From assembly GCF_001040705.1 (NCBI RefSeq), contig NZ_CVQP01000007.1:614422-678421 (forward strand): a stretch of 64,000 nucleotides of DNA, written 5' to 3'. The notes beneath the pieces are model-generated. The model was not told the origin of the DNA. It made no database searches and saw nothing but the letters and a program-made list of their open reading frames with translations. A program made the position numbers and the translations under genes. Shown one piece after another: positions 1 to 64,000 of this stretch (the first letter of the stretch is position 1; the number at the start of each line of letters is the position of its first letter). This stretch comes from Rhodococcus sp. RD6.2. GTDB lineage: Bacteria > Actinomycetota > Actinomycetes > Mycobacteriales > Mycobacteriaceae.

Positions 1-1
1 C

Positions 2-286
2 CGCGGTGACGCAGCGGCTGCGCTCGCCGCCTACCGGGGTCCGGTGCTGCCCGGGTCCGTCGCTCCGGGAGTCGAGGAGATTCGGGACGAGTTGCGGGTC
101 CGGATGCGGGCGGCGCTGCTCCGATCCGCGGACCAGTCGTTGCTGGCGCGGTGGACCGCGACGCCGGACGGCCGCGAGGACTCGGCCGCGTGGTCCGCGT
201 ACCTGTCGTCGATCGATCCACGATCACCGATGTACGACCAGGTCAGGGCCCGTATCGCGATCTTCGACGAACAGTTCGGTCACTGA
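2..286 (+). CDS. GAF-type transcriptional regulator, C-terminal fragment
   Basis: The 5' part lies outside the window; only about 94 residues and the stop codon are present. The residues ([19 protein letters not shown], then an Arg-rich helix and a C-terminal helical stretch) resemble the C-terminal region of GAF-domain regulators commonly found directly upstream of aldehyde dehydrogenase/DUF779 genes in Rhodococcus and relatives. It lies 83 bp before the aldehyde dehydrogenase gene on the same strand, so it probably controls that gene. The DNA-binding and GAF parts cannot be seen here, so the family assignment rests on resemblance and context. Confidence 0.5.
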
Positions 287-303
287 CCGCGTGTACGCAA
301 CGT

Positions 304-313
304 GGTTGCAACC
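304..313. promoter_or_regulatory. 10-bp perfect palindrome upstream of aldehyde dehydrogenase
   Basis: GGTTGCAACC is a perfect palindrome about 57 bp upstream of the aldehyde dehydrogenase start, in the short gap after the regulator fragment. Its position fits an operator or activator site, but ten bases is short and no second copy was noticed nearby. Confidence 0.25.
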
Positions 314-369
314 CTCACGGTCGTAGTGTTCTGGATCACACCACCAGATGCACGACGACAGGAGTTCCG

Positions 370-1893
<1,524 letters not shown>

Positions 1894-1930
1894 TCCACGC
1901 TTCTCCCGTCCCCTCGGTCGGGAGTATCGG

Positions 1931-1970
1931 CGCGGTGCCCGCCGCACCCCCCTCCGCGGCGGGCACCGCG
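1931..1970 (+). terminator. Rho-independent-type hairpin after aldehyde dehydrogenase
   Basis: Perfect 15-bp inverted repeat (1931-1945 with 1956-1970), 10-nt loop, followed by TTT. It lies between the aldehyde dehydrogenase and alcohol dehydrogenase genes, so the latter probably has its own promoter or depends on partial readthrough. Confidence 0.75.
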
Positions 1971-2038
1971 TTTCCAGTCACGACATCCACACGTCCGAAG
2001 CCACAACCACCCGACCCACGACCCCCACGGAGGACACG

Positions 2039-3064
2039 ATGGTCGACACGATGAAGGCAGCGGTAGTACACGAGTTCGGCAAGCCCCTCACGATCGAGGA
2101 GGTGCCGATTCCCGTCCCGGGTCCGAACCAGGCCCTGGTGAAACTGGAGACCAGCGGTGTGTGCCACACCGATCTTCATGCGGCGGAAGGGGACTGGCCC
2201 GTCAAGCCGAGTCCGCCGTTCGTTCCCGGCCACGAGGGTGTCGGCACGGTGGTGCAGTTGGGGGAGGGCGTCACCGAACTCGAGGTGGGGCAGCGGGTGG
2301 GGAACGCCTGGCTGTGGTCCGCGTGCATGGAGTGTCGCTTCTGCCGCACCGGCTGGGAGACGCTCTGCGAGAAGCAGGTCAACGGCGGCTACTCCGTGAA
2401 CGGGTCGTTCGCGGAGTACATGCTCGTCGACGCGCGGTTCGCCCCGCGGATCCCGGACGGCTCGGACCTCGTCGAGGTGGCCCCGGTGCTGTGCGCGGGC
2501 GTCACCGTCTACAAGGGCATCAAGGTGGCCGACGTGGTACCGGGCGAATGGATCACCATCTCCGGCATCGGCGGACTCGGACACGTCGCGGTCCAGTACG
2601 CGACGGCGATGGGCCTGCGGGTCGCCGCGGTCGACGTCTCGGACGCCAAACTGGACCTCGCCGCGAAGTACGGTGCCGAGGTCCTGGTCAACGCGACCAA
2701 GGAGGATCCCGTCGCGAAGATCCAGGAAGCCACCGGCGGCACCGACGGCGTACTCGTCACGGCGGTGCATCCCCAGGCGTTCGGGCAGGCCATCGGCATG
2801 GCCCGGCGCGGCGGCACCATCGCCTTCAACGGGTTGCCTCCCGGCGACTTCCCGGCACCGATCTTCGACACGGTGCTCAAGGGGCTGACCATCCGCGGGT
2901 CCATCGTCGGCACGCGACAGGACATGGTGGAGGCGTTGGACTTCTACTCCCGCGGCAAGATTCGGCCGACCGTGCACACCCGGCGACTCGAGGAGATCAA
3001 CGACGTGTTCGACGAACTGCGCGCCGGAACCGTCGACGGTCGCGTCGTGCTGGACTTCAGGTGA
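2039..3064 (+). CDS. adhP: Zinc-dependent alcohol dehydrogenase (AdhP type)
   Basis: A 341-residue medium-chain dehydrogenase/reductase interconverting primary alcohols and aldehydes with NAD(H). The catalytic zinc ligands appear in SGVCHTDLH and PGHEGVG, the structural-zinc cysteines in CMECRFC and the Cys a few residues on, and the Rossmann glycine motif in GIGGLGHVAVQYA. The ATG at 2039 follows GGAGG. It pairs functionally with the aldehyde dehydrogenase upstream (alcohol to acid) and its stop overlaps the DUF779 start by four bases. Confidence 0.93.
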   Translation: MVDTMKAAVVHEFGKPLTIEEVPIPVPGPNQALVKLETSGVCHTDLHAAEGDWPVKPSPPFVPGHEGVGTVVQLGEGVTELEVGQRVGNAWLWSACMECRFCRTGWETLCEKQVNGGYSVNGSFAEYMLVDARFAPRIPDGSDLVEVAPVLCAGVTVYKGIKVADVVPGEWITISGIGGLGHVAVQYATAMGLRVAAVDVSDAKLDLAAKYGAEVLVNATKEDPVAKIQEATGGTDGVLVTAVHPQAFGQAIGMARRGGTIAFNGLPPGDFPAPIFDTVLKGLTIRGSIVGTRQDMVEALDFYSRGKIRPTVHTRRLEEINDVFDELRAGTVDGRVVLDFR

Positions 3065-3582
3065 GCGCACCCCCGCGCATCGTCGCGACCGTGGCCGCGG
3101 CCGACCTGCTCCGCAGGCTGGTCGCGGCCCACGGGCCGGTGATGATGCACCAGTCCGGCGGTTGCTGCGACGGTTCGGCACCGATGTGTTATCCCGCAGG
3201 GGAATTCATCGTCGGCGACCGGGATGTTCTCGTCGGCGTGCTCGACCTGCGCCTGGGCGCCGGTGACGTGCCGTCGGCACTGCCCGAGGGTGGAGACGCG
3301 GTCACGGTGTGGATCTCGGGGCCGCAGTTCGAGCTGTGGAAGCACACGCAGCTCGTGATCGACGTCGTCCAGGGCCGCGGTTCCGGGTTCAGCCTCGAAA
3401 CGCCGGAGGGCCTGCGGTTCCTGAGTCGAGGACGGGCCTTCACCGGGGACGAGACGACCGCCCTCGCGGGCGACGAACCCGTCACCGGCGAGCAGTGGGA
3501 GGCGGGGCGCCGACCCAGTGTGCCGACGGTGCCGCAGATCGTTGCCGAGGCCGCGGACGCCTGCCCCGTGCCGCCGCGCTGA
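3061..3582 (+). CDS. DUF779 family protein
   Basis: A 173-residue protein with the DUF779 pattern: MMHQSGGCCDGSAPMC near residue 30, where the clustered cysteines and His could bind metal, and GPQFELWKHTQLVIDVV further on. DUF779 genes sit beside acetaldehyde dehydrogenase genes in many bacteria, but their biochemical role is not established. The GTG start overlaps the adhP stop (GTGA), indicating translational coupling. The C-terminal tail after about residue 125 is longer and more variable than the core. Convergent with the ABC operon that follows. Confidence 0.85.
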   Translation: MSAPPRIVATVAAADLLRRLVAAHGPVMMHQSGGCCDGSAPMCYPAGEFIVGDRDVLVGVLDLRLGAGDVPSALPEGGDAVTVWISGPQFELWKHTQLVIDVVQGRGSGFSLETPEGLRFLSRGRAFTGDETTALAGDEPVTGEQWEAGRRPSVPTVPQIVAEAADACPVPPR

Positions 3583-3604
3583 CGGGCCACTCCTCGACGA
3601 GCAG

Positions 3605-4576
3605 CTACTCGACGAGCTGCTCGCTGCGGAGCCAGTCGTAGGCGACGTCCGCCGGATCCTCGCCGTCGATGTCGACGCGGCCGTTCAGTTCCTGCATCAG
3701 CTCGTCGGTGAGGCGCTGCGAGATCACGGCCATCAGGTCCGCGATCTGCGGGTACTGCTCGATGATCTCGCGGCGGACGACGACGGTTCCGCTGTAGGGC
3801 AGGAAGAAGTCGCGGTCGTCCTCGAGCACGGTGAGATCGAGGTTCTTGACGCGGCCGTCCGTCGTGTAGACCATCCCGAAGTTGCAGGGCTCGCTGCGCG
3901 CGGTCGAGGTGTAGACGACGCCTGCGTCCATCCGCGTCACGTTCTGGGTCGGGACCCCGTCCGGGGCGCCGAGCGGCATGTCGTACGCCTCGAGCATCGG
4001 CACGAATCCGTCAGCACGGCTGTAGAACTCGTCGTCCACACAGAACGTTCGCTCCGACTCGGGTAACTGTGCGACGTCGGAGAGCGTGGAGACGCCGAGC
4101 CGCTGCGCGGTCTCGGCGGATGCCGCGAAGGCGTACGTGTCGTTGAAATTCGCGGGCGGCAACCATACGAGGTCGTTCTCCTGCAGTTCGATGTCGTGCA
4201 CTCGCTGCCACAGTTCGGTGGGATCGGAGATGGTCTCCGTCTGGCCGTGATAGTTCACCCACCCGGTACCCGTGTACTCCCAGAGGATGTCGGCATCGCC
4301 GTTCAGCTGGGCCTGTCGCGACGACGCCGATCCGGGTGCGCCGGTGAGGTCGGTGACGTCGGCGCCCGCGGCGGCCAGGTAGGTGGCGGTGATCTTCCCG
4401 AGCAGCACGCCCTCGGTGAAGCTCTTCGACGTCACGACGAGACCCGCGTCGTCGAGTGGCCGCTCGCCGCCGGGCAGTGTCGCGTCGTGGAACGTTCCCG
4501 ACGAGCTGACCAGACCGCATCCGGACACAGCGACGGCTACGAGCAGCGAGGCTGCCACGCCGCGCAGTAGCCGCAT
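3605..4576 (-). CDS. proX: Osmoprotectant ABC transporter substrate-binding lipoprotein (ProX/OpuCC type)
   Basis: A 323-residue lipoprotein: short basic N-terminus, hydrophobic stretch and lipobox VSGC near residue 20, then a type-2 periplasmic-binding fold (VVTSKSFTEGVLLGKI, WEYTGTGWVNY). These motifs are typical of OpuAC/OpuCC binders of glycine betaine, choline, carnitine or proline betaine; the exact ligand cannot be read from sequence. Last gene of a four-gene operon; its ATG shares one base with the permease stop (TGATG). A short inverted repeat spans the 3' end and the convergent gap (3598-3606 with 3615-3623) and may help termination. Confidence 0.88.
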   Translation of the reverse strand: MRLLRGVAASLLVAVAVSGCGLVSSSGTFHDATLPGGERPLDDAGLVVTSKSFTEGVLLGKITATYLAAAGADVTDLTGAPGSASSRQAQLNGDADILWEYTGTGWVNYHGQTETISDPTELWQRVHDIELQENDLVWLPPANFNDTYAFAASAETAQRLGVSTLSDVAQLPESERTFCVDDEFYSRADGFVPMLEAYDMPLGAPDGVPTQNVTRMDAGVVYTSTARSEPCNFGMVYTTDGRVKNLDLTVLEDDRDFFLPYSGTVVVRREIIEQYPQIADLMAVISQRLTDELMQELNGRVDIDGEDPADVAYDWLRSEQLVE

Positions 4577-5313
4577 CACGACACGCCTCGCGGGGTCGCG
4601 GCCAGCTCGACCAGCCGGCCGAGCCAGTCGATCGTCAACGCCAGCAGGCCGACCAGGACGGCCCCCGAGACGAGGAGTTTCGGGAGGAACAGCGTCACCC
4701 CGGTGGTGATGAGGGTGCCCAGGCTGGTGGCGCCGATGAACGTGCTCAGGGTCGCGGTTCCGACGAGGATCACCAGCGCGGTCCGGACGCCGTTGAGGAT
4801 GACGGGAACCGCGAGCGGCAACTCCACCTGCACGAGGGTGCGCGGCGCGGAGTAGCCGATTCCGCGCGCGGCCTCGATGGTGCGCTTGTCGACCTGGTCG
4901 AGGCCGACGATCGTGTTCTGCAGGATGGGCAGGACGGCGTACGCGACGAGTCCGATGACCGCGGTGCGGAATCCGGTGCCGAGCCACATGGTGAGCAACA
5001 CGATCAGACCGATGGCGGGCGCCGCTTGGCCGACATTCGCGACGTTGATCACGATCGGCTTGAGGCGTTTGGCCGCGCCGCGGGTGAGCAGGATTCCCAG
5101 CGGGATCGCGATCGCCACGACGATCACCGTCGCCGTCACCGTCAGGCGGATGTGATCGAACAGGGTGAGGCGGAGTGCATCCCAGCCGAGGGACGCTTCC
5201 TCGGTCGGCGTCAGTGTCGTGGACCGATACCAGAGGACGTAGGCGGTTCCGAGCACGACGATGATCAACGGCTCGAACCACACGTCGATGGGGGCGCGCC
5301 GGAAGCGCGTCAC
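4576..5313 (-). CDS. Osmoprotectant ABC transporter permease (ProW/ProZ type)
   Basis: A 245-residue BPD-type inner-membrane permease with about six hydrophobic segments and the EAA-like loop EAARGIGYSAPRTLVQVELP that contacts the ATPase. The GTG at 5313 overlaps the stop of the ATPase gene by four bases, so I chose it over a longer frame that reads through the ATPase gene. It has a longer N-terminal region than the other permease of the operon. The pair presumably forms a heterodimeric channel with the CBS-domain ATPase and the lipoprotein binder. Confidence 0.85.
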   Translation of the reverse strand: MTRFRRAPIDVWFEPLIIVVLGTAYVLWYRSTTLTPTEEASLGWDALRLTLFDHIRLTVTATVIVVAIAIPLGILLTRGAAKRLKPIVINVANVGQAAPAIGLIVLLTMWLGTGFRTAVIGLVAYAVLPILQNTIVGLDQVDKRTIEAARGIGYSAPRTLVQVELPLAVPVILNGVRTALVILVGTATLSTFIGATSLGTLITTGVTLFLPKLLVSGAVLVGLLALTIDWLGRLVELAATPRGVS

Positions 5314-6539
5314 GGCGCGGGCTCCTCGCCCTGTCCGGTTGCGCCGCCGTGTGCGCGTTCGTCGTATCCGGTGTAGGTGACGTGTCCGTCGTCGGCTCGG
5401 ACATCGGACAGTTGTCCGCGGATGACGGACATGACGGTGGCGATGGTGAGTGCACCGGTCACCGCGCCGCGCGCGTCGGTGACGAGGACGCCGCCCTGGC
5501 TCGCCGCGAGCATGGTGTCGAGTGCGTCGTTGAGCGTCGACGACGGCGCCACCACGGGCAGGCGGGGGTCGAGGTAATCGGAAACCCGGTCCTTCGTCGC
5601 CACTTCGTCGAGCGACGGCCATGCCCGTGGTCGTCCGTGTGCGTCGACGACCACGATCCAGGTGGCGCCTCGCGCCCTCGCCCTGTCGATGACCTCGTTC
5701 GACGGGTCGCCGACACGGGCGGTCACGACCGCGTCGTGGTCGACGTCCTTGACCCGGGAGAGGGTCAGATGGGCCAGCGTGGCACCGGATCCGACGAACT
5801 CCTCGACGAACGGGGTCGCAGGGGTCGCGAGGATCTCCTCGGGCGTCGCGTACTGCTCGATGTGCCCGCCCTCGGACAGGATCAGGACCTTGTCGCCGAG
5901 CTTGGTCGCCTCCTCGAAGTCGTGGGTGACGATCACGACGGTCTTCGCGAGTTCCTGTTGGATGGCGATCAGGCTGTCCTGCAAGCGGACCCTGGTGATC
6001 GGGTCGACCGCGCCGAAGGGTTCGTCCATGAGGAGGACCGGTGGGTCGGCGGCCAGTGCGCGCGCGACGCCGACGCGCTGCTGCTGCCCACCGGACATGT
6101 CCTTCGGGAGTCGGTCTCGGAAGGTGTCGGCGTCCAGTCCGACGAGGTCGAGCAGGTACTCGGTGCGTTCCTCGATCCGCTTCCGGTCCCACCCGAGCAC
6201 GCGCGGCACCGCGCCGATGTTCTTCGCCACCGACCAGTGCGGGAAGAGTCCGCCCGACTGGATGACGTAGCCGATCGACTGGCGGAGCTTGTCGGGGTTC
6301 TCGTTGGTGACATCGCGGTCGCCGATGAAGATGCGGCCCGCGGTCGGCTCGATGAGGCGATTGATCATTTTCAGTGTCGTTGTCTTGCCGCATCCGGACG
6401 GGCCGACGAAGGCCACGACCTGGCCGGCCTCGATGTCGAGGTCGATCTTCCTGACGGCCGGTGTGGACTGGCCGCGGTACTGCTTGACGACAGCGTCGAG
6501 TCGGATGGAGGCGCCGGTGACGGTTCGGTTCTCGGTCAC
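5310..6539 (-). CDS. proV: Osmoprotectant ABC transporter ATPase with tandem CBS domains (ProV/OpuCA type)
   Basis: A 409-residue ATPase energising betaine-type solute uptake. Walker A is GPSGCGKTT near residue 50, the signature is MSGGQQQRVGVARAL, Walker B is VLLMDEPFGAVD, and the switch His lies in VIVTHDFEEA. After about residue 250 come two CBS-like repeats (first with TWIVVVDAHGRPRAW, second with GGVLVTDARGAVTGALT). In OpuA/OpuC systems such CBS pairs sense ionic strength or a cyclic dinucleotide. GTG start with AAGGGA upstream; overlaps both neighbours by four bases. Confidence 0.9.
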   Translation of the reverse strand: MTENRTVTGASIRLDAVVKQYRGQSTPAVRKIDLDIEAGQVVAFVGPSGCGKTTTLKMINRLIEPTAGRIFIGDRDVTNENPDKLRQSIGYVIQSGGLFPHWSVAKNIGAVPRVLGWDRKRIEERTEYLLDLVGLDADTFRDRLPKDMSGGQQQRVGVARALAADPPVLLMDEPFGAVDPITRVRLQDSLIAIQQELAKTVVIVTHDFEEATKLGDKVLILSEGGHIEQYATPEEILATPATPFVEEFVGSGATLAHLTLSRVKDVDHDAVVTARVGDPSNEVIDRARARGATWIVVVDAHGRPRAWPSLDEVATKDRVSDYLDPRLPVVAPSSTLNDALDTMLAASQGGVLVTDARGAVTGALTIATVMSVIRGQLSDVRADDGHVTYTGYDERAHGGATGQGEEPAP

Positions 6540-7180
6540 TGGAGTCCCTTCGAGACGGTGAGGCGCCCGAGGAGAACGAGCAGGGCGTCGAAGACCAGGG
6601 CGATGGCGACGATGAGAATCGTTCCGGTGAAAGCCATCTCGACGGAGTTGGTTCCACCGAGCCGGGAGAGGCCGTTGAAGATGAGCGAGCCGAGGCCGGG
6701 TCCGAGAACGTATGCGACGATCGCGGCGACGCCGACGATCATCTGGGTGGAAACCCGGATTCCGGTGAGAATGACCGGCCAGGCGATCGGCAGTGACACC
6801 GTCAGCAGGATGCGACTGCGGGACAGTCCGATTCCGCGAGCGGACTCGATGAGGGAGTCGGGTACCGACCGAAGGCCGACGATTGCATTGCCGATCACCG
6901 GCATCGCCGCGAAGAAGGCCAGCATGACGAATGACGGGACGACACCGAGCCCGAACGGGATGATCAGCAGTGCGAGCAGTGCGAGCGACGGAATGGTCAG
7001 CGCGACCCGGCTGCTGGTGAGAGTCAGTGCCGATGCGAGTGGAAGGCGATGCACGGCAACAGCGATCGCGATGGCGACCAGCGTCCCCACCAGGACAGTC
7101 TGGAAGGCCAGCGACGCATGCTGATAGGTCAGGAACGCGAGAAACTCACCCCTACCCTGAAGATAGTCCCAGAGATTCAC
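6536..7180 (-). CDS. Osmoprotectant ABC transporter permease, first gene of operon
   Basis: A 214-residue BPD-type permease with about five to six membrane helices and the coupling loop ESARGIGLSRSRILLTVSLP. It opens the operon permease-ATPase-permease-binding protein. The GTG start at 7180 is supported by a strong AAGGAG eight bases upstream. Its stop overlaps the ATPase start (GTGA). Operon-level regulation may involve the dyad sites further upstream at 7252-7383. Confidence 0.85.
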   Translation of the reverse strand: MNLWDYLQGRGEFLAFLTYQHASLAFQTVLVGTLVAIAIAVAVHRLPLASALTLTSSRVALTIPSLALLALLIIPFGLGVVPSFVMLAFFAAMPVIGNAIVGLRSVPDSLIESARGIGLSRSRILLTVSLPIAWPVILTGIRVSTQMIVGVAAIVAYVLGPGLGSLIFNGLSRLGGTNSVEMAFTGTILIVAIALVFDALLVLLGRLTVSKGLQ

Positions 7181-7251
7181 GAAGCTCCTTCTCGCGGCGG
7201 CGCCTTCCGGAGTGCTCGAATCCGACGCTAGCAGGAGTCACGTGCAGAGTT

Positions 7252-7383
7252 CTGGATTTGTGTGACCAGGGGTTTCGTGTGGGGTGTTCACCAAGGCCGG
7301 TTCGTTCTGGGCTGCATGCGGATTGAATAGATTGATCAGTCGGTAATCACACCTGAGGACGGCTCCAGATCACACAAATCTGG
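7252..7383. promoter_or_regulatory. Pair of related 19-bp dyads upstream of the osmoprotectant operon
   Basis: Two 19-bp sites sit 72 and 185 bp upstream of the first permease gene. The one at 7365-7383 has perfect 6-bp arms CCAGAT/ATCTGG around a 7-bp centre; the one at 7252-7270 is CTGG/CCAG around TTTGTGTG. Read in opposite orientations they match at 14 of 19 positions, with the core ATTTGTGTGA shared. The layout suggests a dimeric regulator binding twice, perhaps for osmotic control. The region between them (7271-7364) has no gene. Confidence 0.4.
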
Positions 7384-7477
7384 ATGAGTTCCAGCTTGGT
7401 TGCGACGTTTGGGGAGAGACTGCAGCGACAACCGCTGTTGTGGATTGGCAGCCGAACAGGGATCGGATACTGGGGCC

Positions 7478-7656
7478 GTGACCGACGGGATAATTCGACA
7501 GGCCGAGCCCGACGACGACCTGGCCGGTCTTCCGGCCATGCAGGTCGCGGCTGGCGCCAGCTCATGTACGCCGCCGAACACCTTGCCCTCCACGAGGGAT
7601 TCAGCCGCATGACTCTCACCATGTTCCGCGAGGTCCCGGTCAACGGTCCCTTCTAG
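7478..7656 (+). pseudogene. GNAT acetyltransferase remnant (internal deletion)
   Basis: A GTG at 7478 opens a frame reading MTDGIIRQAEPDDDLAGLPA, a typical GNAT N-terminus. About 25 residues in, the sequence jumps frame near 7553 to AEHLALHEGFSRMTLTMFRE followed by VPVNGPF and TAG. That second part matches the late portion of GNAT proteins with the pattern TLTTFRDVPWNAPFY. The roughly 80 residues that should carry the acetyl-CoA-binding motif between the two parts are absent, as is the C-terminus. I read this as a deleted, non-functional gene copy. Confidence 0.6.
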
Positions 7657-7766
7657 CCGCCGCCGACCAGCGCGCCGATCTCCACCCGCGCGGTCTGCTC
7701 GGCAAAGGCCCCGAGCATCGTCCAGCACTCGAAATGGACCGTGAGGCCGACCCCGCAGTCCTCCGC
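7653..7766 (-). pseudogene. Luciferase-like (LLM/F420-type) oxidoreductase fragment
   Basis: A minus-strand frame of about 36 residues contains FECWTMLGAFAEQTARVEIG then ALVGGG, which closely follows the LLM-family pattern (E-x-W-T-x-L-x-A-L-A-x-x-T-x-R-V-x-L-G-x-L-V). It stops at once after ALVGGG and has no proper N-terminus. It abuts the GNAT remnant tail to tail, so this 300-bp zone looks like a graveyard of two decayed genes. The short length keeps confidence moderate. Confidence 0.45.
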
Positions 7767-7779
7767 GGGGGTCGGGAGA

Positions 7780-8613
7780 TCAGCACCCTCTGACCGCACA
7801 GAGTGTGTACGACGCGGGGAGCCGCTCGGGGTTCTCGGCGAGCCGCCACTCCCCGCGCTCGTCACACACCATCGCGTCGGGCAGGGCATTCCAGGGAACG
7901 CTGTCGTGCTCGGTGAGCGCGGTGATCTCCATGCCTGCCCTGAGAAGTGCGGTCACGATCTCGCCGAGGCCGTGGTTCCACTCGTGCGTTGTGCTGGCCT
8001 GGAGCCGGATCTCCGTGTCGACGTACGTCTCCTCGTCCGTCCACACCAGCGGTTCGACCTGCTCGAAATAGGGGTACCGGAGGGCGAGCACATCCGAGCG
8101 GGCGTCGTCGAGCGCCCACAGCACGGGATGGGCCTCGCGCAGGAACAGCCGGCCGCCCGGTCGGAGGAGCCCCGCAACCGTCTCGGCCCACCGCTCGATG
8201 CTCGGCAGCCAGCACAGCGCCCCGATTCCGGTGAACACCAGATCCTGTGACGCCGGACCGAGGATCGTCACGGCGTCGTATACGTCCGCCTCCACGAAGT
8301 CGACCGGGTCCGCGGTGCGGGCGACCAGCTTGCGGGCCTCCGCCAGCGAGGCCCCGGAGAAGTCCAGCCCGGTCATCCGCGCTCCGAGCCGGGCCAGCGA
8401 CACCGTGTCGGTGCCGATGTGGCACTGCAGATGCACTCCCGTCAGCCCCGAGATGTCGCCGAGCATCGGACGGTCGAACTCGACTACCGCGCTGACGAAT
8501 TCGGGATCACAGACGAATCGCTCCACCGCATAGTCCGACGAGACGGCGTGCACGGGTGCGCGTTCGTCCCAGTTCGCCTTGTTGATCTCTCGGTACTCTT
8601 CGCCCACGAGCAC
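7780..8613 (-). CDS. Class I SAM-dependent methyltransferase
   Basis: A 277-residue methyltransferase with the Rossmann-like core. Motif I is degenerate but recognisable (VHLQCHIGTDTVSLARLGA), followed by the acidic TGLDFSGASL and the motif VEADVYDAV, and the post-motif LLRPGGRLFLREAHPVLW. The substrate is not predictable; such proteins are common single genes in actinobacteria. GTG start at 8613; a second GTG two codons later is equally possible. No operon partner on the same strand within 100 bp; the 113 bp before it to the next gene hold nothing obvious. Confidence 0.8.
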   Translation of the reverse strand: MLVGEEYREINKANWDERAPVHAVSSDYAVERFVCDPEFVSAVVEFDRPMLGDISGLTGVHLQCHIGTDTVSLARLGARMTGLDFSGASLAEARKLVARTADPVDFVEADVYDAVTILGPASQDLVFTGIGALCWLPSIERWAETVAGLLRPGGRLFLREAHPVLWALDDARSDVLALRYPYFEQVEPLVWTDEETYVDTEIRLQASTTHEWNHGLGEIVTALLRAGMEITALTEHDSVPWNALPDAMVCDERGEWRLAENPERLPASYTLCAVRGC

Positions 8614-8726
8614 ACCCTAGCCTCGAACTTTCGCGCGTCTGACGTGCCGGCCTGATCTGTTTCCGATTGGTGGTTTGGCGTGGACGGATGGATGGACGCG
8701 TGTAGGGGGCTGCAGCGCGGCGGGGC

Positions 8727-10016
8727 CTACAGCGCGGCGAGCTTGCGGAGTCCGGCGGGGTAGGTGCGCAGTCCGACGAAGAGGACGGCGATGGCGAGCA
8801 CGTAGGCGAGCGGAACCCATTGCAGGACACCGAGCAGACCCAGTCGATCGGACAGGAGTCCGACGACGAGGGGCCCCAGGGCCATGCCGAGGATGTTGTT
8901 CACGAGGGTTCCGACGCCGAAGGCCGAGGCCCGGATCGAGGGATGCGTCAGGCTCGCGACGAGTGCGGTGGTCGCGCCGGAGGATCCGGCGCAGAAGAAT
9001 GCTCCGATTCCGATGAGGATCATCTGTGCGGAGCCGCCTGCCACACCGAATCCGACGGTGAGGGTCACGAGGGCGATTGCGGCGGTCACGACTGCGACGG
9101 TCCACTTGCGTTCGGGGCGGTGTCGGCTCACGCGGTCGGCGATGATGCCGCACGACACGATGCCGACACCCATCAGGAGCACGAACACCGACGCGGTCAG
9201 GCCGGCCGCCGAGGTGTCCATACCGTGGTAGCGGTTGAAGTAGCTGGGCAGCCAGGCGAGCAGCACACCGGACACGAAGAGTTGAAGCGCGGCACCGACG
9301 TACGCGCACACGAGCGGTGTGTTGGTGAACAGGCTCGACAGCGGGGCGCGGGTGCCGGTCGTCGTGGTGGCTGCCTGCTCGGGTGTGTGGCGCTCGAGCC
9401 TGGACGGGGTGGCGACCATCCGGAACGCGGCGACGAGGAGGAGTCCGACGACCGCCATCATCAGGAATGCTGCACGCCACCCGTATCGATCGGCGAGCAC
9501 GCCGCCGAGGGCGACGCCGAGTACCGATCCGAAGAAGGTCGACGCCTGAAAGGTTCCGCTGAGTGTCGCGTGCAGTCGGGGAGCGAACACGCTCAACATG
9601 ACCGCCATGCCGACACTGGCGTAGGCAGCCTCTCCGAAGCCGAGCAGGAAGCGTGCCCCGAGCAGCTGGCCGTAGTTGGCCGCGGCGGCGCACAGGACCG
9701 TCGCGGCACTCCACAGGACGGCCATCGCCACGATGCTGCGGACCCGTCCCCAGCGATCGGCGAGGAGCGACAGCGGGAGGGCGAGGACTCCGACCATCAG
9801 GGCGACGACGCTGGTGAGCGAGGCCAGCTGGGTGTCCGACAGGTTCCACTCGGCCTTGAGGAGCGGGAAGACGGCGCTGAGCACCTGCCGGGACATGTAG
9901 TCCGACATCATCAGTCCGCAGATCAGGGCGAACACCACCCAGGGGAATGCCCGTGACCCGGCGCTCGCCCGTTCGGGCGTGGTGACGGTGGGTCGCGTCG
10001 CGGTCTGCAACTGCAT
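8727..10016 (-). CDS. MFS transporter, ACS/aromatic-acid permease type (carrier 1)
   Basis: A 429-residue major facilitator with about twelve hydrophobic segments and the loop 2-3 signature SLLADRWGRVRS. It shares YMSRQVLSAVFP and near-continuous similarity with the second carrier at 11812-13167, so the two are paralogues. The family commonly imports organic anions such as aromatic or other carboxylates by proton symport. The ATG at 10016 is preferred because AGGA lies ten bases upstream and an upstream extension would be non-hydrophobic. Its promoter (10137-10202) carries the GTCCC repeats shared with two other promoters near an araC gene. Confidence 0.85.
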   Translation of the reverse strand: MQLQTATRPTVTTPERASAGSRAFPWVVFALICGLMMSDYMSRQVLSAVFPLLKAEWNLSDTQLASLTSVVALMVGVLALPLSLLADRWGRVRSIVAMAVLWSAATVLCAAAANYGQLLGARFLLGFGEAAYASVGMAVMLSVFAPRLHATLSGTFQASTFFGSVLGVALGGVLADRYGWRAAFLMMAVVGLLLVAAFRMVATPSRLERHTPEQAATTTTGTRAPLSSLFTNTPLVCAYVGAALQLFVSGVLLAWLPSYFNRYHGMDTSAAGLTASVFVLLMGVGIVSCGIIADRVSRHRPERKWTVAVVTAAIALVTLTVGFGVAGGSAQMILIGIGAFFCAGSSGATTALVASLTHPSIRASAFGVGTLVNNILGMALGPLVVGLLSDRLGLLGVLQWVPLAYVLAIAVLFVGLRTYPAGLRKLAAL

Positions 10017-10136
10017 GTGAATGGATCCTGTCCCGAAACGAGCGAAGGTGCGCTCGGTCCGTTTCTCCGAGCGGTGTCCAGCCGTGACGAATCCGGCCGT
10101 GACGTACCGGCCGAGCGGCGGCAAAGGTGACTGCAG

Positions 10137-10202
10137 TCACGTTAGCCCGGGTTGCGTGACGTAACTTGCCCTGCCGGGACATATTTCTTGCTGTTTCGGG
10201 AC
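10137..10202 (-). promoter_or_regulatory. Predicted AraC-dependent promoter of MFS carrier 1
   Basis: Read on the minus strand: GTCCC at 10202-10198, a second GTCCC at 10180-10176 (22 bp apart start to start), then GCTAACGT beginning 30 bp after the second repeat (10146). The same spacing recurs at 13681-13746 and 16910-16973. Two direct repeats two helical turns apart are typical of AraC/XylS-family sites, and TAACGT would be the -10 hexamer. The region also serves as upstream DNA for the divergent glycosidase gene. Confidence 0.6.
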
Positions 10203-10280
10203 GTGATGTGTTCGCGGTGCCGTGCAGGATGTGGCGCGGGTTACCCTGCACAAAGTTGGACAACTGTTCAGGAGGATGTA

Positions 10281-11753
10281 GTGCGCTTGTCATTCCTTTC
10301 GTCGCTGACGGCGGCGGCAGCCGTCGCCGCGCTGACGCTCGGTACCGCGCCTGCGGCGCAGGCCGCGGATGCAACCGACGGGTGGACGCTGCCGCGGCTG
10401 ACGGTCTCGGACAGCACGATCAGTGACGTCGACGGCCGCACGGTGCTACTCCGCGGGGTGAACGTCAACCAGCTCAACGACTATGCGGACAACGGAACCG
10501 GGCTGCCGACCGTGATGCCGCTCGAACGCGCCGACTTCGCGCGGATGGCGGCGATGGGGTTCAACGTCGTCCGGCTCAACGTTGCATGGTCGGCACTCGA
10601 GCCCACGCCGGGGGCGTTCGACACGGCCTACGTGGACCGGATCCGCACCGCGGTCCGAGATGCGAAGGACCACGGCATCTACACGCTTCTCGACATGCAC
10701 CAGGACGCGTGGGGCAAATTCATCGGCACCCCGCCCGGCGTCTCCTGCCCGCCGCTGACGGAACCCGGGATCGGCTGGGACGGCGCGCCCGAGTGGGCAA
10801 CCATCACCGACGGCTGGACCACCTGCACCGCCGGCGGGGTCCGCGAGGTCTCGCCGGCTGTTGCCCGGGCGTTCCAGGCGTTCTACGACGACGAGCAGGG
10901 AGTGCAGGGCCACCTGGTGTCGACCTGGGCGAAGCTGGCCGCGGAGTTCAAGGACGAACCGGCCGTCGTCGGGTACGACCTGCTCAACGAGCCCAACCCC
11001 GGTCTGCGTGACCCGGTCACCGCCGCCGATCAGCTCGGCCGCTTCTACCAGCGCGCGATCGACGCGATCCGGCAGGCCGAGACCGGCGGATTCGAGCACC
11101 TGGTGATCGTCGAGCCGAGCGCGATCTGGTCCGGCTTCGGCTTGGACGCGATACCGCCTCGGCAGTATCTGACCGATCCGCTGATCGTGTTCTCCCCGCA
11201 CCTCTACAGCCAGTCCATCACCGTGAGCAGCGACTTCCCCAGCGTCGAGGACGGGTTCAAGATCGCTGCGAACGCGGCGGCCGTCTACGGTGCGCCGCTG
11301 TGGACGGGGGAGTGGGGTTGGTGGGGCGACGACGCGGCCGCCGACACCGAACGTTTCCTCGACTCAATGGATCGTCATCGCATCGGCGGCGCCTGGTGGT
11401 CGTGGACCCAGGCATGCGGCGACCCGCACGCCGTGCGCGACGGCAACACCTCGACCATGCAGGAGAACCTGAACCGCGTCGACTGCCCCTCCGGAACCCC
11501 GCTCGGCCCGATCGAGGACGTGGCGGCCGCGCTGTCCCGGGCGTACCCGCGGGCTGTTCCCGGCGTCCTGACGGAGTTGTCGCGAGGCGATTTCAAGGGC
11601 TCCGGGTCGGGTCTGGTGGAGGCGTGGTACCCGGGTTCGGTGCAACCCGACCTGCAGACCGTGAACCTGTCCGACGTCGTGCTGGAACAGCTGGACGGTG
11701 GCTGGCGGATGACGGCCCAGGCGCAGGGCGACTACTCGGTGGCGCAGTCCTGA
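10281..11753 (+). CDS. Secreted GH5 glycoside hydrolase, endoglycoceramidase-like
   Basis: A 490-residue secreted enzyme. A signal peptide with an AxA-type site (TAPAAQA) ends near residue 28. The TIM-barrel carries VLLRGVNVNQ, a DMHQDAWG strand, the acid/base Glu237 in LLNEPNPG and the nucleophile Glu344 in WTGEWGWW. The ending AYPRAVPG and domain order resemble Rhodococcus endoglycoceramidases and related GH5 glycosidases acting on glycolipids; the true substrate is inferred only. GTG start with GGAGGA seven bases upstream. Divergent from MFS carrier 1 and followed by a strong terminator. Confidence 0.82.
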   Translation: MRLSFLSSLTAAAAVAALTLGTAPAAQAADATDGWTLPRLTVSDSTISDVDGRTVLLRGVNVNQLNDYADNGTGLPTVMPLERADFARMAAMGFNVVRLNVAWSALEPTPGAFDTAYVDRIRTAVRDAKDHGIYTLLDMHQDAWGKFIGTPPGVSCPPLTEPGIGWDGAPEWATITDGWTTCTAGGVREVSPAVARAFQAFYDDEQGVQGHLVSTWAKLAAEFKDEPAVVGYDLLNEPNPGLRDPVTAADQLGRFYQRAIDAIRQAETGGFEHLVIVEPSAIWSGFGLDAIPPRQYLTDPLIVFSPHLYSQSITVSSDFPSVEDGFKIAANAAAVYGAPLWTGEWGWWGDDAAADTERFLDSMDRHRIGGAWWSWTQACGDPHAVRDGNTSTMQENLNRVDCPSGTPLGPIEDVAAALSRAYPRAVPGVLTELSRGDFKGSGSGLVEAWYPGSVQPDLQTVNLSDVVLEQLDGGWRMTAQAQGDYSVAQS

Positions 11754-11758
11754 ACACG

Positions 11759-11800
11759 ACCGGACCTGCTGTGGGGGTTGCCCCCCACAGCAGGTCCGGT
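11759..11800. terminator. Bidirectional terminator between convergent genes
   Basis: Perfect 19-bp inverted repeat (11759-11777 with 11782-11800) and a 4-nt loop, placed between the glycosidase stop and the stop of the convergent MFS gene. A downstream T-tract is lacking on both strands, but stem strength and position strongly suggest termination in both directions. Confidence 0.8.
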
Positions 11801-11811
11801 TCGTTGCCGAG

Positions 11812-13167
11812 CTATGCGCGCGCAGCGGCGGCGGCACTCTGCTCGGTGAGCTTCCGCAGCCCGGCGGGGTAGGCCCGCTTGCCGATGAGCAGCGCGGCGA
11901 TGGCGAGCACGTACACCAGCGGCGCCAGCTGCAGGGCGCCGAGCAGGCCCAGGTGGTCGGCGAGTACGCCGATCAGGAACGGACCGGTCGCGAGGCCGAG
12001 GATGTTGTTGGCGACGGTGAGGGATCCGAGCGCCGACGATCGGACCGACGGGTGGGTCAGGCTGGCCACCATCGCGGCGGTGGGCCCGGACGAGCCGGCC
12101 GAGAAGAACGCGCCGATGCCGAGCAGGATCAGCTGGGGCGCTCCGGTGTCCAGTGCGAATGCGCCGCCGAGCGCAGCGAGCGAGATGACGCAGAATGCGA
12201 CGGCACTGGACCACTTGGCCGCCGGGTTGTTCCGGCCGACCCGGTCGGTGATCATGCCGCACACCACCATGCCGGTTCCGATGAGGAGCACGAACACCGA
12301 GGCGATGACGCCTGCCTTGTCGGGGGCCAGGCCGTAGTACCGGTTGAAGAAGCTGGGGGTCCAGGCGAGCAGCACGGCGGCGGTGAACATCTGGAGTCCG
12401 CCGCCGAGGTACGCGCACCAGACCGCCGGGTTCGTGAACAGCGTGGACACCGGCACGCGGATTCCGGCCGCCGCGGGCCCTGCGGTGTGCGGGTCCTGCT
12501 CGGTGTTGTACTCGGCCAGGCGGCGTTCGGTGACGACGGCGCGGAACACGGCCACGAGCAGGAGGCCGAGGACGGCCATCGCCGCGAACGACCACCGCCA
12601 GCTCAGGTGCACTGCGATCACGCCACCGAGCGAGACGCCGACGACCGAGCCGAACGATCCGCCTGCCATGAAGGCACCGCTCAACGTCGAGTGCACGCGG
12701 GGGGCGAACACGCTGAGCACCAACGCGATTCCGACGCTGCCGTAGGCGGCCTCGCCGACACCGACCAGGAACCGGGCGGCAAGCATCTGTTCGTAGTTTG
12801 CCGCGATCGCGCAGAACAGTGTCGCGACGCTCCAGACCACGGCCATGAGGACGAGACTGCGTACGCGGCCCCATCGGTCGGCCAGGAGCGAGAGCGGGAA
12901 GGTGAGCAGGCCGACCATGAGGGCCACGATGCTGGTGAGTGAGGCCAGCTGCGAATCCGTCAGGGCCCAGTCGGCTTTCAGGAACGGGAACACCGCGCTG
13001 AGTACCTGGCGGGACATGTAGTCCGACAGCAGGAGTGCGAATGTGAGTCCGAACACGGCCCAGGGGTAGATGCGCCTGCGGTTCCGTGTGCTGTTCATCG
13101 TCGGTCCCGGGCTGGTGGGATCGTCGGTCCCGAGCGGCTCGGGGGTCGTGGTGGTGGTGAGTCCCAT
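11812..13167 (-). CDS. MFS transporter, ACS/aromatic-acid permease type (carrier 2)
   Basis: A 451-residue twelve-helix carrier closely related to carrier 1 along its length (shared YMSRQVLSAVFP and SLLADRWGRVRS). It differs by a Thr/Pro-rich N-terminal extension of about 40 residues before the first helix. The ATG at 13167 has an ideal GAGGAG eight bases upstream. It is 50 bp downstream of the CMD-family gene and probably cotranscribed with it from the GTCCC-type promoter at 13681-13746. Substrate unknown; likely an organic acid handled by the catabolic operon at 17-24 kb. Confidence 0.85.
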   Translation of the reverse strand: MGLTTTTTPEPLGTDDPTSPGPTMNSTRNRRRIYPWAVFGLTFALLLSDYMSRQVLSAVFPFLKADWALTDSQLASLTSIVALMVGLLTFPLSLLADRWGRVRSLVLMAVVWSVATLFCAIAANYEQMLAARFLVGVGEAAYGSVGIALVLSVFAPRVHSTLSGAFMAGGSFGSVVGVSLGGVIAVHLSWRWSFAAMAVLGLLLVAVFRAVVTERRLAEYNTEQDPHTAGPAAAGIRVPVSTLFTNPAVWCAYLGGGLQMFTAAVLLAWTPSFFNRYYGLAPDKAGVIASVFVLLIGTGMVVCGMITDRVGRNNPAAKWSSAVAFCVISLAALGGAFALDTGAPQLILLGIGAFFSAGSSGPTAAMVASLTHPSVRSSALGSLTVANNILGLATGPFLIGVLADHLGLLGALQLAPLVYVLAIAALLIGKRAYPAGLRKLTEQSAAAAARA

Positions 13168-13217
13168 TATTGCTCCTCGGGCGGGCAGGAATGTGGTGTC
13201 GGGTTGCGGAGCGACGG

Positions 13218-13610
13218 TCAGGACGCGGCGCGGCGGGACTCGAACGCGTCGAGTTCTTCCTCGAGGATGGGGACGCCCAGGTTGCAGGCGTGGATGCCGA
13301 GAACGCTCACCATCTGGAGAACCGTGAGGATCTCCTCTCGGGAGACCCCGAGTTCGAGAGCGGCCCGGATGTGCCGGCGCACTCCGGGTGCATACATGTG
13401 GGTGGCCGCGGCGTCGATGGCGATGCTGAGGAGTTCGACGAACTCGGGGGAGAACACGCCGCGCCGGATGGGTGTGGCGTTCATCGCCATGAACTGCTCG
13501 GTCCACTCGGGATCCCAGTCGGACAGGGTGTCCCACAGTGGGTTCCAGTTGCCGCTGCGACGCATCCCGTCGATGGTCGGGGTGTGCGGCGGTTCGGAGT
13601 TGGTGTTCAT
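13218..13610 (-). CDS. Carboxymuconolactone decarboxylase (CMD) family protein
   Basis: A 130-residue protein with the CMD/AhpD-like helical core: AATHMYAPGVRRHIRAALEL then GVSREEILTVLQMVSVLGIH. The CxxC pair of AhpD peroxidases is not present (the position reads THMY), so a redox role is unlikely; the fold is closer to decarboxylase-type members. The true reaction is open, as CMD proteins also appear as accessory proteins in degradation clusters. First gene of a likely two-gene operon with MFS carrier 2. Confidence 0.8.
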   Translation of the reverse strand: MNTNSEPPHTPTIDGMRRSGNWNPLWDTLSDWDPEWTEQFMAMNATPIRRGVFSPEFVELLSIAIDAAATHMYAPGVRRHIRAALELGVSREEILTVLQMVSVLGIHACNLGVPILEEELDAFESRRAAS

Positions 13611-13680
13611 GCAGCACTCGTTTCACGCGTGGGGTGAATGGGGTGACGCAGGACGCGCCCCCCGCCGAAAGTGGCGTAGA

Positions 13681-13746
13681 TCACGTTAGCGCGATCATCG
13701 GCTGCATTCTTATCCCTACGGGACGCAGTTCTGTGCATCTCGGGAC
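13681..13746 (-). promoter_or_regulatory. Predicted AraC-dependent promoter of the CMD/MFS operon
   Basis: Read on the minus strand: GTCCC at 13746-13742 and at 13724-13720 (22 bp apart), then GCTAACGTGA starting 30 bp further on (13690-13681). The decamer TCACGTTAGC and its distance to the repeats are identical to those at the MFS carrier 1 promoter. The centre of the repeats lies about 120 bp upstream of the CMD start codon. Confidence 0.6.
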
Positions 13747-13816
13747 ACTCGGTGCGCATGGAAGGGCGCCGTGTGGCAGTTTCGCAAACTGCCTCCCGCC
13801 GTCACGCCAGTGATGT

Positions 13817-13840
13817 CAACATTGATGACAACATTGATGA
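13817..13840. repeat. Tandem 12-bp direct repeat
   Basis: Two perfect adjacent copies of CAACATTGATGA, unusually A/T-rich for this genome. They lie 70-93 bp upstream of the tetR start in the CMD-tetR intergenic region. Each copy contains a near-dyad (TGTCA upstream, TGACA downstream), so it may be a regulator site or promoter of the tetR gene. The rest of this 299-bp gap holds the CMD promoter and a hairpin. Confidence 0.4.
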
Positions 13841-13850
13841 CAGCTTGCCC

Positions 13851-13890
13851 GTGAGTCCTTCTGGCCCCTGAGTGGACCAGAAGGACTCAC
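13851..13890. terminator. Perfect 14-bp hairpin just upstream of tetR
   Basis: GTGAGTCCTTCTGG (13851-13864) and its exact complement (13877-13890) enclose a 12-nt loop. The structure ends two bases before the tetR ribosome-binding site AGGAGG. It could be an operator, a terminator isolating tetR from antisense transcription, or a 5' leader structure affecting translation; sequence alone does not decide. Confidence 0.4.
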
Positions 13891-13909
13891 GACAGGAGGG
13901 ACACAACGA

Positions 13910-14593
13910 ATGGTCGACGACGGTTCACGCACGCGGTTGACGCCCGAGGTGATCGTGGACGCCGCCGTTCGGATCGCCGCACGGGGCCGCCCGGACGGGC
14001 TGACCGGACGCGCGCTCGGCGAGGAGCTCGGGGTCGACCGGTCGGCGGTGTGGCGACACTTCGCCGACAAGGACGCGCTCCTGCGCGCGGTCGGCGACCG
14101 GCTGCTGACGATGGCGCACGAGCGCGTCCCCGCCGGGCTCGGCCCGAAGGAGCGGATGGAACACCTCGCAGGCGCGGTGATCGCGGTGTTCACCGAGCAC
14201 CCCCACGTCGGCGCCGCCGTGGCCCCGCGCACCACCCGCGGCCCCGGCGAATTCGCCCTTGTCGAGATGATGCTCACCGCGCTCGACGAGCTGGGGCTCG
14301 AACCGGCGGATGTGGTCCGCTATCAGCGGATGCTGGCCGAGTCCGTGCTGTCGTACGCAGGGATGCGGGCCGGCTACGCGATCCTGCCGGACACGCTGCG
14401 CGCGGGCGATCAACGCGCCTGGGCCCACGAGTACGTGGGCGCGGACCCGGCGAGGTACCCCGCGATCGCCGCACACGCCCCCGCGCTCGCCGAGCTGAGC
14501 CCGGACCTGGTGCTCGACACCCTGATCGAGGCGTTCTGGACGGCCGTCGACGCCAAGGCCAACGCCGCGGCCACCCGCGAGCACGCTGACTGA
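13910..14593 (+). CDS. TetR/AcrR family transcriptional regulator
   Basis: A 227-residue regulator. The N-terminal helix-turn-helix reads LTGRALGEELGVDRSAVWRH then FADKDALLRAVGD (residues about 26-58), followed by an all-helical ligand-binding domain typical of the TetR C-terminal class seen in MAB_4687/Rv-type repressors. ATG at 13910 has AGGAGG nine bases upstream. It is 56 bp ahead of the NylB-like hydrolase gene on the same strand, so it probably controls that gene and itself. Ligand unknown. Confidence 0.88.
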   Translation: MVDDGSRTRLTPEVIVDAAVRIAARGRPDGLTGRALGEELGVDRSAVWRHFADKDALLRAVGDRLLTMAHERVPAGLGPKERMEHLAGAVIAVFTEHPHVGAAVAPRTTRGPGEFALVEMMLTALDELGLEPADVVRYQRMLAESVLSYAGMRAGYAILPDTLRAGDQRAWAHEYVGADPARYPAIAAHAPALAELSPDLVLDTLIEAFWTAVDAKANAAATREHAD

Positions 14594-14649
14594 CCACGCC
14601 TGCACGGTGCCACCGACCCACCATCCCCGAGATCGAGGATCAGCCACGC

Positions 14650-15870
14650 ATGACCGAGCCCAGCACCACCGCGATCGAGCCCCCCGCAGCCGAGGCCGGA
14701 GCCCCACGTAAGCGCTCTCGCCTGCGCACGGCCGCGATCGTCGTCCCGGTGGTCGCCGCGACGCTGGTGGCGGGGACCTATGCCGCCGCCGCTGTGCTCG
14801 AGATCCCGGCGCCGCCGACCCTGGTCCGACTACTGACCGAGGCACCGTCGAAGCAGGGCGAGCTGTACCCCTCGCGCGCGGTGGCGGCATCGCCCGATCC
14901 CACTCCGCTGCAGGCGAACCCGACTCCGCTGCCCGAGACGGTGCCGTGGAAGGGCGAGCAGATCCCGGTCGCGCAGTTCCTCGAGACCACCCACACCAAC
15001 GCCTTCCTGGTCCTCCGCGACAGCGCCCTCACCCACGAGTGGTACCGCGACGGTGTCGAGGCCACGACGCCGCTGGCGTCGTGGTCGATGGCCAAGTCGG
15101 TCGTCGCGCTGATGATCGGGCAGGCGATCGACGCGGGCACGCTCCGCGAGGACAACCGGCTCGTCGATGTCCTGCCGGAGCTCGCGACCGGCGGCGAGTA
15201 CGACTCCGTCACGGTGCGGGACCTGCTGGACATGACCGCGGGCGTCGATGTGTCCGAGAACTACAACCCGTACTGGCCGCTCACCGGCACGGCCCGGATG
15301 TACCTGACCCAGGACCTCGACGAATTCGTCGCCGACCACCGCGAGGTCACGTACACGCCTGGCAGCGAAGGCGACTACCGGAGCGTCGAGACCCAGCTCC
15401 TCGGACAGGTGCTGGCCCGGGTCGAGGGGAAGCCGCTCACCGAGCTGCTCGAGCGGAACCTGTGGGCCCCGATCGGCGCCGAGGACGGCGCTACCTGGAA
15501 TCTCGACCGGCCCGGCGGCCAGGAAAAGGCGTTCTGTTGCCTCAACGCGACCGCCCGCGACTACGCCAAGATCGGCCGGCTCGTCCTCGACGGTGGGCGC
15601 GCAGGTGACACCCAGGTCGTCCCGCCCGCATGGATCGAACGCATCAGCACCCCTGCCCCGCACCGGGTCACGAACGAGAAGTGGGGTTACTCCGCGCAGT
15701 GGTGGCACCCCACCCCCGACAGCCCGGATCTGTCCGCGCTCGGAGTCTACGGCCAGTACACCTATGTCGACCCGGCCACCGGCACCGTCATCGTCAAGCT
15801 CAGCGACCACGGCACCGAGCAGGACGAGGAGGCGACGTTCGAGGTGTTCCGGGCGATCGCGGGCCGCTAG
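14650..15870 (+). CDS. Membrane-anchored serine hydrolase, beta-lactamase/NylB-like
   Basis: A 406-residue class C beta-lactamase-fold hydrolase. An N-terminal membrane anchor lies at about residues 25-50. The nucleophile motif is Ser146-Met-Ala-Lys149, the second-motif Tyr is in GDYRSVETQ, and a KTG-equivalent strand appears as VKLSDHG. The pattern resembles 6-aminohexanoate-dimer hydrolases (NylB) and EstB-type esterases more than true beta-lactamases, so amide or ester hydrolysis outside the membrane is likely. Cotranscribed with the preceding tetR. Its TAG stop lies in CTAG, which also supplies the stop of the convergent araC gene. Confidence 0.82.
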   Translation: MTEPSTTAIEPPAAEAGAPRKRSRLRTAAIVVPVVAATLVAGTYAAAAVLEIPAPPTLVRLLTEAPSKQGELYPSRAVAASPDPTPLQANPTPLPETVPWKGEQIPVAQFLETTHTNAFLVLRDSALTHEWYRDGVEATTPLASWSMAKSVVALMIGQAIDAGTLREDNRLVDVLPELATGGEYDSVTVRDLLDMTAGVDVSENYNPYWPLTGTARMYLTQDLDEFVADHREVTYTPGSEGDYRSVETQLLGQVLARVEGKPLTELLERNLWAPIGAEDGATWNLDRPGGQEKAFCCLNATARDYAKIGRLVLDGGRAGDTQVVPPAWIERISTPAPHRVTNEKWGYSAQWWHPTPDSPDLSALGVYGQYTYVDPATGTVIVKLSDHGTEQDEEATFEVFRAIAGR

Positions 15871-16871
15871 GCCTCCGAGCGGGTGCGCCACTCCCGGGGG
15901 CTCATGCCGAAGTGCCGGCTGAACCACCGGGAGAAGCTGCTGGGCGTGGAGAACGCGAGCATTTCGGAGATCTCGGTGAGCGAGTAGCGCCGGCTGCTCA
16001 CCATGCGGTTCGCGAGTTCGGCCCGGGTCTCGTCGAGAACGGTGGTGAACGTCAACCCCGACTTGGCCAGGTGGCGGTGCACGGTGCGGCGGTCGACGCC
16101 GAGGCTGCGCGCGACCTGATCGACGGAGCAGCGTCCCGTCGGAAGGAGCAGTTCGACAAGCTCGCGGACTCGCGTGGTGGTCGTGGGTTCCTCGGGGACG
16201 GCGACGGTGTCGAGGACTTGGCGGACGTAGGACCGGAGCAGGGGGTCGGACAGCCTGTTGGGCTGGTCGAGGTCGCTGGTGTACGCGACGATTCCGGAGT
16301 ATTCGGCCTCGAACCTCAGTGGTGCCCCGAACACCCGCCGATGGGTGGTGTCGTCCGCGGGTCGGGGGTGCTCGAAGCAGACCGACACGGGATGCCAACG
16401 CTCGCCCAGTAGTTGGGCGAGCAGTTGGTAGGTCGCAGTCACTGCCAGTTCGACGGACTGGCGAACGGGCATCGGCTCACCGGTGTCGACGTGGATCCGA
16501 ATGGTCGAGAGCCCGTCGCGCTCCGACAGACGAATGTGCAGGGACTCGTTGAACATGTGCTGGTATCTGATCAGCAGGCGGACGGCGCCGCGGGCGTCGG
16601 GCTCCTCGCGCAGGCTGACGCTGAGCGGGCCAAGTGTCGAGAGGCGGCGACGGTCCGCGAGCTTGAGGGCGAAGTCCGGTCTGTCGGACACGGCGGCGGA
16701 CAGTTCGAGCAGGCGCGCGACCGAGCCCGCGGGCACCCAACGGTCCTGCAGGTCGAGGCTCGCGGGGTCGAGATCGACGCTGCGCATCAGCTGGATCGGA
16801 TCGAGTGACAGGGATCGGCTCAGGTCGATGTAGCCGGTCAGTGCGGCGTAGCGGGCGAGTGGCTTGCTCAC
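15867..16871 (-). CDS. AraC family transcriptional regulator
   Basis: A 334-residue regulator with an N-terminal 'arabinose-binding-like' domain of the OruR/VirF type (YAALTGYIDLSRSLSLDPIQ onwards) and a C-terminal double helix-turn-helix: SVDQVARSLGVDRRTVHRHL and SLTEISEMLAFSTPSSFSRW with FGMSPREWR at the end. GTG start at 16871. Divergent from qor across a 204-bp gap containing GTCCC direct repeats; the same repeats precede two other transcription units, so this protein is the best candidate for their shared activator. Extra GTCCC copies at 16876 and 16899 may serve autoregulation. Confidence 0.88.
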   Translation of the reverse strand: MSKPLARYAALTGYIDLSRSLSLDPIQLMRSVDLDPASLDLQDRWVPAGSVARLLELSAAVSDRPDFALKLADRRRLSTLGPLSVSLREEPDARGAVRLLIRYQHMFNESLHIRLSERDGLSTIRIHVDTGEPMPVRQSVELAVTATYQLLAQLLGERWHPVSVCFEHPRPADDTTHRRVFGAPLRFEAEYSGIVAYTSDLDQPNRLSDPLLRSYVRQVLDTVAVPEEPTTTTRVRELVELLLPTGRCSVDQVARSLGVDRRTVHRHLAKSGLTFTTVLDETRAELANRMVSSRRYSLTEISEMLAFSTPSSFSRWFSRHFGMSPREWRTRSEA

Positions 16872-16909
16872 GGCGGTCCCATTCTGTCGGGCCTGATCGT
16901 CCCGGCGTT

Positions 16910-16973
16910 GTCCCGAATCGGCAACAAATATGTCCCCTCAGGGTAAGTGTGATGGGCGACTCGTGGCTACTGT
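16910..16973 (+). promoter_or_regulatory. Predicted AraC-dependent promoter of the qor-ligase operon
   Basis: GTCCC at 16910-16914 and at 16932-16936 (22 bp apart), then GCTACTGT starting at 16966, 30 bp after the second repeat. The interval between the repeats resembles that of the MFS carrier 1 site (shared GTCCCGAA at one end and AAATATGTCCC at the other). The predicted start of transcription would be about 95 bp before the qor ATG. Lies between the divergent araC and qor genes. Confidence 0.62.
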
Positions 16974-17075
16974 TGTGTCATCAACATCACAACACCGGCG
17001 GGTGAAACTCCGAAATGTGTTGTGGCTCAACGGGTGGATCCCGCCCCAGAACGGTACCGATCGAGGAGAACTCAC

Positions 17076-18050
17076 ATGGCACACGCGATCCGCTTCCACG
17101 AGACCGGCGGCCCCGAGGTCCTGAAGTGGGAGTCCGTCGAGGTCGGTGACCCGGGAGCCGGTGAGGTCCGCGTCCGGCACGAAGCCGTCGGACTGAACTT
17201 CGCGGACACCTACTTCCGGACCGGCCTGTACCCGGCTCCGCTGCCCGCGGGAATGGGTGTCGAGGCCGCCGGTGTCGTCGAGGCGGTCGGCGCCGGTGTC
17301 ACCGGCTTCCGCGAAGGTGATCGCGTCACCTACACCGGTAGCCCCCTCGGTGCGTACAGCACGGAGCGTGTGATGCCGGCCGAGCACCTGATCGCCGTGC
17401 CCGACGGGATCGCACTCCAGACGGCGGCCGCAATGACCATGCGCGGCCTGACCACGTCCTACCTGCTGCGCCGGATCCATCCGCTCAGCGCAGGCGACAC
17501 GGTGTTGCTGCACGCGGCGGCGGGCGGGGTTGGACTCATCTTCACCCAGTGGGCGAAGCTCTTGGGCGTCAACGTGATCGGCACCGTCTCCTCGGACGAG
17601 AAGGCCGCCGTTGCCCGGGCGCACGGTTGCAGTGAGGTCATCGTCTACACCCGGGAGAACGTCGCAGAGCGAGTTCGTGAGATCACGGAGGGCAAGGGCG
17701 TCCCGGTCGTGTACGACAGCATCGGGGCATCGACCTTCCAGTCGTCCATCGACTCGCTGGCACGGCGTGGCCTCCTCGTCGCCTTCGGTACCGCGTCCGG
17801 GCCGATCCCGCCGATCGACGCCATGCAGCTCGCGGTGAAGGGGTCGCTGTTCGTGACCCGCCCGGCTCTTGCGGACTACATCGCCGACCCGGCCGAGCGC
17901 TCCGAACTCGCGGGAGAGCTGTTCGACCACGTCGCCGCAGGCCGGATCTCCATCGAGATCAACCAGCAGTACGCGCTCGACGATGCCGTCCGTGCCCACC
18001 GGGACCTGGAAGCCGGCCGCAGCGTCGGCTCGTCGGTCTTCACCTGCTGA
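17076..18050 (+). CDS. qor: NADPH:quinone oxidoreductase / zinc-independent MDR enzyme
   Basis: A 324-residue quinone-oxidoreductase-type MDR protein. It has the substrate-domain start AIRFHETGGPEVLKWESVEV, the NADPH-binding AAAGGVGLIFTQWAKLLG and no zinc ligands, and its length matches Qor. It may reduce an enone or quinone-like pathway intermediate. ATG at 17076 follows GAGGAG. First gene of the operon under the predicted AraC-type promoter; the dioxygenase gene follows after 35 bp. Confidence 0.88.
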   Translation: MAHAIRFHETGGPEVLKWESVEVGDPGAGEVRVRHEAVGLNFADTYFRTGLYPAPLPAGMGVEAAGVVEAVGAGVTGFREGDRVTYTGSPLGAYSTERVMPAEHLIAVPDGIALQTAAAMTMRGLTTSYLLRRIHPLSAGDTVLLHAAAGGVGLIFTQWAKLLGVNVIGTVSSDEKAAVARAHGCSEVIVYTRENVAERVREITEGKGVPVVYDSIGASTFQSSIDSLARRGLLVAFGTASGPIPPIDAMQLAVKGSLFVTRPALADYIADPAERSELAGELFDHVAAGRISIEINQQYALDDAVRAHRDLEAGRSVGSSVFTC

Positions 18051-18085
18051 GACCAGTCCTCACCTGCCGAGAAAGCGAGACGACC

Positions 18086-18979
18086 ATGACCGCCACCGTC
18101 GACATCGACTCCGGCCGCACCCGGATCACGATGGACGCCCGCCCGCTCACCTGCAGCCTCGGTGCCGAGGTGCACGGAGTGGACCTCGCCGAGGTCAGCC
18201 GCGACGACGACCGCTTCGCCGAACTGAAGGCGCTGCTGCTCGAGCACAAGGTCCTCTTCTTCCGTGACCAGGGCATGAGCCGTGCCGAGCACGTGACGCT
18301 CGCGGAACGGTTCGGTCCGCTCGAGGACCACCCCGTCCTCGGCAGCGACCCCGAACATCCCGGCCTGGTCCGGATCTACAAGGACCTCGACAGCCCGCGC
18401 GAGGCGTTCGAGAACTCATACCACTGCGATGCGACCTGGCGGGAGAACCCTCCGATGGGATCCGTGCTGCGGTGCGTCGAGGGTCCCGAGGTCGGGGGCG
18501 ACACGATCTGGGTCAACATGGCCTTGGCCTACGAGCGGTTGCCCGAGCAGGTCAAGGAACGGATCGACGGACTGCGGGCACGTCACAGCATCGAGTCGTC
18601 CTTCGGTGCGCGGCTGCCGATGGAGAAGCGACTCGAACTCAGGGATCGCTTCCCGGACGCCGAGCATCCGGTGGTCCGTACCCACCCCGAGACCGGCGAG
18701 AAGGTCCTGTTCGTCAACAGCTTCACGACGCACCTGACGAACTTTCACACCGACGACAACATCCGGTGCGGCATCGACTACGCGCCAGGGGCTGGAGAGT
18801 TGCTGCGGTACCTGCAGAGCCAGGCGACCATCCCCGAGTACCAGGTGCGCTGGCACTGGACGCGCAACAGCGTCGCGATCTGGGACAACCGCTCGACCCA
18901 GCACTACGCCGTACAGGACTACTGGCCCGCGGTCCGAAAGATGGAGCGCGCAGGCATCGTCGGCGACCGCCCCTTCTGA
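18086..18979 (+). CDS. TauD/TfdA family Fe(II)/2-oxoglutarate dioxygenase
   Basis: A 297-residue dioxygenase. The iron ligands are His113 and Asp115 in YHCDATW and distal His273 in STQHYAVQDY; the 2-oxoglutarate-binding Arg is in the following VRKMERAGIVG segment. Family members hydroxylate carbon next to a heteroatom, releasing sulfite, phenol or similar leaving groups from sulfonates, phenoxy acids or alkyl sulfates. Which substrate applies here is unknown. Placement between qor and a BKACE gene suggests it performs the opening oxidation of the pathway. Confidence 0.88.
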   Translation: MTATVDIDSGRTRITMDARPLTCSLGAEVHGVDLAEVSRDDDRFAELKALLLEHKVLFFRDQGMSRAEHVTLAERFGPLEDHPVLGSDPEHPGLVRIYKDLDSPREAFENSYHCDATWRENPPMGSVLRCVEGPEVGGDTIWVNMALAYERLPEQVKERIDGLRARHSIESSFGARLPMEKRLELRDRFPDAEHPVVRTHPETGEKVLFVNSFTTHLTNFHTDDNIRCGIDYAPGAGELLRYLQSQATIPEYQVRWHWTRNSVAIWDNRSTQHYAVQDYWPAVRKMERAGIVGDRPF

Positions 18980-19029
18980 CCGCCCACTACATCCGAAGTC
19001 ACCCAGCTACTCGAAACAGGAGTTCTGCC

Positions 19030-20085
19030 ATGCATTTCCACGACGACGCATTCTTCCCGGAGAACCAGGACAAGCTGGTCATCACCGTCGCCCCGTACGG
19101 CCCGGAGTGGGCGGTCGAGGACTTCCCCGAGGATCTGCCGCTGACAATGGACGAGCACGTCCAGCAGGCGGTGGACTGCTTCGAGGCAGGCGCGACCGTG
19201 CTGCACATCCACGTCCGCGAGGAGGACGGCAAGGGCTCCAAGCGCCTGTCGAAGTTCAACGAGCTCCTCGGCCGCCTCCGCGAGGCCGTGCCGGAGATGA
19301 TCCTGCAGGTCGGTGGCTCGATCTCGTTCGCGCCGGAAGGCGACGGCGCGGACGCGAAGTGGCTGCCGGACAACGTCCGGCACATGCTCGCCGAGCTGGA
19401 TCCGAAGCCGGACCAGGTCACCATCGCGATCAACACCAGCCAGATGAACATCATGGAGCTGATGACGCCCGGCGACATCAAGGGCACCTCCCTGGAGAAC
19501 GCCGACCTCGCTCACACCTACCGCGAGATGACCGTGCCCGCGGGTCCGGAGTGGGTCGAGGAGCACCTGCGTCGCCTGCAGGCCGCCGGTATCCAGCCGC
19601 ACTTCCAGCTGTCGTCGATCCCGCAGCTCGAAACGGTGGAGCGGCTGATCCGTCGTGGTGTTTACACCGGCCCGCTGAACCTGACCTGGGTGGCGATCGG
19701 TGGCGGCTTCGACGGCCCGAACCCGTACAACATGATGCAGTTCGTCAATCGGGTGCCGGACGGCGCCTGCCTGACCCTCGAAACCCTGATGCGCAGTGTG
19801 CTGCCGGTGAACACGATGGCCATCGCGATGGGTCTGCACCCGCGGTGCGGCAACGAGGACAACCTGTGGGCGCCGAGCGGCGAGGTCAAGATCACCTCGG
19901 CCGAGCAGGTCCGTCAGTTGGTGCGCGTGGCCAAGGAGCTCGGCCGTGAGGTGGCGACGGCGAAGGAGGCCCGCGACATCTACAAGATCGGCACCACCTA
20001 CAAGGATGCCGACGAGACCCTGGCCCAGCTCGGTTACGCGCCGAACCGTCAGCCCGGTCAGGTCGGCTTCACCCAGCACGCCTGA
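19030..20085 (+). CDS. BKACE (DUF849) beta-keto acid cleavage enzyme
   Basis: A 351-residue BKACE-family protein, related to 3-keto-5-aminohexanoate cleavage enzyme and dehydrocarnitine cleavage enzyme. The zinc-binding motif is His59-Ile-His61 in LHIHVREED; MGLHPRCGNEDNLW near residue 260 is the conserved late motif. The family transfers the acyl part of a beta-keto acid to acetyl-CoA, giving acetoacetate and a new acyl-CoA. That fits the CoA transferase genes downstream, which can handle acetoacetate. ATG at 19030 with ACAGGAG upstream. The R group of the substrate cannot be deduced. Confidence 0.88.
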   Translation: MHFHDDAFFPENQDKLVITVAPYGPEWAVEDFPEDLPLTMDEHVQQAVDCFEAGATVLHIHVREEDGKGSKRLSKFNELLGRLREAVPEMILQVGGSISFAPEGDGADAKWLPDNVRHMLAELDPKPDQVTIAINTSQMNIMELMTPGDIKGTSLENADLAHTYREMTVPAGPEWVEEHLRRLQAAGIQPHFQLSSIPQLETVERLIRRGVYTGPLNLTWVAIGGGFDGPNPYNMMQFVNRVPDGACLTLETLMRSVLPVNTMAIAMGLHPRCGNEDNLWAPSGEVKITSAEQVRQLVRVAKELGREVATAKEARDIYKIGTTYKDADETLAQLGYAPNRQPGQVGFTQHA

Positions 20086-20098
20086 GACCTGCCCTTCG

Positions 20099-20148
20099 CG
20101 CCCGTGCGTGGTCTTCATCCCGACCGGGGTGAAGACCACGCACGGGCG
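20099..20148 (+). terminator. Long perfect hairpin inside the catabolic operon
   Basis: 19-bp perfect inverted repeat (20099-20117 with 20130-20148); the 12-nt centre can extend the stem through CCC/GGG. It sits 13 bp after the BKACE stop and 30 bp before the next gene. No T-tract follows. It may be a partial terminator or an RNA-stabilising end that sets lower expression for the downstream CoA genes. Confidence 0.55.
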
Positions 20149-20178
20149 GTGGAACCGCTCGCCACGTTTGGAGAACTG

Positions 20179-20763
20179 ATGACCCGCACCGCAGACCCGA
20201 CCGTCGTGATCGTGCCCGGACTCCGGGACCACGTCGCCGATCACTGGCAGACTCTGCTCGCCGCGAAGCTCGACCGCGTCGCCACCGTTCCGCCGCTCGA
20301 ACACGACAAGCTGAGTCTGCGGGCCCGGGTCGAGGCGCTCGACGCGGTCCTGGCCGACATCGACGGACCGGTCGTCCTCGTCGCGCACAGCGCGGGCGTG
20401 ATGATCACCGTGCACTGGGCGCAGCAGGCGACCCGCCCCGTCCAGGGTGCGCTGCTCGCCACCCCCGCCGACCTGGAACTGCCTCTGCCGGAGGGATATC
20501 CGACGACCGCCGACCTCGATCGCGGCGGCTGGCTTCCGCTCCCGCGACGACGACTGCCGTTCCCGAGCATCGTCGCTGCGAGCAGCAACGACCCGCTCGC
20601 GTCGTACCGCCGCATTGCGGGCCTCGCGGAGGTGTGGGGCAGCCGACTCGTCGACCTCGGCGAGGTGGGACACTTGAATCCCGGCTCCGGATACGGGTAC
20701 TGGCCTCGAGCCGAGGAATTCGTGCGCGAGCTGACCGCGGAGACCGCGGCGGTGTCGTCGTGA
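20179..20763 (+). CDS. RBBP9/YdeN-type alpha/beta hydrolase
   Basis: A 194-residue serine hydrolase of the RBBP9/YdeN group. The N-terminal [18 protein letters not shown], nucleophile region [18 protein letters not shown], acid SSNDPLAS and final His in [14 protein letters not shown] all match that family. Members hydrolyse small esters or thioesters; here it could release or rescue a CoA or ester intermediate. ATG at 20179 with TTGGAGA upstream. Its stop overlaps the scoA GTG start by four bases, which ties it to the CoA-transferase genes. Confidence 0.82.
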
Positions 20764-21548
20764 CCCGGGTGTTCGTGTCGGCCACCGACGCCGTCGCCGA
20801 TATCCCCGACGGCGCATCACTCGCCGTCGGCGGATTCGGCCTGTGCGGCATCCCCGACGCCCTGATCGCTGCGCTCGCGGACGGCACCGCAACCGACCTC
20901 GAAGTGGTGTCGAACAACTGCGGAACCGACGGTCACGGTCTAGGACTTCTGCTGGAGAAGAAGAGGATCCGGCGTGTAACCGCATCCTATGTCGGCGAGA
21001 ACCGGGAGTTCGCGCGCCAATACCTGGACGGCGAGCTCGAAGTGGAGCTGTCGCCGCAGGGGACGCTCGCCGAGCGGCTGCGGGCGGGCGGCGCGGGCAT
21101 TCCCGCATTCTTCACGCCGGCGGGAGTCGGAACTCCGGTGTCCGAGGGCGGGTTGCCCTGGCGATACGCGTCCGACGGTTCCGTCGAGGTGGCGTCGCCG
21201 CCGAAGGAGACCCGCGAGTACAGGGGCAGGCGTTACCTGCTCGAGGAGTCGATCACCACCGACTACGCCCTGGTGCACGCGGCGATCGGGGACACCGCGG
21301 GAAATCTGGTGTTCAACCTCGCCGCACGCAACTTCAATCCACTCGCCGCGATGGCGGGCCGGGTGTGCATCGCCCAGGTCGAGACGCTGGTCGAGCCCGG
21401 AGTACTGGATCCGGGAATGGTGCACCTGCCGGGGATTTTCGTGGACCGGGTGGTCTGCACCGGACGGCAGGACAAGCAGATCGAGAAGCGCACCGTGGCG
21501 TCACGCCAAGACGCCGCCCACCGCCAGAGGGACGGAGTTCCCGCATGA
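20760..21548 (+). CDS. scoA: 3-oxoacid CoA-transferase subunit A
   Basis: A 262-residue class I CoA-transferase alpha subunit. The CoA-binding glycine motif [13 protein letters not shown] occurs near residue 25, with later signatures [20 protein letters not shown] and FVDRVVCTG. Together with subunit B it moves CoA between succinate or another acid and a 3-oxoacid such as acetoacetate, the expected co-product of the BKACE upstream. GTG start overlapping the hydrolase stop (GTGA); its own stop overlaps scoB. Confidence 0.92.
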
Positions 21549-22240
21549 CCGCCACGCTCACCGCCGTCACCGGGTGGACCCGCGAGCAGATGGCGGCTCG
21601 CGTCGCCTCCGAGCTGACCGACGGGGACTACGTCAACCTCGGAATCGGTCTTCCCACGTTGATTCCCAACCACCTTCCGTCCGGCCTCGACGTGACTCTG
21701 CACAGTGAGAACGGGATCCTCGGCACCGGGCCGTACCCGGACGAGGACCAGGTGGACGCGGATCTGATCAACGCGGGCAAGGAAACCGTCACGGTCAACG
21801 CAGGCTCCGCGTTCTTCGACTCCGCGCTCTCCTTCGGGATGATCCGCGGCGGGCACATCGACGTCGCCGTGCTCGGCGGCATGCAGGTGTCGGCGTCGGG
21901 GGATCTGGCCAACTGGATGGTGCCCGGCAAGATGGTGAAGGGCATGGGCGGGGCGATGGACCTCGTGCACGGCGCCAAGAAGGTGATCGTCCTGATGGAT
22001 CACACCGACAAGGAGGGGAATTCGAAGATCGTGCATACGTGCACGCTTCCCCTGACCGGGCAGGGTGTCGTCCATCGGATCGTGACCAACCTGGCCGTCA
22101 TCGACGTCACCGCAACGGGGTTGGTGCTGCGGGAGCGCGCTCCCGGTGTGACGGTGGACGAAGCGCTCGCGGCCACCGACGCGCACCTACAGGTGACGTC
22201 ACCGTCTGCCGGCCGCGACGGAGCGGATGCATCGTGCTGA
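21545..22240 (+). CDS. scoB: 3-oxoacid CoA-transferase subunit B
   Basis: A 231-residue CoA-transferase beta subunit. The catalytic glutamate lies in [14 protein letters not shown] (near residue 60), preceded by [13 protein letters not shown], and followed by [20 protein letters not shown] and [15 protein letters not shown]. Together these are the SCOT family hallmarks. The short N-terminal extension before the first motif is normal. ATG start overlaps the scoA stop (ATGA); the next gene starts inside its last codons. Expected partner and function as for scoA. Confidence 0.93.
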
Positions 22241-23799
22241 ATCTGTGCCTCCTGCTGGAGGATTCCGCCCGACGCCACCCGGATCGGGACGCGCTGGTCC
22301 TCGGCGATGCGAGGATGACGTACGCGGAGCTCGACGCCCGCTCGAATCGGGTCGCCAACCTGCTCGGAGCGCGGGGCGTCGGCCCCGGTGACCGGGTGGC
22401 GATGTCGCTGCCGAATGTGCCCGAGTTTCCGGTCGTCTACTACGGGATCCTCAAGGCAGGCGCCGTCGTCGTCCCACTGAACACCATGCTCAAGGGCCGC
22501 GAGATCGCCTATCACCTGCAGGATTCCGGGGCCTCCGCCTACTTCTGCGCCGAGGGCACCGCCGACCTGCCGATCGGCGAGTACGCGCGCGCCGGTGTCG
22601 CTTCCGCGTCGACGTGCCGCGACCTGTTCGTCGTGTCCGGGGATTCGGACATCGTCGTGAGGGACGGTGAGTCGTCGTTCGAGATGGCGCTCGCCGAGCA
22701 GTCGGCCGAGTACACGTCGGCGTTGACGGGTCCCGACGACACCGCGGTCGTCCTCTACACCAGCGGGACCACGGGCAAGCCCAAGGGTGCCGAGTTGTCG
22801 CACGCCAACATGGTGTTGAACGCGGTGACCGCGAATCGAATCTTCGACAGCAATCCGGTCCGGCGGGACACCGCGCTGGTGACGCTTCCGCTGTTCCATT
22901 CGTTCGGGCAGACGGTCGTGATGAATGCGGGCGTCGCCGTCGGCGCGACACTGGTACTGCTGCCCCGATTCGAGGCAGGCGCCGCCCTGCGGCTCCTGGT
23001 GGACGAGGCGGTCACCGTCTTCGCGGGGGTCCCGACCATGTACTGGGCGCTGCTCGGTGCACTCGACAGCCCGGACTGCACGGTCGACGTCGCGCGTATC
23101 GCCGCCACGATCCGCTGCGCCATCTCCGGTGGCGCGGCTCTTCCCGTGGACATCCTGACCCGGTTCGCCGAACGATTCGGGGTGCAGATCCTCGAGGGCT
23201 ACGGCCTGTCCGAGACCTCGCCGCTGGCCCTGTTCAGCGATCCCGAACGCGATCCACGACCGGGGTCGATCGGGGTGCCGGTGTGGGGGATCCAGGCGAG
23301 GCTCGTCGACGACGACTGGAACACCGTCTCGGGCTCCGACCAGGTCGGGGAGATCGCGCTCCGCGGTCACAACGTGATGAAGGGCTACCTGAACCGACCG
23401 GAGGCGACCGCCGAGGTCGTGCGGGACGGTTGGTTCCGGACCGGCGACCTCGCCCGCCGCGACGACGACGGTTTCTACTACATCGTCGACCGCGCCAAGG
23501 ACCTGATCGTTCGTGGCGGCTTCAACGTGTATCCGCGTGAGGTCGAGGAAGTCCTGATGTCGCACGAGGCGGTGTCGCTCGCCGCCGTGATCGGGGTGCC
23601 GCACCCCAGTCACGGTGAGGAGGTGAAGGCGGTGGTCATCCTCGAACCCGGCTCCGAGATCGACGAGTCCGAACTGATCGCGTGGAGCCGTGACCGGATG
23701 GCCGGCTACAAGTACCCGCGCAGCATCGATTTCGTCGCCGCACTGCCGATGACGGCGACCGGCAAGATCCTCAAACGCGAACTCGCCGCACGAGTCTGA
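22234..23799 (+). CDS. Fatty acid/acyl-CoA ligase (AMP-binding)
   Basis: A 521-residue ANL-superfamily ligase. The P-loop [16 protein letters not shown], the A5 motif YGLSETSP, the hinge region [20 protein letters not shown] and the catalytic Lys in TGKILKREL are all intact. It activates a carboxylic acid as acyl-AMP then acyl-CoA, presumably an initial or intermediate acid of the pathway encoded by the upstream genes. GTG start seven bases before the scoB stop, indicating coupling. Its 3' end overlaps the convergent lysR gene by 29 bp. Confidence 0.9.
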
Positions 23800-24670
23800 C
23801 GAGGTCGCCTGCGGGGCCCTCCAGTTGGCGGGGCGGGCGCCACACGGCGCGCAGGGTGCGGTCGAGGTCGAGTCCGTCGACCTCGACCACCCTCAGTTCC
23901 CCCGAGGCCACCTGGGTGGACACGGCGAGGGTGCTCAGCACGGCCGGGCCGACTCCGCCCAGAACACTGGTCCGCACGGCGGCGCCGCTTCCCAGTTCGA
24001 GAAGTGGTGCCGCCCTGTTGTATTCGTGCAACGCAAGGTCGAGTGTCGTACGGGTTCCCGATCCGGGTTCGCGGACGACGAGCGGCGTCGCCGCGAGCTC
24101 GGCGATTGTCAGCGGGCGCCGTCTGCGTGCCCACGGGTGACCCGGGTCGACGACCACCACCAACCGGTCGCGCGCAACGGCGATGCTGTGCAGTCCGCGC
24201 GGGACGGTCGGCGATTCGACGAAGCCGACGTCGCAGGAACCCTCGGTGACGTCGTCGAACACCTGGGTCGAGTTGCGTACCTGCAGGTGAAGCGTGACAT
24301 CCGGTGTCATCCGCCGGAACTGTCCGAGCCAGGCGGGCATCAGGTGCTCCGCCACCGTCATGCTCGCGCTGACCGTCAGTTCGGCGGCGCGCTTCTCGCG
24401 CATGCCTGCGGCGACGTCGAGCAGTTGCCTGGCTTCGCCGAGCACGCGCCGGGACCAGTGTGCGAGCACCGTCCCTTCCGGTGTCAATGTCGAACCCGTC
24501 GGTTTGCGCTGGAGTAGTGGAGTGCCCACCTGTGCCTCGAGTCGCTTGATCGCGCGACTGGCGTTGGGCTGTGCCATTCCCGCGACTCGCGCTGCTGCGC
24601 TGAGGCTTCCGTGATCATCCACGCCGACGAGGAGATCCAGAACGTCGAGATCCGGCCACTCGGTGAACAT
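23771..24670 (-). CDS. LysR family regulator (YeiE type)
   Basis: A 299-residue LTTR. The N-terminal winged helix reads GSLSAAARVAGMAQPNASRA with the flanking IKRLEAQVGTPLLQRKPTGS, followed by the PBP-like effector domain. ATG at 24670. It is divergent from the YeiH-family gene 93 bp away; the YeiE/YeiH pairing is common in bacteria, and the regulator probably controls that exporter and itself. The 93-bp gap contains an A/T-rich segment with CATATCAAGACGATATG, a possible LTTR box. Effector unknown. Confidence 0.88.
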   Translation of the reverse strand: MFTEWPDLDVLDLLVGVDDHGSLSAAARVAGMAQPNASRAIKRLEAQVGTPLLQRKPTGSTLTPEGTVLAHWSRRVLGEARQLLDVAAGMREKRAAELTVSASMTVAEHLMPAWLGQFRRMTPDVTLHLQVRNSTQVFDDVTEGSCDVGFVESPTVPRGLHSIAVARDRLVVVVDPGHPWARRRRPLTIAELAATPLVVREPGSGTRTTLDLALHEYNRAAPLLELGSGAAVRTSVLGGVGPAVLSTLAVSTQVASGELRVVEVDGLDLDRTLRAVWRPPRQLEGPAGDLVRLVRRVRV

Positions 24671-24763
24671 GCAGAAAGCATATGCCTCAGCCGATTGACA
24701 TATCAAGACGATATGGGGGCATGGTGAGATGACGGCTACCGGGCGCGCACAGGATGCAGCAGA

Positions 24764-25825
24764 GTGATCGACATGTCCAGTGATGTGCGCACCAAGCCGG
24801 AATCGAGTGCCGATCGGCAGGGTCGACAGACCGCCGAGCGGTCGCGAGCGGTCGGCGTCACGGCGGGTGTCGCGCTGTGCGTCACCGGCGCCGCGATCGC
24901 CATGGGGATCGGCCGGCTCGTCCCCGCCGTCAACCCGATGCTCATCGCGATCGTCGCGGGAGCACTTGTCGCGAACCTCGTCACGGTGCCCGCCTGGATC
25001 AAGCCGGGACTCGACTTCTCCGCCAAGCGACTGCTGCGGGTCGGGGTGGCGCTGCTCGGACTTCAGTTGATGTTCAGTGACGTCATCGGGCTCGGGTGGG
25101 GAGTGATCGCCGTCGTGGTCGCGATCGTCGTGCTCGGCATCACCGGCACCATGTACGTGGGCAAGCTGCTCGGCCTGTCGTGGACACAGCGCATCCTCAT
25201 CGCCTGCGGCTTCTCCATCTGCGGTGCTGCCGCAGTCGCGGCAACGGACGGTGTCGTCTCTGCGAAGGAGGAGGAACTCCTCACCTCGGTCGCTCTGGTC
25301 GTCGTGTTCGGCACCCTGATGATCCCGGCGATCCCGCTGCTGTCGGACGTGCTCGGCCTGAGCGAACGGCAGGCGGGCATGTGGGCCGGCGGCTCGATCC
25401 ACGAGGTCGCGCAGGTCGTCGCGGCAGGCGGCATGATCGGCGGCAGCGCGCTCGCCGTCGCGACGGTGGTCAAGCTCGCTCGCGTCCTGATGCTGGCGCC
25501 GGTGATGGCCTACCTCGGTGCCCGGCAGCGCCGCGCCGCGAAGGGCGGCGACGCGGAAGGCACCCGGCCGCCGCTGGTTCCCGTCTTCGTCCTCGGCTTC
25601 CTCGGCTGCGTGGCGCTGCGCTCCTCCGGACTGCTGCCCGATGAGGCGCTCGACCTGGCCCGGCTCGCCCAGACCGCGCTGCTGACCACCGCGATGTTCG
25701 CCCTCGGCCTCGGTGTCCGGGTGAGCCTCCTGCGGGCGGTCGGACCGCGCCCCTTCGTCCTGGCCGCAGCGTCCACCGTCTGGGTCGCGGGCATCGCACT
25801 GGTGGGCACACTGCTGGTCGCGTGA
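24764..25825 (+). CDS. YeiH family putative sulfate/anion exporter
   Basis: A 353-residue membrane protein with about ten helices. Diagnostic stretches are PGLDFSAKRLLRVGVALLGL near residue 85, the CGFSICGAAAVAATDGVV segment and MWAGGSIHEVAQVVAAGGMI. YeiH (DUF698-type) proteins are annotated as putative sulfate exporters, though the transported ion is poorly documented. GTG at 24764 gives the full length; an ATG three codons later is an alternative. Divergent from the LysR gene; stop overlaps the next gene by four bases. Confidence 0.87.
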   Translation: MIDMSSDVRTKPESSADRQGRQTAERSRAVGVTAGVALCVTGAAIAMGIGRLVPAVNPMLIAIVAGALVANLVTVPAWIKPGLDFSAKRLLRVGVALLGLQLMFSDVIGLGWGVIAVVVAIVVLGITGTMYVGKLLGLSWTQRILIACGFSICGAAAVAATDGVVSAKEEELLTSVALVVVFGTLMIPAIPLLSDVLGLSERQAGMWAGGSIHEVAQVVAAGGMIGGSALAVATVVKLARVLMLAPVMAYLGARQRRAAKGGDAEGTRPPLVPVFVLGFLGCVALRSSGLLPDEALDLARLAQTALLTTAMFALGLGVRVSLLRAVGPRPFVLAAASTVWVAGIALVGTLLVA

Positions 25826-26748
25826 ACCCGACCCCGGACGCCGTCCACGCCACACCTAATGTGACCGGCGTGACTGCGAACCGCGAGACCGTCGAACTGC
25901 GAGGCACCGCCGGCGCGATCGTCGCCGACCGCTGGACCCCGGTGACCGGGTCCGGTGACCGCGGCGCGGTCGTGATGCTGCATGGCGGCGGTCAGACGCG
26001 GCACTCCTGGAATCGGGCCGCCGCCGGAATCGCCGCCGACGGCTGGACCGTCCACACGCTCGATGCCCGCGGCCACGGCGACAGCGACTGGGCGCCGGAC
26101 GGCGACTACCGGATCGGCGGGTTCATCGACGACCTGCTCGCGGTGATCGAGCAACTGGGGGAACCGCCCGTGCTGTTCGGGGCGTCGCTCGGCGGGATGA
26201 CGGGGCTGATCGCGGAGGGTGAGCATCCGGGTTCGGTTCGCGGCCTCGTCCTCGTCGACATCACGCCGAAGGTCGAACCGGAAGGCGTCGAACGGATCAC
26301 CGCGTTCATGAAGGGCAGGCCCGACGGGTTCGCCGATCTCGACGAGGTCGCGGCCGCGGTCGCCGCGTACCAACCGCACCGGACCCGGCCCTCGAACATC
26401 GAGGGGTTGCGCCGCAACCTCCGGGAACGCGAGGACGGCCGACTGTTCTGGCACTGGGATCCCGCGTTCACCGAGCCGCGCGACGACGGCGAGACACCGG
26501 TCGCCCCGCACGCCCGGATGGTCGAGGCGGCGCGGCTCGTCGAGGTTCCGACCCTGCTGGTGCACGGCGGCCGGTCCGACATCGTCAGCGACGACGGCGT
26601 CGCCGAGTTGCTGGAACTGATCCCGCACGCGTCCGCGGTCAACGTCGCGGAAGCGGGGCACATGGTCGCGGGCGACGACAACGCCGTGTTCGTCGCCGAG
26701 GCGGGAGGGTTCCTCGACGCCCTCGGGGCAGCCCACCGCGCAGGGTAG
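25822..26748 (+). CDS. Alpha/beta hydrolase
   Basis: A 308-residue alpha/beta hydrolase with the oxyanion strand VVMLHGGGQTRHSW, nucleophile elbow FGASLGGMTG, acid in HGGRSDIVSDDG and His in AEAGHMVAGDDN. The lid domain contains HWDPAFTEP. It resembles the peroxidase/epoxide-hydrolase-like group; the substrate is unknown. The GTG at 25822 overlaps the YeiH stop, implying cotranscription; a GTG at 25870 (V-T-A-N-R) is a plausible shorter start because the first 15 residues look non-conserved. Confidence 0.82.
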   Translation: MNPTPDAVHATPNVTGVTANRETVELRGTAGAIVADRWTPVTGSGDRGAVVMLHGGGQTRHSWNRAAAGIAADGWTVHTLDARGHGDSDWAPDGDYRIGGFIDDLLAVIEQLGEPPVLFGASLGGMTGLIAEGEHPGSVRGLVLVDITPKVEPEGVERITAFMKGRPDGFADLDEVAAAVAAYQPHRTRPSNIEGLRRNLREREDGRLFWHWDPAFTEPRDDGETPVAPHARMVEAARLVEVPTLLVHGGRSDIVSDDGVAELLELIPHASAVNVAEAGHMVAGDDNAVFVAEAGGFLDALGAAHRAG

Positions 26749-26847
26749 GTGCACCCCTCGGCGCGACGTCACGCGATGATGATGCGCACGACGATGTCGC
26801 GTCGCACCCGCGACGACGAGTCGCGAAGCGAAGAGGAGAAAACGCAC

Positions 26848-27339
26848 ATGGCCTTCGCAGGCAACGTGGACGAACTGGCTCTGCTCCAGACGGTCCGTCT
26901 CAAGGAATCGGTGACGGCACCGGCACTCGCCGCCCAGTTGGGCGTCACGGAGTCGTCCGCGCAGGCCGCGCTGACCGCACTCGTCGAGATGGGTCGCGCC
27001 ACCGACGACGCAGGCGCGGTCTCGTTGACGGACGCGGGGCTCGCGGAGTTGGAGAACCAGCTCGACGCCGAGCGCGTCTCCATCGACGAGTTCCTGTTCG
27101 CCGAGGTTGTCGAGCGGTTCGAGCCGCTCGACGCCGAGTTCGCCGATGCCGAGGGCGACGCCGAGAAGCTCGCCGACCTCGACCGCCGCGCCGAGGGCGT
27201 GTTCGACGACGTCTCCGCCTACGTGCCGCGCCTCGCCCGGTACCAGGAGCTGCTGTCCGGAGCCGTCGACGACCCGGACGCCTACGCCGTGGTGTGGTCC
27301 GAGCTGCGCCAGGAGATCCTCAGCGCCGCCGCCAACTGA
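26848..27339 (+). CDS. Winged-helix (MarR-like) hypothetical protein
   Basis: A 163-residue acidic protein. The first 65 residues form a winged helix (LALLQTVRLKESVTAPALAA then QLGVTESSAQAALTALVEMG), and the rest is a helical, Asp/Glu-rich domain. The start at 26848 is preferred over an in-frame upstream one because AGAGGAG lies nine bases before it and the extension is compositionally odd. No enzyme motif is visible. It may be a small regulator or an accessory wHTH protein. Followed by an excellent terminator. Confidence 0.7.
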   Translation: MAFAGNVDELALLQTVRLKESVTAPALAAQLGVTESSAQAALTALVEMGRATDDAGAVSLTDAGLAELENQLDAERVSIDEFLFAEVVERFEPLDAEFADAEGDAEKLADLDRRAEGVFDDVSAYVPRLARYQELLSGAVDDPDAYAVVWSELRQEILSAAAN

Positions 27340-27349
27340 TCGAAACCAT

Positions 27350-27405
27350 GTGACGCGGCTCACCCCACCCCCTTTCGGGGGTATTGCGGGGGTGAGCCGC
27401 GTCAC
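27350..27405 (+). terminator. Rho-independent terminator with nested hairpin
   Basis: 17-bp perfect stem (27350-27366 with 27389-27405) enclosing a smaller CCCCC/GGGGG hairpin, followed by TACTTTTT. The T-tract is unusually good for a high-GC genome. It ends the YeiH-hydrolase-wHTH unit. Confidence 0.85.
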
Positions 27406-27461
27406 TACTTTTTCTCCCAGCCCCGGCGATCCCGCCGGGCCCAGCTGTGAGAGAAGGACCC

Positions 27462-28829
27462 ATGTCGACTGTGTCGCAGAGTTCGGCACCAGGAACGGGA
27501 ACGCGGCCACCGGCCGTTCCCGGGGCCGCGAAGTCGTCCGGCACCGGGACGAGCGTTCGCCGCGTTGCCGTCGCCAGTTGCATCGGCACCACGATCGAGT
27601 TCTACGACTTCTTCATCTACGGGACGGCCGCCGCGCTGGTCTTCCCGACCGTGTTCTTCCCTGCGCTCGGATCCACCGCCGGAACGGTCGCGTCGTTCGC
27701 GACGTTCGCGGTCGCGTTCTTCGCGCGGCCGGTCGGGGCGATGCTGTTCGGGCACTATGGCGACCGGATCGGCCGTAAGAAGACGCTGGTCTCGACGCTG
27801 CTGCTCATGGGCATCTCGACGCTGCTGATCGGTCTTCTCCCGAGTGCCGAGACGATCGGCGTCGCGGCCCCGCTGATCCTGGTCCTCCTGAGGTTCGCGC
27901 AGGGCTTCGCAGTCGGCGGCGAGTGGGCGGGTGCGACACTGCTCACCGCGGAATACGCACCCCCAGGCAAGCGCGGTTTGTACGCGATGTTCCCGCAGCT
28001 CGGCCCGGCCATCGCCTTCATCCTGTCGTCCGGCACCTTCCTGGTCACCGGGGCCGTGCTCGGCGACACCAACGACGCCTTCCTGAACTGGGGCTGGCGG
28101 GTGCCGTTCCTGTTCTCCATCGTGCTCGTCGGCATCGGCCTCTACATGCGCCTCGCCATCGAGGAGACCCCTGTCTTCCGGGCCAACCAGGCCGAGCGGG
28201 CCAACCAGGCCGACCAGCCCGCCCAGAAGCTGCCGTTCGCCGACGCGTGGCGCTACCAGAGCAAGGAGATCCTGCTCTCGGCCGGTGCGCTGGCGACCCT
28301 GTTCGCGTTCTTCTACCTCGGCACCGCGTTCCTCACCAGCTACGGCACCAAGACGCTCGGCTTCTCGCGTCCCTTCGTCCTCTCGGTCGGCATCGCGTCG
28401 GCCGTCGTGTTCGGCGCCGCGATCGTCGTCTCCGCGCTGTACTCGGACCGTATCGGTCGCCGCAAGGTGATCATGGGCTCCTGCGTCGCCGCCCTGGTCT
28501 GGGCGCTCGCCCTGTTCCCGATCCTCGACACGGGCACCCCCGCCGCGTTCGTGATCGGCATGTTCGGCACCCTCGCGATCTTCGGTGTCGCCTACGGTCC
28601 GTGTGGGGCACTGCTGCCCGAGATGTTCGCGACCCGCTACCGCTACACCGGCGCCGGACTCGGCTACAACCTCGCCGGCGTGCTCGGTGGGGCGATCCCG
28701 CCGCTGATCGCGGCGCCCCTCGCTGCCTCGTTCGGCGGCATCGCGATCGGCGTGATGCTCGCGGCACTCGCGGTGCTCAGCTTCTTCTGCACCCGAGCGC
28801 TGGTCGAGACCAAGGATCTCGCGCTCTGA
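27462..28829 (+). CDS. MFS transporter, metabolite:H+ symporter (MHS) family
   Basis: A 455-residue twelve-helix carrier of the MHS subfamily (ShiA/ProP-like). It has [20 protein letters not shown] at the first helix, the loop motif [27 protein letters not shown] at helix 4 and [11 protein letters not shown] in the second half. Members import small carboxylates, shikimate or betaines. ATG at 27462 with GAAGGA upstream; a GTG 15 bases earlier is the alternative. Ends before a hairpin, then a ligase gene, suggesting its solute may be activated by that ligase. Confidence 0.88.
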
Positions 28830-28835
28830 CATGTG

Positions 28836-28887
28836 CCGCCGGGTGGGTGTGCAGTTCCTGGACAGTTGCCTGCACCCCGCCCGGCGG
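28836..28887 (+). terminator. Imperfect terminator hairpin after the MHS carrier
   Basis: Arms CCGCCGGGTGGGTGTGCAG (28836-28854) and a near-complement (28870-28887) with a 15-nt loop and one or two mismatches. It lies seven bases after the carrier stop codon and 100 bp before the next gene. Confidence 0.6.
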
Positions 28888-28993
28888 ACCATGTCTGTGC
28901 CCCGATCATTTGTGTGCTCTGCATCACAGGACGCGAGTACTTTCGACGATGAACCGCCCGCAGCCGACCGGCAGGGCGCGAGGAGGATGGACG

Positions 28994-30661
28994 ATGACCC
29001 GGAACGTGCCCGACACGGCGCAACAGTCGAGTGCGCTGCCCAGCTACACCTCGGGTGTGTGGGACGCCCCGATGCTGGGGGACACGATCGGCGACAACCT
29101 CGACCGCACGGTGGCCGCCCACGGTGACCGCGACGCCCTCGTCGACGTGGCCTCCGGTCGGCGGTGGACGTACGCGGAGTTCGCCGCCGAGGTGAACGGG
29201 CTGGCCGCGGGACTGCTGGGGCGAGGTGTCCGCAAGGGCGACCGGGTCGGGATCTGGTCGCCGAACTGCCCGGAATGGACGCTGGTGCAGTACGCGACCG
29301 CGAAGATCGGCGCCATCCTCGTCAACATCAACCCCGCCTACCGGTCCCACGAACTGCAGTACGTGCTGGAGCAGGCCGGGATCACGATGCTGATCTCCGC
29401 GGCGAGCTTCAAGACCTCCGACTACGCGGCGATGATCGAGCAGGTTCGACCGAACTGTCCCGACCTGACGTCCGTTGTCCTCATCGGCCGCGACGAGTGG
29501 CAGACGCTCGTCGCCGACGGCCTCGCCGCGCACGCCGCCGATCCGGCCGCGGTGGCCGCCGCGCAGGCGGACCTGTCGATGGACGACCCCATCAACATCC
29601 AGTACACGTCGGGGACAACGGGTTTCCCCAAGGGTGCGACCCTCAGTCACCACAACATCCTCAACAACGGCTACTTCGTCGGCGAGTTGTGCCACTACAC
29701 CGAGGCCGACCGGGTGTGCATTCCGGTGCCGTTCTACCACTGCTTCGGAATGGTGATGGGCAACCTGGCCTGCACCAGTCACGGTGCGGCGATGGTGATT
29801 CCGGCCCCGGCTTTCGACCCGAAGGCCACCCTCGAGGCCGTCCAGGCCGAGCGCTGCACGTCCCTGTACGGGGTGCCGACGATGTTCATCGCCGAACTCG
29901 CCGAACCGGACTTCGACTCCTACGACCTGTCCAGCCTGCGCACCGGGATCATGGCAGGCTCGCCGTGTCCGGTGGAGGTGATGAAGCAGGTGATCGAGCG
30001 GATGGGTATGTCCGAGGTGTCGATCTGTTACGGGATGACCGAGACGTCGCCGGTGTCGCTGCAGACCCGTTCGGACGACAGTATCGATCAGCGGGTGTCC
30101 ACGGTCGGGCGGGTGGGTCCGCACCTGGAGGTCAAGATCGTCGACCCGGCAACGGGTTTGACGGTCCGGCGCGGGCAGCCTGGTGAGCTGTGCACCCGTG
30201 GCTACTCGGTGATGCTGGGTTACTGGAACAACCCGGAGAAGACGGCCGAAGCGATCGACGCGGCCAGGTGGATGCACACCGGGGACATCGGCGTCATGGA
30301 CGCCGACGGTTACGTTGCGATCACCGGGCGCATCAAGGACATGGTCATCCGGGGTGGCGAGAACATCTACCCCCGTGAGATCGAGGAGTTCCTCTACACC
30401 CATCCCGACGTGCTCGACGCGCAGGTGATCGGTGTGCCGGACGCGAAGTACGGCGAGGAACTCATGGTGTGGGTCCGGATGCGCGAGGGAGCCCCCGATC
30501 TCGACGCCGAGTCGTTGCGCGCCTACTGCGCCGGCAAGCTCGCGCACTACAAGATCCCCCGGTACGTGCACGTCGTGGACGAGTTCCCGATGACCGTCAC
30601 CGGAAAGGTCCGCAAGATCGAGATGCGGGAGAAGTCGGTCGAACTGCTCGGAGGCAGGTGA
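28994..30661 (+). CDS. FadD-type acyl-CoA synthetase
   Basis: A 555-residue ANL ligase. The P-loop [16 protein letters not shown], the A5 motif [11 protein letters not shown], the hinge [20 protein letters not shown] and catalytic Lys in TGKVRKIEM are intact. It resembles medium-chain or branched acyl-CoA synthetases found across actinobacteria. The ATG at 28994 follows AGGAGG by seven bases; a longer frame upstream overlaps the MFS gene and is not credible. The EBP-type regulator starts four bases after its stop, with GGAGG inside its last codons, so the two form an operon. Confidence 0.88.
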
Positions 30662-30665
30662 GACG

Positions 30666-32339
30666 GTGACGGGCGTGACGGCAGACGGGCCAGGCGGGTC
30701 GATCGCCGTCCGGCCCGAGATCGCGCTGTCCTGGAAGCGCTCCGCACTCAGCGGAATCGACCCGGGGTGTGTATTCGACGCCACGCCCGCCGACGACCTG
30801 GACCTCACCGGCCGGTTGCTCCGGGCGGCCCGCCCGGTACTCGACGAGGTCGGTATCCAGATCGCGGGCACGGAACTGTGTCTCCTACTTGCGGATCCGG
30901 ACTGCCGCATCGTGGCTCGGGTTTTCGACAACCCGGCCGTGGAACGGCGAATGGAGCGGCTCGGCGCGATCGTCGGATCGAGGTTCGGTGAGGACCTGGC
31001 GGGCACCAACGCACTCGGCACGCCACTCGAGGTGCGCCGCGGTGTCGTGGTCAACGGCGCCGAGCACTACCTCGACCAGTTCAAGGAACTGAGCTGCTAC
31101 GGTCACCCGATCATCCATCCGGTCACCCGCCGGGTCGAGGGCATCCTCGACCTGACCTGCATTGCCCCGCAGGTCAACTCGTTGTTCGCGCCCTTCCTGC
31201 AGCGTGCGGCGGCGGACATCGAGCGGAGACTGCTCGACGGGTCGCGTGCTTCCGAGCAACGCCTGGTCGACGCTTTTCATCGGGTCTCGCCGCAGCGTCA
31301 GGTAGCGGTGGCCGCGATCGGCGAAGACCTGCTGCTGTCCAACCGCACCGCGCAGGAGATGCTCGACGGAGCCGACCATGCCGTCCTGCGGGCGCTGGCG
31401 GCCGACCTGTCACCGGACCAGTCCCGCACGGTGGACATCGAACTCGCGTCGGGAGAGTCGGTGTCCGTGCAGGCCGACCGGATCGCCGGCGCGGACGGCG
31501 GCGCGCTGTTCCTGGTCCGGCCGCGCGAACGCCGGTCCACACCGATTCCGCGTGGCCCGGGTCTCGGCGACCAGGCAGGTGCGCGGATCCGCCGGACACT
31601 GCTGCGGCTGCGCGACTCGGGCGATGCGGTCGTCGTGCTCGGCGAACCCGGGGCCGGACGCACCAGCGCCGTGCGTGATCTCGTCGGGAGCCGGGTGTGC
31701 CACATCCATGATGCCGCACAGATCCCGCTGCGTGGCCTCGACGTCTGGCTGGGGGAGTTGGCCCGATCCCTGGTCGGCACTGACACGGTCGTCGTCGAGC
31801 AGGTGCAACTGCTGCCCGACGCGGTGCATCCGATGTTGACGGATGCCCTCACTGCAGGTGGACCCCGGCTCGTGCTGACCGGCGAGCCCGAGCAGGATCT
31901 GCCGCGTCCGGTCGCAGCATTGGTCGCGCGATGCCCCGAGCATGTCGTGCTGCCGCCACTGCGGCAGCGCAGGGGCGAGATCCCCGACATCGCCCAGGCG
32001 ATGCTCGACGAGATCGCACCGGGCGCGCGGCTGACGGCGTCGGCGTTGGAGGCACTGAGCGCGGGCCGGTGGCCGGGTAACCTCGCCGAACTGCGCGTCG
32101 TGGTCGGCAGCGCCGCCGGGCAGGCGGGTGGCAGCCGGATCACCGCGACCGACCTGCCCGACCGCTACCGAACCTCCGACCGGGTGAGCAGGCTCGGGGG
32201 TCGGGAACAGGCCGAGCGGCAGGCGATCGTCGACGCGCTGGCTCAGTGCCACGGCAACAAGGTGCACGCGGCGGCCCAGCTCGGAATCAGCCGGAGCACC
32301 CTCTACACCCGGATGCGCGCCCTCGACGTGAGGTCGTGA
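30666..32339 (+). CDS. AcoR/MimR-like regulator: GAF, degenerate AAA+, Fis-type HTH
   Basis: A 557-residue relative of sigma-54 enhancer-binding proteins. An N-terminal GAF-like sensor covers about residues 60-190 (GEDLAGTNALGTPLEVRRGV). The central domain keeps a Walker-A-like GEPGAGRTS, the LPPLRQRRGEIPDIAQAML segment and WPGNLAELRVVV, but lacks GAFTGA and a normal Walker B (VVVEQVQLL). A C-terminal Fis helix-turn-helix ends the protein (AQLGISRSTLYTRMRAL). Since it lacks the sigma-54 contact loop, it probably activates a sigma-70-type promoter. Candidate targets are the ligase before it or the ALDH/ADH pair downstream. Confidence 0.8.
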   Translation: MTGVTADGPGGSIAVRPEIALSWKRSALSGIDPGCVFDATPADDLDLTGRLLRAARPVLDEVGIQIAGTELCLLLADPDCRIVARVFDNPAVERRMERLGAIVGSRFGEDLAGTNALGTPLEVRRGVVVNGAEHYLDQFKELSCYGHPIIHPVTRRVEGILDLTCIAPQVNSLFAPFLQRAAADIERRLLDGSRASEQRLVDAFHRVSPQRQVAVAAIGEDLLLSNRTAQEMLDGADHAVLRALAADLSPDQSRTVDIELASGESVSVQADRIAGADGGALFLVRPRERRSTPIPRGPGLGDQAGARIRRTLLRLRDSGDAVVVLGEPGAGRTSAVRDLVGSRVCHIHDAAQIPLRGLDVWLGELARSLVGTDTVVVEQVQLLPDAVHPMLTDALTAGGPRLVLTGEPEQDLPRPVAALVARCPEHVVLPPLRQRRGEIPDIAQAMLDEIAPGARLTASALEALSAGRWPGNLAELRVVVGSAAGQAGGSRITATDLPDRYRTSDRVSRLGGREQAERQAIVDALAQCHGNKVHAAAQLGISRSTLYTRMRALDVRS

Positions 32340-32355
32340 TCCGGGTGTAGCGGGC

Positions 32356-32601
32356 TCACGCGGATTCGGTGTCGCGCGACCCCAGCCGGGGGAACGGCTC
32401 GGTGGAGAACACGACCTCGACCGCCACCTCGAAGTACGCGGCGATCCGGAGCGCGAGGTGCAGGCTGGCGCTGTACTCGCCGCGTTCGAGATAGCCGACG
32501 GTCTGGTAGTGAACGCCGAGCGCTTCGGCCAACTCCCGACGCGAGAGGCCGCGCTCGGCGCGGAGCATCGCGATGCGGTTGTAGACGACCTCAGAAGGCA
32601 C
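32356..32601 (-). CDS. XRE/Cro-CI type small HTH regulator
   Basis: An 81-residue protein that is essentially one helix-turn-helix: LRAERGLSRRELAEALGVHY with QTVGYLERGEYSASLHLALR, followed by a short helix (IAAYFEVAVEVVF) typical of small YozG-like regulators. The GTG at 32601 lies inside the end of the ABC permease gene, an 11-base overlap, so it is the last gene of the ATPase-permease-regulator operon. It probably regulates the exporter. Confidence 0.85.
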   Translation of the reverse strand: MPSEVVYNRIAMLRAERGLSRRELAEALGVHYQTVGYLERGEYSASLHLALRIAAYFEVAVEVVFSTEPFPRLGSRDTESA

Positions 32602-33442
32602 GCTGCATCGCCTTCTCGTGTCGTGCAGCCATGCTGGATCCGGATTCGTGACGCGCCATGCGCCGCAACACTACCGGCGCGATCAGCAGCCCGGCCGCCG
32701 CCCATGCCCCGAGCACCGCGGCGGTCTCGGCGTGCCTCCAGGACTCGCCGATCTCGATGGTCACGGCTTCGGCCGACAGCAGTGCCGAACGCATGCCGAG
32801 GCCGCTCCAGTAGAACGGGAACACCTGCGCCACGCCTTGGAGCCACCCGGGCAGCGCGGTGATCGGATAGAAGATCCCCGAGATGGCGATCAGACCCATC
32901 AGCGGCATCGTGAGCAGGAAGGTGGCGCGAGGTCCCTCGAGGACCGCACCGAGCACGGCACCGAGCGGGAGTGCGGCGAGCAGACTGAGCAGCAGCACCC
33001 ACAGGAACGTCGCCCACGCGTCCGGCCCGTCGAGCGACGAACCACCGATGATCGCCATTCCCGCGGCCAGCACGACCGCCACCTGCACGAGGACGGATCC
33101 GGCCGCCGTGACGATCTTGCCGATGAAGTATCCGGTCATGCCGCCCGGTATCGCCTTGGCGCGCAACAGTGTTCCGTCCTCGCGGTCGAGCACCAATACG
33201 TTGGTGACAGCGAAGAGCCCGTTGAACACGATGATCGACCCGAGCAGTCCGGGGACGGCGAGTTCGGCGACCGACATTCCACTGTCCGCGTAGTCGCGGC
33301 CCCGGAGCAGGTACAGGGCGGCGAGGCTGATGGCCGGGGTGAGGAACTGGCCGATCAGGTCCGGCGCGGCGGTGAACAGTTGACGGAGTTCGATCAGCCC
33401 GCGGGCGACGCCGCCACGAATGGATGCACTGGTGGAATTCAT
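32591..33442 (-). CDS. ABC-2 type exporter permease
   Basis: A 283-residue ABC-2 membrane protein of the DrrB/NodJ kind with six predicted helices and a cytoplasmic N-terminus; the conserved region FVLVLDREDGTLLRAKAIPG is present as NVLVLDREDGTLLRAKAIPG. ATG at 33442 overlaps the ATPase stop by four bases. Together with the ATPase it forms a typical drug or lipid exporter. Substrate unknown. Confidence 0.87.
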   Translation of the reverse strand: MNSTSASIRGGVARGLIELRQLFTAAPDLIGQFLTPAISLAALYLLRGRDYADSGMSVAELAVPGLLGSIIVFNGLFAVTNVLVLDREDGTLLRAKAIPGGMTGYFIGKIVTAAGSVLVQVAVVLAAGMAIIGGSSLDGPDAWATFLWVLLLSLLAALPLGAVLGAVLEGPRATFLLTMPLMGLIAISGIFYPITALPGWLQGVAQVFPFYWSGLGMRSALLSAEAVTIEIGESWRHAETAAVLGAWAAAGLLIAPVVLRRMARHESGSSMAARHEKAMQRAF

Positions 33443-34431
33443 CGGGTGACCTCCATGAGACCGGGGACGGGAGCGACGACTCCCAGGGCGGTGGATGGAT
33501 CGTCGACCTGCTCGTCGCCGGATTCGTGACGGCGCACCAACGCCATGTAGGCGTCCTCGAGTGAGGCCCGCCGCACCTCGAGGTCCTCGACGGCGTCGCC
33601 GTGCTGGATGAAGAGCCGGTGCACGAAGGACGTGGATTCGCTTGTGCTGTGGACGAATCTGCTTCCGTCGACGGTCCACCGGACCTCCGCGTCGGCGGCG
33701 ATCCGGCGGGTCAGTGCGTCGGGCGACCCGTCCGCGACGATGCGCCCACCGGCGAGGATCAGGATCCGGTCCGCGATCTTCTCCGCCTCGTCGAGGTCGT
33801 GCGTGGTGAGCAGCACCGTCGTGTCCTCGAGGTCGGCGAGGCGGTGCACGAGGTCGTGGAAGTCGCGGCGAGCGGCCGGGTCGAACCCCGCGGTCGGTTC
33901 GTCCATGAACAGGACGTCGGGCCGACCGACGATGCCGATGGCCACGTCGAGCCTCCGACGCTGGCCTCCGGACAGGGTCGCGATCCGCGCGTTCGCCTGC
34001 TCGGACAGGCCGACGAGATCGACGAGTTCGTCCGTGTCCCAAGGGCGACGAACGGTGTCGGTGGTGTAGGGCCGGTAATAGGACCCGAGGTGGTCGAGCA
34101 GTTCCCGAACCCGCCATTTCGCATGGTCGCGCCAGGACTGGAGGACGACCCCGATCCGGGCGCGCCACTGCTCGTCGCCCCGGCCCGGGTCGGCTCCGAG
34201 GACGGTGACAGTTCCGTCCGAGCGGTGCCGGAACCCTTCGAGGATCTCGATGGTGGTGGTCTTTCCGGCGCCGTTCGGGCCGAGCATGACGAGAACCTCG
34301 CCCCGCCGGGCCTGGAACGTCACGTCACGTAGGACGTCGGTCTCGTCGTACCGCATACGCACCCCGCGGACGTCGATGACGGTGTCGACGTCCGCGCCAT
34401 CGGCGGTGCCGGTGTGACTCTGGCTGTCCAT
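33439..34431 (-). CDS. ABC exporter ATPase (DrrA type)
   Basis: A 330-residue ATPase. Walker A is GPNGAGKTTT, the signature is LSGGQRRRLDVAIGIV, Walker B is VLFMDEPTAGFD and the switch is LTTHDLDEAEK. A C-terminal regulatory domain of about 80 residues follows, as in DrrA-like exporters. ATG at 34431 has GGGAGGG upstream and is preferred over an upstream frame start at 34470. First gene of the operon ATPase-permease-XRE. Confidence 0.88.
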   Translation of the reverse strand: MDSQSHTGTADGADVDTVIDVRGVRMRYDETDVLRDVTFQARRGEVLVMLGPNGAGKTTTIEILEGFRHRSDGTVTVLGADPGRGDEQWRARIGVVLQSWRDHAKWRVRELLDHLGSYYRPYTTDTVRRPWDTDELVDLVGLSEQANARIATLSGGQRRRLDVAIGIVGRPDVLFMDEPTAGFDPAARRDFHDLVHRLADLEDTTVLLTTHDLDEAEKIADRILILAGGRIVADGSPDALTRRIAADAEVRWTVDGSRFVHSTSESTSFVHRLFIQHGDAVEDLEVRRASLEDAYMALVRRHESGDEQVDDPSTALGVVAPVPGLMEVTR

Positions 34432-34508
34432 GATCCCTCCCCGTTGTCGATCTATGGTGATTCGTAGCATATCTACTACATTCTGTGGTCACAAGACTTC
34501 CGGGCGGG

Positions 34509-34525
34509 TGTCCGAAGGTCGGACA
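34509..34525. promoter_or_regulatory. 17-bp perfect dyad upstream of aldehyde dehydrogenase
   Basis: TGTCCGA-AGG-TCGGACA is perfectly symmetric and lies 64-80 bp upstream of the aldehyde dehydrogenase start, between it and the divergent exporter. This is the position expected for an enhancer-binding-protein type or other dimeric activator, and the GAF/Fis regulator at 30666-32339 is one candidate. No second copy was noticed. Confidence 0.42.
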
Positions 34526-34588
34526 GTTGACGCCCTCGAAACCGACAGAGCATGACGTACATCACATCGTCGTTTCGAAGGAGTTCCG

Positions 34589-36091
34589 ATGACAGCGATC
34601 GCCGACTTCCCGCTCGCAGCCCCGGTTCAGGGCTTTCTGGCCGGAGGACCCAAGAAGCTCCTGATCGGGGGTGAGTGGGTGGACGCCGCGTCCGGTCGGA
34701 CGTTCGCGACCCACGACCCGGCCACCGGCAACGTCCTCACCGAGGTCGCGCACGGCCAGGCCGAGGACGTGGACCGCGCCGTGCGGGCCGCGCGACGCGC
34801 GTTCGACGAGGGACCGTGGGTGGCGATGAAGCCCAACGAGCGCGAACGGCTGCTCTGGCGAGTCGGCGACATCCTGTCCGAGCGGGCCGCGGAGTTCGGT
34901 CAGCTCGAAGCCCTCGACAACGGCAAGTCGGTGGCCATCGCCAGCGCCGTCGACGTGGCGTGGGCGGCCGACGTGTTCCGCTACTACGCGGGGTGGGCCA
35001 CCAAGATCGAGGGCAGCACCGTCAACGTGTCGATGCCCTTCGCGCCGGACGCGCAGTTCCACGCCTACACACTGCGTGAGCCGGTCGGGGTGTGCGGACT
35101 CATCGTCCCGTGGAACTTCCCGCTGCTCATGGCGTCCTGGAAGCTGGCCCCGGCGCTCGCCGCGGGCAACACGGTGATCCTCAAGCCCGCCGAACAGACA
35201 CCGCTGACCGCACTGCTGCTCGGAGAGGTGTTCCAGGAGGCGGGCTTCCCGCCTGGGGTCGTCAACATCGTCAGCGGATTCGGCGACGCAGGCGCCGCGC
35301 TGTCGGCGCACGAGGACGTCGACAAGATCGCGTTCACCGGCTCGACCGAGGTCGGAAAGAAGATCGTCGACGCGGCGAAGGGCAATCTGAAGAAGGTCAC
35401 GCTCGAACTCGGTGGGAAGAGCCCGAACATCGTGTTCGCGGACGCCGACTTCGACGCCGCAGTCGAGGGTTCCGTGAACGCGTGGTTGTTCAACCACGGC
35501 CAGTGCTGCGTCGCGGGAACCCGGATGTTCGTGGAAGACAGCATCTTCGACGAGTTCACCCAGGCCGTCGCCCACGCCGCGAGCCAGGTGAAGATCGGCC
35601 CCGGTCTCGACCCCACCACCCAGCTCGGGCCGCTGGTCTCGCAGGAGCAGTTCGACAAGGTCACCGGCTACCTCGCCGCCGGGCTCGCCGACGGTGCGCG
35701 CGCACTGACCGGCGGAAAGCGTTGGGGCGAGACCGGATACTTCGTCGAGCCCACCGTCTTCGTCGACGTCAAGCCGGAGTTCTCGATCGTGCAGGAGGAG
35801 ATCTTCGGACCCGTCGTCGCCGCACTGCCGTTCAACGCCGCCGACGGTGTCGCTGCCGCCGCCAACGACTCGATCTACGGTCTCGCCGCGGGCATCTGGA
35901 CGAAGGACATCTCCAAGGCACACCGCACCGCGCGGCAGATCAAGGCCGGCTCGGTGTGGATCAACCAGTACAACGGCTTCGACACCGCGATGCCGTTCGG
36001 TGGCTACAAGCAGTCCGGCTGGGGCCGCGAGCTCGGCGCCGCCGGCCTCGACGCCTACACGATCACCAAGTCCGTCAACATCGCACTCTGA
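34589..36091 (+). CDS. Aldehyde dehydrogenase (phenylacetaldehyde/betaine-type)
   Basis: A 500-residue ALDH of the ALDH1/2-like subgroup, different from the ExaC-type enzyme at 370-1893. It shows [20 protein letters not shown], the general-base Glu in [10 protein letters not shown] and the catalytic cysteine in NHGQCCVAG (Cys307). Known members of this subgroup oxidise phenylacetaldehyde and other bulky aldehydes. ATG at 34589 with AAGGAG upstream. The NDMA-type alcohol dehydrogenase gene follows after 28 bp, so alcohol to acid oxidation is again encoded as a pair. Confidence 0.92.
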   Translation: MTAIADFPLAAPVQGFLAGGPKKLLIGGEWVDAASGRTFATHDPATGNVLTEVAHGQAEDVDRAVRAARRAFDEGPWVAMKPNERERLLWRVGDILSERAAEFGQLEALDNGKSVAIASAVDVAWAADVFRYYAGWATKIEGSTVNVSMPFAPDAQFHAYTLREPVGVCGLIVPWNFPLLMASWKLAPALAAGNTVILKPAEQTPLTALLLGEVFQEAGFPPGVVNIVSGFGDAGAALSAHEDVDKIAFTGSTEVGKKIVDAAKGNLKKVTLELGGKSPNIVFADADFDAAVEGSVNAWLFNHGQCCVAGTRMFVEDSIFDEFTQAVAHAASQVKIGPGLDPTTQLGPLVSQEQFDKVTGYLAAGLADGARALTGGKRWGETGYFVEPTVFVDVKPEFSIVQEEIFGPVVAALPFNAADGVAAAANDSIYGLAAGIWTKDISKAHRTARQIKAGSVWINQYNGFDTAMPFGGYKQSGWGRELGAAGLDAYTITKSVNIAL

Positions 36092-36119
36092 CCCGTCCAC
36101 CGAAGCGAAGGAGACCCTC

Positions 36120-37229
36120 ATGAAGACCACCGCTGCCGTACTGCTCGAGGCGGGCAAGCCGTTCGAGATCATGGAACTCGAACTCGACGGGCCGGGCCCA
36201 GGTGAGGTGCTGATCAAGTACACCGCCGCGGGCCTGTGTCACTCGGACCTGCACCTCACCGACGGGGACCTGCCGCCCCGGTATCCCATCGTCGGAGGGC
36301 ACGAGGGGTCCGGGATCATCGAAGAGGTCGGCCCGGGCGTCACCAAGGTCAAGCCCGGCGACCACGTGGTGTGCAGTTTCATCCCGAACTGCGGCACCTG
36401 TCGTTACTGCTCCACCGGCCGACAGAACCTGTGCGACATGGGCGCCACCATCCTCGAGGGCTCGATGCCCGACGGATCGTTCCGGTTCCACGCGAAGGGC
36501 ATGGACTTCGGTGCGATGTGCATGCTAGGCACCTTCTCCGAGCGCGCGACGATCTCCCAGCACTCGGTGGTGAAGGTGGACGACTGGCTGCCGCTCGAGA
36601 CTGCGGTACTCGTCGGCTGCGGCGTGCCCTCCGGCTGGGGCACCGCCGTCAACGCGGGCAACCTGCGCGCCGGTGACACCGCCGTCGTGTACGGCATCGG
36701 CGGGCTCGGCATCAACGCGATCCAGGGTGCCGTCAGCGCCGGCTGCAAGTACGTCGTCGCCGTCGACCCGATCCCGCTCAAGCGCGAGACCGCACTGAAG
36801 TTCGGTGCCACGCATGCATTCCCGGACGCGGAGACCGCCGCCGCGAAGGTCTCGGAACTGACGTGGGGTCAGGGAGCCGATGCGGCACTGATTCTCGTCG
36901 GGACCGTCGACGAGGAGGTCGTCTCCGCCGCGACCGCCGTCGTCGGCAAGGGCGGAACGGTCGTCATCACCGGCCTCGCCGATCCCACGAAGCTGACGGT
37001 CCACGTGTCGGGCTGCGACCTGACGCTCAACCAGAAGACGATCAAGGGATCGCTGTTCGGGTCGATGAACCCGCAGTACGACATCGTCAAGCTGCTGCGC
37101 CTCTACGACGCGGGCCAGCTGAAGCTCGACGAACTCGTCACCACCCGGTACACCCTCGAACAGATCAACGAGGGCTACCAGGACCTTCGCGACGGCAAGA
37201 ACATTCGCGGTGTGGTCGTGCACGCCTAG
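36120..37229 (+). CDS. NDMA-dependent zinc alcohol dehydrogenase
   Basis: A 369-residue zinc MDR dehydrogenase of the actinobacterial NDMA-dependent (nicotinoprotein) group. It has CHSDLH with GGHEGSG for catalytic zinc, CGTCRYCSTGRQNLC for structural zinc, GIGGLGINAIQGAVSAG for the tightly bound nucleotide and the characteristic DGSFRFHAKG segment. Such enzymes pass electrons to an unknown acceptor rather than releasing NADH. ATG at 36120 with AAGGAG upstream. Cotranscribed with the preceding aldehyde dehydrogenase. Confidence 0.9.
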   Translation: MKTTAAVLLEAGKPFEIMELELDGPGPGEVLIKYTAAGLCHSDLHLTDGDLPPRYPIVGGHEGSGIIEEVGPGVTKVKPGDHVVCSFIPNCGTCRYCSTGRQNLCDMGATILEGSMPDGSFRFHAKGMDFGAMCMLGTFSERATISQHSVVKVDDWLPLETAVLVGCGVPSGWGTAVNAGNLRAGDTAVVYGIGGLGINAIQGAVSAGCKYVVAVDPIPLKRETALKFGATHAFPDAETAAAKVSELTWGQGADAALILVGTVDEEVVSAATAVVGKGGTVVITGLADPTKLTVHVSGCDLTLNQKTIKGSLFGSMNPQYDIVKLLRLYDAGQLKLDELVTTRYTLEQINEGYQDLRDGKNIRGVVVHA

Positions 37230-37242
37230 GCGCCTCACCTGG

Positions 37243-37288
37243 GCGGCGGGCGGTATCGCGGGCTCCGGCCCGCGCTGCCGTCCGCCGC
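37243..37288 (+). terminator. Terminator-like hairpin after the alcohol dehydrogenase
   Basis: 21-base arms (37243-37263 with 37268-37288) pair at 17 positions around a TCCG tetraloop, with GCGGGC/GCCCGC at the top of the stem. It lies 14 bp after the stop codon and is followed by a pyrimidine-rich stretch with GTTTCCTT. Confidence 0.6.
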
Positions 37289-37390
37289 TCCGGTTTCCTT
37301 CCGGTGTAGTCCGTGTCACCATGAAAAGCGTGGCAGCCGCACGAGGCTGACGTGGCCGACTGGGCTGACGTGGTAGGAGAGGAGTCCACC

Positions 37391-37660
37391 ATGTTCTGGG
37401 ACATCGTTGGCACCATCATCTTCGGCGCGGTCATCGGCGTGCTCGCACGCCTCGTCATTCCGGGCAAGCAGGCGATGGGCTGGGTCATCACCATCGTCCT
37501 CGGTATCGCCGGTGCCCTGATCGGGTACTGGGTCTGGGACATGATCAGCGACAAGGGAGACACCAGCGGAATCGACTGGTGGCGGTGGATCATCAGCATC
37601 GCGGCCGCCGCGATCCTGACTCTCGGCTACACGGCGCTGACCCGGGAGAAGGCGCGGTAG
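37391..37660 (+). CDS. GlsB/YeaQ/YmgE family membrane protein
   Basis: An 89-residue protein with three hydrophobic helices and glycine-rich turns (GAVIGVLARLVIPGKQAMGW and GIAGALIGYWVW), diagnostic of the transglycosylase-associated/GlsB family. Members respond to general or envelope stress; no enzymatic activity is established. ATG at 37391 follows AGGAGAGGAG. Single-gene unit or leader of the DUF1275 gene 46 bp downstream. Confidence 0.85.
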   Translation: MFWDIVGTIIFGAVIGVLARLVIPGKQAMGWVITIVLGIAGALIGYWVWDMISDKGDTSGIDWWRWIISIAAAAILTLGYTALTREKAR

Positions 37661-37706
37661 GCGCCCAACCCGACTCCGCGCACCACCGGCCTCGGCGCGC
37701 GTCGTC

Positions 37707-38369
37707 GTGGTGAGCGGGGAGGACCGCGGGACGTATGCGGTCGCAGTCGTCCTCGCCGCGCTGGCCGGCTGTGTGGACGCGTTCGGGTTCATCACGCTGG
37801 GTGGGTTCTTCGTCTCGTTCATGAGTGGCAACACCACCCGAATGGGAGTCTCCGCGACGGAGGGCGAGTGGCATCCGGCCCTGGTCGGCGCGTCGATCGT
37901 CACGCTGTTCGTGCTCGGCGTCGTGGTGGGATCGCTTGTCGGCGACCGAGTCGGACTCCGTCGCCGCTCGGCAGTTCTGGGACTGACCGCCGTCCTGCTG
38001 ACGGTGGCCGTGGCGGGGTCCGCGGTCGAGTCGACGCAGATCGTCATCGCGGCACTGGCATTGGCAATGGGCGCCGAGAACACCGTGTTCGACCGCGGGA
38101 GCGGGTCGTCGATCAGCCTGACGTACATGACGGGGACGCTCGTCAGACTGGGTCGTGGCGTGGCCACCGCGCTGACCGGGGGTGCCCGCTGGGAGTGGCT
38201 CCGGTTCGCGGGCCTGTGGCTCGGACTGCTGGCCGGAGTCGGGATCGGAACGGGCGTTCACCGCCTCGTCGGACTGGCAGGGCTCTGGGTGGCCGTGGGA
38301 GTCGCCGCCGCCCTGGCCGCTGGTTTCGCCCGCCGCCCTGGCGTCGGGTTCAGCGCGGCGAGTACATGA
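37707..38369 (+). CDS. YoaK/DUF1275 family membrane protein
   Basis: A 220-residue protein with six predicted helices and the family motif [20 protein letters not shown] then [11 protein letters not shown]1275 proteins are widespread integral membrane proteins of unknown function. The GTG at 37707 (or the next codon, also GTG) is used; no strong ribosome-binding site is visible. Its 3' end overlaps the convergent ynfA gene by 20 bp. Confidence 0.85.
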
Positions 38370-38679
38370 TGACGGCGACGCCGGCCAGACAGATCAGGGC
38401 GCCTGCGATGTCCCACCGGTCGGGCCGGAAGCCGTCCAGGACCATTGCCCAGGCCAGTGAACCGGCGACGAACACCCCGCCGTAGGCGGCGAGGATGCGC
38501 CCGAAGTTCGCGTCCGGCTGCAACGTCGCGACGAATCCGTAGACCCCGAGTGCGATCACGCCGAGTCCGGCCCACAGCCAGCCGCGGTGCTCACGCACGC
38601 CCTGCCACACCAGCCAGGCGCCACCGATCTCGAACACGGCGGCCACGGCGAACAGGGCTATCGACTTCGCGACGGTCAT
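38350..38679 (-). CDS. YnfA family membrane protein
   Basis: A 109-residue, four-helix protein with [40 protein letters not shown] and [20 protein letters not shown], the complete YnfA signature. YnfA resembles small multidrug resistance transporters, but its physiological role is uncertain. It lies 21 bp downstream of the MDMPI-type gene on the same strand and overlaps the convergent DUF1275 gene. Confidence 0.92.
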
Positions 38680-38700
38680 GCGCGAAACGATAGCCCGGGC

Positions 38701-39474
38701 TCAGAACGGCACGGGCTGGGCGAGCAGGCCGGTACCGGCTGGGCCTCGCCCGGACAGCATGCGGCAGAACTCGACGGCGTCGATCACGATGTGCCCGGAA
38801 GCGGTGTTCCCGAAAGCGGCGCCCAGCGAGGCGAACACGCCGCCCGCAACGCCGGTCAGCTCCACGGCGTAGGGCTTCCCGTGGCGCAGTGCCCATTCGC
38901 GGACGACGTCGGCGACGATTCGGCCGTCGTGGTCCGCGGTCAGCGTCATCGGTCGGCCCACGGCGCGAGACAGGTCGACGCGGTGCATCCAGGTGTCCCG
39001 GGTGAGGACGACGTCGACGAGATAGGCGAGGCGCCACTTCTCGTCCCGGTCGCCGACCTGCGCCGTCATCGGGATCATGCGCAAGGGCGCGGGCATGCGG
39101 GCGCGGTTGCGCGCGGCTCGGTCGCCGGCGGCGGCGAAGCGATCGATCAGCTCGTCCGTTCTCAGGGCTGCGCGCTCTCGGACCTGGACCTCCGTCATGC
39201 CGTCGATCGTCGGCCTGCCCTTGGCTGCTTCGGCGCCGGCACGGAGCTGATGGACGAACTCGCTTGGGGAGCAGAAGAATTCGGTTCCGCCCAGGATGTG
39301 GCCGGACAGTGCGCGCACGTCCCAATCGGCGCAATCGGTCGGCCGTGACCAGTCGTCGGTTCCCAACTGGGTCAGGACGTCGAGCATCCTCGCGTACTCC
39401 GTCGCCGCGAGTCTGTGCGCCTCGCCTCGGGTGTACGGGGCGATGTCGGTGGTGGGGTGGGTGATGTCGGTCAT
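38701..39474 (-). CDS. Maleylpyruvate isomerase N-terminal/DinB-fold protein
   Basis: A 257-residue DinB-superfamily protein of the mycothiol-dependent maleylpyruvate isomerase type. The DWSRPTDCADWDVRALSGHI segment contains the first metal-binding His, and DVVLTRDTWMHRVDLSRAVG carries the later one. Such proteins often bind a divalent metal and use mycothiol. The C-terminal 80 residues form a separate small domain. The substrate is not predictable and no ring-cleavage genes are adjacent. ATG at 39474. Confidence 0.8.
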   Translation of the reverse strand: MTDITHPTTDIAPYTRGEAHRLAATEYARMLDVLTQLGTDDWSRPTDCADWDVRALSGHILGGTEFFCSPSEFVHQLRAGAEAAKGRPTIDGMTEVQVRERAALRTDELIDRFAAAGDRAARNRARMPAPLRMIPMTAQVGDRDEKWRLAYLVDVVLTRDTWMHRVDLSRAVGRPMTLTADHDGRIVADVVREWALRHGKPYAVELTGVAGGVFASLGAAFGNTASGHIVIDAVEFCRMLSGRGPAGTGLLAQPVPF

Positions 39475-39509
39475 GACGACCTCGTCGGGGCAGTGTCTCC
39501 GGGCGGCGG

Positions 39510-39954
39510 TCAGCCGGAGACGTGGTTGTGGAACATCGTCATCGCGTCGTCGATCAGCCTGATCCAGCGATCCCCGCCGGGGTCGTTGGAGATCTGCTGA
39601 TCGGCCAGTCCGGTACCGAGCGCCGTGAGGAGGTCGACGACGGTGTCGTCGTACCCATGGGCGGTGAGGCGGCGGCGCAGGAGGTCGAGACCCTGGACGG
39701 AGGTGGCGAACGACTCGGGGGAGGGCTCGAAACCGGGGAGGGTGCGTTGGAAGAGCAGGTGGTAGCGGGCGGTGTCCTCGGTGGCGAATCGGACGAAGGC
39801 GTGCATTCCGACCCGCAGGTCGGTGAGTGCGTCGTCGGTGAGGGGAACCTGCTCGTAGAAGTCCACGAACTCGCGTGATCCCTGCGCGAACATGGCGTCG
39901 TAGATGGCGTTCTTCGACGGGAAGTACGAGTACAGGGAGGGTGCCCGTATTGTC
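39510..39954 (-). pseudogene. TetR regulator truncated inside its helix-turn-helix
   Basis: The open frame begins just after an in-frame TAG and reads RAPSLYSYFPSKNAIYDAMF, the recognition-helix half of a TetR DNA-binding domain, then a normal ligand-binding domain of about 125 residues. The first two helices (about 30 residues) and any start codon for them are missing; the first ATG, at 39893, lies after the DNA-binding domain. The break is near 39945-39955, 42 bp from the next tetR gene. A shortened protein lacking DNA binding could still be made, so inactivation is an inference. Confidence 0.65.
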
Positions 39955-39996
39955 TAACGCTGTTCGGATCGGCGCAAGGGTGTCAGGCGGCGAGCG

Positions 39997-40611
39997 TCAC
40001 GCACCCGGCGCGAGCGCCGCGAACGTCATACGGCGGAGGACGTCGCGGGTGCGTGCGGGGGTGGTGCCCGCTGCGCTGTGCGGAGTCGAGTTGATCAGGC
40101 CGAACGTGGCGTGCGCCTTGATGCGGGCGTCCGTCTCGGTCAGGTCGGGGTCGATCTCGCGCAGGACCTGCACCCACAGTTCGACGTAGCGCCGCTGGAA
40201 CTGGCGGACCTGACGCCGTGCGCCCTCGGGGAGGGACGCGAGATCGCGGTCCTGCACCCGGATGAGGTCGGATTCGTCGAGGGCGAAGTCGAGGTGGAAC
40301 TCGACGAGCCCGTGCAGCGCGGCCACGGCGTCCGGCGTGGACTCGACGACATCGGTGCCTCCGTCGAACAGGCGGGCGCTGATGTCGACGAGCAGCTCGA
40401 CGAGCAGGGCCTCCTTGTTGGAGAAGTGCCGGTAGACGGCGGGGCCACTGATGCCGACCGCGGAGCCGAGGTCTTCGAGGCGCACTCCCGCGTAGCCGCG
40501 TTCGGCGATGAGCCGGGCGGCGGCCTGGAGCAGTTGCCTGCGTCGGTCGGCCTTTGCCTGGCCGCGTGCCGTCAGTGCCGGCTGGAGCAGCTCGTCGCGG
40601 TCGGTTGTCAC
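39997..40611 (-). CDS. TetR regulator of the leucine degradation operon
   Basis: A 204-residue TetR protein. The HTH is RLIAERGYAGVRLEDLGSAV then GISGPAVYRHFSNKEALLVE; the rest is helical. It is divergent from accD1 in the same arrangement as the mycobacterial TetR gene (Rv2506) near accD1-accA1. The GTG at 40611 is preferred because GAGGTG lies eight bases upstream; a TTG at 40647 would add 12 residues but runs into the AGTTA repeat region and has no ribosome-binding site. The ligand is probably an acyl-CoA of the leucine pathway (inference). Confidence 0.87.
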   Translation of the reverse strand: MTTDRDELLQPALTARGQAKADRRRQLLQAAARLIAERGYAGVRLEDLGSAVGISGPAVYRHFSNKEALLVELLVDISARLFDGGTDVVESTPDAVAALHGLVEFHLDFALDESDLIRVQDRDLASLPEGARRQVRQFQRRYVELWVQVLREIDPDLTETDARIKAHATFGLINSTPHSAAGTTPARTRDVLRRMTFAALAPGA

Positions 40612-40650
40612 GGCAGCGTCACCTCGTTGGCCTCGGGGTATGGACAACTC

Positions 40651-40690
40651 AGTTAAGCACAGTTATCTTAAATTCAGTTATTGGTAGTTA
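40651..40690. promoter_or_regulatory. Four AGTTA direct repeats between tetR and accD1
   Basis: AGTTA occurs at 40651, 40661, 40676 and 40686, with start-to-start spacing of 10, 15 and 10 bp. The block is markedly A/T-rich within a G/C-rich genome and sits in the divergent control region. It likely contains overlapping promoters and the operator of the TetR regulator, with each pair on one face of the helix. Confidence 0.5.
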
Positions 40691-40740
40691 ACCGAATGCT
40701 TCGGTGGTCACGTGATGACCTCGACACGACGGGCGGCGAG

Positions 40741-42273
40741 ATGAGTTTCGACCGGGACGAGAACAGGGCCGAGCACGAGAGGCTGGTGGCCGAGCTGCGT
40801 ACGCGGCTGGCCACGGCCGCGCTCGGCGGTAGTGAGAAGTCGCGGCAGCGGCACGTCGATCGCGGCAAGCTGCTGCCCCGCGACCGGGTCGACACCCTCC
40901 TCGATCCGGGCAGCCCCTTCCTCGAGTTCTCGCCGCTCGCGGCGAACGGTCTCTACGACGACGAGTGCCCCGGTGCGGGAATGATCGCCGGTATCGGCCG
41001 GGTCTCGGGCCGGGAGTGTGTGATCGTCGCGAACGACGCCACGGTCAAGGGCGGCACCTACTACCCGATGACCGTGAAGAAGCATCTGCGCGCTCAGGAG
41101 ATCGCGCTGCAGAACAACCTCCCGTGCATCTACCTCGTCGACTCCGGCGGAGCCTTCCTGCCCCGCCAGGACGAGGTGTTCCCGGACCGCGAACACTTCG
41201 GCCGCATCTTCTTCAACCAGGCGACCATGAGTGCCAAGGGAATTGCACAGATCGCATCGGTGATGGGGTCGTGCACCGCGGGCGGCGCGTACGTCCCCGC
41301 GATGAGCGACGAGGCCGTCATCGTCCGCAACCAGGGCACCATCTTCCTCGGCGGGCCGCCGCTGGTGAAGGCCGCGACCGGTGAGGTCGTCACGGCGGAG
41401 GAACTCGGCGGCGGCGACCTGCACTCGAAGGTCTCCGGTGTCACCGACCACCTCGCGGCCGACGACCAGGACGCGCTGCGCATCGTCCGGAACATCGTCT
41501 CGACGCTCGGTCCGCGCGAGCCGCGGCCGTGGGATGTCGTCGAGACGGTCGACGCGGTCGCCGATCAGACCGAGCTGTACGACGTGGTCCCGACGGACCC
41601 GCGCACGCCGTACGACGTGCACGAGGTCATCACTCGGGTGGTGGACGGGGGAGCGTTCCAGGAGTTCAAGGCCGAGTACGGCAAGACCCTGGTCACCGGC
41701 TTCGCGCACATCCACGGGCATCCCGTCGGCATCGTCGCCAACAACGGCGTCCTGTTCGCGGAGTCCGCCATGAAGGGCGCGCACTTCATCGAACTGTGCG
41801 ACAAGCGATCGATCCCTCTGTTGTTCCTGCAGAACATCGCCGGGTTCATGGTCGGGCGCGACTACGAGGCCGGCGGCATCGCGAAGCACGGAGCGAAGAT
41901 GGTGACCGCCGTGGCGTGTGCGCGGGTGCCGAAGCTGACGGTGGTGATCGGCGGCTCCTACGGTGCGGGCAACTACTCGATGTGCGGCCGGGCCTACTCG
42001 CCGAGGTTCCTGTGGATGTGGCCGAACGCCCGCATCTCGGTCATGGGCGGGGAGCAGGCCGCGCAGGTGCTCGGGGCCGTCGGATCGGGCAGCGACCCCG
42101 ACGCGATCCGCGCCCAGTACGAGTCGCAGGGCAACCCGTACTACTCGACCGCGCGGTTGTGGGACGACGGTGTCATCGACCCCGCCGACACCAGAACTGT
42201 TCTCGGACTGGCACTCTCGGCGTGCGCGAACGCACCCATCGAGCCGGTCTCCTACGGCGTCTTCCGGATGTGA
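40741..42273 (+). CDS. accD1: Methylcrotonyl-CoA-type acyl-CoA carboxylase beta subunit
   Basis: A 510-residue carboxyltransferase subunit. It has [20 protein letters not shown] at the start, the acyl-CoA-binding half ([29 protein letters not shown]) and the carboxybiotin half ([38 protein letters not shown]). It matches AccD1, the 3-methylcrotonyl-CoA carboxylase subunit for leucine degradation, working with AccA1. ATG at 40741 is used; an in-frame ATG at 40696 lacks a ribosome-binding site and lies next to the AGTTA repeats. Confidence 0.92.
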
Positions 42274-42278
42274 GTGAG

Positions 42279-44309
42279 ATGACTGAACGCAACACAGGCA
42301 TGTTTCAAACCGTTCTGGTCGCCAACCGCGGCGAGATCGCGGTCCGGGTGATCCGGACGTTGCGCGCGATGGGTATCCGGTCCGTCGCCGTCTACAGCGA
42401 CGCCGACGCCGACGCCCGCCACGTGCGGGAGGCGGACACCGCCGTACGTCTCGGCCCCGCGCCCGCACGGGAGAGCTACCTCGACATCGACAAGGTCGTG
42501 GCGGCGGCGCAGCGCACCGGCGCGCAGGCCGTGCACCCGGGCTACGGATTCCTCTCCGAGAACGCGGCATTCGCCGCGGCGCTGGAGAAGGCCGGCATCG
42601 CATTCCTCGGACCGTCGGCGCGGGCGATCGAGGTGATGGGCGACAAGATCACCGCGAAGAACGCCGTCGCGGCCTTCGACGTGCCGGTCGTTCCCGGTAT
42701 CGCCAAGCCGGGCCTGACCGACGCCGAGCTGATCGCCGCCGCCGACGAGGTCGGCTACCCGGTGCTCGTCAAGCCGTCTGCGGGCGGCGGTGGCAAGGGC
42801 ATGCGGATGGTCGAAGACCGCGGGGATCTGCCCGCGGCACTGGTCAGTGCGCGCCGTGAGGCGGCGTCCGCGTTCGGTGACGACACCCTGTTTCTCGAGC
42901 GATTCGTGCTCCGCCCCCGGCACATCGAGGTGCAGGTTCTCGCCGACGGCCACGGCAACGTGATCCACCTCGGGGAACGCGAGTGCAGCCTGCAACGCAG
43001 GCACCAGAAGGTGATCGAGGAGGCGCCGTCGCCGCTGCTGGACGAGGCGACTCGCGCGCGGATCGGTGAGGCGGCGTGCAACACCGCGCGCAGCGTCGAC
43101 TACTCGGGTGCGGGCACCGTCGAGTTCATCGTGTCCGCGGACCGCCCGGACGAGTTCTTCTTCATGGAGATGAACACCCGCCTGCAGGTGGAGCACCCGG
43201 TCACCGAGATGGTCACCGGCGTCGACCTGGTCGAGTGGCAGGTGCGGGTCGCGGCGGGGGAGAAGCTGACCATCGCCCAGTCCGACGTCACCATGACCGG
43301 GCACGCGATCGAGGCCCGCGTCTATGCCGAGGACCCGGGACGCGGCTTCCTGCCGACCGGTGGCACCGTCGTCGACCTGGCCGAGCCGCGCGGCGACGGA
43401 GTGCGTGTCGACTCCGGTCTGCGCGTCGGCACCGTCGTCGGCAGCGACTACGACCCGATGCTCTCGAAGGTCATCGCCCACGGCGTCGACCGGGCGTCGG
43501 CACTGCGCGGACTCGACCGCGCTCTCGCCGAGACCGCGGTGCTCGGTGTCGTCACGAACATCGACTTCGCGCGGTTCCTGCTCGCCGACCCCGATGTGGT
43601 CGCGGGCAACCTCGACACCGGCCTGCTCGACCGTCGGGTGGAGCACTTCGCCGCGCCGGAACCGTCCGACGACCAGATCGTCGCGGCAGGCGTCTACCGG
43701 TGGCTGCAGCGCTGGCCCGCCGGCTCGGCGGACCCGTGGGAGGTCCCGACCGGGTGGCGTGTCGGAGCCGCGGCGCCGACCAGCTTCCGGCTTGCCACCG
43801 CATCCCGCGCCGAGCACGTGCGCATCACCGGGCATCCGGGAGCCGCGACCGTCGCTCTCGAGGACGGCGAAAGCCGTTCGCTGACAGCATCGCTGGACGG
43901 TGACCGACTGCGAGTCGTTCTCGACGGCCGCAGCGACACCTATCGCGTCGCCGCGCACGACGGGCACCTGTGGCTGGCGTCCCCGTCGGGTACGGCGATG
44001 GTGCGTGAGGTCGAGGAGGTCAACGTCCGCACCGGTGACGTCCATGCCGGTGAGGCGGAACTGACGAGCCCGATGCCCGGCGCCGTCATCGCGGTCGGGG
44101 TCGAATCCGGCGCCGCCGTCGCAGCTGGCACCACGATCGTCGTCGTCGAAGCGATGAAGATGGAACACGCACTGACCGCACCGATCGACGGCACCGTCGA
44201 AATCCTCGTCGCCGCAGGCGATCAGGTGAAGGTCGACCAATTGCTGGCCCGGGTGATCCCGGCCGAAAGCGCCGCCACCGACAACACCGAGAAGGGTGAC
44301 CAGGCATGA
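42279..44309 (+). CDS. accA1: Acyl-CoA carboxylase biotin-carboxylase/BCCP subunit
   Basis: A 676-residue fusion of biotin carboxylase and biotin carrier. ATP-grasp features are [13 protein letters not shown] and [19 protein letters not shown]; the biotinylation site is Lys627 in EAMKMEH. It partners AccD1 to carboxylate 3-methylcrotonyl-CoA. ATG at 42279 is six bases after the accD1 stop; an ATG at 42300 (M-F-Q-T-V-L-V) matches the mycobacterial start better and is a real alternative. Stop overlaps the next gene (ATGA). Confidence 0.93.
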
Positions 44310-45469
44310 CCGACTATCTCTCCACCGGAGCGCTCCCGGACGAGTACGCACAGCTCGCCAAGGCGGTTCGTGACTTCGCGCAGTCGGTGGTCGCACCGGT
44401 CGCCGCCGAGCACGACGCCAACCACACCTTTCCGTACGAGGTGGTCGCGGGGATGGCCGAGCTCGGCCTGTTCGGGCTGCCGTTCCCGGAGGAGTACGGC
44501 GGACAGGGCGGCGACTACTTCGCGCTGTGCCTGGCGCTCGAGGAACTCGGCAAGGTCGACCAGTCGGTCGCGATCACCCTCGAAGCCGGCGTGTCCCTCG
44601 GCGCGATGCCGGTGTACCGGTTCGGCAACGAGGAACAGAAGCAGGAATGGCTGCCGCAGCTCACCAGTGGCAGGAATCTCGCGGCGTTCGGCCTCACGGA
44701 GCCCGGTGCAGGCAGCGACGCGGGCGGGACCCGCACCACCGCCCGCGAGGACGGCGACAGCTGGGTGATCAACGGCAACAAGCAGTTCATCACCAACTCG
44801 GGCACCGATATCACCAGGCTCGTCACCGTCACCGCGGTCACGGGCGTCGCCGCCAATGGGAAGAAGGAGATCTCCACGATCCTCGTCCCCACGTCGACTC
44901 CCGGGTTCACCGCCGAACCCGCCTACAACAAGGTCGGCTGGAACGCCTCCGACACGCACCCCCTGTCGTTCGACGACGTCCGGGTGCCTCGGGAGAACCT
45001 CCTCGGCGAACGCGGCCGCGGCTACGCGAACTTCCTGCGGATCCTCGACGAGGGCCGGATCGCGATCGCGGCGCTGTCCGTCGGTGCCGCCCAGGGGTGC
45101 GTCGACGAATCCGTGAAGTACGCCAAGGAGCGTGAGGCGTTCGGCCGGCCGATCGGTGCGAACCAGGCGATCGCGTTCAAGATCGCGCGCATGGAGGCGC
45201 GCGCCCACACGGCCCGCACCGCCTACTACGACGCGGCGGCACTGATGTTGGCGGGCAAGCCGTTCAAGAAGCAGGCGTCGATCGCGAAGCTCGTCGCGAG
45301 CGAGGCGGCGATGGACAACGCCCGCGACGCGACGCAGATTTTCGGCGGCTACGGGTTCATGAACGAGTACCCCGTCGCACGCCATTACCGCGACAGCAAG
45401 ATCCTCGAGATCGGCGAGGGCACCACCGAGGTGCAGCTCATGCTCATCGCGCGGGAGGCAGGACTGTGA
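44306..45469 (+). CDS. fadE19: Acyl-CoA dehydrogenase (isovaleryl-CoA type)
   Basis: A 387-residue FAD acyl-CoA dehydrogenase. Signatures are [39 protein letters not shown] and [20 protein letters not shown], ending in [19 protein letters not shown]. In synteny with mycobacterial fadE19 between accA1 and a MaoC gene, it is expected to oxidise isovaleryl-CoA (and possibly isobutyryl-CoA) to the enoyl-CoA, passing electrons to ETF. Start and stop both overlap neighbours by four bases, so the operon is tightly coupled. Confidence 0.92.
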
Positions 45470-45957
45470 GCGAGGCCAGGAGGGTCGTGCAGCGCGGGCT
45501 GTGGTTCGAGGAGTTCGAGACCGGCGTCGTCTACGAGCACCGTCCCGGCCGCACCGTGACCGAGGCCGACAACGTCCTGTTCACCACGTTGACGATGAAC
45601 ACGCAGGCGCTGCATCTCGACGCCGCGTTCTCCGACGACCTGCCGCCGTTCAACGCGCGGCTGGTGAACTCGATGTTCACTCTGTCCACCCTCGTCGGCC
45701 TGTCGGTGGCACAGTTGACGCAGGGCACCATCGTCGGCAACCTCGGCTTCTCGGAGATCGCGTTCCCCAAGCCGTTGTTCCACGGCGACACGATGTACGC
45801 GGAGACGGAGATCGTGGAGAAGCGGGAGTCGAAGAGCAGGCCGGGAGAGGGCATCGTGACGTTCGCGCACACCGCGCGTAACCAGCACGGCGACGTCGTT
45901 GCGACCGCGACGCGCAAGACGATGGTCCGCAAGCGGCCCGTCGACGAGGAGGCGTGA
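45466..45957 (+). CDS. MaoC family dehydratase (enoyl-CoA hydratase)
   Basis: A 163-residue single-hotdog MaoC protein corresponding to Rv2499c. It contains LWFEEFETGVVYEHRPGRTV, then the hydratase motif NTQALHLDAAFSDDLPPFNA in place of the classical DxNPxH, and GTIVGNLGFSEIAFPKPLFH. In the pathway it most likely hydrates 3-methylglutaconyl-CoA to D-HMG-CoA for the CitE-like lyase. GTG start overlaps the fadE19 stop; its TGA overlaps the citE start region. Confidence 0.88.
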   Translation: MSEARRVVQRGLWFEEFETGVVYEHRPGRTVTEADNVLFTTLTMNTQALHLDAAFSDDLPPFNARLVNSMFTLSTLVGLSVAQLTQGTIVGNLGFSEIAFPKPLFHGDTMYAETEIVEKRESKSRPGEGIVTFAHTARNQHGDVVATATRKTMVRKRPVDEEA

Positions 45958-46799
45958 TGACCGGTGTCGAGAGCACTCGGGGGTGGACGCCGCCGGGACC
46001 GTCGTGGTTGTTCTGCCCGGCCGACCGCCCCGAGCGCTTCGCGAAGGCCGCGGCCGCGGCGGACGTGGTGATCCTCGATCTCGAGGACGGTGTCTCGGCA
46101 GCAGACCGGGACGCCGCACGCCGCGCCCTGATCGACACGCCCCTCGATCCGGACCGCACCGTCGTCCGCATCAACGCCCACGGCACCGACGACCAGCGCC
46201 TCGACCTCGAGGCGCTGCGCGAGACCCGCTATCCACGGGTGATGTTGCCGAAGTGCGAGTCCGCCGATCAGGTGCGCTCGTTGGCACCGCGCGAGGTGAT
46301 CGTGCTGATCGAGTCGCCCCTCGGTGCACTGACCGTCGCCGAGTCGGCACACGCCGACAACGCGATCGGCGTGATGTGGGGAGCGGAGGACCTGGTCGCC
46401 GGCCTCGGCGGTACCGGCAGCCGCCGCGCTGACGGCACCTACCGGGACGTGGCCCGGCACGTGCGATCGCAGTCGCTGCTCGCCGCCAAGGCCCATGGGC
46501 GCCTGGCGCTCGACTCCGTGTACCTCGACATCAAGGACCTTGCAGGTCTGCGCGAGGAAGCGGACGACGCGGTCGCGGTCGGATTCGACGCGAAGGTGTC
46601 CATCCATCCCAGCCAGGTCGCCGTCGTGCGCGACGCGTACGCCCCCGACCCCGACGACCTCGACTGGGCTCGCCGGGTGCTGGCGGCGGCGGGCACGGAG
46701 CGCGGAGTGTTCACGTTCGAGGGCAAGATGGTGGATGCCCCAGTGTTCCGGCACGCGGAGCAGATCGTTCGTCGGGCGGGTGATCAGGAGGTCAGCTGA
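45954..46799 (+). CDS. citE: CitE-like beta-hydroxyacyl-CoA lyase (HpcH/HpaI family)
   Basis: A 281-residue TIM-barrel lyase. It has SWLFCPADRPERFAKAAAAA, the Mg-binding VVILDLEDGVSAADRDAAR, VMLPKCESADQV, VIVLIESPLGAL and GAEDLVAGLGG, all CitE-like. Its mycobacterial counterpart Rv2498c was reported as a D-specific beta-hydroxyacyl-CoA lyase able to split HMG-CoA, so the likely products are acetoacetate and acetyl-CoA. Start GTG 45954 or ATG 45957, both inside the maoC stop. Confidence 0.9.
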   Translation: MMTGVESTRGWTPPGPSWLFCPADRPERFAKAAAAADVVILDLEDGVSAADRDAARRALIDTPLDPDRTVVRINAHGTDDQRLDLEALRETRYPRVMLPKCESADQVRSLAPREVIVLIESPLGALTVAESAHADNAIGVMWGAEDLVAGLGGTGSRRADGTYRDVARHVRSQSLLAAKAHGRLALDSVYLDIKDLAGLREEADDAVAVGFDAKVSIHPSQVAVVRDAYAPDPDDLDWARRVLAAAGTERGVFTFEGKMVDAPVFRHAEQIVRRAGDQEVS

Positions 46800-46800
46800 C

Positions 46801-48765
46801 ATGGTGGAGCCGCAGTGGGTTCCGTCGGACGAGGACGTCGCAGAAGCGCGTCTCACCGATTTCGTCTCCTGGGTTCAGGGCCGCTGCGGCGTCACCTTGG
46901 CCGACTACCAGGCCCTGTGGCGGTGGTCGGTGAACGATCTCGACGATTTCTGGCAGGCGGTCTGGGAGTACTTCGAGGTTCAGTCCACGACTCCGCCTGG
47001 CGCGGCGCTCGTCGACGACTCGATGCCCGGTGCCCACTGGTTCCCCGAGGCCCGCGTCAACTACGTTCGGCAGGCGCTGCGCCACCAGACGCGGCTCCAT
47101 CCCGCGATCCGGTCGTCCGGTGAGGACACCCCCGACGTCGAGGTGTCCTGGGAGGAGTTGCGGCGGCAGGTCGGCGCGCTCGCATCGACGCTGAAAACGC
47201 ACGGCGTCGGTGAAGGAGACAGGGTCGTCGGCTACCTGCCGAACATCCCCGAGGCGATCGTCGCCTTCCTCGCGACGGCGAGCCTCGGCGCCGTCTGGGC
47301 GGCGTGCGGGCAGGACTACTCGGCCGCCGCCGCACTGACCAGGCTCGGCCAGCTCGACCCGACCGTGCTGATTGCCGCCGACGGCTACCGCTTCGGTGGT
47401 CGAGCACACCGGCGGGACGCCGACGTCGCGAAGGTGCGCGCCGGACTGCCCGGTCTTCGCCTGACGGTCCGCGTGGAGCGTCTCGGCGGCGAGGCGGGCG
47501 ACGTGCCCGACGGTCTTGGCCGGCCGGGAGCGGTGATGTGCTGGGAGGAGGCGTCCGCCGGCGACGCACCCCTCGACCCGGTGGACGTGCCGTTCGACCA
47601 TCCACTGTGGGTCGTGTTCTCCAGCGGCACCACCGGACTGCCGAAGGGCATCGTGCACGGCCACGGTGGGGTGATGCTGGAACACCTGAAATCGATTGCG
47701 CTGCAGAACGACATCGGACCGACCGACGCCCTTTTCTGGTACACCAGCCCCAGTTGGATGATGTGGAACTTCCAGGTCGCCGCGCTGCTCGTCGGCGCGA
47801 CGATCGTCTGCTACGACGGCAGCCCGTCTCATCCCGCACCGGACACGGTGTGGGACATCGCGTCCCGTCAGCGTGCGACGATGGTCGGCACGAGTCCCGG
47901 ATACGTGCTCGCCTGCGCGAAAGCCGGTGTCGTGCCGCGCGCCGATCACGACCTCGGTGCCCTGCGTGCCGTCGGGATCACCGGGTCGTCCCTTCCCGCG
48001 TCGTCGTCGCTGTGGCTGTCGGAGAACGTCGGCGAGTCGGTTCCGGTGTTCTCGATCAGCGGCGGCACCGACGTCGTGACAGCCTTCGCAGGCGGCGTGC
48101 GAACTGTGCCGGTGTGGCCGGGCGAGCTGTCCGTCCCGTACCTCGGGGTCGCGCTGGACGCCTTCGACGAGCAGGGCAGGCCGGTGCGCGGCCAGGTGGG
48201 TGAACTGGTGGTGACGCGGCCGATGCCGTCGATGCCGGTGCGCTTCTGGAACGACCCCGACGGCGAGAAGTACCGCGGCGCGTACTACGGCGTGTATCCC
48301 GGAGTATGGCGGCACGGAGACTGGATCACCATCACCGACCGCGGCAGCGTCGTTGTGCACGGTCGATCCGATTCGACGCTGAACCGCAACGGAATTCGGA
48401 TGGGTAGCGCCGACATCTACCAGGTCGTCGAAGGCCTTCCCGAGATCGCCGAAGCCCTCGTCCTCGGTGTCGAACAGTCGGACGGCGGATACTGGATGCC
48501 GCTGTTCGTGGTGCTCGCGGACGGCGCCGAGCTCGACGACGCGTTGCGCGGCCGGATCGCCGCCGCGGTCCGCGACCAGGTGTCGCCGCGGCACGTCCCC
48601 GACGAGATCATTGCGGCCCCCGGTATCCCGCACACCCGCACAGGCAAGAAGCTCGAGGTTCCGATCAAGAGAATCCTTCAGGGCGGTGATCCGACGACGG
48701 CCGTCGACAGGTCAGCCGTCGATGCCCCTGACCTGGTCGACTGGTACACGGCTCAGCGGCCGTGA
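46801..48765 (+). CDS. Acetoacetate-CoA ligase (acetoacetyl-CoA synthetase)
   Basis: A 654-residue ANL ligase of the AACS type. The N-terminal WVPSDEDVAEARLTDFVSWV and DFWQAVWEYFEV are AACS-specific; the P-loop is FSSGTTGLPKGIVHGHGG, the A5 region contains ISGGTDVVTAF, and the catalytic Lys is in HTRTGKKLEVPIKR. It would recapture acetoacetate made by the CitE-like lyase as acetoacetyl-CoA for thiolysis, completing leucine breakdown. ATG at 46801 one base after the citE stop. Mycobacterial versions of this cluster usually have a CoA transferase instead. Confidence 0.92.
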   Translation: MVEPQWVPSDEDVAEARLTDFVSWVQGRCGVTLADYQALWRWSVNDLDDFWQAVWEYFEVQSTTPPGAALVDDSMPGAHWFPEARVNYVRQALRHQTRLHPAIRSSGEDTPDVEVSWEELRRQVGALASTLKTHGVGEGDRVVGYLPNIPEAIVAFLATASLGAVWAACGQDYSAAAALTRLGQLDPTVLIAADGYRFGGRAHRRDADVAKVRAGLPGLRLTVRVERLGGEAGDVPDGLGRPGAVMCWEEASAGDAPLDPVDVPFDHPLWVVFSSGTTGLPKGIVHGHGGVMLEHLKSIALQNDIGPTDALFWYTSPSWMMWNFQVAALLVGATIVCYDGSPSHPAPDTVWDIASRQRATMVGTSPGYVLACAKAGVVPRADHDLGALRAVGITGSSLPASSSLWLSENVGESVPVFSISGGTDVVTAFAGGVRTVPVWPGELSVPYLGVALDAFDEQGRPVRGQVGELVVTRPMPSMPVRFWNDPDGEKYRGAYYGVYPGVWRHGDWITITDRGSVVVHGRSDSTLNRNGIRMGSADIYQVVEGLPEIAEALVLGVEQSDGGYWMPLFVVLADGAELDDALRGRIAAAVRDQVSPRHVPDEIIAAPGIPHTRTGKKLEVPIKRILQGGDPTTAVDRSAVDAPDLVDWYTAQRP

Positions 48766-48973
48766 CGGGGTCGCCGCGGGGTGTTGCGTATCGCTCCGTA
48801 ACGAAACTTTTGTGAAGTCGACCACAGCGCGGGTCCGATTCCCTTACGCTGCTGCCAAGTCGGGCGTCAGGGTATGGGTCCTCGGCGGGAAGCTGGCCGA
48901 CAGTGCAGCTCAGCGTCGCGCGGACCTGGCTCGGGTGCCCGGAAGGAAGCTGTCCACATGCAAAGGACCCGAC

Positions 48974-50206
48974 GTGAACCTGAAGAGAATCGCCCCCGCG
49001 ATCACCGCTCTCGCGACCGTGAGCCTGATCGCTGCGGGTTGCAGCAGTGACAGCGGGTCGGACTCCGATGCGGCTGGCACCGCGGCCACCGGAGACCCGA
49101 TCAAGGTCGGTCAGATCGTGCCCATCGAGGCGCCCGGTCTCGGATCGGTCGGATACGCCGCGAGCACGGTCGCGTCGGTCGACGCGTTCAACGCGCGGGG
49201 CGGCGTGAACGGACGTCCGCTCGAACTGATTCAGTGCGACTCGATGGGTGATCCGAACAAGGAAGTCGACTGCGCGAACAAGATGGTCTCCGAGGGAGCC
49301 GTCGCCACGCTCGCGGACTTCACGCCTGCCTCGTCCGAGGCGTCGTCGAAGATCCTGTTCGACGCGGGCATCGCGCGGGTCGGACTGAACCCGGTGAACA
49401 TGGCGGACTTCACCGCCACCAACGTGTACACCCCGTTCTCCGGCTCGCTGCTCAACCTGTACGGGATGATCGACATGCTGGTGGCGCAGGGCAAGACCAA
49501 GCTCTCGTTGATGCGTCCGGACCTCCCGGTCACCGCGCAGCTGGTCGGCCTCCTGACCCCGGCCGTGCAGGCGAAGGGCGCAGAAATCGTCAACGACGTC
49601 GCGGTGGGCGCGGGCGCCACCGACTACACCCAGTTCATCGCCGCGGCGGAGCGCAACGGTGCGGACGGCGTGATCATGGCCCTGGGCGCGAGCGATGCCA
49701 ACCCGATCTCGCAGGCATTCGAGCAGCTCGGGTCGACGCTGACCTTCGCACTGGGCACGGCGGGCTTCACCCAGGCCGACCTGCAGGACCTCGGCACCTT
49801 CGCCACCTCCTCCACCTACACCAGCCCGACCCCGGCGCCGTCGTCGAGCACCGAGGACTTCCCCGGACTCGCGGACTTCCTCGCGGACATGGAGCAGTCG
49901 GGCAAGGAGGAGCTCGAACTGCCGAACCTCAACGGCGACACGGTGAATCCGTGGCTGTCGGTGCGTGCGTTCGGTGAGGTCGCCACGGGGCTCGACGAGA
50001 TCGACGCCAAGACTGTCTGGGGCGGATTCGAGAACGCCAAGAATCTCGACATGGCAGGTCTGGTCCCGGCATGGACGCCCGGTGACGTGGAGCCGTTCGG
50101 CATCTTCCAGCGGGTCTCGAACTCGATGATGTACCGGATGACGTTCGACGGTGACGTCCTCGTCACCGATCCGACGCAGTACGACCTGCGCACTCCCACC
50201 TCCTGA
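48974..50206 (+). CDS. Branched-chain-type ABC transporter substrate-binding lipoprotein, copy 1
   Basis: A 410-residue type I periplasmic-binding protein anchored as a lipoprotein: signal ending in the lipobox IAAGC (Cys near residue 18), then a Ser/Asp/Thr linker. The binding fold includes VDAFNARGGVNGRPLELIQC and VGAGATDYTQFIAAAERNGA. LivJ/LivK relatives bind amino acids or other small acids. GTG at 48974 with AAAGGA. The 208-bp gap after acetoacetyl-CoA synthetase shows no gene. First gene of a three-gene operon repeated at 56.4-61.1 kb. Confidence 0.88.
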   Translation: MNLKRIAPAITALATVSLIAAGCSSDSGSDSDAAGTAATGDPIKVGQIVPIEAPGLGSVGYAASTVASVDAFNARGGVNGRPLELIQCDSMGDPNKEVDCANKMVSEGAVATLADFTPASSEASSKILFDAGIARVGLNPVNMADFTATNVYTPFSGSLLNLYGMIDMLVAQGKTKLSLMRPDLPVTAQLVGLLTPAVQAKGAEIVNDVAVGAGATDYTQFIAAAERNGADGVIMALGASDANPISQAFEQLGSTLTFALGTAGFTQADLQDLGTFATSSTYTSPTPAPSSSTEDFPGLADFLADMEQSGKEELELPNLNGDTVNPWLSVRAFGEVATGLDEIDAKTVWGGFENAKNLDMAGLVPAWTPGDVEPFGIFQRVSNSMMYRMTFDGDVLVTDPTQYDLRTPTS

Positions 50207-50234
50207 GCTCCGCTCCCCACCTGGAGATTGACGA

Positions 50235-52949
50235 ATGACTGAGTTCTTGCAGTTCGCGATTCTCGGCCTGGGAGCAGGGTCCGCCTACGCTCTCCTGGCT
50301 CAGGGCATCGTGCTGGTCTACCGCGGATCAGGAGTGGTGAACTTCGCGCAGGGCGCGATCGCCATGGTGGGGGCCTACATCTGCCTGGAAACCCTGCAGC
50401 GTGACCTCGACTGGGGTCTGCTGCCTGCCTTCCTGGTAGCGGTGGTGGTGGCCGGACTGATCGGCCTGACATTTCAACTGTTGGTGTTGCGGTGGCTCGC
50501 CAACGCCGCGCCGATCGTCCGGCTCGCCGCCACCCTCGGCCTGATGGTGATCCTGCAGGCCGGGGTGCAGCAGTATTACGGCAGCACGTCGATCCGCGTG
50601 CGCACCTTCCTGCCCGACGAGGCATATCGCTGGGGAGGTGTTGTGGTGCAGCAGGATCGGATGATCCTGCTCGGCATCGCGGTGGCGTCGACGGTGGCAC
50701 TGTGGGCGTGGACCAGGTTCACCCGGGTGGGCCTGGCCATCACAGCATCCGCCGAGAACGAGCGCGCCACCGCTGCGCTCGGATGGTCCCCGCAGCGCCT
50801 CGCCACGCTGACCTGGACCGTCGGCGGCGCCCTCGCCGGTGCCGCAGGCATCCTGGTGGCGCCGCTGACCGGACTCACCCCATCGGCATTCGTGGTGATC
50901 GTGACGGTGTCGGCGCTCGCCGCTGCGCTTCTCGGCGGGTTCAAGTCCTTCCCGCTCACCCTGCTCGGCGGCCTGCTGCTCGGTGTCGGCGAGAGCGTGG
51001 TCGTGCTCTACCAGGACGACCTGCGTGACCTGCTCGGAATGGAAACGCTCACCGGCGTCAACCGTGCGGTGCCGTTCCTGGTGATCCTCGTCGTCCTGGT
51101 GGTGCGGGGGAAGGGGCTGCCGTTGCGCAGCCACGTCTCCGAACGGCTGCCGACGCTCGGTTCCGGCGAGATCCGCTGGCCGCTCGTCATTCTCGGGACC
51201 GTGGTGGCGGTCGGCATCATCCTGAGCGGCGGCGACTGGCTGCGATCGCTGACCCTGACCCTCGCCGCGGCAGTGTTCCTGCTCTCGATCGTGGTCCTCA
51301 CCGGTTTCGCCGGACAGCTGTCGCTCGCCCAGTACACCGTCGGTGGCCTCGGCGCCCTGTTCGCCGCACGCCTCGTGGGGCAGGCAGGCTGGCCGCTCGT
51401 ACCCGCGGCGCTGGTGAGCGTGGCTGCGGTGATTGCGATCGGTGTGGTGTTCGCACTGCCTGCACTGCGCACCCGCGGTGTGAACCTGGCCGTGGTCACC
51501 CTGGGGCTCGGGTTCACCATCCAGGAGATGGTCTTCAACAACCCGACCTTCACCGGCGACAAGCTCGAAGGCTCGGTGAAGATCCACGAGCTGAGCCTGT
51601 TCGGACTCGACGTGACGCCGAGCGCCCACCCCGAGCGGTGGGCAACGGTGTGCCTCGTGGCGCTGGTGATCTGCGGTCTGATGGTCGCGAACCTGCGGCG
51701 TTCGCGCACTGGGCGACGGCTCATCGCGGTCCGCACCAACGAACGGGCCGCAGCCTCACTCGGTATCAGCGTGTTCGGGGTCAAGATCTACGCGTTCGCG
51801 CTCGCGTCGGGCCTGGCCGCGGTGGCGGGCATCATCCTGGGCCTGCGCAACACCGCCGTCACCTACCTCGAGTTCAACGTGTTCGCCTCGATCAACGCCG
51901 TCGTTCAGGCGGTGACCGGCGGACTCGGGTTCGTCACGGGCAGCCTCATCGGCTCGCTGATGGCACCCGGTGCTCTCTTCAGCCGCCTGCTCTCCGGATT
52001 GGCCATCGCCGCGCTGCTCGGCGGCGTGATCCTCATCGTCACCCTGCTCACCAACCAGAACGGCATCGCCGACATGATCTCGCGAGGACTTCGGGACATC
52101 CCCGGACTGGGTGCCCTGTTGTCGAGCACCAAGGGTCGAGGTCACGAGCTCTCGGCCGAAACGGCCACCGGAGTGGTCAGCCCGACACCGCTGTCGGTGC
52201 GCGGTCTGACGGTGCGGTTCGGGGGCGTGACCGCCGTCGACGGCGTCGATCTCGACATCGCGCCCGGACAGGTGGTGGGCCTGATCGGACCCAACGGTGC
52301 GGGCAAGACCACCGTGATCGACGCGATCACCGGTTTCGTCAGCCCCACGTCCGGGCAGCTCACACTCGGCGACGAGGACATCACCGGCTGGTCCGCAGCG
52401 CGGCGTTCCAAGGGCGGACTCCGTCGGTCCTTCCAGTCGCTCGAACTGTTCGAGGACGTGACGGTCGGCGAGAACCTGCACGCAGGCGCCGACGAGTCCG
52501 GCTGGCGTACCTGGGTCACCGACCTGATCCGCCCGGGCCGACATCCCCTCTCCCCGAGTGCGTCAACCGTGGTGCGGGACTTCGAACTCGAGAACGACCT
52601 CGACGTGCTGCCGGGCGAGTTGTCCTACGGCAGGCGCAGGCTGGTCGGTATCGCACGGGCGGTCGCGTCCGCGCCGTCCGTCATCCTGCTCGACGAGCCC
52701 GCGGCCGGTCTGGACGACGCCGAGAGCCGTGAACTCGCCGTCGCCATCCGGCACCTGGCCGTGCAGCGCGGAGCGGGAGTGCTCCTCATCGAGCACGACA
52801 TGGGCCTGGTGATGACCACGTGTGATCGGATCGTGGTGCTCGAGGCAGGCAAGGTGATCGCGGCGGGCACGCCGGACGAGATCGCCGCCAGCCCGGCGGT
52901 CCGCGACGCCTACCTGGGAACCGAAGACGAGACGGAGGCGGCGCGATGA
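50235..52949 (+). CDS. LivH-LivM-LivG fusion protein, copy 1
   Basis: A 904-residue polypeptide that contains a whole transporter core. Residues 1-290 match LivH permease (GLGAGSAYALLAQGIVLVYR), about 310-620 match LivM (TLTLAAAVFLLSIVVLTGFA and TLGLGFTIQEMVF), and about 650-904 form the LivG ATPase with Walker A GPNGAGKTT (near 685), signature LSYGRRRLVGIARA and Walker B VILLDEPAAGLDD. In most bacteria these are three genes. GGAG precedes the ATG at 50235. Stop overlaps the livF-type gene by four bases. Confidence 0.9.
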   Translation: MTEFLQFAILGLGAGSAYALLAQGIVLVYRGSGVVNFAQGAIAMVGAYICLETLQRDLDWGLLPAFLVAVVVAGLIGLTFQLLVLRWLANAAPIVRLAATLGLMVILQAGVQQYYGSTSIRVRTFLPDEAYRWGGVVVQQDRMILLGIAVASTVALWAWTRFTRVGLAITASAENERATAALGWSPQRLATLTWTVGGALAGAAGILVAPLTGLTPSAFVVIVTVSALAAALLGGFKSFPLTLLGGLLLGVGESVVVLYQDDLRDLLGMETLTGVNRAVPFLVILVVLVVRGKGLPLRSHVSERLPTLGSGEIRWPLVILGTVVAVGIILSGGDWLRSLTLTLAAAVFLLSIVVLTGFAGQLSLAQYTVGGLGALFAARLVGQAGWPLVPAALVSVAAVIAIGVVFALPALRTRGVNLAVVTLGLGFTIQEMVFNNPTFTGDKLEGSVKIHELSLFGLDVTPSAHPERWATVCLVALVICGLMVANLRRSRTGRRLIAVRTNERAAASLGISVFGVKIYAFALASGLAAVAGIILGLRNTAVTYLEFNVFASINAVVQAVTGGLGFVTGSLIGSLMAPGALFSRLLSGLAIAALLGGVILIVTLLTNQNGIADMISRGLRDIPGLGALLSSTKGRGHELSAETATGVVSPTPLSVRGLTVRFGGVTAVDGVDLDIAPGQVVGLIGPNGAGKTTVIDAITGFVSPTSGQLTLGDEDITGWSAARRSKGGLRRSFQSLELFEDVTVGENLHAGADESGWRTWVTDLIRPGRHPLSPSASTVVRDFELENDLDVLPGELSYGRRRLVGIARAVASAPSVILLDEPAAGLDDAESRELAVAIRHLAVQRGAGVLLIEHDMGLVMTTCDRIVVLEAGKVIAAGTPDEIAASPAVRDAYLGTEDETEAAR

Positions 52950-53692
52950 GCACCACACAACCGGAGGAAGCGCTGTCCACGACGGTGCTCGAATTCCAGG
53001 GCCTGAGCGCAGGGTACGGCGGGGCCGTGGTGTGCCGCGGCCTCGACATCACCGTGAAGTCCGGGGAGGTGGTGGCCCTGATCGGAGCGAACGGCGCGGG
53101 CAAGTCCACCACGATGCTCACGGCGGCAGGCGAACTGGCGCCGATCTCGGGCCGCGTGTCCGTGCTCGGTTCCGACAAGCGGGCGCCGCTCGCCACCCTG
53201 GCGCGGCGGGGACTGAGCTACGTCACCGAGGAACGGTCGGTGATCATGGGTCTGACCACCGCCGAGAATCTGAGGCTCGCCGGCGTCAGCGCCGAGGCGG
53301 CGTGCGGGGTGTTCCCGGAACTGCGAGCCCTCCTCGGGCGTCCGGCGGGCCTGTTGTCCGGCGGTGAGCAGCAGATGCTCACCCTGGCCCGGGCGCTGGC
53401 GCGAAGCCCGAAACTGCTGCTGGCAGATGAGTTGTCGCTCGGGCTGGCGCCGCAGATCGTGGCGCGGTTGCTCGATGTGGTCCGGGAGGCGGCTGACACC
53501 CGGAATCTCGGCGTGTTGCTGGTCGAACAGCATGTCCGGCAAGTCCTCCGGGTGGCCGATCGGGTGTACGTGATGCGCCGTGGCCAGGTGATCCTGGAGG
53601 GGTCGGCGACGGAGATCGCGGCCGATCTCGACGCTGTCCAGCGGGCATATCTGTCTGCCCCTGTCGCCGACGAGGTGCCACCGATGCTCTGA
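52946..53692 (+). CDS. Branched-chain-type ABC transporter ATPase (LivF type), copy 1
   Basis: A 248-residue ATPase. Walker A is GANGAGKSTT, the signature is LLSGGEQQMLTLARAL, and Walker B reads KLLLADELSLGLAP, with the LivF-type Leu in place of the usual Pro after Glu. It pairs with the ATPase domain of the fusion protein. ATGA overlap with the fusion gene. Followed by a 218-bp gap that carries a 51-bp palindromic element and then the convergent hydrolase gene. Confidence 0.9.
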   Translation: MSTTQPEEALSTTVLEFQGLSAGYGGAVVCRGLDITVKSGEVVALIGANGAGKSTTMLTAAGELAPISGRVSVLGSDKRAPLATLARRGLSYVTEERSVIMGLTTAENLRLAGVSAEAACGVFPELRALLGRPAGLLSGGEQQMLTLARALARSPKLLLADELSLGLAPQIVARLLDVVREAADTRNLGVLLVEQHVRQVLRVADRVYVMRRGQVILEGSATEIAADLDAVQRAYLSAPVADEVPPML

Positions 53693-53805
53693 GCCGGCGG
53701 CGCGAACGCGGTTTTCGCGAATTCGTACCCGTGGCGTGTCCGCTGTTCGTGGTGCTTGCGGCGGTCGTGACGGGTGCTGCGCGCGTCACCACCCTCCGCC
53801 TGTGT

Positions 53806-53856
53806 GACCGAATGTGGCGTTCGGTCGGTTGAAGTGACCGAACGCCACATTCGGTC
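53806..53856. repeat. 51-bp palindromic repeat element, copy A
   Basis: Two 21-base arms (53806-53826 and 53836-53856) are perfect complements around a 9-nt centre. Each arm is itself a partial dyad (GACCGAA...TTCGGTC). A second copy, identical at 45 of 51 positions and in the same orientation, lies at 55880-55930. Copy A sits between convergent livF and hydrolase genes where it could terminate both. No transposase or longer flanking homology was seen. Confidence 0.75.
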
Positions 53857-53910
53857 AACTGGGGTACATGGGTGAGGTGGGTGAGTGGGGTCGGCGAGCA
53901 CGCCGCGAAG

Positions 53911-54795
53911 CTAGCCATCTGCCAGTCCGGTCAGCGCCACGCCCAGGGCCGCATCGACCTCCCGTCGGGGCGACATCGGCAGTGTGTGGTGGCTCGCTTC
54001 GTTCACCGTGATGACCGAGATCCGCGGGTAGGTGCCGTTGATGCTATCGGCGAGGCGTCGACTGTCGTGCACGCGACTACCGCCGGCAAGGATCACCGTC
54101 GTATCCGTTTGCAAGGCTGCGAGTTCGCTGGGTCGGGGGCGTTTCGGCACAACCACTTTCGCCGAGGGAAAGTGTGCGGAACCGCGTGCGAGAAGGTCGA
54201 GCCAGTCGCCGTCGACGGCGCGTCCGCGAGTCTCCCAGCGGAGAAGCCCGCGCTGTCGATCCTCGGTGGGGCGAAGAAGGAGAGGGGTGGCGCGCGCGAG
54301 ATAGTGTGCGCGCATTCCCGTGAAGCACGAATTGGGGTCGAGCAGGGCAAGCGTCGACACCCGTTCGGGACGACGCAGCGTGTGGGCCAGCGCGATCATC
54401 GCGCTATAGGAGTGCCCGGCGAGCGCGTAGGTGTCGAGACCGAGGCCTCGGATCACCGAATCGAACCACGACAGGAGGTCGTCGACGGTCCGGACCGGAG
54501 TGCCCACGGCCCTGCTGCGTCCGGCGTCACCCATCAGGTCGACGGCATGCACCCGATACCGAGCGGCGAGCGCACCTGCATTGGCGAACCACACCGTCGA
54601 GGTGGCGCCCGCCCCGGGCAGGAGGATCAGGGACGGGGAATCGGGATGGCCGCAGGTGTTCACTCGCGTGATTCCGTACTCGGATTCGAGGTCCGTGGAT
54701 TCGACGGCGACGGGCCACTTGTCGAGAACTCGGTCGTAGGCGCGGTAGAAGGCGACTCCATCGCTGGTGGCGGCGAACTCGGTTGTGGACGGCAT
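53911..54795 (-). CDS. Alpha/beta hydrolase
   Basis: A 294-residue alpha/beta hydrolase with oxyanion region LILLPGAGATSTVWFANAGA, nucleophile elbow ALAGHSYSAMIA (Ser in GHSYS) and a late catalytic His in EASHHTLPM. The acid residue is less clear. Substrate unknown. ATG at 54795 is chosen because GAGGGG lies eight bases upstream; a GTG at 54804 would overlap it. Divergent from the marR gene across 94 bp with a clear operator-like dyad, so it is the likely target of that regulator. Confidence 0.83.
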   Translation of the reverse strand: MPSTTEFAATSDGVAFYRAYDRVLDKWPVAVESTDLESEYGITRVNTCGHPDSPSLILLPGAGATSTVWFANAGALAARYRVHAVDLMGDAGRSRAVGTPVRTVDDLLSWFDSVIRGLGLDTYALAGHSYSAMIALAHTLRRPERVSTLALLDPNSCFTGMRAHYLARATPLLLRPTEDRQRGLLRWETRGRAVDGDWLDLLARGSAHFPSAKVVVPKRPRPSELAALQTDTTVILAGGSRVHDSRRLADSINGTYPRISVITVNEASHHTLPMSPRREVDAALGVALTGLADG

Positions 54796-54817
54796 GCGCG
54801 GCACCCCTCGAATTTAG

Positions 54818-54831
54818 CTCGATGTATCGAG
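54818..54831. promoter_or_regulatory. MarR operator-like dyad
   Basis: CTCGAT-GT-ATCGAG is a perfect dyad in the 94-bp divergent gap between the hydrolase and marR genes. A further half-site ATCGAGA follows at 54843. The placement is 22 bp before the hydrolase start and 59 bp before marR, as expected for a repressor controlling both. Confidence 0.55.
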
Positions 54832-54889
54832 ATTCTTGATTGATCGAGATAGTAGGGTGAGTGTCCCGGTGTGTCGAGAGGGAGCTGCG

Positions 54890-55363
54890 ATGAACGAGGG
54901 CGACGTGACCCGGACCGACGGGTCGATGGGCGTGGTGCATCAACTCCGGGCGCTCGTCGTCGATCTGCACCTTCTCGGCGCGGAGTTCGCGCGGGTGAAC
55001 GGGCTGCATCCCACCGATGTCCGGGCGCTGATCTGCCTACTCGACGCGACGCGCGCAGGACGAGCGGCGACCCCTACCTGGCTACGAGAGCAACTGCATC
55101 TGAACTCGGCGTCCGTGACCGCACTGATAGATCGGATGGAGAGGGCCGGTCACGTGGCGAGGCGCCGCGACGACGCCGACCGCAGACGAGTCCTGCTCGA
55201 AGCGACGCCGGCGGCAATGGACCTCGGCTGGTCCTTCTTCGGTCCGCTCATCGGAAACGCGACCGGCACAGTCGATTCGTACACGCCGGCCGAACTGGCG
55301 GTGGTCGAGAGGTTCCTGGGCGACATGAGGCGCAGCGTCCTCGAGACCGGAATCCCCGAGTAG
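54890..55363 (+). CDS. MarR family transcriptional regulator
   Basis: A 157-residue winged-helix regulator. LHPTDVRALICLLDATRAGR, LREQLHLNSASVTALIDRME and the wing AGHVARRRDDADRRRVLLEA give the full MarR pattern. ATG at 54890 is preceded by GAGGGAG. Divergent from the hydrolase gene with the dyad between them. Its end is only six bases from the convergent GNAT gene end. Confidence 0.88.
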   Translation: MNEGDVTRTDGSMGVVHQLRALVVDLHLLGAEFARVNGLHPTDVRALICLLDATRAGRAATPTWLREQLHLNSASVTALIDRMERAGHVARRRDDADRRRVLLEATPAAMDLGWSFFGPLIGNATGTVDSYTPAELAVVERFLGDMRRSVLETGIPE

Positions 55364-55369
55364 GGCGGA

Positions 55370-55834
55370 TCAGTCGAGCGGCATCGTCATGAACACACTG
55401 TTCGGATCGGGTCGATAGTCGCCGAACGGGGGACACGGCACGAATCCAAACCAGGTGTAGAGCCGACGAGCAGGCGCGAAGAACTCCATCGATCCCGTCT
55501 CCAAGGAGACCCGTGTGATTCCGCGGCTCCTCGCGTCGGCCACCATGTGTTCGAGCAGGCTCCGCGCGATGCCCCGTCCACGCAACTCGGGGTCGGTCCG
55601 CATGCTCTTGACCTCCTCGTGTGAGGGGCTGACCTTCGCGAGGGCGCCAGTAGCGGCAATCGAACTCCGATGACGGACGACCCAGACGCGGATGGACGGA
55701 TTGTCGAGTTCGGCAAGGCTCAGGGCATGCTGACTTTCCGTCGGTGCAGTCGGGGCGAGGTCGTCGAGATGTGCGCGCAGGAAGGCGGTCAGTCGCGCGT
55801 CGCCGAAGTCGGCAGGTTCGATCACGAGATCCAC
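55370..55834 (-). CDS. GNAT family N-acetyltransferase
   Basis: A 154-residue GNAT protein. The acetyl-CoA-binding motif A reads VKSMRTDPELRGRGIARSLL (R-G-x-G-I-A), preceded by the beta4 strand and followed by VSLETGSMEFFAPARRLYTW and FGFVPCPPFGDY. It resembles PhnO/YhbS-like small acetyltransferases. GTG at 55834 is chosen; a longer frame would translate the adjacent 51-bp palindromic element and is not credible. Substrate unknown. Confidence 0.85.
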   Translation of the reverse strand: MDLVIEPADFGDARLTAFLRAHLDDLAPTAPTESQHALSLAELDNPSIRVWVVRHRSSIAATGALAKVSPSHEEVKSMRTDPELRGRGIARSLLEHMVADARSRGITRVSLETGSMEFFAPARRLYTWFGFVPCPPFGDYRPDPNSVFMTMPLD

Positions 55835-55879
55835 GGCTGAATTCTGCCCCTCTGGAGTGGGGAATCTGTCTACTTCCCT

Positions 55880-55930
55880 GACCGAACGTGGCGTTCGGTC
55901 AGTTGACCTGACTGAACGCCACACTCGGTC
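55880..55930. repeat. 51-bp palindromic repeat element, copy B
   Basis: Same element as at 53806-53856: arms 55880-55901 and 55909-55930 pair with three mismatches. It begins 45 bp upstream of the GNAT start, in a divergent region rather than between convergent genes. Together copies A and B bracket the hydrolase-marR-GNAT block. Confidence 0.7.
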
Positions 55931-55969
55931 GAACGGAAATGGTGTCGGGGGCGGGTGGGGGTGGGGTGG

Positions 55970-56101
55970 TCAGCTGCCGAACAGCGGTGCGGGTTCCTGA
56001 GGAAGCGGCTGGGGCATGGGAGGCAGCGGCGGCTGAGGTCCGAATCCACCCTGGCCCGGGAAGGCGTTGTTGATGATGTTGTGGAAGTGGTTGATATCCA
56101 T
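55970..56101 (-). CDS. Small proline-rich protein (43 residues)
   Basis: ATG at 56101 opens a 43-residue frame: MDINHFHNIINNAFPGQGGF, then a Pro/Gln-rich tail (PQPPLPPMPQPLPQ) ending LFGS. Third codon positions are almost entirely G or C, as in real genes here. The N-terminal part could form a short amphipathic helix. No clear ribosome-binding site and no recognised family, so coding is likely but unproven. The remaining 292 bp up to the next gene (56102-56393) show no other feature. Confidence 0.5.
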   Translation of the reverse strand: MDINHFHNIINNAFPGQGGFGPQPPLPPMPQPLPQEPAPLFGS

Positions 56102-56393
56102 GACTCATGTCTACGGGCCGGACCTGGGTGGAGTGTGGGTGCGAGCTGGCAGTTGGCTCCGGAATCGAGCAAGGCTGCCCCGCGGGCTCCACCGAGTGGG
56201 ACCGATCGTCCCAGTTCGGGGCCTTTTCGTGACAGGTGGAAACGAATTTCCCGAATTCGCGTCGCGAGCCCATCGCAGGTCCATACGATGCAACGAAATG
56301 CTAGGCAGAACGCCCGTTTCGGTGGCCCCGACGGACTTGCATCGGGGCGGTCGGCGGGCCGGTGCCTGCGTCCGTCGTCGTAAGGATGGTCCG

Positions 56394-57620
56394 TTGAAGC
56401 GCACACTTTCGAATCGACTTGTTCCCGCCATCGCGTCGCTCGCCGCCGCCGGACTGCTCGTCAGCGGCTGTAGTAGCAGTGATGCCGAGTCCAATGAGTC
56501 CGCCGCCACCGGTGAACCGATCAAGGTCGGTCAGATCATCCCCATCGAGGCGCCGGGTATCTCCGTCGTCTCGCAGGCCAAGGGACTGACCGCGTCGATC
56601 GATGCCTACAACTCGCGTGGCGGCGTCAACGGGCGTCCGCTGGAACTGATCCAGTGCGATTCGGTCGGCGACCCGAACAAGGAACTCGACTGCGCCGACA
56701 AGATGATCGCCGAAGGCGTCGTCGCCACCCTCGCCGACTTCACGCCCGCGTCCCCGCAGGCGGTGTCGGAAAAGCTCGCGACCGCCGGGATTCCGCGCAT
56801 CGGCATGAATCCGATGAACATCGCGGACTTCACCGCGACCAATGTGTACACGCCGTTCGCGGGGTCGCTGCTCACCCTGTTCGGCACCGTCGACACCCTC
56901 GTCGCCGACGGCAAGACGAAGCTGACGCTGATGCGTCCCGACCTGCCGGTCGCCGCGATGCTGAACCAGTTCCTCGGCCCGTACGTCACCTCCCGCGGCG
57001 CTCAGATCGTCAACGAGGTCGCCGTCGGCGCCGGTGCCACCGACTACACCCAGTTCGTGGCCGCCGCCGAACGCAACGACGCGCAGGGCGTGATGATGGC
57101 GCTGACCGCGACCGAGTCGAACCAGATCGCCGAGGCGTTCAACCAGCTCGGTTCCAAGCTCAGCTTCGCGCTGGCCGCGACCGGATTCACCCAGACCGAC
57201 CTGCAGAATCTCGGCGACTTCGCCACCAGCTCCGTCTACACCAGCCCGGTGCCGGCTCCGTCGTCGAGCACCGAGGACTTCCCGGGTCTCGAGGAGTTCC
57301 TCGCCGACATGGAGGCGTCCGGGGACAGCGACCTCGAACGCTCGGAGATGAACGGCAACGAGATCTTCTCCTGGCTGTCGGTGCGCGCGTTCGGTGAGGT
57401 CGCAGAGGGCCTCGACACCGTCTCCGCCAACGCCGTCGCCCAGGGCTTCCTGAACGCCAAGGATCTCGACATGGCCGGGCTCGTGCCGGCATGGACCCCG
57501 AACGCGTTCGAGCCCGTCGGGATCTTCCAGCGGGTGTCGAACTCGATGATGTACCGCCAGACGTTCGACGGTGACGTGGTTGTCACCGATCCCAGCCAGT
57601 ACGACCTGCGCGCGAAGTAG
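56394..57620 (+). CDS. Branched-chain-type ABC transporter substrate-binding lipoprotein, copy 2
   Basis: A 408-residue lipoprotein paralogue of the one at 48974-50206, similar along its length (GGVNGRPLELIQCDS, ADFTPAS, VGAGATDYTQF, APSSSTEDFPGL). Lipobox is LVSGC with Cys near residue 23. The likely start is a rare TTG at 56394 with AAGGA eight bases upstream; no ATG or GTG fits the signal peptide. Differences cluster in the ligand-facing half (for example ALTATESNQ against ALGASDANP), so the two copies may bind different solutes. Confidence 0.87.
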   Translation: MKRTLSNRLVPAIASLAAAGLLVSGCSSSDAESNESAATGEPIKVGQIIPIEAPGISVVSQAKGLTASIDAYNSRGGVNGRPLELIQCDSVGDPNKELDCADKMIAEGVVATLADFTPASPQAVSEKLATAGIPRIGMNPMNIADFTATNVYTPFAGSLLTLFGTVDTLVADGKTKLTLMRPDLPVAAMLNQFLGPYVTSRGAQIVNEVAVGAGATDYTQFVAAAERNDAQGVMMALTATESNQIAEAFNQLGSKLSFALAATGFTQTDLQNLGDFATSSVYTSPVPAPSSSTEDFPGLEEFLADMEASGDSDLERSEMNGNEIFSWLSVRAFGEVAEGLDTVSANAVAQGFLNAKDLDMAGLVPAWTPNAFEPVGIFQRVSNSMMYRQTFDGDVVVTDPSQYDLRAK

Positions 57621-57647
57621 CGCAGAAAGCCCGAACAGGGAGCGGTG

Positions 57648-60389
57648 ATGACGGAGTTCTTGCAGTTCGCCATCCTCGGGCTCGGGGCCGGATCGGCCTA
57701 CGCCCTGCTTGCGCAGGGCGTGGTGCTGGTCTACCGCGGGTCCGGGGTGGTGAATTTCGCGCAGGGTGCGATCGCGATGGCCGCGGCCTACCTGTGCCTG
57801 GAAACCCTTCAGGGGGAGCATGATTGGCCGCTGTGGCCTGCGTTCGCCGCGTCTGTGGTGTTCGCCGGTGCGATCGGCCTGATCTTCCACCTGGCGGTGC
57901 TGCGGTGGCTCGCGAACGCCGCTCCCATCGTTCGGCTTGCCGCGACGCTCGGTCTGCTGGTGATCCTGCAGTCGGCCGTGCAACAGGTCTACGGCTCGCA
58001 ATCCAACCGGGTTCGGGCGTTCCTGCCCAACGACGCCTACCACTGGGGCGACATCGTCGTCCAGCAGGACCGGTTGATCCTCCTGGCCATCGCGATCGGC
58101 TCGACGGTGGTCCTGTGGGCGGGGACGCGATTCACCCGAGTCGGCCTCGCGATCACGGCGGCGGCGGAGAACGAACGCGCCGCCGCCGCACTCGGATGGT
58201 CACCGCAGCGTCTCGCGGCGTTGACCTGGACGGTCGGCGGTGCGCTCGCCGGAGCGGCAGGCATCCTCGTCGCGCCGCTCACCGGACTGACGCCCACCGC
58301 ATTCGTCGTCATCGTCACCGTGTTCGCGCTTGCCGCGGCGCTCCTCGGCGGGTTCACGTCGTTCCCGCTGACGCTGCTCGGCGGGTTGGTGCTCGGTGTC
58401 GGTGAGAGCCTGGTCGTCCTGTACCAGGACTCGATTCGCGACTTCCTGAACATGCCGACCCTCAGCGGTGTCAACCGTGCGGTGCCGTTCCTCGTGATCC
58501 TTGTGGTCCTCGTCGTCCGCGGTAAGGGCCTGCCGCTCCGCAGTCACGTCTCCGACCGCCTGCCGCGTCTCGGGTCGGGCGTCATCCGCTGGCCCGGAGT
58601 GGCCGTCGCCGTCGTGATCGCCGCGGTCGCGATCGCGTTCAGCGGGGACTGGTTGCGGTCGCTGACGCTGACACTCGCCGCTGCCGTGTTCCTGCTGTCC
58701 ATCGTCGTCCTCACCGGATACGCGGGGCAGTTGTCCCTGGCGCAGTACACCGTTGGAGGGTTGGGGGCACTGATCGCGGCACGCCTCGTCGGGCAGGCCG
58801 GGTGGTCGCTGATTCCTGCGGCGGTGGTCTCCGTGGCCGCCGTCGTCGCGGTCGGCGTGTTGTTCGCGCTGCCAGCCCTCCGCACTCGCGGTGTCAATCT
58901 CGCGGTGGTGACGCTCGGGCTCGGGTTCACCGTCCAGGAGATGGTGTTCGGTAACCCGGCGCTGACGGGCGACAAACTCGACAACTCGGTGCGCATCCCG
59001 AAGCTCACCCTCTTCGGGCTCGACGTGACGGCGGCCCGATACCCGGAGCGGTGGGCGCTGGTGTGCCTCGCGGTGCTCGTGGTGGCCGGACTGATGGTCG
59101 CGAACCTGCGCCGGTCCCGGACCGGACGACGCCTCATCGCCGTCCGGACCAACGAACGTGCTGCGGCCTCGCTCGGTATCAGCGTTTTCGCCGTCAAGAT
59201 CTACGCCTTCGCGCTCGCCGCCGGCCTCGCGGCCGTCGCCGGAATTCTGCTCGGACTCCGGAACAGTGCGGTCACCTACGTCGAGTTCAACGCCTTCGCC
59301 TCGATCAACGCCGTGGTCCAGGCGGTGACAGGTGGTCTCGGGTTCGTCATCGGCGGTGTCGTCGGCGCGATCCTGGGGCCGGGCGCCATCCTGAGCCGAC
59401 TGCTGTCCGACGGTTCCGGGAGCGGCGCCGTCGCGACGATGATCGGCGGCATCGTGCTCATCGTCATCCTGCTCACCAATCAGAACGGTATCGCCGACAT
59501 GCTCTCGCGGGCCGGGGCCGCGATCCGCAGGATTCCGGTCCTCTCGGCGCTGCCCACGCGCGCGAAGAAGTCCGGTGCGCACGATCTCTCCTCCGACGAG
59601 GACGATTCGACGGTGCCGGCGTCACCGCTGACGGTGCGTGGTCTCGGGGTGCGGTTCGGCGGTGTGACCGCCGTCGACGGTGTCGACCTGACGGTGCAGC
59701 CGGGACAGGTCGTCGGGCTCATCGGACCCAACGGTGCCGGGAAGACCACCGTCATCGACGCGATCACGGGGTTCGTCGCCCCCGCCGCGGGTCGAGTCGA
59801 GCTCGGGGCCGATGATGTCACCGGGTGGTCCACAGCCCGACGCTCCCGTGCCGGGTTGCGGCGCTCGTTCCAGTCCCTCGAACTGTTCGAGGACATCACC
59901 GTCGGTGACAACATCCACGCGGGCTCCGACGAGGCAACCCGGTGGAGTTGGCTCACCGACCTCGTGTGGCCCGGCAGACGCCCGTTGCCTGCGGGCGCGT
60001 CGACAGCCGTCCGGGACTTCGAACTCACCGCTGACCTGACGGCCATGCCCGACCAGTTGCCCTACGGCAGGCGGCGGCTCGTCGGCATCGCACGCGCGGT
60101 CGCGTCCGGCCCGTCGGTGATCCTGCTCGACGAACCGGCCGCGGGACTCGACGAGGCGGAGAGCCGCGAACTGGCGCAGTGCATCAGGCGTCTCGCCGAT
60201 CGTCGCGGCGCCGGGGTGCTCCTCGTCGAGCACGACATGGGACTGGTGATGTCCACGTGTGACCGGATCGTCGTCCTCGAATCCGGTCGTGTCATCGCGG
60301 AGGGCACGCCGGACGAGATCGCGGCCGACGCCCGGGTCCGCGCCGCTTACCTGGGAACCGACGACGAGACGACGGGGGCGCTGTCATGA
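57648..60389 (+). CDS. LivH-LivM-LivG fusion protein, copy 2
   Basis: A 913-residue paralogue of the fusion at 50235-52949, with the same order: LivH (1-290), LivM (about 310-630), LivG ATPase (about 660-913). Walker A is GPNGAGKTT (near 693), the signature is LPYGRRRLVGIARA and Walker B is VILLDEPAAGLDE. ATG at 57648 follows GGGAGCG; a GTG just before it is an alternative. The linker between LivM and LivG is a few residues longer than in copy 1. Confidence 0.9.
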   Translation: MTEFLQFAILGLGAGSAYALLAQGVVLVYRGSGVVNFAQGAIAMAAAYLCLETLQGEHDWPLWPAFAASVVFAGAIGLIFHLAVLRWLANAAPIVRLAATLGLLVILQSAVQQVYGSQSNRVRAFLPNDAYHWGDIVVQQDRLILLAIAIGSTVVLWAGTRFTRVGLAITAAAENERAAAALGWSPQRLAALTWTVGGALAGAAGILVAPLTGLTPTAFVVIVTVFALAAALLGGFTSFPLTLLGGLVLGVGESLVVLYQDSIRDFLNMPTLSGVNRAVPFLVILVVLVVRGKGLPLRSHVSDRLPRLGSGVIRWPGVAVAVVIAAVAIAFSGDWLRSLTLTLAAAVFLLSIVVLTGYAGQLSLAQYTVGGLGALIAARLVGQAGWSLIPAAVVSVAAVVAVGVLFALPALRTRGVNLAVVTLGLGFTVQEMVFGNPALTGDKLDNSVRIPKLTLFGLDVTAARYPERWALVCLAVLVVAGLMVANLRRSRTGRRLIAVRTNERAAASLGISVFAVKIYAFALAAGLAAVAGILLGLRNSAVTYVEFNAFASINAVVQAVTGGLGFVIGGVVGAILGPGAILSRLLSDGSGSGAVATMIGGIVLIVILLTNQNGIADMLSRAGAAIRRIPVLSALPTRAKKSGAHDLSSDEDDSTVPASPLTVRGLGVRFGGVTAVDGVDLTVQPGQVVGLIGPNGAGKTTVIDAITGFVAPAAGRVELGADDVTGWSTARRSRAGLRRSFQSLELFEDITVGDNIHAGSDEATRWSWLTDLVWPGRRPLPAGASTAVRDFELTADLTAMPDQLPYGRRRLVGIARAVASGPSVILLDEPAAGLDEAESRELAQCIRRLADRRGAGVLLVEHDMGLVMSTCDRIVVLESGRVIAEGTPDEIAADARVRAAYLGTDDETTGALS

Positions 60390-61111
60390 CCGCGACGACA
60401 TCGGAGGCCGCGACGGGCGAACTGCTGCTCGACTGTGCCGGGCTGAATGCCGGATACGGGGGAGCGGTCGTGTGCCGTGACCTCGACATCCAGGTCCGTG
60501 CGGGCGAGGTGGTTGCGCTGATCGGAGCGAACGGCGCGGGCAAGTCGACCACCATGCTGACCGTCGCAGGCGAGATCGCCCCGCTCGGAGGGACGGTGAG
60601 CGTCTTCGGATCCGCGGACCGCGCTCCGTTGGCGACGCGCGCTCGACGCGGACTGAGCTACGTCACCGAGGAACGATCGGTGATCATGGGGCTGACCACC
60701 GCAGACAACCTGAAGCTCGCCGGGGTGTCCGTCGACGCGGTGTGCGGAATCTTCCCCGAACTGCGTCCGCTGCTCACGAGGCAGGCGGGGTTGCTGTCCG
60801 GTGGTGAGCAACAGATGCTGACGCTCGCCCGGGCACTCGCCCGTGAACCGCGACTGCTGCTCGCCGACGAGCTCTCGCTGGGTCTGGCTCCGCAGATCGT
60901 GGCGCGGCTGCTCGGGGTGGTCCGGTCGGCCGCGGACGAGCGTGGCGTTGGTGCCCTGCTCGTCGAGCAGCACGTCCGCCAGGTGCTGAAGGTCGCCGAC
61001 CGTGTGTACGTGATGCGGCGGGGTCGGGTGATCGCCGAGGGGACGTCGGCGGAGATCGCTGCTGATCTGGAATCGGTGCAGCGCGCCTATCTGTCGACAG
61101 CGACCGACTGA
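60386..61111 (+). CDS. Branched-chain-type ABC transporter ATPase (LivF type), copy 2
   Basis: A 241-residue LivF-type ATPase closely related to the copy at 52946-53692: GANGAGKSTT, LLSGGEQQMLTLARAL and RLLLADELSLGLAP are shared. ATG overlaps the fusion-protein stop (ATGA). Third gene of the second transporter operon; the GntR regulator gene follows after 134 bp. Confidence 0.9.
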   Translation: MTATTSEAATGELLLDCAGLNAGYGGAVVCRDLDIQVRAGEVVALIGANGAGKSTTMLTVAGEIAPLGGTVSVFGSADRAPLATRARRGLSYVTEERSVIMGLTTADNLKLAGVSVDAVCGIFPELRPLLTRQAGLLSGGEQQMLTLARALAREPRLLLADELSLGLAPQIVARLLGVVRSAADERGVGALLVEQHVRQVLKVADRVYVMRRGRVIAEGTSAEIAADLESVQRAYLSTATD

Positions 61112-61245
61112 GGCGCCGTCCGGCCACCCCTATCGGTTCTGGTCGGGTCGTGGCCGGGTGCGACGTTAATCAGTTGAACTCTTGTACGGTTGACGCGTCG
61201 AACCGGGCACCTGTCGATGGTCACGGGTGTGCAGCGAGAGGTGCA

Positions 61246-62001
61246 GTGGGAGTGGTTGCGAAGTCGTCCGTCGTCCGGGTGCCGAAGGCGGGCGAACTGG
61301 TTGCCGCGAGTTTGCGACGCAGGATCATCACCGGGGAACTGAGCGCGGGTGACCCGCTGCCCAACGAGGCCGCGCTGATGGAGCAGTTCGGGGTGTCGCG
61401 TCCGACACTGCGGGAGGCGTTCCGGATTCTGGAGTCCGAGTCCATCATCACCGTTCTTCGTGGAGCGCACGGCGGGGCACGGGTGCTCGCTCCCGACTCG
61501 TCCGGAGCCGCTCGATACACGGGATTGCTGCTGCAGTATCAGGGCGTTCCCCTCGTCGACGTCTACCGTGCCCGGGCGTCCCTCGAGGTGACTGCGGTCG
61601 GCACGCTAGCCGACGGTACCCACGACGCGGAACTCGGAACCTTCGCCGCCCTGCTCGAGGCGGGGGCGGATCTGATGGAGGATCCGGAGGCATTCGCGCG
61701 TCACGACGTCGACGTCCACCAGGCGCTCATCGATCTCGCGGGCAATCAGACATTGTCGGTGTTGTCGGGAATGCTCGTGCACATCATCGACGCGCACAAC
61801 GACCTGTTCATCGCCTCGAAGGGCGACGACCTCGAACAGCCGGCGGCGCAGCGGGCGCACCGTTCGTACCTGCGACTGCTTGCGTTGATGCGCGACGGTG
61901 ATCCGATTGCGGCGCAACAGTTCTGGCGCAAGCACCTCGATGCGATCGAGAGAGTGATGCTCAGTGACCCGGAGACGACGCTGGTCGAGGTGCTGTCCTG
62001 A
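61246..62001 (+). CDS. GntR/FadR-subfamily (FCD) transcriptional regulator
   Basis: A 251-residue regulator. The winged helix reads AGELVAASLRRRIITGELSA, with EAALMEQFGVSRPTLREAFR as the recognition segment. The C-terminal all-helical FCD domain has the metal-binding Asp/His set, with H in ARHDVDVHQALIDLAGN and later FWRKHLDAI. GTG at 61246 is chosen from the GAGAGG just upstream; a GTG two codons later is possible. As the nearest regulator it probably controls the adjacent transporter operon, with a small acid or amino acid as ligand. Confidence 0.85.
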   Translation: MGVVAKSSVVRVPKAGELVAASLRRRIITGELSAGDPLPNEAALMEQFGVSRPTLREAFRILESESIITVLRGAHGGARVLAPDSSGAARYTGLLLQYQGVPLVDVYRARASLEVTAVGTLADGTHDAELGTFAALLEAGADLMEDPEAFARHDVDVHQALIDLAGNQTLSVLSGMLVHIIDAHNDLFIASKGDDLEQPAAQRAHRSYLRLLALMRDGDPIAAQQFWRKHLDAIERVMLSDPETTLVEVLS

Positions 62002-62037
62002 CCGTGGACGCCACGACGTCCTGACGGCGCTCGGTCC

Positions 62038-63066
62038 TCAGTTCGGAAGCGGAATCACCAGCGGGGGCAGCCCCGGCAACTCGACGCGGATCTCCGGCGG
62101 CGGAGCCGGCGGTTGCGGCACCACGACCGGCGCAGGCGGTGGTGGCTCGGGTGCGGGCGGTGGCGGTGGCGGTGGCGGTTCGGGGGGAGGCGGTGCCGGA
62201 ATCTCGGCGAGTGCGCGTTGCGGTGCCCGCTGGACGGGGGCGTCCGGAGTCGTCGCGGCAGCAGTTGGGGTCGGCAGCGTGGTTCCGGGCGCAGGGTGGA
62301 CGCCGGATCCGACCGGCACCATCGTCAGCACTCCCGTCGTCAGATCGACCACGGCGACGGTGCCCATCGGACCGGCCGCCGGTCGCACCTCCATCACCCG
62401 GTCGACGTTGAATCCGGGCCAGGGCACCGCGTCCGGATCGACCGTTTCGTCGGACGCGGGTGCATCCAGCGGGTCGCCGTATTCGCATCGGACCTTCGGT
62501 TCGCCGTACTCGTCGATGAGGACGATGGTGCCCGATTCGAGGACGGCGTCGTGTCGCTGGGCGCGGCCGTCGTCGTAGCCGTAGCTGGTCACGCGGGTGT
62601 CCGCACGCAGCAGTACGGGCGTCAGCGATTCGACGAACCCGCGCACGTCGCTGACGCCCTGAACCCTGGCCCAGGCATTCAACTTCGCGGGATCACCCTC
62701 GAGTGTGCCGACCAGTCGCGCGGTGTCGCAGAGGGGGCGCTCGAGGGTTCCGCCGTAGAGGCCGCCGCGGTCACCGGTGACGACGGGTGTCGATTCGTCC
62801 GGCAGTGCGGTGTCCGGTGGTCCGCTCGGTACGAGTACCGGGGTTTGTGGCGGCAGGAGTCGATCCGTCCACGGTTGGTCGCCCGATGACGTGGTGGCGA
62901 CGAGGGCAACCTCCTGCGGGGCGGAGCTCCGCGAGCATCCCGCCGCGAGTGCGAGAGTCACACAACCGGCCACCACCAATCCAACCGGCCACACGCGGTG
63001 TGTGCCGGTCGCGCCGGTGCGACGTCGGGCTCGATCCGCAGCCCGCCCGCCGTTGTCGGGGGCCAC
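62038..63066 (-). CDS. DUF6777-like lipoprotein with proline-rich tail
   Basis: A 342-residue predicted lipoprotein: lipobox LAAGC near residue 44, after a positively charged N-terminus and a hydrophobic run. The middle contains GGLYGGTLERPLCDTARLVG, FVESLTPVLLRADTRVTSYG and DEYGEPKVRCEYGDPL, which match what I recall of the DUF6777 domain. The C-terminal 70 residues are mostly Pro/Glu/Val (runs of proline), suggesting a wall-spanning tether. Function unknown. GTG start at 63066. Confidence 0.75.
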   Translation of the reverse strand: MAPDNGGRAADRARRRTGATGTHRVWPVGLVVAGCVTLALAAGCSRSSAPQEVALVATTSSGDQPWTDRLLPPQTPVLVPSGPPDTALPDESTPVVTGDRGGLYGGTLERPLCDTARLVGTLEGDPAKLNAWARVQGVSDVRGFVESLTPVLLRADTRVTSYGYDDGRAQRHDAVLESGTIVLIDEYGEPKVRCEYGDPLDAPASDETVDPDAVPWPGFNVDRVMEVRPAAGPMGTVAVVDLTTGVLTMVPVGSGVHPAPGTTLPTPTAAATTPDAPVQRAPQRALAEIPAPPPPEPPPPPPPPAPEPPPPAPVVVPQPPAPPPEIRVELPGLPPLVIPLPN

Positions 63067-63112
63067 TCGGCCATCGTAGGCCCGCGGGCGCCGCGACGCG
63101 CATCGCGCGGAC

Positions 63113-64000
63113 TCAGTGCACGGCGCTCGGTTCGAGAGCGTCGTCGACGTCGTCGGTCGAGGCGGGGGAGCGGCCGGGAATGAAGCACGCGATCAGCAGG
63201 GCGGCCAGCGCGGCCCCTCCGCCGATCAGGAAGGTCGCGAGGAACGCGCCCTCCGTCGGCACGTCGACCGGTCCGAGGGGCTTGGTGTTGCCGGTCAGGA
63301 CGATGGTCATGACCGCAGCGGCGAGCGAGGTGCCGACCAGGCGCATCAGTGAGTTCAGGCCGTTGGCCGCACCGGTCTCGTGCAGGGGCACGGCGCCCAT
63401 GATCAGTGCGGGCATCGCCGCGTACGCGATTCCGATTCCCGCCCCGATGACGGTCGAGACCAGTGTGAGTTGCCAGATCTCCTGCATCGCGATCGCGCCG
63501 AGCAGGTATCCGGCGGCGATCACGACGGTGCCGACCATGAGTGTGATGCGCGGGCCGTGGCGTCCCGTCATCCGGGCCGACACGGGGGAGAGCAGCATCA
63601 TCACGATCCCGCCGGGGGCCATGACGAGGCCCGCGGTCACCATCGACTGGCCGAGACCGTAGCCGGTTTCCGGTGGGGCCTGCAGCAACTGGGGGACCGT
63701 GAGCGCCATCGCGTACATCGCGAAACCGACGAGGATCGACGCGGTGTTCGTCAGCAGCACCGTGCGTGACGCCGACACCCGCAGGTCGACGAGCGGCTCG
63801 GGGGTACGCAGTTCGGCGAGGCCCCACAGTACGAAGAGTACGAGGGACGCGCTGCCGATTCCGAGGGTGAGGGGACTCGTCCAGCCCCATCCGGAGCCCT
63901 GGGTCAGCGTCAGCAGCAGCAGGACGAGGGCTGCCGCGAGACCGACTGCACCCGGCACGTCGAACCGGCCCGGTCGGCGCACCGTGGACTCCGGAACGGC
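63113..64000 (-). CDS. MFS transporter, DHA2 family (N-terminus beyond window)
   Basis: Only the C-terminal 295 residues are in the window; the gene continues past 64000. About eight hydrophobic segments remain, including GLAAALVLLLLTLTQGSGWG, ELRTPEPLVDLR, GIVMMLLSPVSARMTGRHGP and AANGLNSLMRLVGTSLAAAV, which are typical of 14-helix DHA2 exporters (EmrB/QacA-like). The tail ends in an acidic stretch. Substrate unknown; drug or lipid export is usual for the family. Confidence 0.85.
   Translation of the reverse strand, partial: AVPESTVRRPGRFDVPGAVGLAAALVLLLLTLTQGSGWGWTSPLTLGIGSASLVLFVLWGLAELRTPEPLVDLRVSASRTVLLTNTASILVGFAMYAMALTVPQLLQAPPETGYGLGQSMVTAGLVMAPGGIVMMLLSPVSARMTGRHGPRITLMVGTVVIAAGYLLGAIAMQEIWQLTLVSTVIGAGIGIAYAAMPALIMGAVPLHETGAANGLNSLMRLVGTSLAAAVMTIVLTGNTKPLGPVDVPTEGAFLATFLIGGGAALAALLIACFIPGRSPASTDDVDDALEPSAVH

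Follow-up and report, generated by a model that had tools for sequence, protein, structure and literature searches.

The window analysed here, a stretch of 64,000 nucleotides from Rhodococcus sp. RD6.2, contains the gene of an AraC-family regulator and three units whose promoters share one architecture. Their genes are:

8727–10016, minus strand: MFS carrier 1 (MFS1; Pfam MFS_1), likely start ATG 10016
11812–13128, minus strand: MFS carrier 2 (MFS2; Pfam), approximate start, downstream of CMD
13218–13610, minus strand: CMD, carboxymuconolactone decarboxylase family protein (Pfam, 32.5 bits, cut-off 23)
15867–16871, minus strand: AraC-family regulator (Arabinose_bd, PF12625, and HTH_18), predicted to activate the three units, with GTG 16871 as its start
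17076–18050, plus strand: Qor, quinone-oxidoreductase-type dehydrogenase (NF008024, above cut-off)
18086–18979, plus strand: TauD-family 2-oxoglutarate dioxygenase, matching 5vn6 closely (450 bits)
19030–20085, plus strand: BKACE, beta-keto acid cleavage enzyme, approximate start (Pfam, 218.9 bits)
20179–20763, plus strand: alpha/beta (serine) hydrolase, approximate start (family match)
20760–21548, plus strand: ScoA, 3-oxoacid CoA-transferase subunit A (TIGR02429, above cut-off)
21545–22240, plus strand: ScoB, subunit B, approximate start, named by its place behind scoA and by conservation
22039–23799, plus strand: acyl-CoA ligase (NF004837, above cut-off), given as the open frame; the true start lies further in, with the family match beginning at residue 68

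The AraC protein combines an N-terminal effector domain (Arabinose_bd, 149.2 bits) with a C-terminal double-HTH domain (HTH_18, 64.8 bits; HTH_AraC, 38 bits), and its nearest solved structure is VirS (8rcx), matched over nearly the full length with 142 bits. No NCBIfam equivalog scored above its cut-off for AraC, TauD or BKACE. AraC reached 196.5 bits for QhpR (NF049968; cut-off 250), on which a literature search yielded no paper, and TauD reached 236.8 bits for taurine dioxygenase (NF007104; cut-off 313). When aligned with E. coli TauD (numbering counted by hand), the protein keeps His70 and Arg270 and has changes at Tyr73 and Asn95.

The promoter features are:

10165–10202, minus strand: S1, two tandem half-sites, A boxes 10202–10198 and 10180–10176, B boxes ending at 10187 and 10165
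10139–10144, minus strand: -10 hexamer of S1, TAACGT
13709–13746, minus strand: S2, two tandem half-sites, A boxes 13746–13742 and 13724–13720
13683–13688, minus strand: -10 hexamer of S2, TAACGT
16910–16947, plus strand: S3, two tandem half-sites, A boxes 16910–16914 and 16932–16936, divergent to araC
16968–16973, plus strand: -10 hexamer of S3, TACTGT
16940–16945, minus strand: candidate -10 of araC, TACCCT, inside half-site 2 of S3

The initial annotation had reported GTCCC-N17-GTCCC at 10202 (minus), 13746 (minus) and 16910 (plus), and all three are present in the sequence with repeat starts 22 bp apart. The third element that it described, GCTA(A/C)(C/T)GT, does start 30 bp after the second GTCCC, counted from its final base. 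As 29 bases lie in between, the N30 in its proposed search pattern is one too long, and of the site ends that it listed those of S1 and S2 overshoot the hexamer by 2 bp. We rejected a reading of this third element as a regulator site, because TAnnnT stands at a fixed distance, exactly 58 bp from the first G of the repeat pair in S1, S2 and S3, and there is no other regular -10 candidate. The hexamer is thus the -10 box. The repeat unit GTCCC is present as described, but it is only the A box of a longer half-site, GTCCC-N5-G-N2-AAG, with a period of 22 bp. The second half-site borders the -35 region at all three promoters.

The pair GTCCC-N17-GTCCC alone is not rare, whereas the whole architecture is. 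The window holds three pairs against 0.80 expected, and three or more were seen in 5 of 100 shuffles; the whole genome holds 23, against 7 for the reversed pattern. TAnnnT follows at offset 58 in 4 of these 23 genomic pairs, with only two further occurrences over the offsets 30–99. We discarded the repeat pair by itself as evidence, since it is near background in the window shuffles and in the 80 loci described below. A profile built solely from 54 sites of other genomes was scanned against the 5.57-Mb genome of the strain and found four matches: S3 (51.2 bits), S2 (50.5 bits), S1 (38.9 bits) and a site of 17.4 bits on another contig. The last, also the fourth of the pairs with TAnnnT at offset 58, is a promoter divergent to an araC paralogue (araC2), placed as S3 is to araC, and belongs to a paralogous araC-MFS-SDR-BKACE-ligase cluster. 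There was no fifth match at E ≤ 10 among the 150 of 547 first-look candidates that were scored. By the profile scan and the TAnnnT offsets, the full architecture is not at background frequency in this genome.

Sites of the same geometry were found under strict criteria in 76 of 80 actinobacterial araC loci (120 sites in all), and the remaining four have weaker or differently spaced forms; the repeats are thus kept at orthologous loci. The 120 sites with TAnnnT at offset 58 compare with 0 to 1 in each of five shuffled sets. Repeat pairs with at most one mismatch are not enriched (278 in the 80 loci, 384–411 after shuffling), so that the case rests on the -10 spacing, the B boxes and a peak of exact pairs at 22 bp (76, against 1–17 at the remaining distances between 8 and 40). 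Columns that played no part in the selection are conserved as well (G+10 in 116, G+32 in 119, A+35 in 118 and A+36 in 115 of the 120 sites), whereas columns 40–55 carry at most ∼0.3 bits. The boxes have therefore been under selection and are not mere products of shared descent. They stand before different genes, namely those for Qor, BKACE, CMD and MFS. One site (L168, in genome G027) has no recognised gene after it.

Most of these tests started from araC loci, the whole-genome scans being the only ones free of that seeding. We compared 101 genomes, our own and 100 relatives, for the presence of AraC (E ≤ 1e-60) and of a site (E ≤ 0.01). Sites occur in 17 of 18 AraC-positive and in none of 83 AraC-negative genomes (Fisher 2e-18, the relatives not being independent). 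In the relatives stricter filters were used, by which weak matches are lost, and some genomes may be of the same species as training loci. The 18th AraC-positive genome has a version with TGTCGC-type repeats, read by eye. The profile finds no site at three proteobacterial clusters (L142, L144, L146); the AraC proteins of L142 and L146 show 34% identity, and no AraC is annotated beside L144.

The co-occurrence, the rarity and the conserved araC loci argue that AraC very probably controls all three units, and the proposal of a common regulator is thereby strengthened. MFS2 homologues lie in line with qor-tauD-BKACE on the same strand in many loci, as does CMD in several (L073, L080, L081, L083; Tsukamurella). 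MFS2 and CMD are thus independently tied to qor-tauD-BKACE, which supports the earlier inference that both belong with the qor operon.

We propose that AraC acts as an AraC/XylS-type regulator specific to this pathway and that its Arabinose_bd domain would sense a pathway compound as inducer. Two monomers would bind head to tail to the two half-sites, with about one turn from A to B box and 22 bp between repeats; in sequence geometry, tandem A and B boxes about two turns apart near -35 are what would be expected of sites bound by AraC/XylS regulators. A TTGACA-like -35 is absent from the aligned promoters, and its expected place, at about -33 relative to a start predicted ∼7 nt after TAnnnT, is where the second half-site ends. 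Bound AraC would therefore touch RNA polymerase itself and bring it to the -10 box (class II activation). MFS1, CMD-MFS2 and qor-tauD-BKACE-hydrolase-scoAB-ligase would be switched on together. The candidate araC -10 lies within half-site 2 of S3, from which we infer that araC would be self-repressed. At its place A...TA is found in 12 of 13 araC-side against 2 of 13 other sites (L058–L070), and in 32 of 69 against 6 of 51 when all sites are counted; no good -35 was seen by eye.

Genes for a TetR (13910) and a LysR (23771) are found within or next to the cluster, and the repeats might belong to one of these or to a global regulator, with AraC a mere neighbour. However, the window's TetR has no match in the 80 araC loci (tblastn, E ≤ 1e-10, over half the length) and its LysR matches in only some of them. 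The relatives' scans gave no sites in genomes without AraC, and the araC paralogue, on another contig, has this site too, again in the divergent position. We therefore rejected TetR and LysR as binders and regard another regulator as very improbable. That the three promoters are alike by chance and common descent, as copies without selection, is scarcely credible: the two-repeat pattern shows indeed no more than mild enrichment in the window and none in the 80 loci, yet the spacers are near random while unselected box columns are conserved, and the geometry is identical before unrelated genes.

It is unlikely that AraC is a repressor released by its ligand. The second half-site extends to the -35 region, and in VirS, the nearest structural relative, a ligand can weaken DNA binding: alpibectir is described in the available text as reducing the binding of VirS to its operator in a reporter, with induction of the mymA operon (PMC13234193). 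The lack of a TTGACA-like -35 and the strict 22-bp/58-bp geometry are nevertheless the layout of a class II activator, as in CphR. Geometry and family thus point to activation. S1 could also be a relic: MFS1 and its promoter would then be a copy taken from an araC2-type cluster, responding to araC2 or to neither regulator. The nearest protein to MFS1 is the MFS encoded in the araC2 cluster (70%; MFS2, 62%), and no site was seen at the orthologous place in the five other genomes of the genus, so that the evidence for S1 consists of its profile score and of a comparable solitary MFS that has a site in another genome (G003, L170). Yet S1 scores 38.9 bits against 17.4 for the araC2 site and retains both repeats, the -10 and all 8 core bases of the CRP element described below; we consider a relic doubtful, and araC2 could act on some of the sites as well. 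The AraC-activated three-promoter regulon, with binding and activation predicted from sequence, is in our judgement highly likely as an explanation of the observed architecture, rarity, conservation, strict co-occurrence with the regulator and co-conservation of genes.

A second shared element, overlooked earlier, is a CRP/GlxR-type palindrome, GTGA-N6-TCAC, at the predicted start site:

10126–10141, minus strand: S1, CGTGACTGCAGTCACC, 8/8 core bases
13670–13685, minus strand: S2, CGTGATCTACGCCACT, 7/8 core bases
16976–16991, plus strand: S3, TGTCATCAACATCACA, 7/8 core bases

In S3 it lies 5 bp further downstream than in S1 and S2 and so does not overlap the -10. The araC2 site has 8/8 core bases, which places the core at the start of all four promoters of this genome. 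The palindrome is found in 61 of 66 Mycobacteriales sites against 1 of 45 in Streptomycetales. The genome also encodes a Crp orthologue (453 bits to 3h3u and 375 to 4byy, which we take to be the CRP and GlxR of M. tuberculosis), so both the core and a CRP protein are present. Compared with the GlxR/CRP operator consensus TGTGANNTANNTCACA, the four promoters share the core with 7–8 of 8 bases and the outer bases vary; GlxR mostly activates, according to the part of that report available (PMC4254451). An operator placed at the start site, as here, would instead suggest repression. A keyword search of PMC8026907 yielded no CRP consensus. In Mycobacteriales the operator would add cAMP-linked general carbon control at the three promoters.

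AraC would work by tandem-repeat activation of the XylS/CphR/ArgR type. The sensor domain of ArgR is presumably of another type than that of AraC, and the sites here, with GTCCC and a period of 22, come close to ARG boxes (TGTCGC-N6-G-N-AA, 5-bp gap) without being such boxes. As far as the available text goes, ArgR of Pseudomonas binds a tandem ARG box, TGTCGCN6GNAA, with a period of 21 (16-bp box plus 5 bp) and governs the arginine response (PMC10963909); the half-site here is nearly the same (TGTCCC-N8-AA), and one genome (G036, L043) has TGTCGC repeats by eye. In Rhodococcus, CphR has two repeats at -69 to -35 of the cphA2A1 promoter; it is likewise an AraC-family activator with two tandem A-box/B-box repeats reaching -35 and its gene by catabolic genes, although its boxes read TGCA-N6-GGNTA rather than GTCCC-N5-G-N2-AAG with a 22-bp repeat (PMC6205950, available part). 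VirS of M. tuberculosis also stands beside the mymA operon that it controls (PMC13234193, in part); that operon is a different one, and the likeness to 8rcx is at the protein level. The texts found on VirS and its site give no operator sequence. Deoxyribonate catabolism (SDR, BKACE and two MFS) likewise pairs BKACE with two MFS carriers, has an AraC-family regulator in one cluster and yields acetoacetate, and it resembles the araC2 cluster; in the available part of the report TauD and Qor are not named and the P. simiae regulator is GntR-like (PMC6365646).

The kind of switch is thus well known, and the degradation pathway that it controls is uncharacterised. Our literature search found no paper describing the qor-tauD-BKACE-sco-ligase gene set; PMC6449761, in its available part, deals with other BKACE genes. 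We did not adopt the deoxyribonate pathway (PMC6365646, in part) or those of carnitine and taurine, because the gene sets differ. YeiH exporters were found beside TauD, which hints weakly at an organosulfonate substrate. It would be taken up by the MFS carriers and desulfonated oxygenolytically by TauD with release of sulfite; BKACE would cleave a beta-keto acid to acetoacetate and an acyl-CoA, ScoAB would recover the acetoacetate (in Streptomyces an acetoacetate-CoA ligase), and YeiH would export sulfite or sulfate. A widely spread, undescribed organosulfonate pathway that joins AraC induction and cAMP-CRP control in one promoter design is a tentative idea and, on balance, improbable; if true, the araC2 cluster would encode a sister pathway that acts on an analogue without the sulfonate group.

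Taken together, the common docking site at the three promoters means that two importers and a CMD protein are very probably switched on with the degradation pathway. The analysis fixes the probable regulator, the operator code and the genes of a catabolic module that is shared across Actinomycetota and occurs without the AraC operator in some Pseudomonadota, so that a promoter reporter can be used to search for the substrate. It also provides a clear example of an AraC subfamily whose promoter geometry has stayed rigid across great distances, while the CRP operator is present or absent according to order.

The initial annotation had proposed that three promoters share one AraC-type architecture, and GTCCC-N17-GTCCC-N29-GCTA(A/C)(C/T)GT was confirmed in the direction of transcription at each of them:

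10202, minus strand: S1, before MFS1
13746, minus strand: S2, before CMD-MFS2
16910, plus strand: S3, before the qor operon, divergent to araC

Of the argument that identical spacing exceeds chance, only the part concerning the whole architecture held. The two-repeat part (GTCCC-N17-GTCCC) occurs three times in the window against 0.80 expected, and since 5 of 100 shuffles also reach three, it is weak evidence. Genome-wide it occurs 23 times vs. 7 for the reversed control pattern. The genome scan that had been suggested found TAnnnT at offset 58 (bp from the first G of GTCCC) in 4 of these 23 pairs, namely S1, S2, S3 and the site of araC2, a paralogue of araC; all four have AA at +35. Only two other TAnnnT were seen at offsets 30–99 across all 23 pairs.

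The same holds among the best 80 of 395 Actinomycetota araC loci. Allowing at most one mismatch, they contain 278 repeat pairs, whereas Markov-shuffled sets hold even more (384–411); thus, repeat pairs as such are not enriched. Pairs with TAnnnT at offset 58 number 120 (0, 0, 1, 0 and 1 in five shuffled sets), and the strict site is found in 76 of the 80 loci, so that the repeats are not lacking at orthologous loci. Exact GTCCC pairs are most frequent at 22 bp (76, vs. 1–17 at each other distance between 8 and 40), and of the 72 pairs located no more than 150 bp upstream of araC, 69 have the hexamer at offset 58 and one at 59. The remaining four loci have weaker forms: by eye, L098 and L112 have repeats spaced 21 bp, and L073 and L074 have GCCTC/GCCAC. 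A profile scores these at 28.2, 34.4 and 39.0 bits (L098), 28.7 and 30.8 (L112), 14.5 (L073) and 15.3 (L074). L098, with three matches, and L112, with two, are from Mycolicibacter, and where inspected their spacing is 21 rather than 22 bp, which suggests that it co-varies with their AraC.

In the 120 sites, columns conserved outside the selection are G +10, A +14, G +32, A +35, A +36 and G +37. Read from these columns, the predicted half-site is (T)GTCCC-N5-G-N2-AAG, with roughly one helical turn from A to B box and a 22-bp repeat. Among araC-side sites, pairwise identity is 88% at the 18 box positions vs. 30% in the spacer (40–55); as ten of the 18 had been selected for, the columns outside the selection give the fairer comparison. 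The second repeat is GTCAC instead of GTCCC in 42 of the 120 sites. The last base of half-site 2 is at offset 37; with a transcription start 7 nt past the hexamer, this corresponds to about -33.

A profile independent of the window, R1, was built from sequence only, using 54 of the 120 sites; almost all of these are from Mycobacteriales, and the genome studied here contributed none. At E ≤ 10 it matched this genome in four places: S3 (51.2 bits), S2 (50.5), S1 (38.9) and the araC2 site (17.4). Scanning 101 genomes (this one and 100 relatives) at E ≤ 0.01, with stricter filters and loss of weak matches, gave a match in 17, all within the 18 genomes with AraC at E ≤ 1e-60, and in none of the 83 without it (Fisher 2e-18, a value too small given the relatedness of the genomes). 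The 18th genome has TGTCGC-form repeats at the right place (by eye). Among the 29 matches listed, S1, S2, L168 and L170 have no araC in the 3-kb locus. L170 (genome G003) is a solitary MFS gene with a site, paralleling MFS1. The L168 site (G027:C21:117325) scores 39 bits and has no recognised gene downstream; it lies on a contig other than that of araC.

The araC gene may be controlled by its own product. A…TA, readable as a -10 on the opposite strand, is present at offset 30 in 12 of 13 araC-side vs. 2 of 13 other sites in L058–L070, and in 32 of 69 vs. 6 of 51 overall. The candidate in the window is TACCCT (16945–16940, minus strand); no good -35 was seen for it by eye. As this -10 would lie beneath half-site 2, the AraC protein might possibly shut off its own gene.

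GTGA-N6-TCAC directly follows the -10, matching 8/8 bases at S1 and the araC2 site and 7/8 at S2 and S3. It overlaps the last two -10 bases in S1, S2 and the araC2 site and is shifted 5 bp in S3. Each of the four promoters has such a CRP/GlxR-type palindrome at its start:

10126–10141, window
13670–13685, window
16976–16991, window
L019, araC2 site

With at least 6 of 8 bases at offset 62 or 67, the palindrome is found in 61/66 Mycobacteriales, 3/9 Pseudonocardiales and 1/45 Streptomycetales sites (orders assigned by hand from record titles), vs. 10/1320, 0/180 and 0/900 in single control registers at offsets 80–99, the test having allowed two registers. As the -10 itself favours two of the eight bases (GT), the TCAC half is the fairer measure: of 124 sites, 36 have it at offset 72 and 16 at offset 77, and any other offset between 64 and 94 has it 0–2 times. 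Genome-wide there are 126 copies of the core vs. 31 of the reversed pattern, and the genome encodes a Crp orthologue. The GlxR binding sequence is TGTGANNTANNTCACA (PMC4254451). Lying over the start point, such a site would presumably block transcription.

By its domains the regulator belongs to the AraC/XylS family; it does not reach the QhpR family cut-off. Its nearest solved structural relative is VirS. Among the best 80 of 395 loci, the closest named AraC, at 87%, is that of Rhodococcus triatomae, which makes a Rhodococcus origin of the window very probable. Rhodococcus CphR uses two TGCA-N6-GGNTA at -69 to -35, defined by mutated promoter fusions (PMC6205950), the same layout of two tandem half-sites abutting the -35. 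The ArgR half-site (PMC10963909) is almost identical to the one here.

By tblastn of the 80 loci, the module order is araC / qor-tauD-BKACE-MFS2-hydrolase-scoAB-ligase-CMD, with variations and gaps, and is conserved in Rhodococcus, Prescottella, Nocardia, Saccharopolyspora, Streptomyces, Kutzneria and Mycolicibacter. MFS2 is in line with qor in many module-bearing loci, and in Tsukamurella CMD follows the hydrolase; the module is scant or absent beside araC in L077, L112, L113, L119 and L134. The nearest recognised gene within 350 bp downstream of the 120 sites is Qor (38), BKACE (26), CMD (12), MFS (10) or ligase (1); for 27 it lies beyond 350 bp and for 6 there is none within 1500 bp. MFS1 shares 70% identity with the araC2-cluster MFS and 62% with MFS2. 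Divergent to MFS1, with its start near S1, is a glycosyl hydrolase family 5 gene (10275–11753); a homologue closely follows the ligase in L066, L069 and L070 (Prescottella/Rhodococcus). TetR and beta-lactamase-fold (PF00144) genes separate CMD from araC (13910–15870), and tblastn matched neither in the 80 loci. Translations at 3605–7180 suggest an ABC transporter of osmoprotectant/glycine-betaine type.

In Streptomyces L087 (8699–9796) the site on the araC side stands before another gene of the TauD family, which is followed by the ligase. In the same locus an acetoacetate-CoA ligase (over cut-off) follows the hydrolase at the scoAB position of others; this non-homologous replacement speaks for acetoacetate as the product of BKACE. 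Caballeronia, Azoarcus and Novosphingobium plasmids carry the gene set as well; a profile scan found no predicted operator there. Beside the operon in the window lie:

23771–25825: divergent LysR gene together with the YeiH gene
24764–25825: this YeiH gene, for a putative exporter of sulfate (PF03601; TIGR00698 score under its cut-off), adjoining the operon

In R. gordoniae and Novosphingobium, YeiH is collinear with the operon, and a copy of over 50% identity lies inside the fetched region in 10 of 80 araC loci, although YeiH occurs in only 25 of 61 genomes, at one or two copies each. A strict link to the module is disfavoured, because YeiH is distant from araC in several relatives (e.g., G004) and 70 of the 80 loci lack a close copy. 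Aligned with E. coli TauD, the window TauD keeps His70 and Arg270, and Tyr73 and Asn95 are not kept. The residues and the YeiH context fit, without proving, an anionic, perhaps sulfonated substrate other than taurine.

The araC2 site (C8:37942) precedes a paralogue of araC that shares 45% identity with the one in the window. Its cluster (C8:36917–43369) reads araC2 / MFS-SDR-BKACE-ligase, the BKACE being named by similarity, and has the same predicted operator; it is likely a sister pathway.
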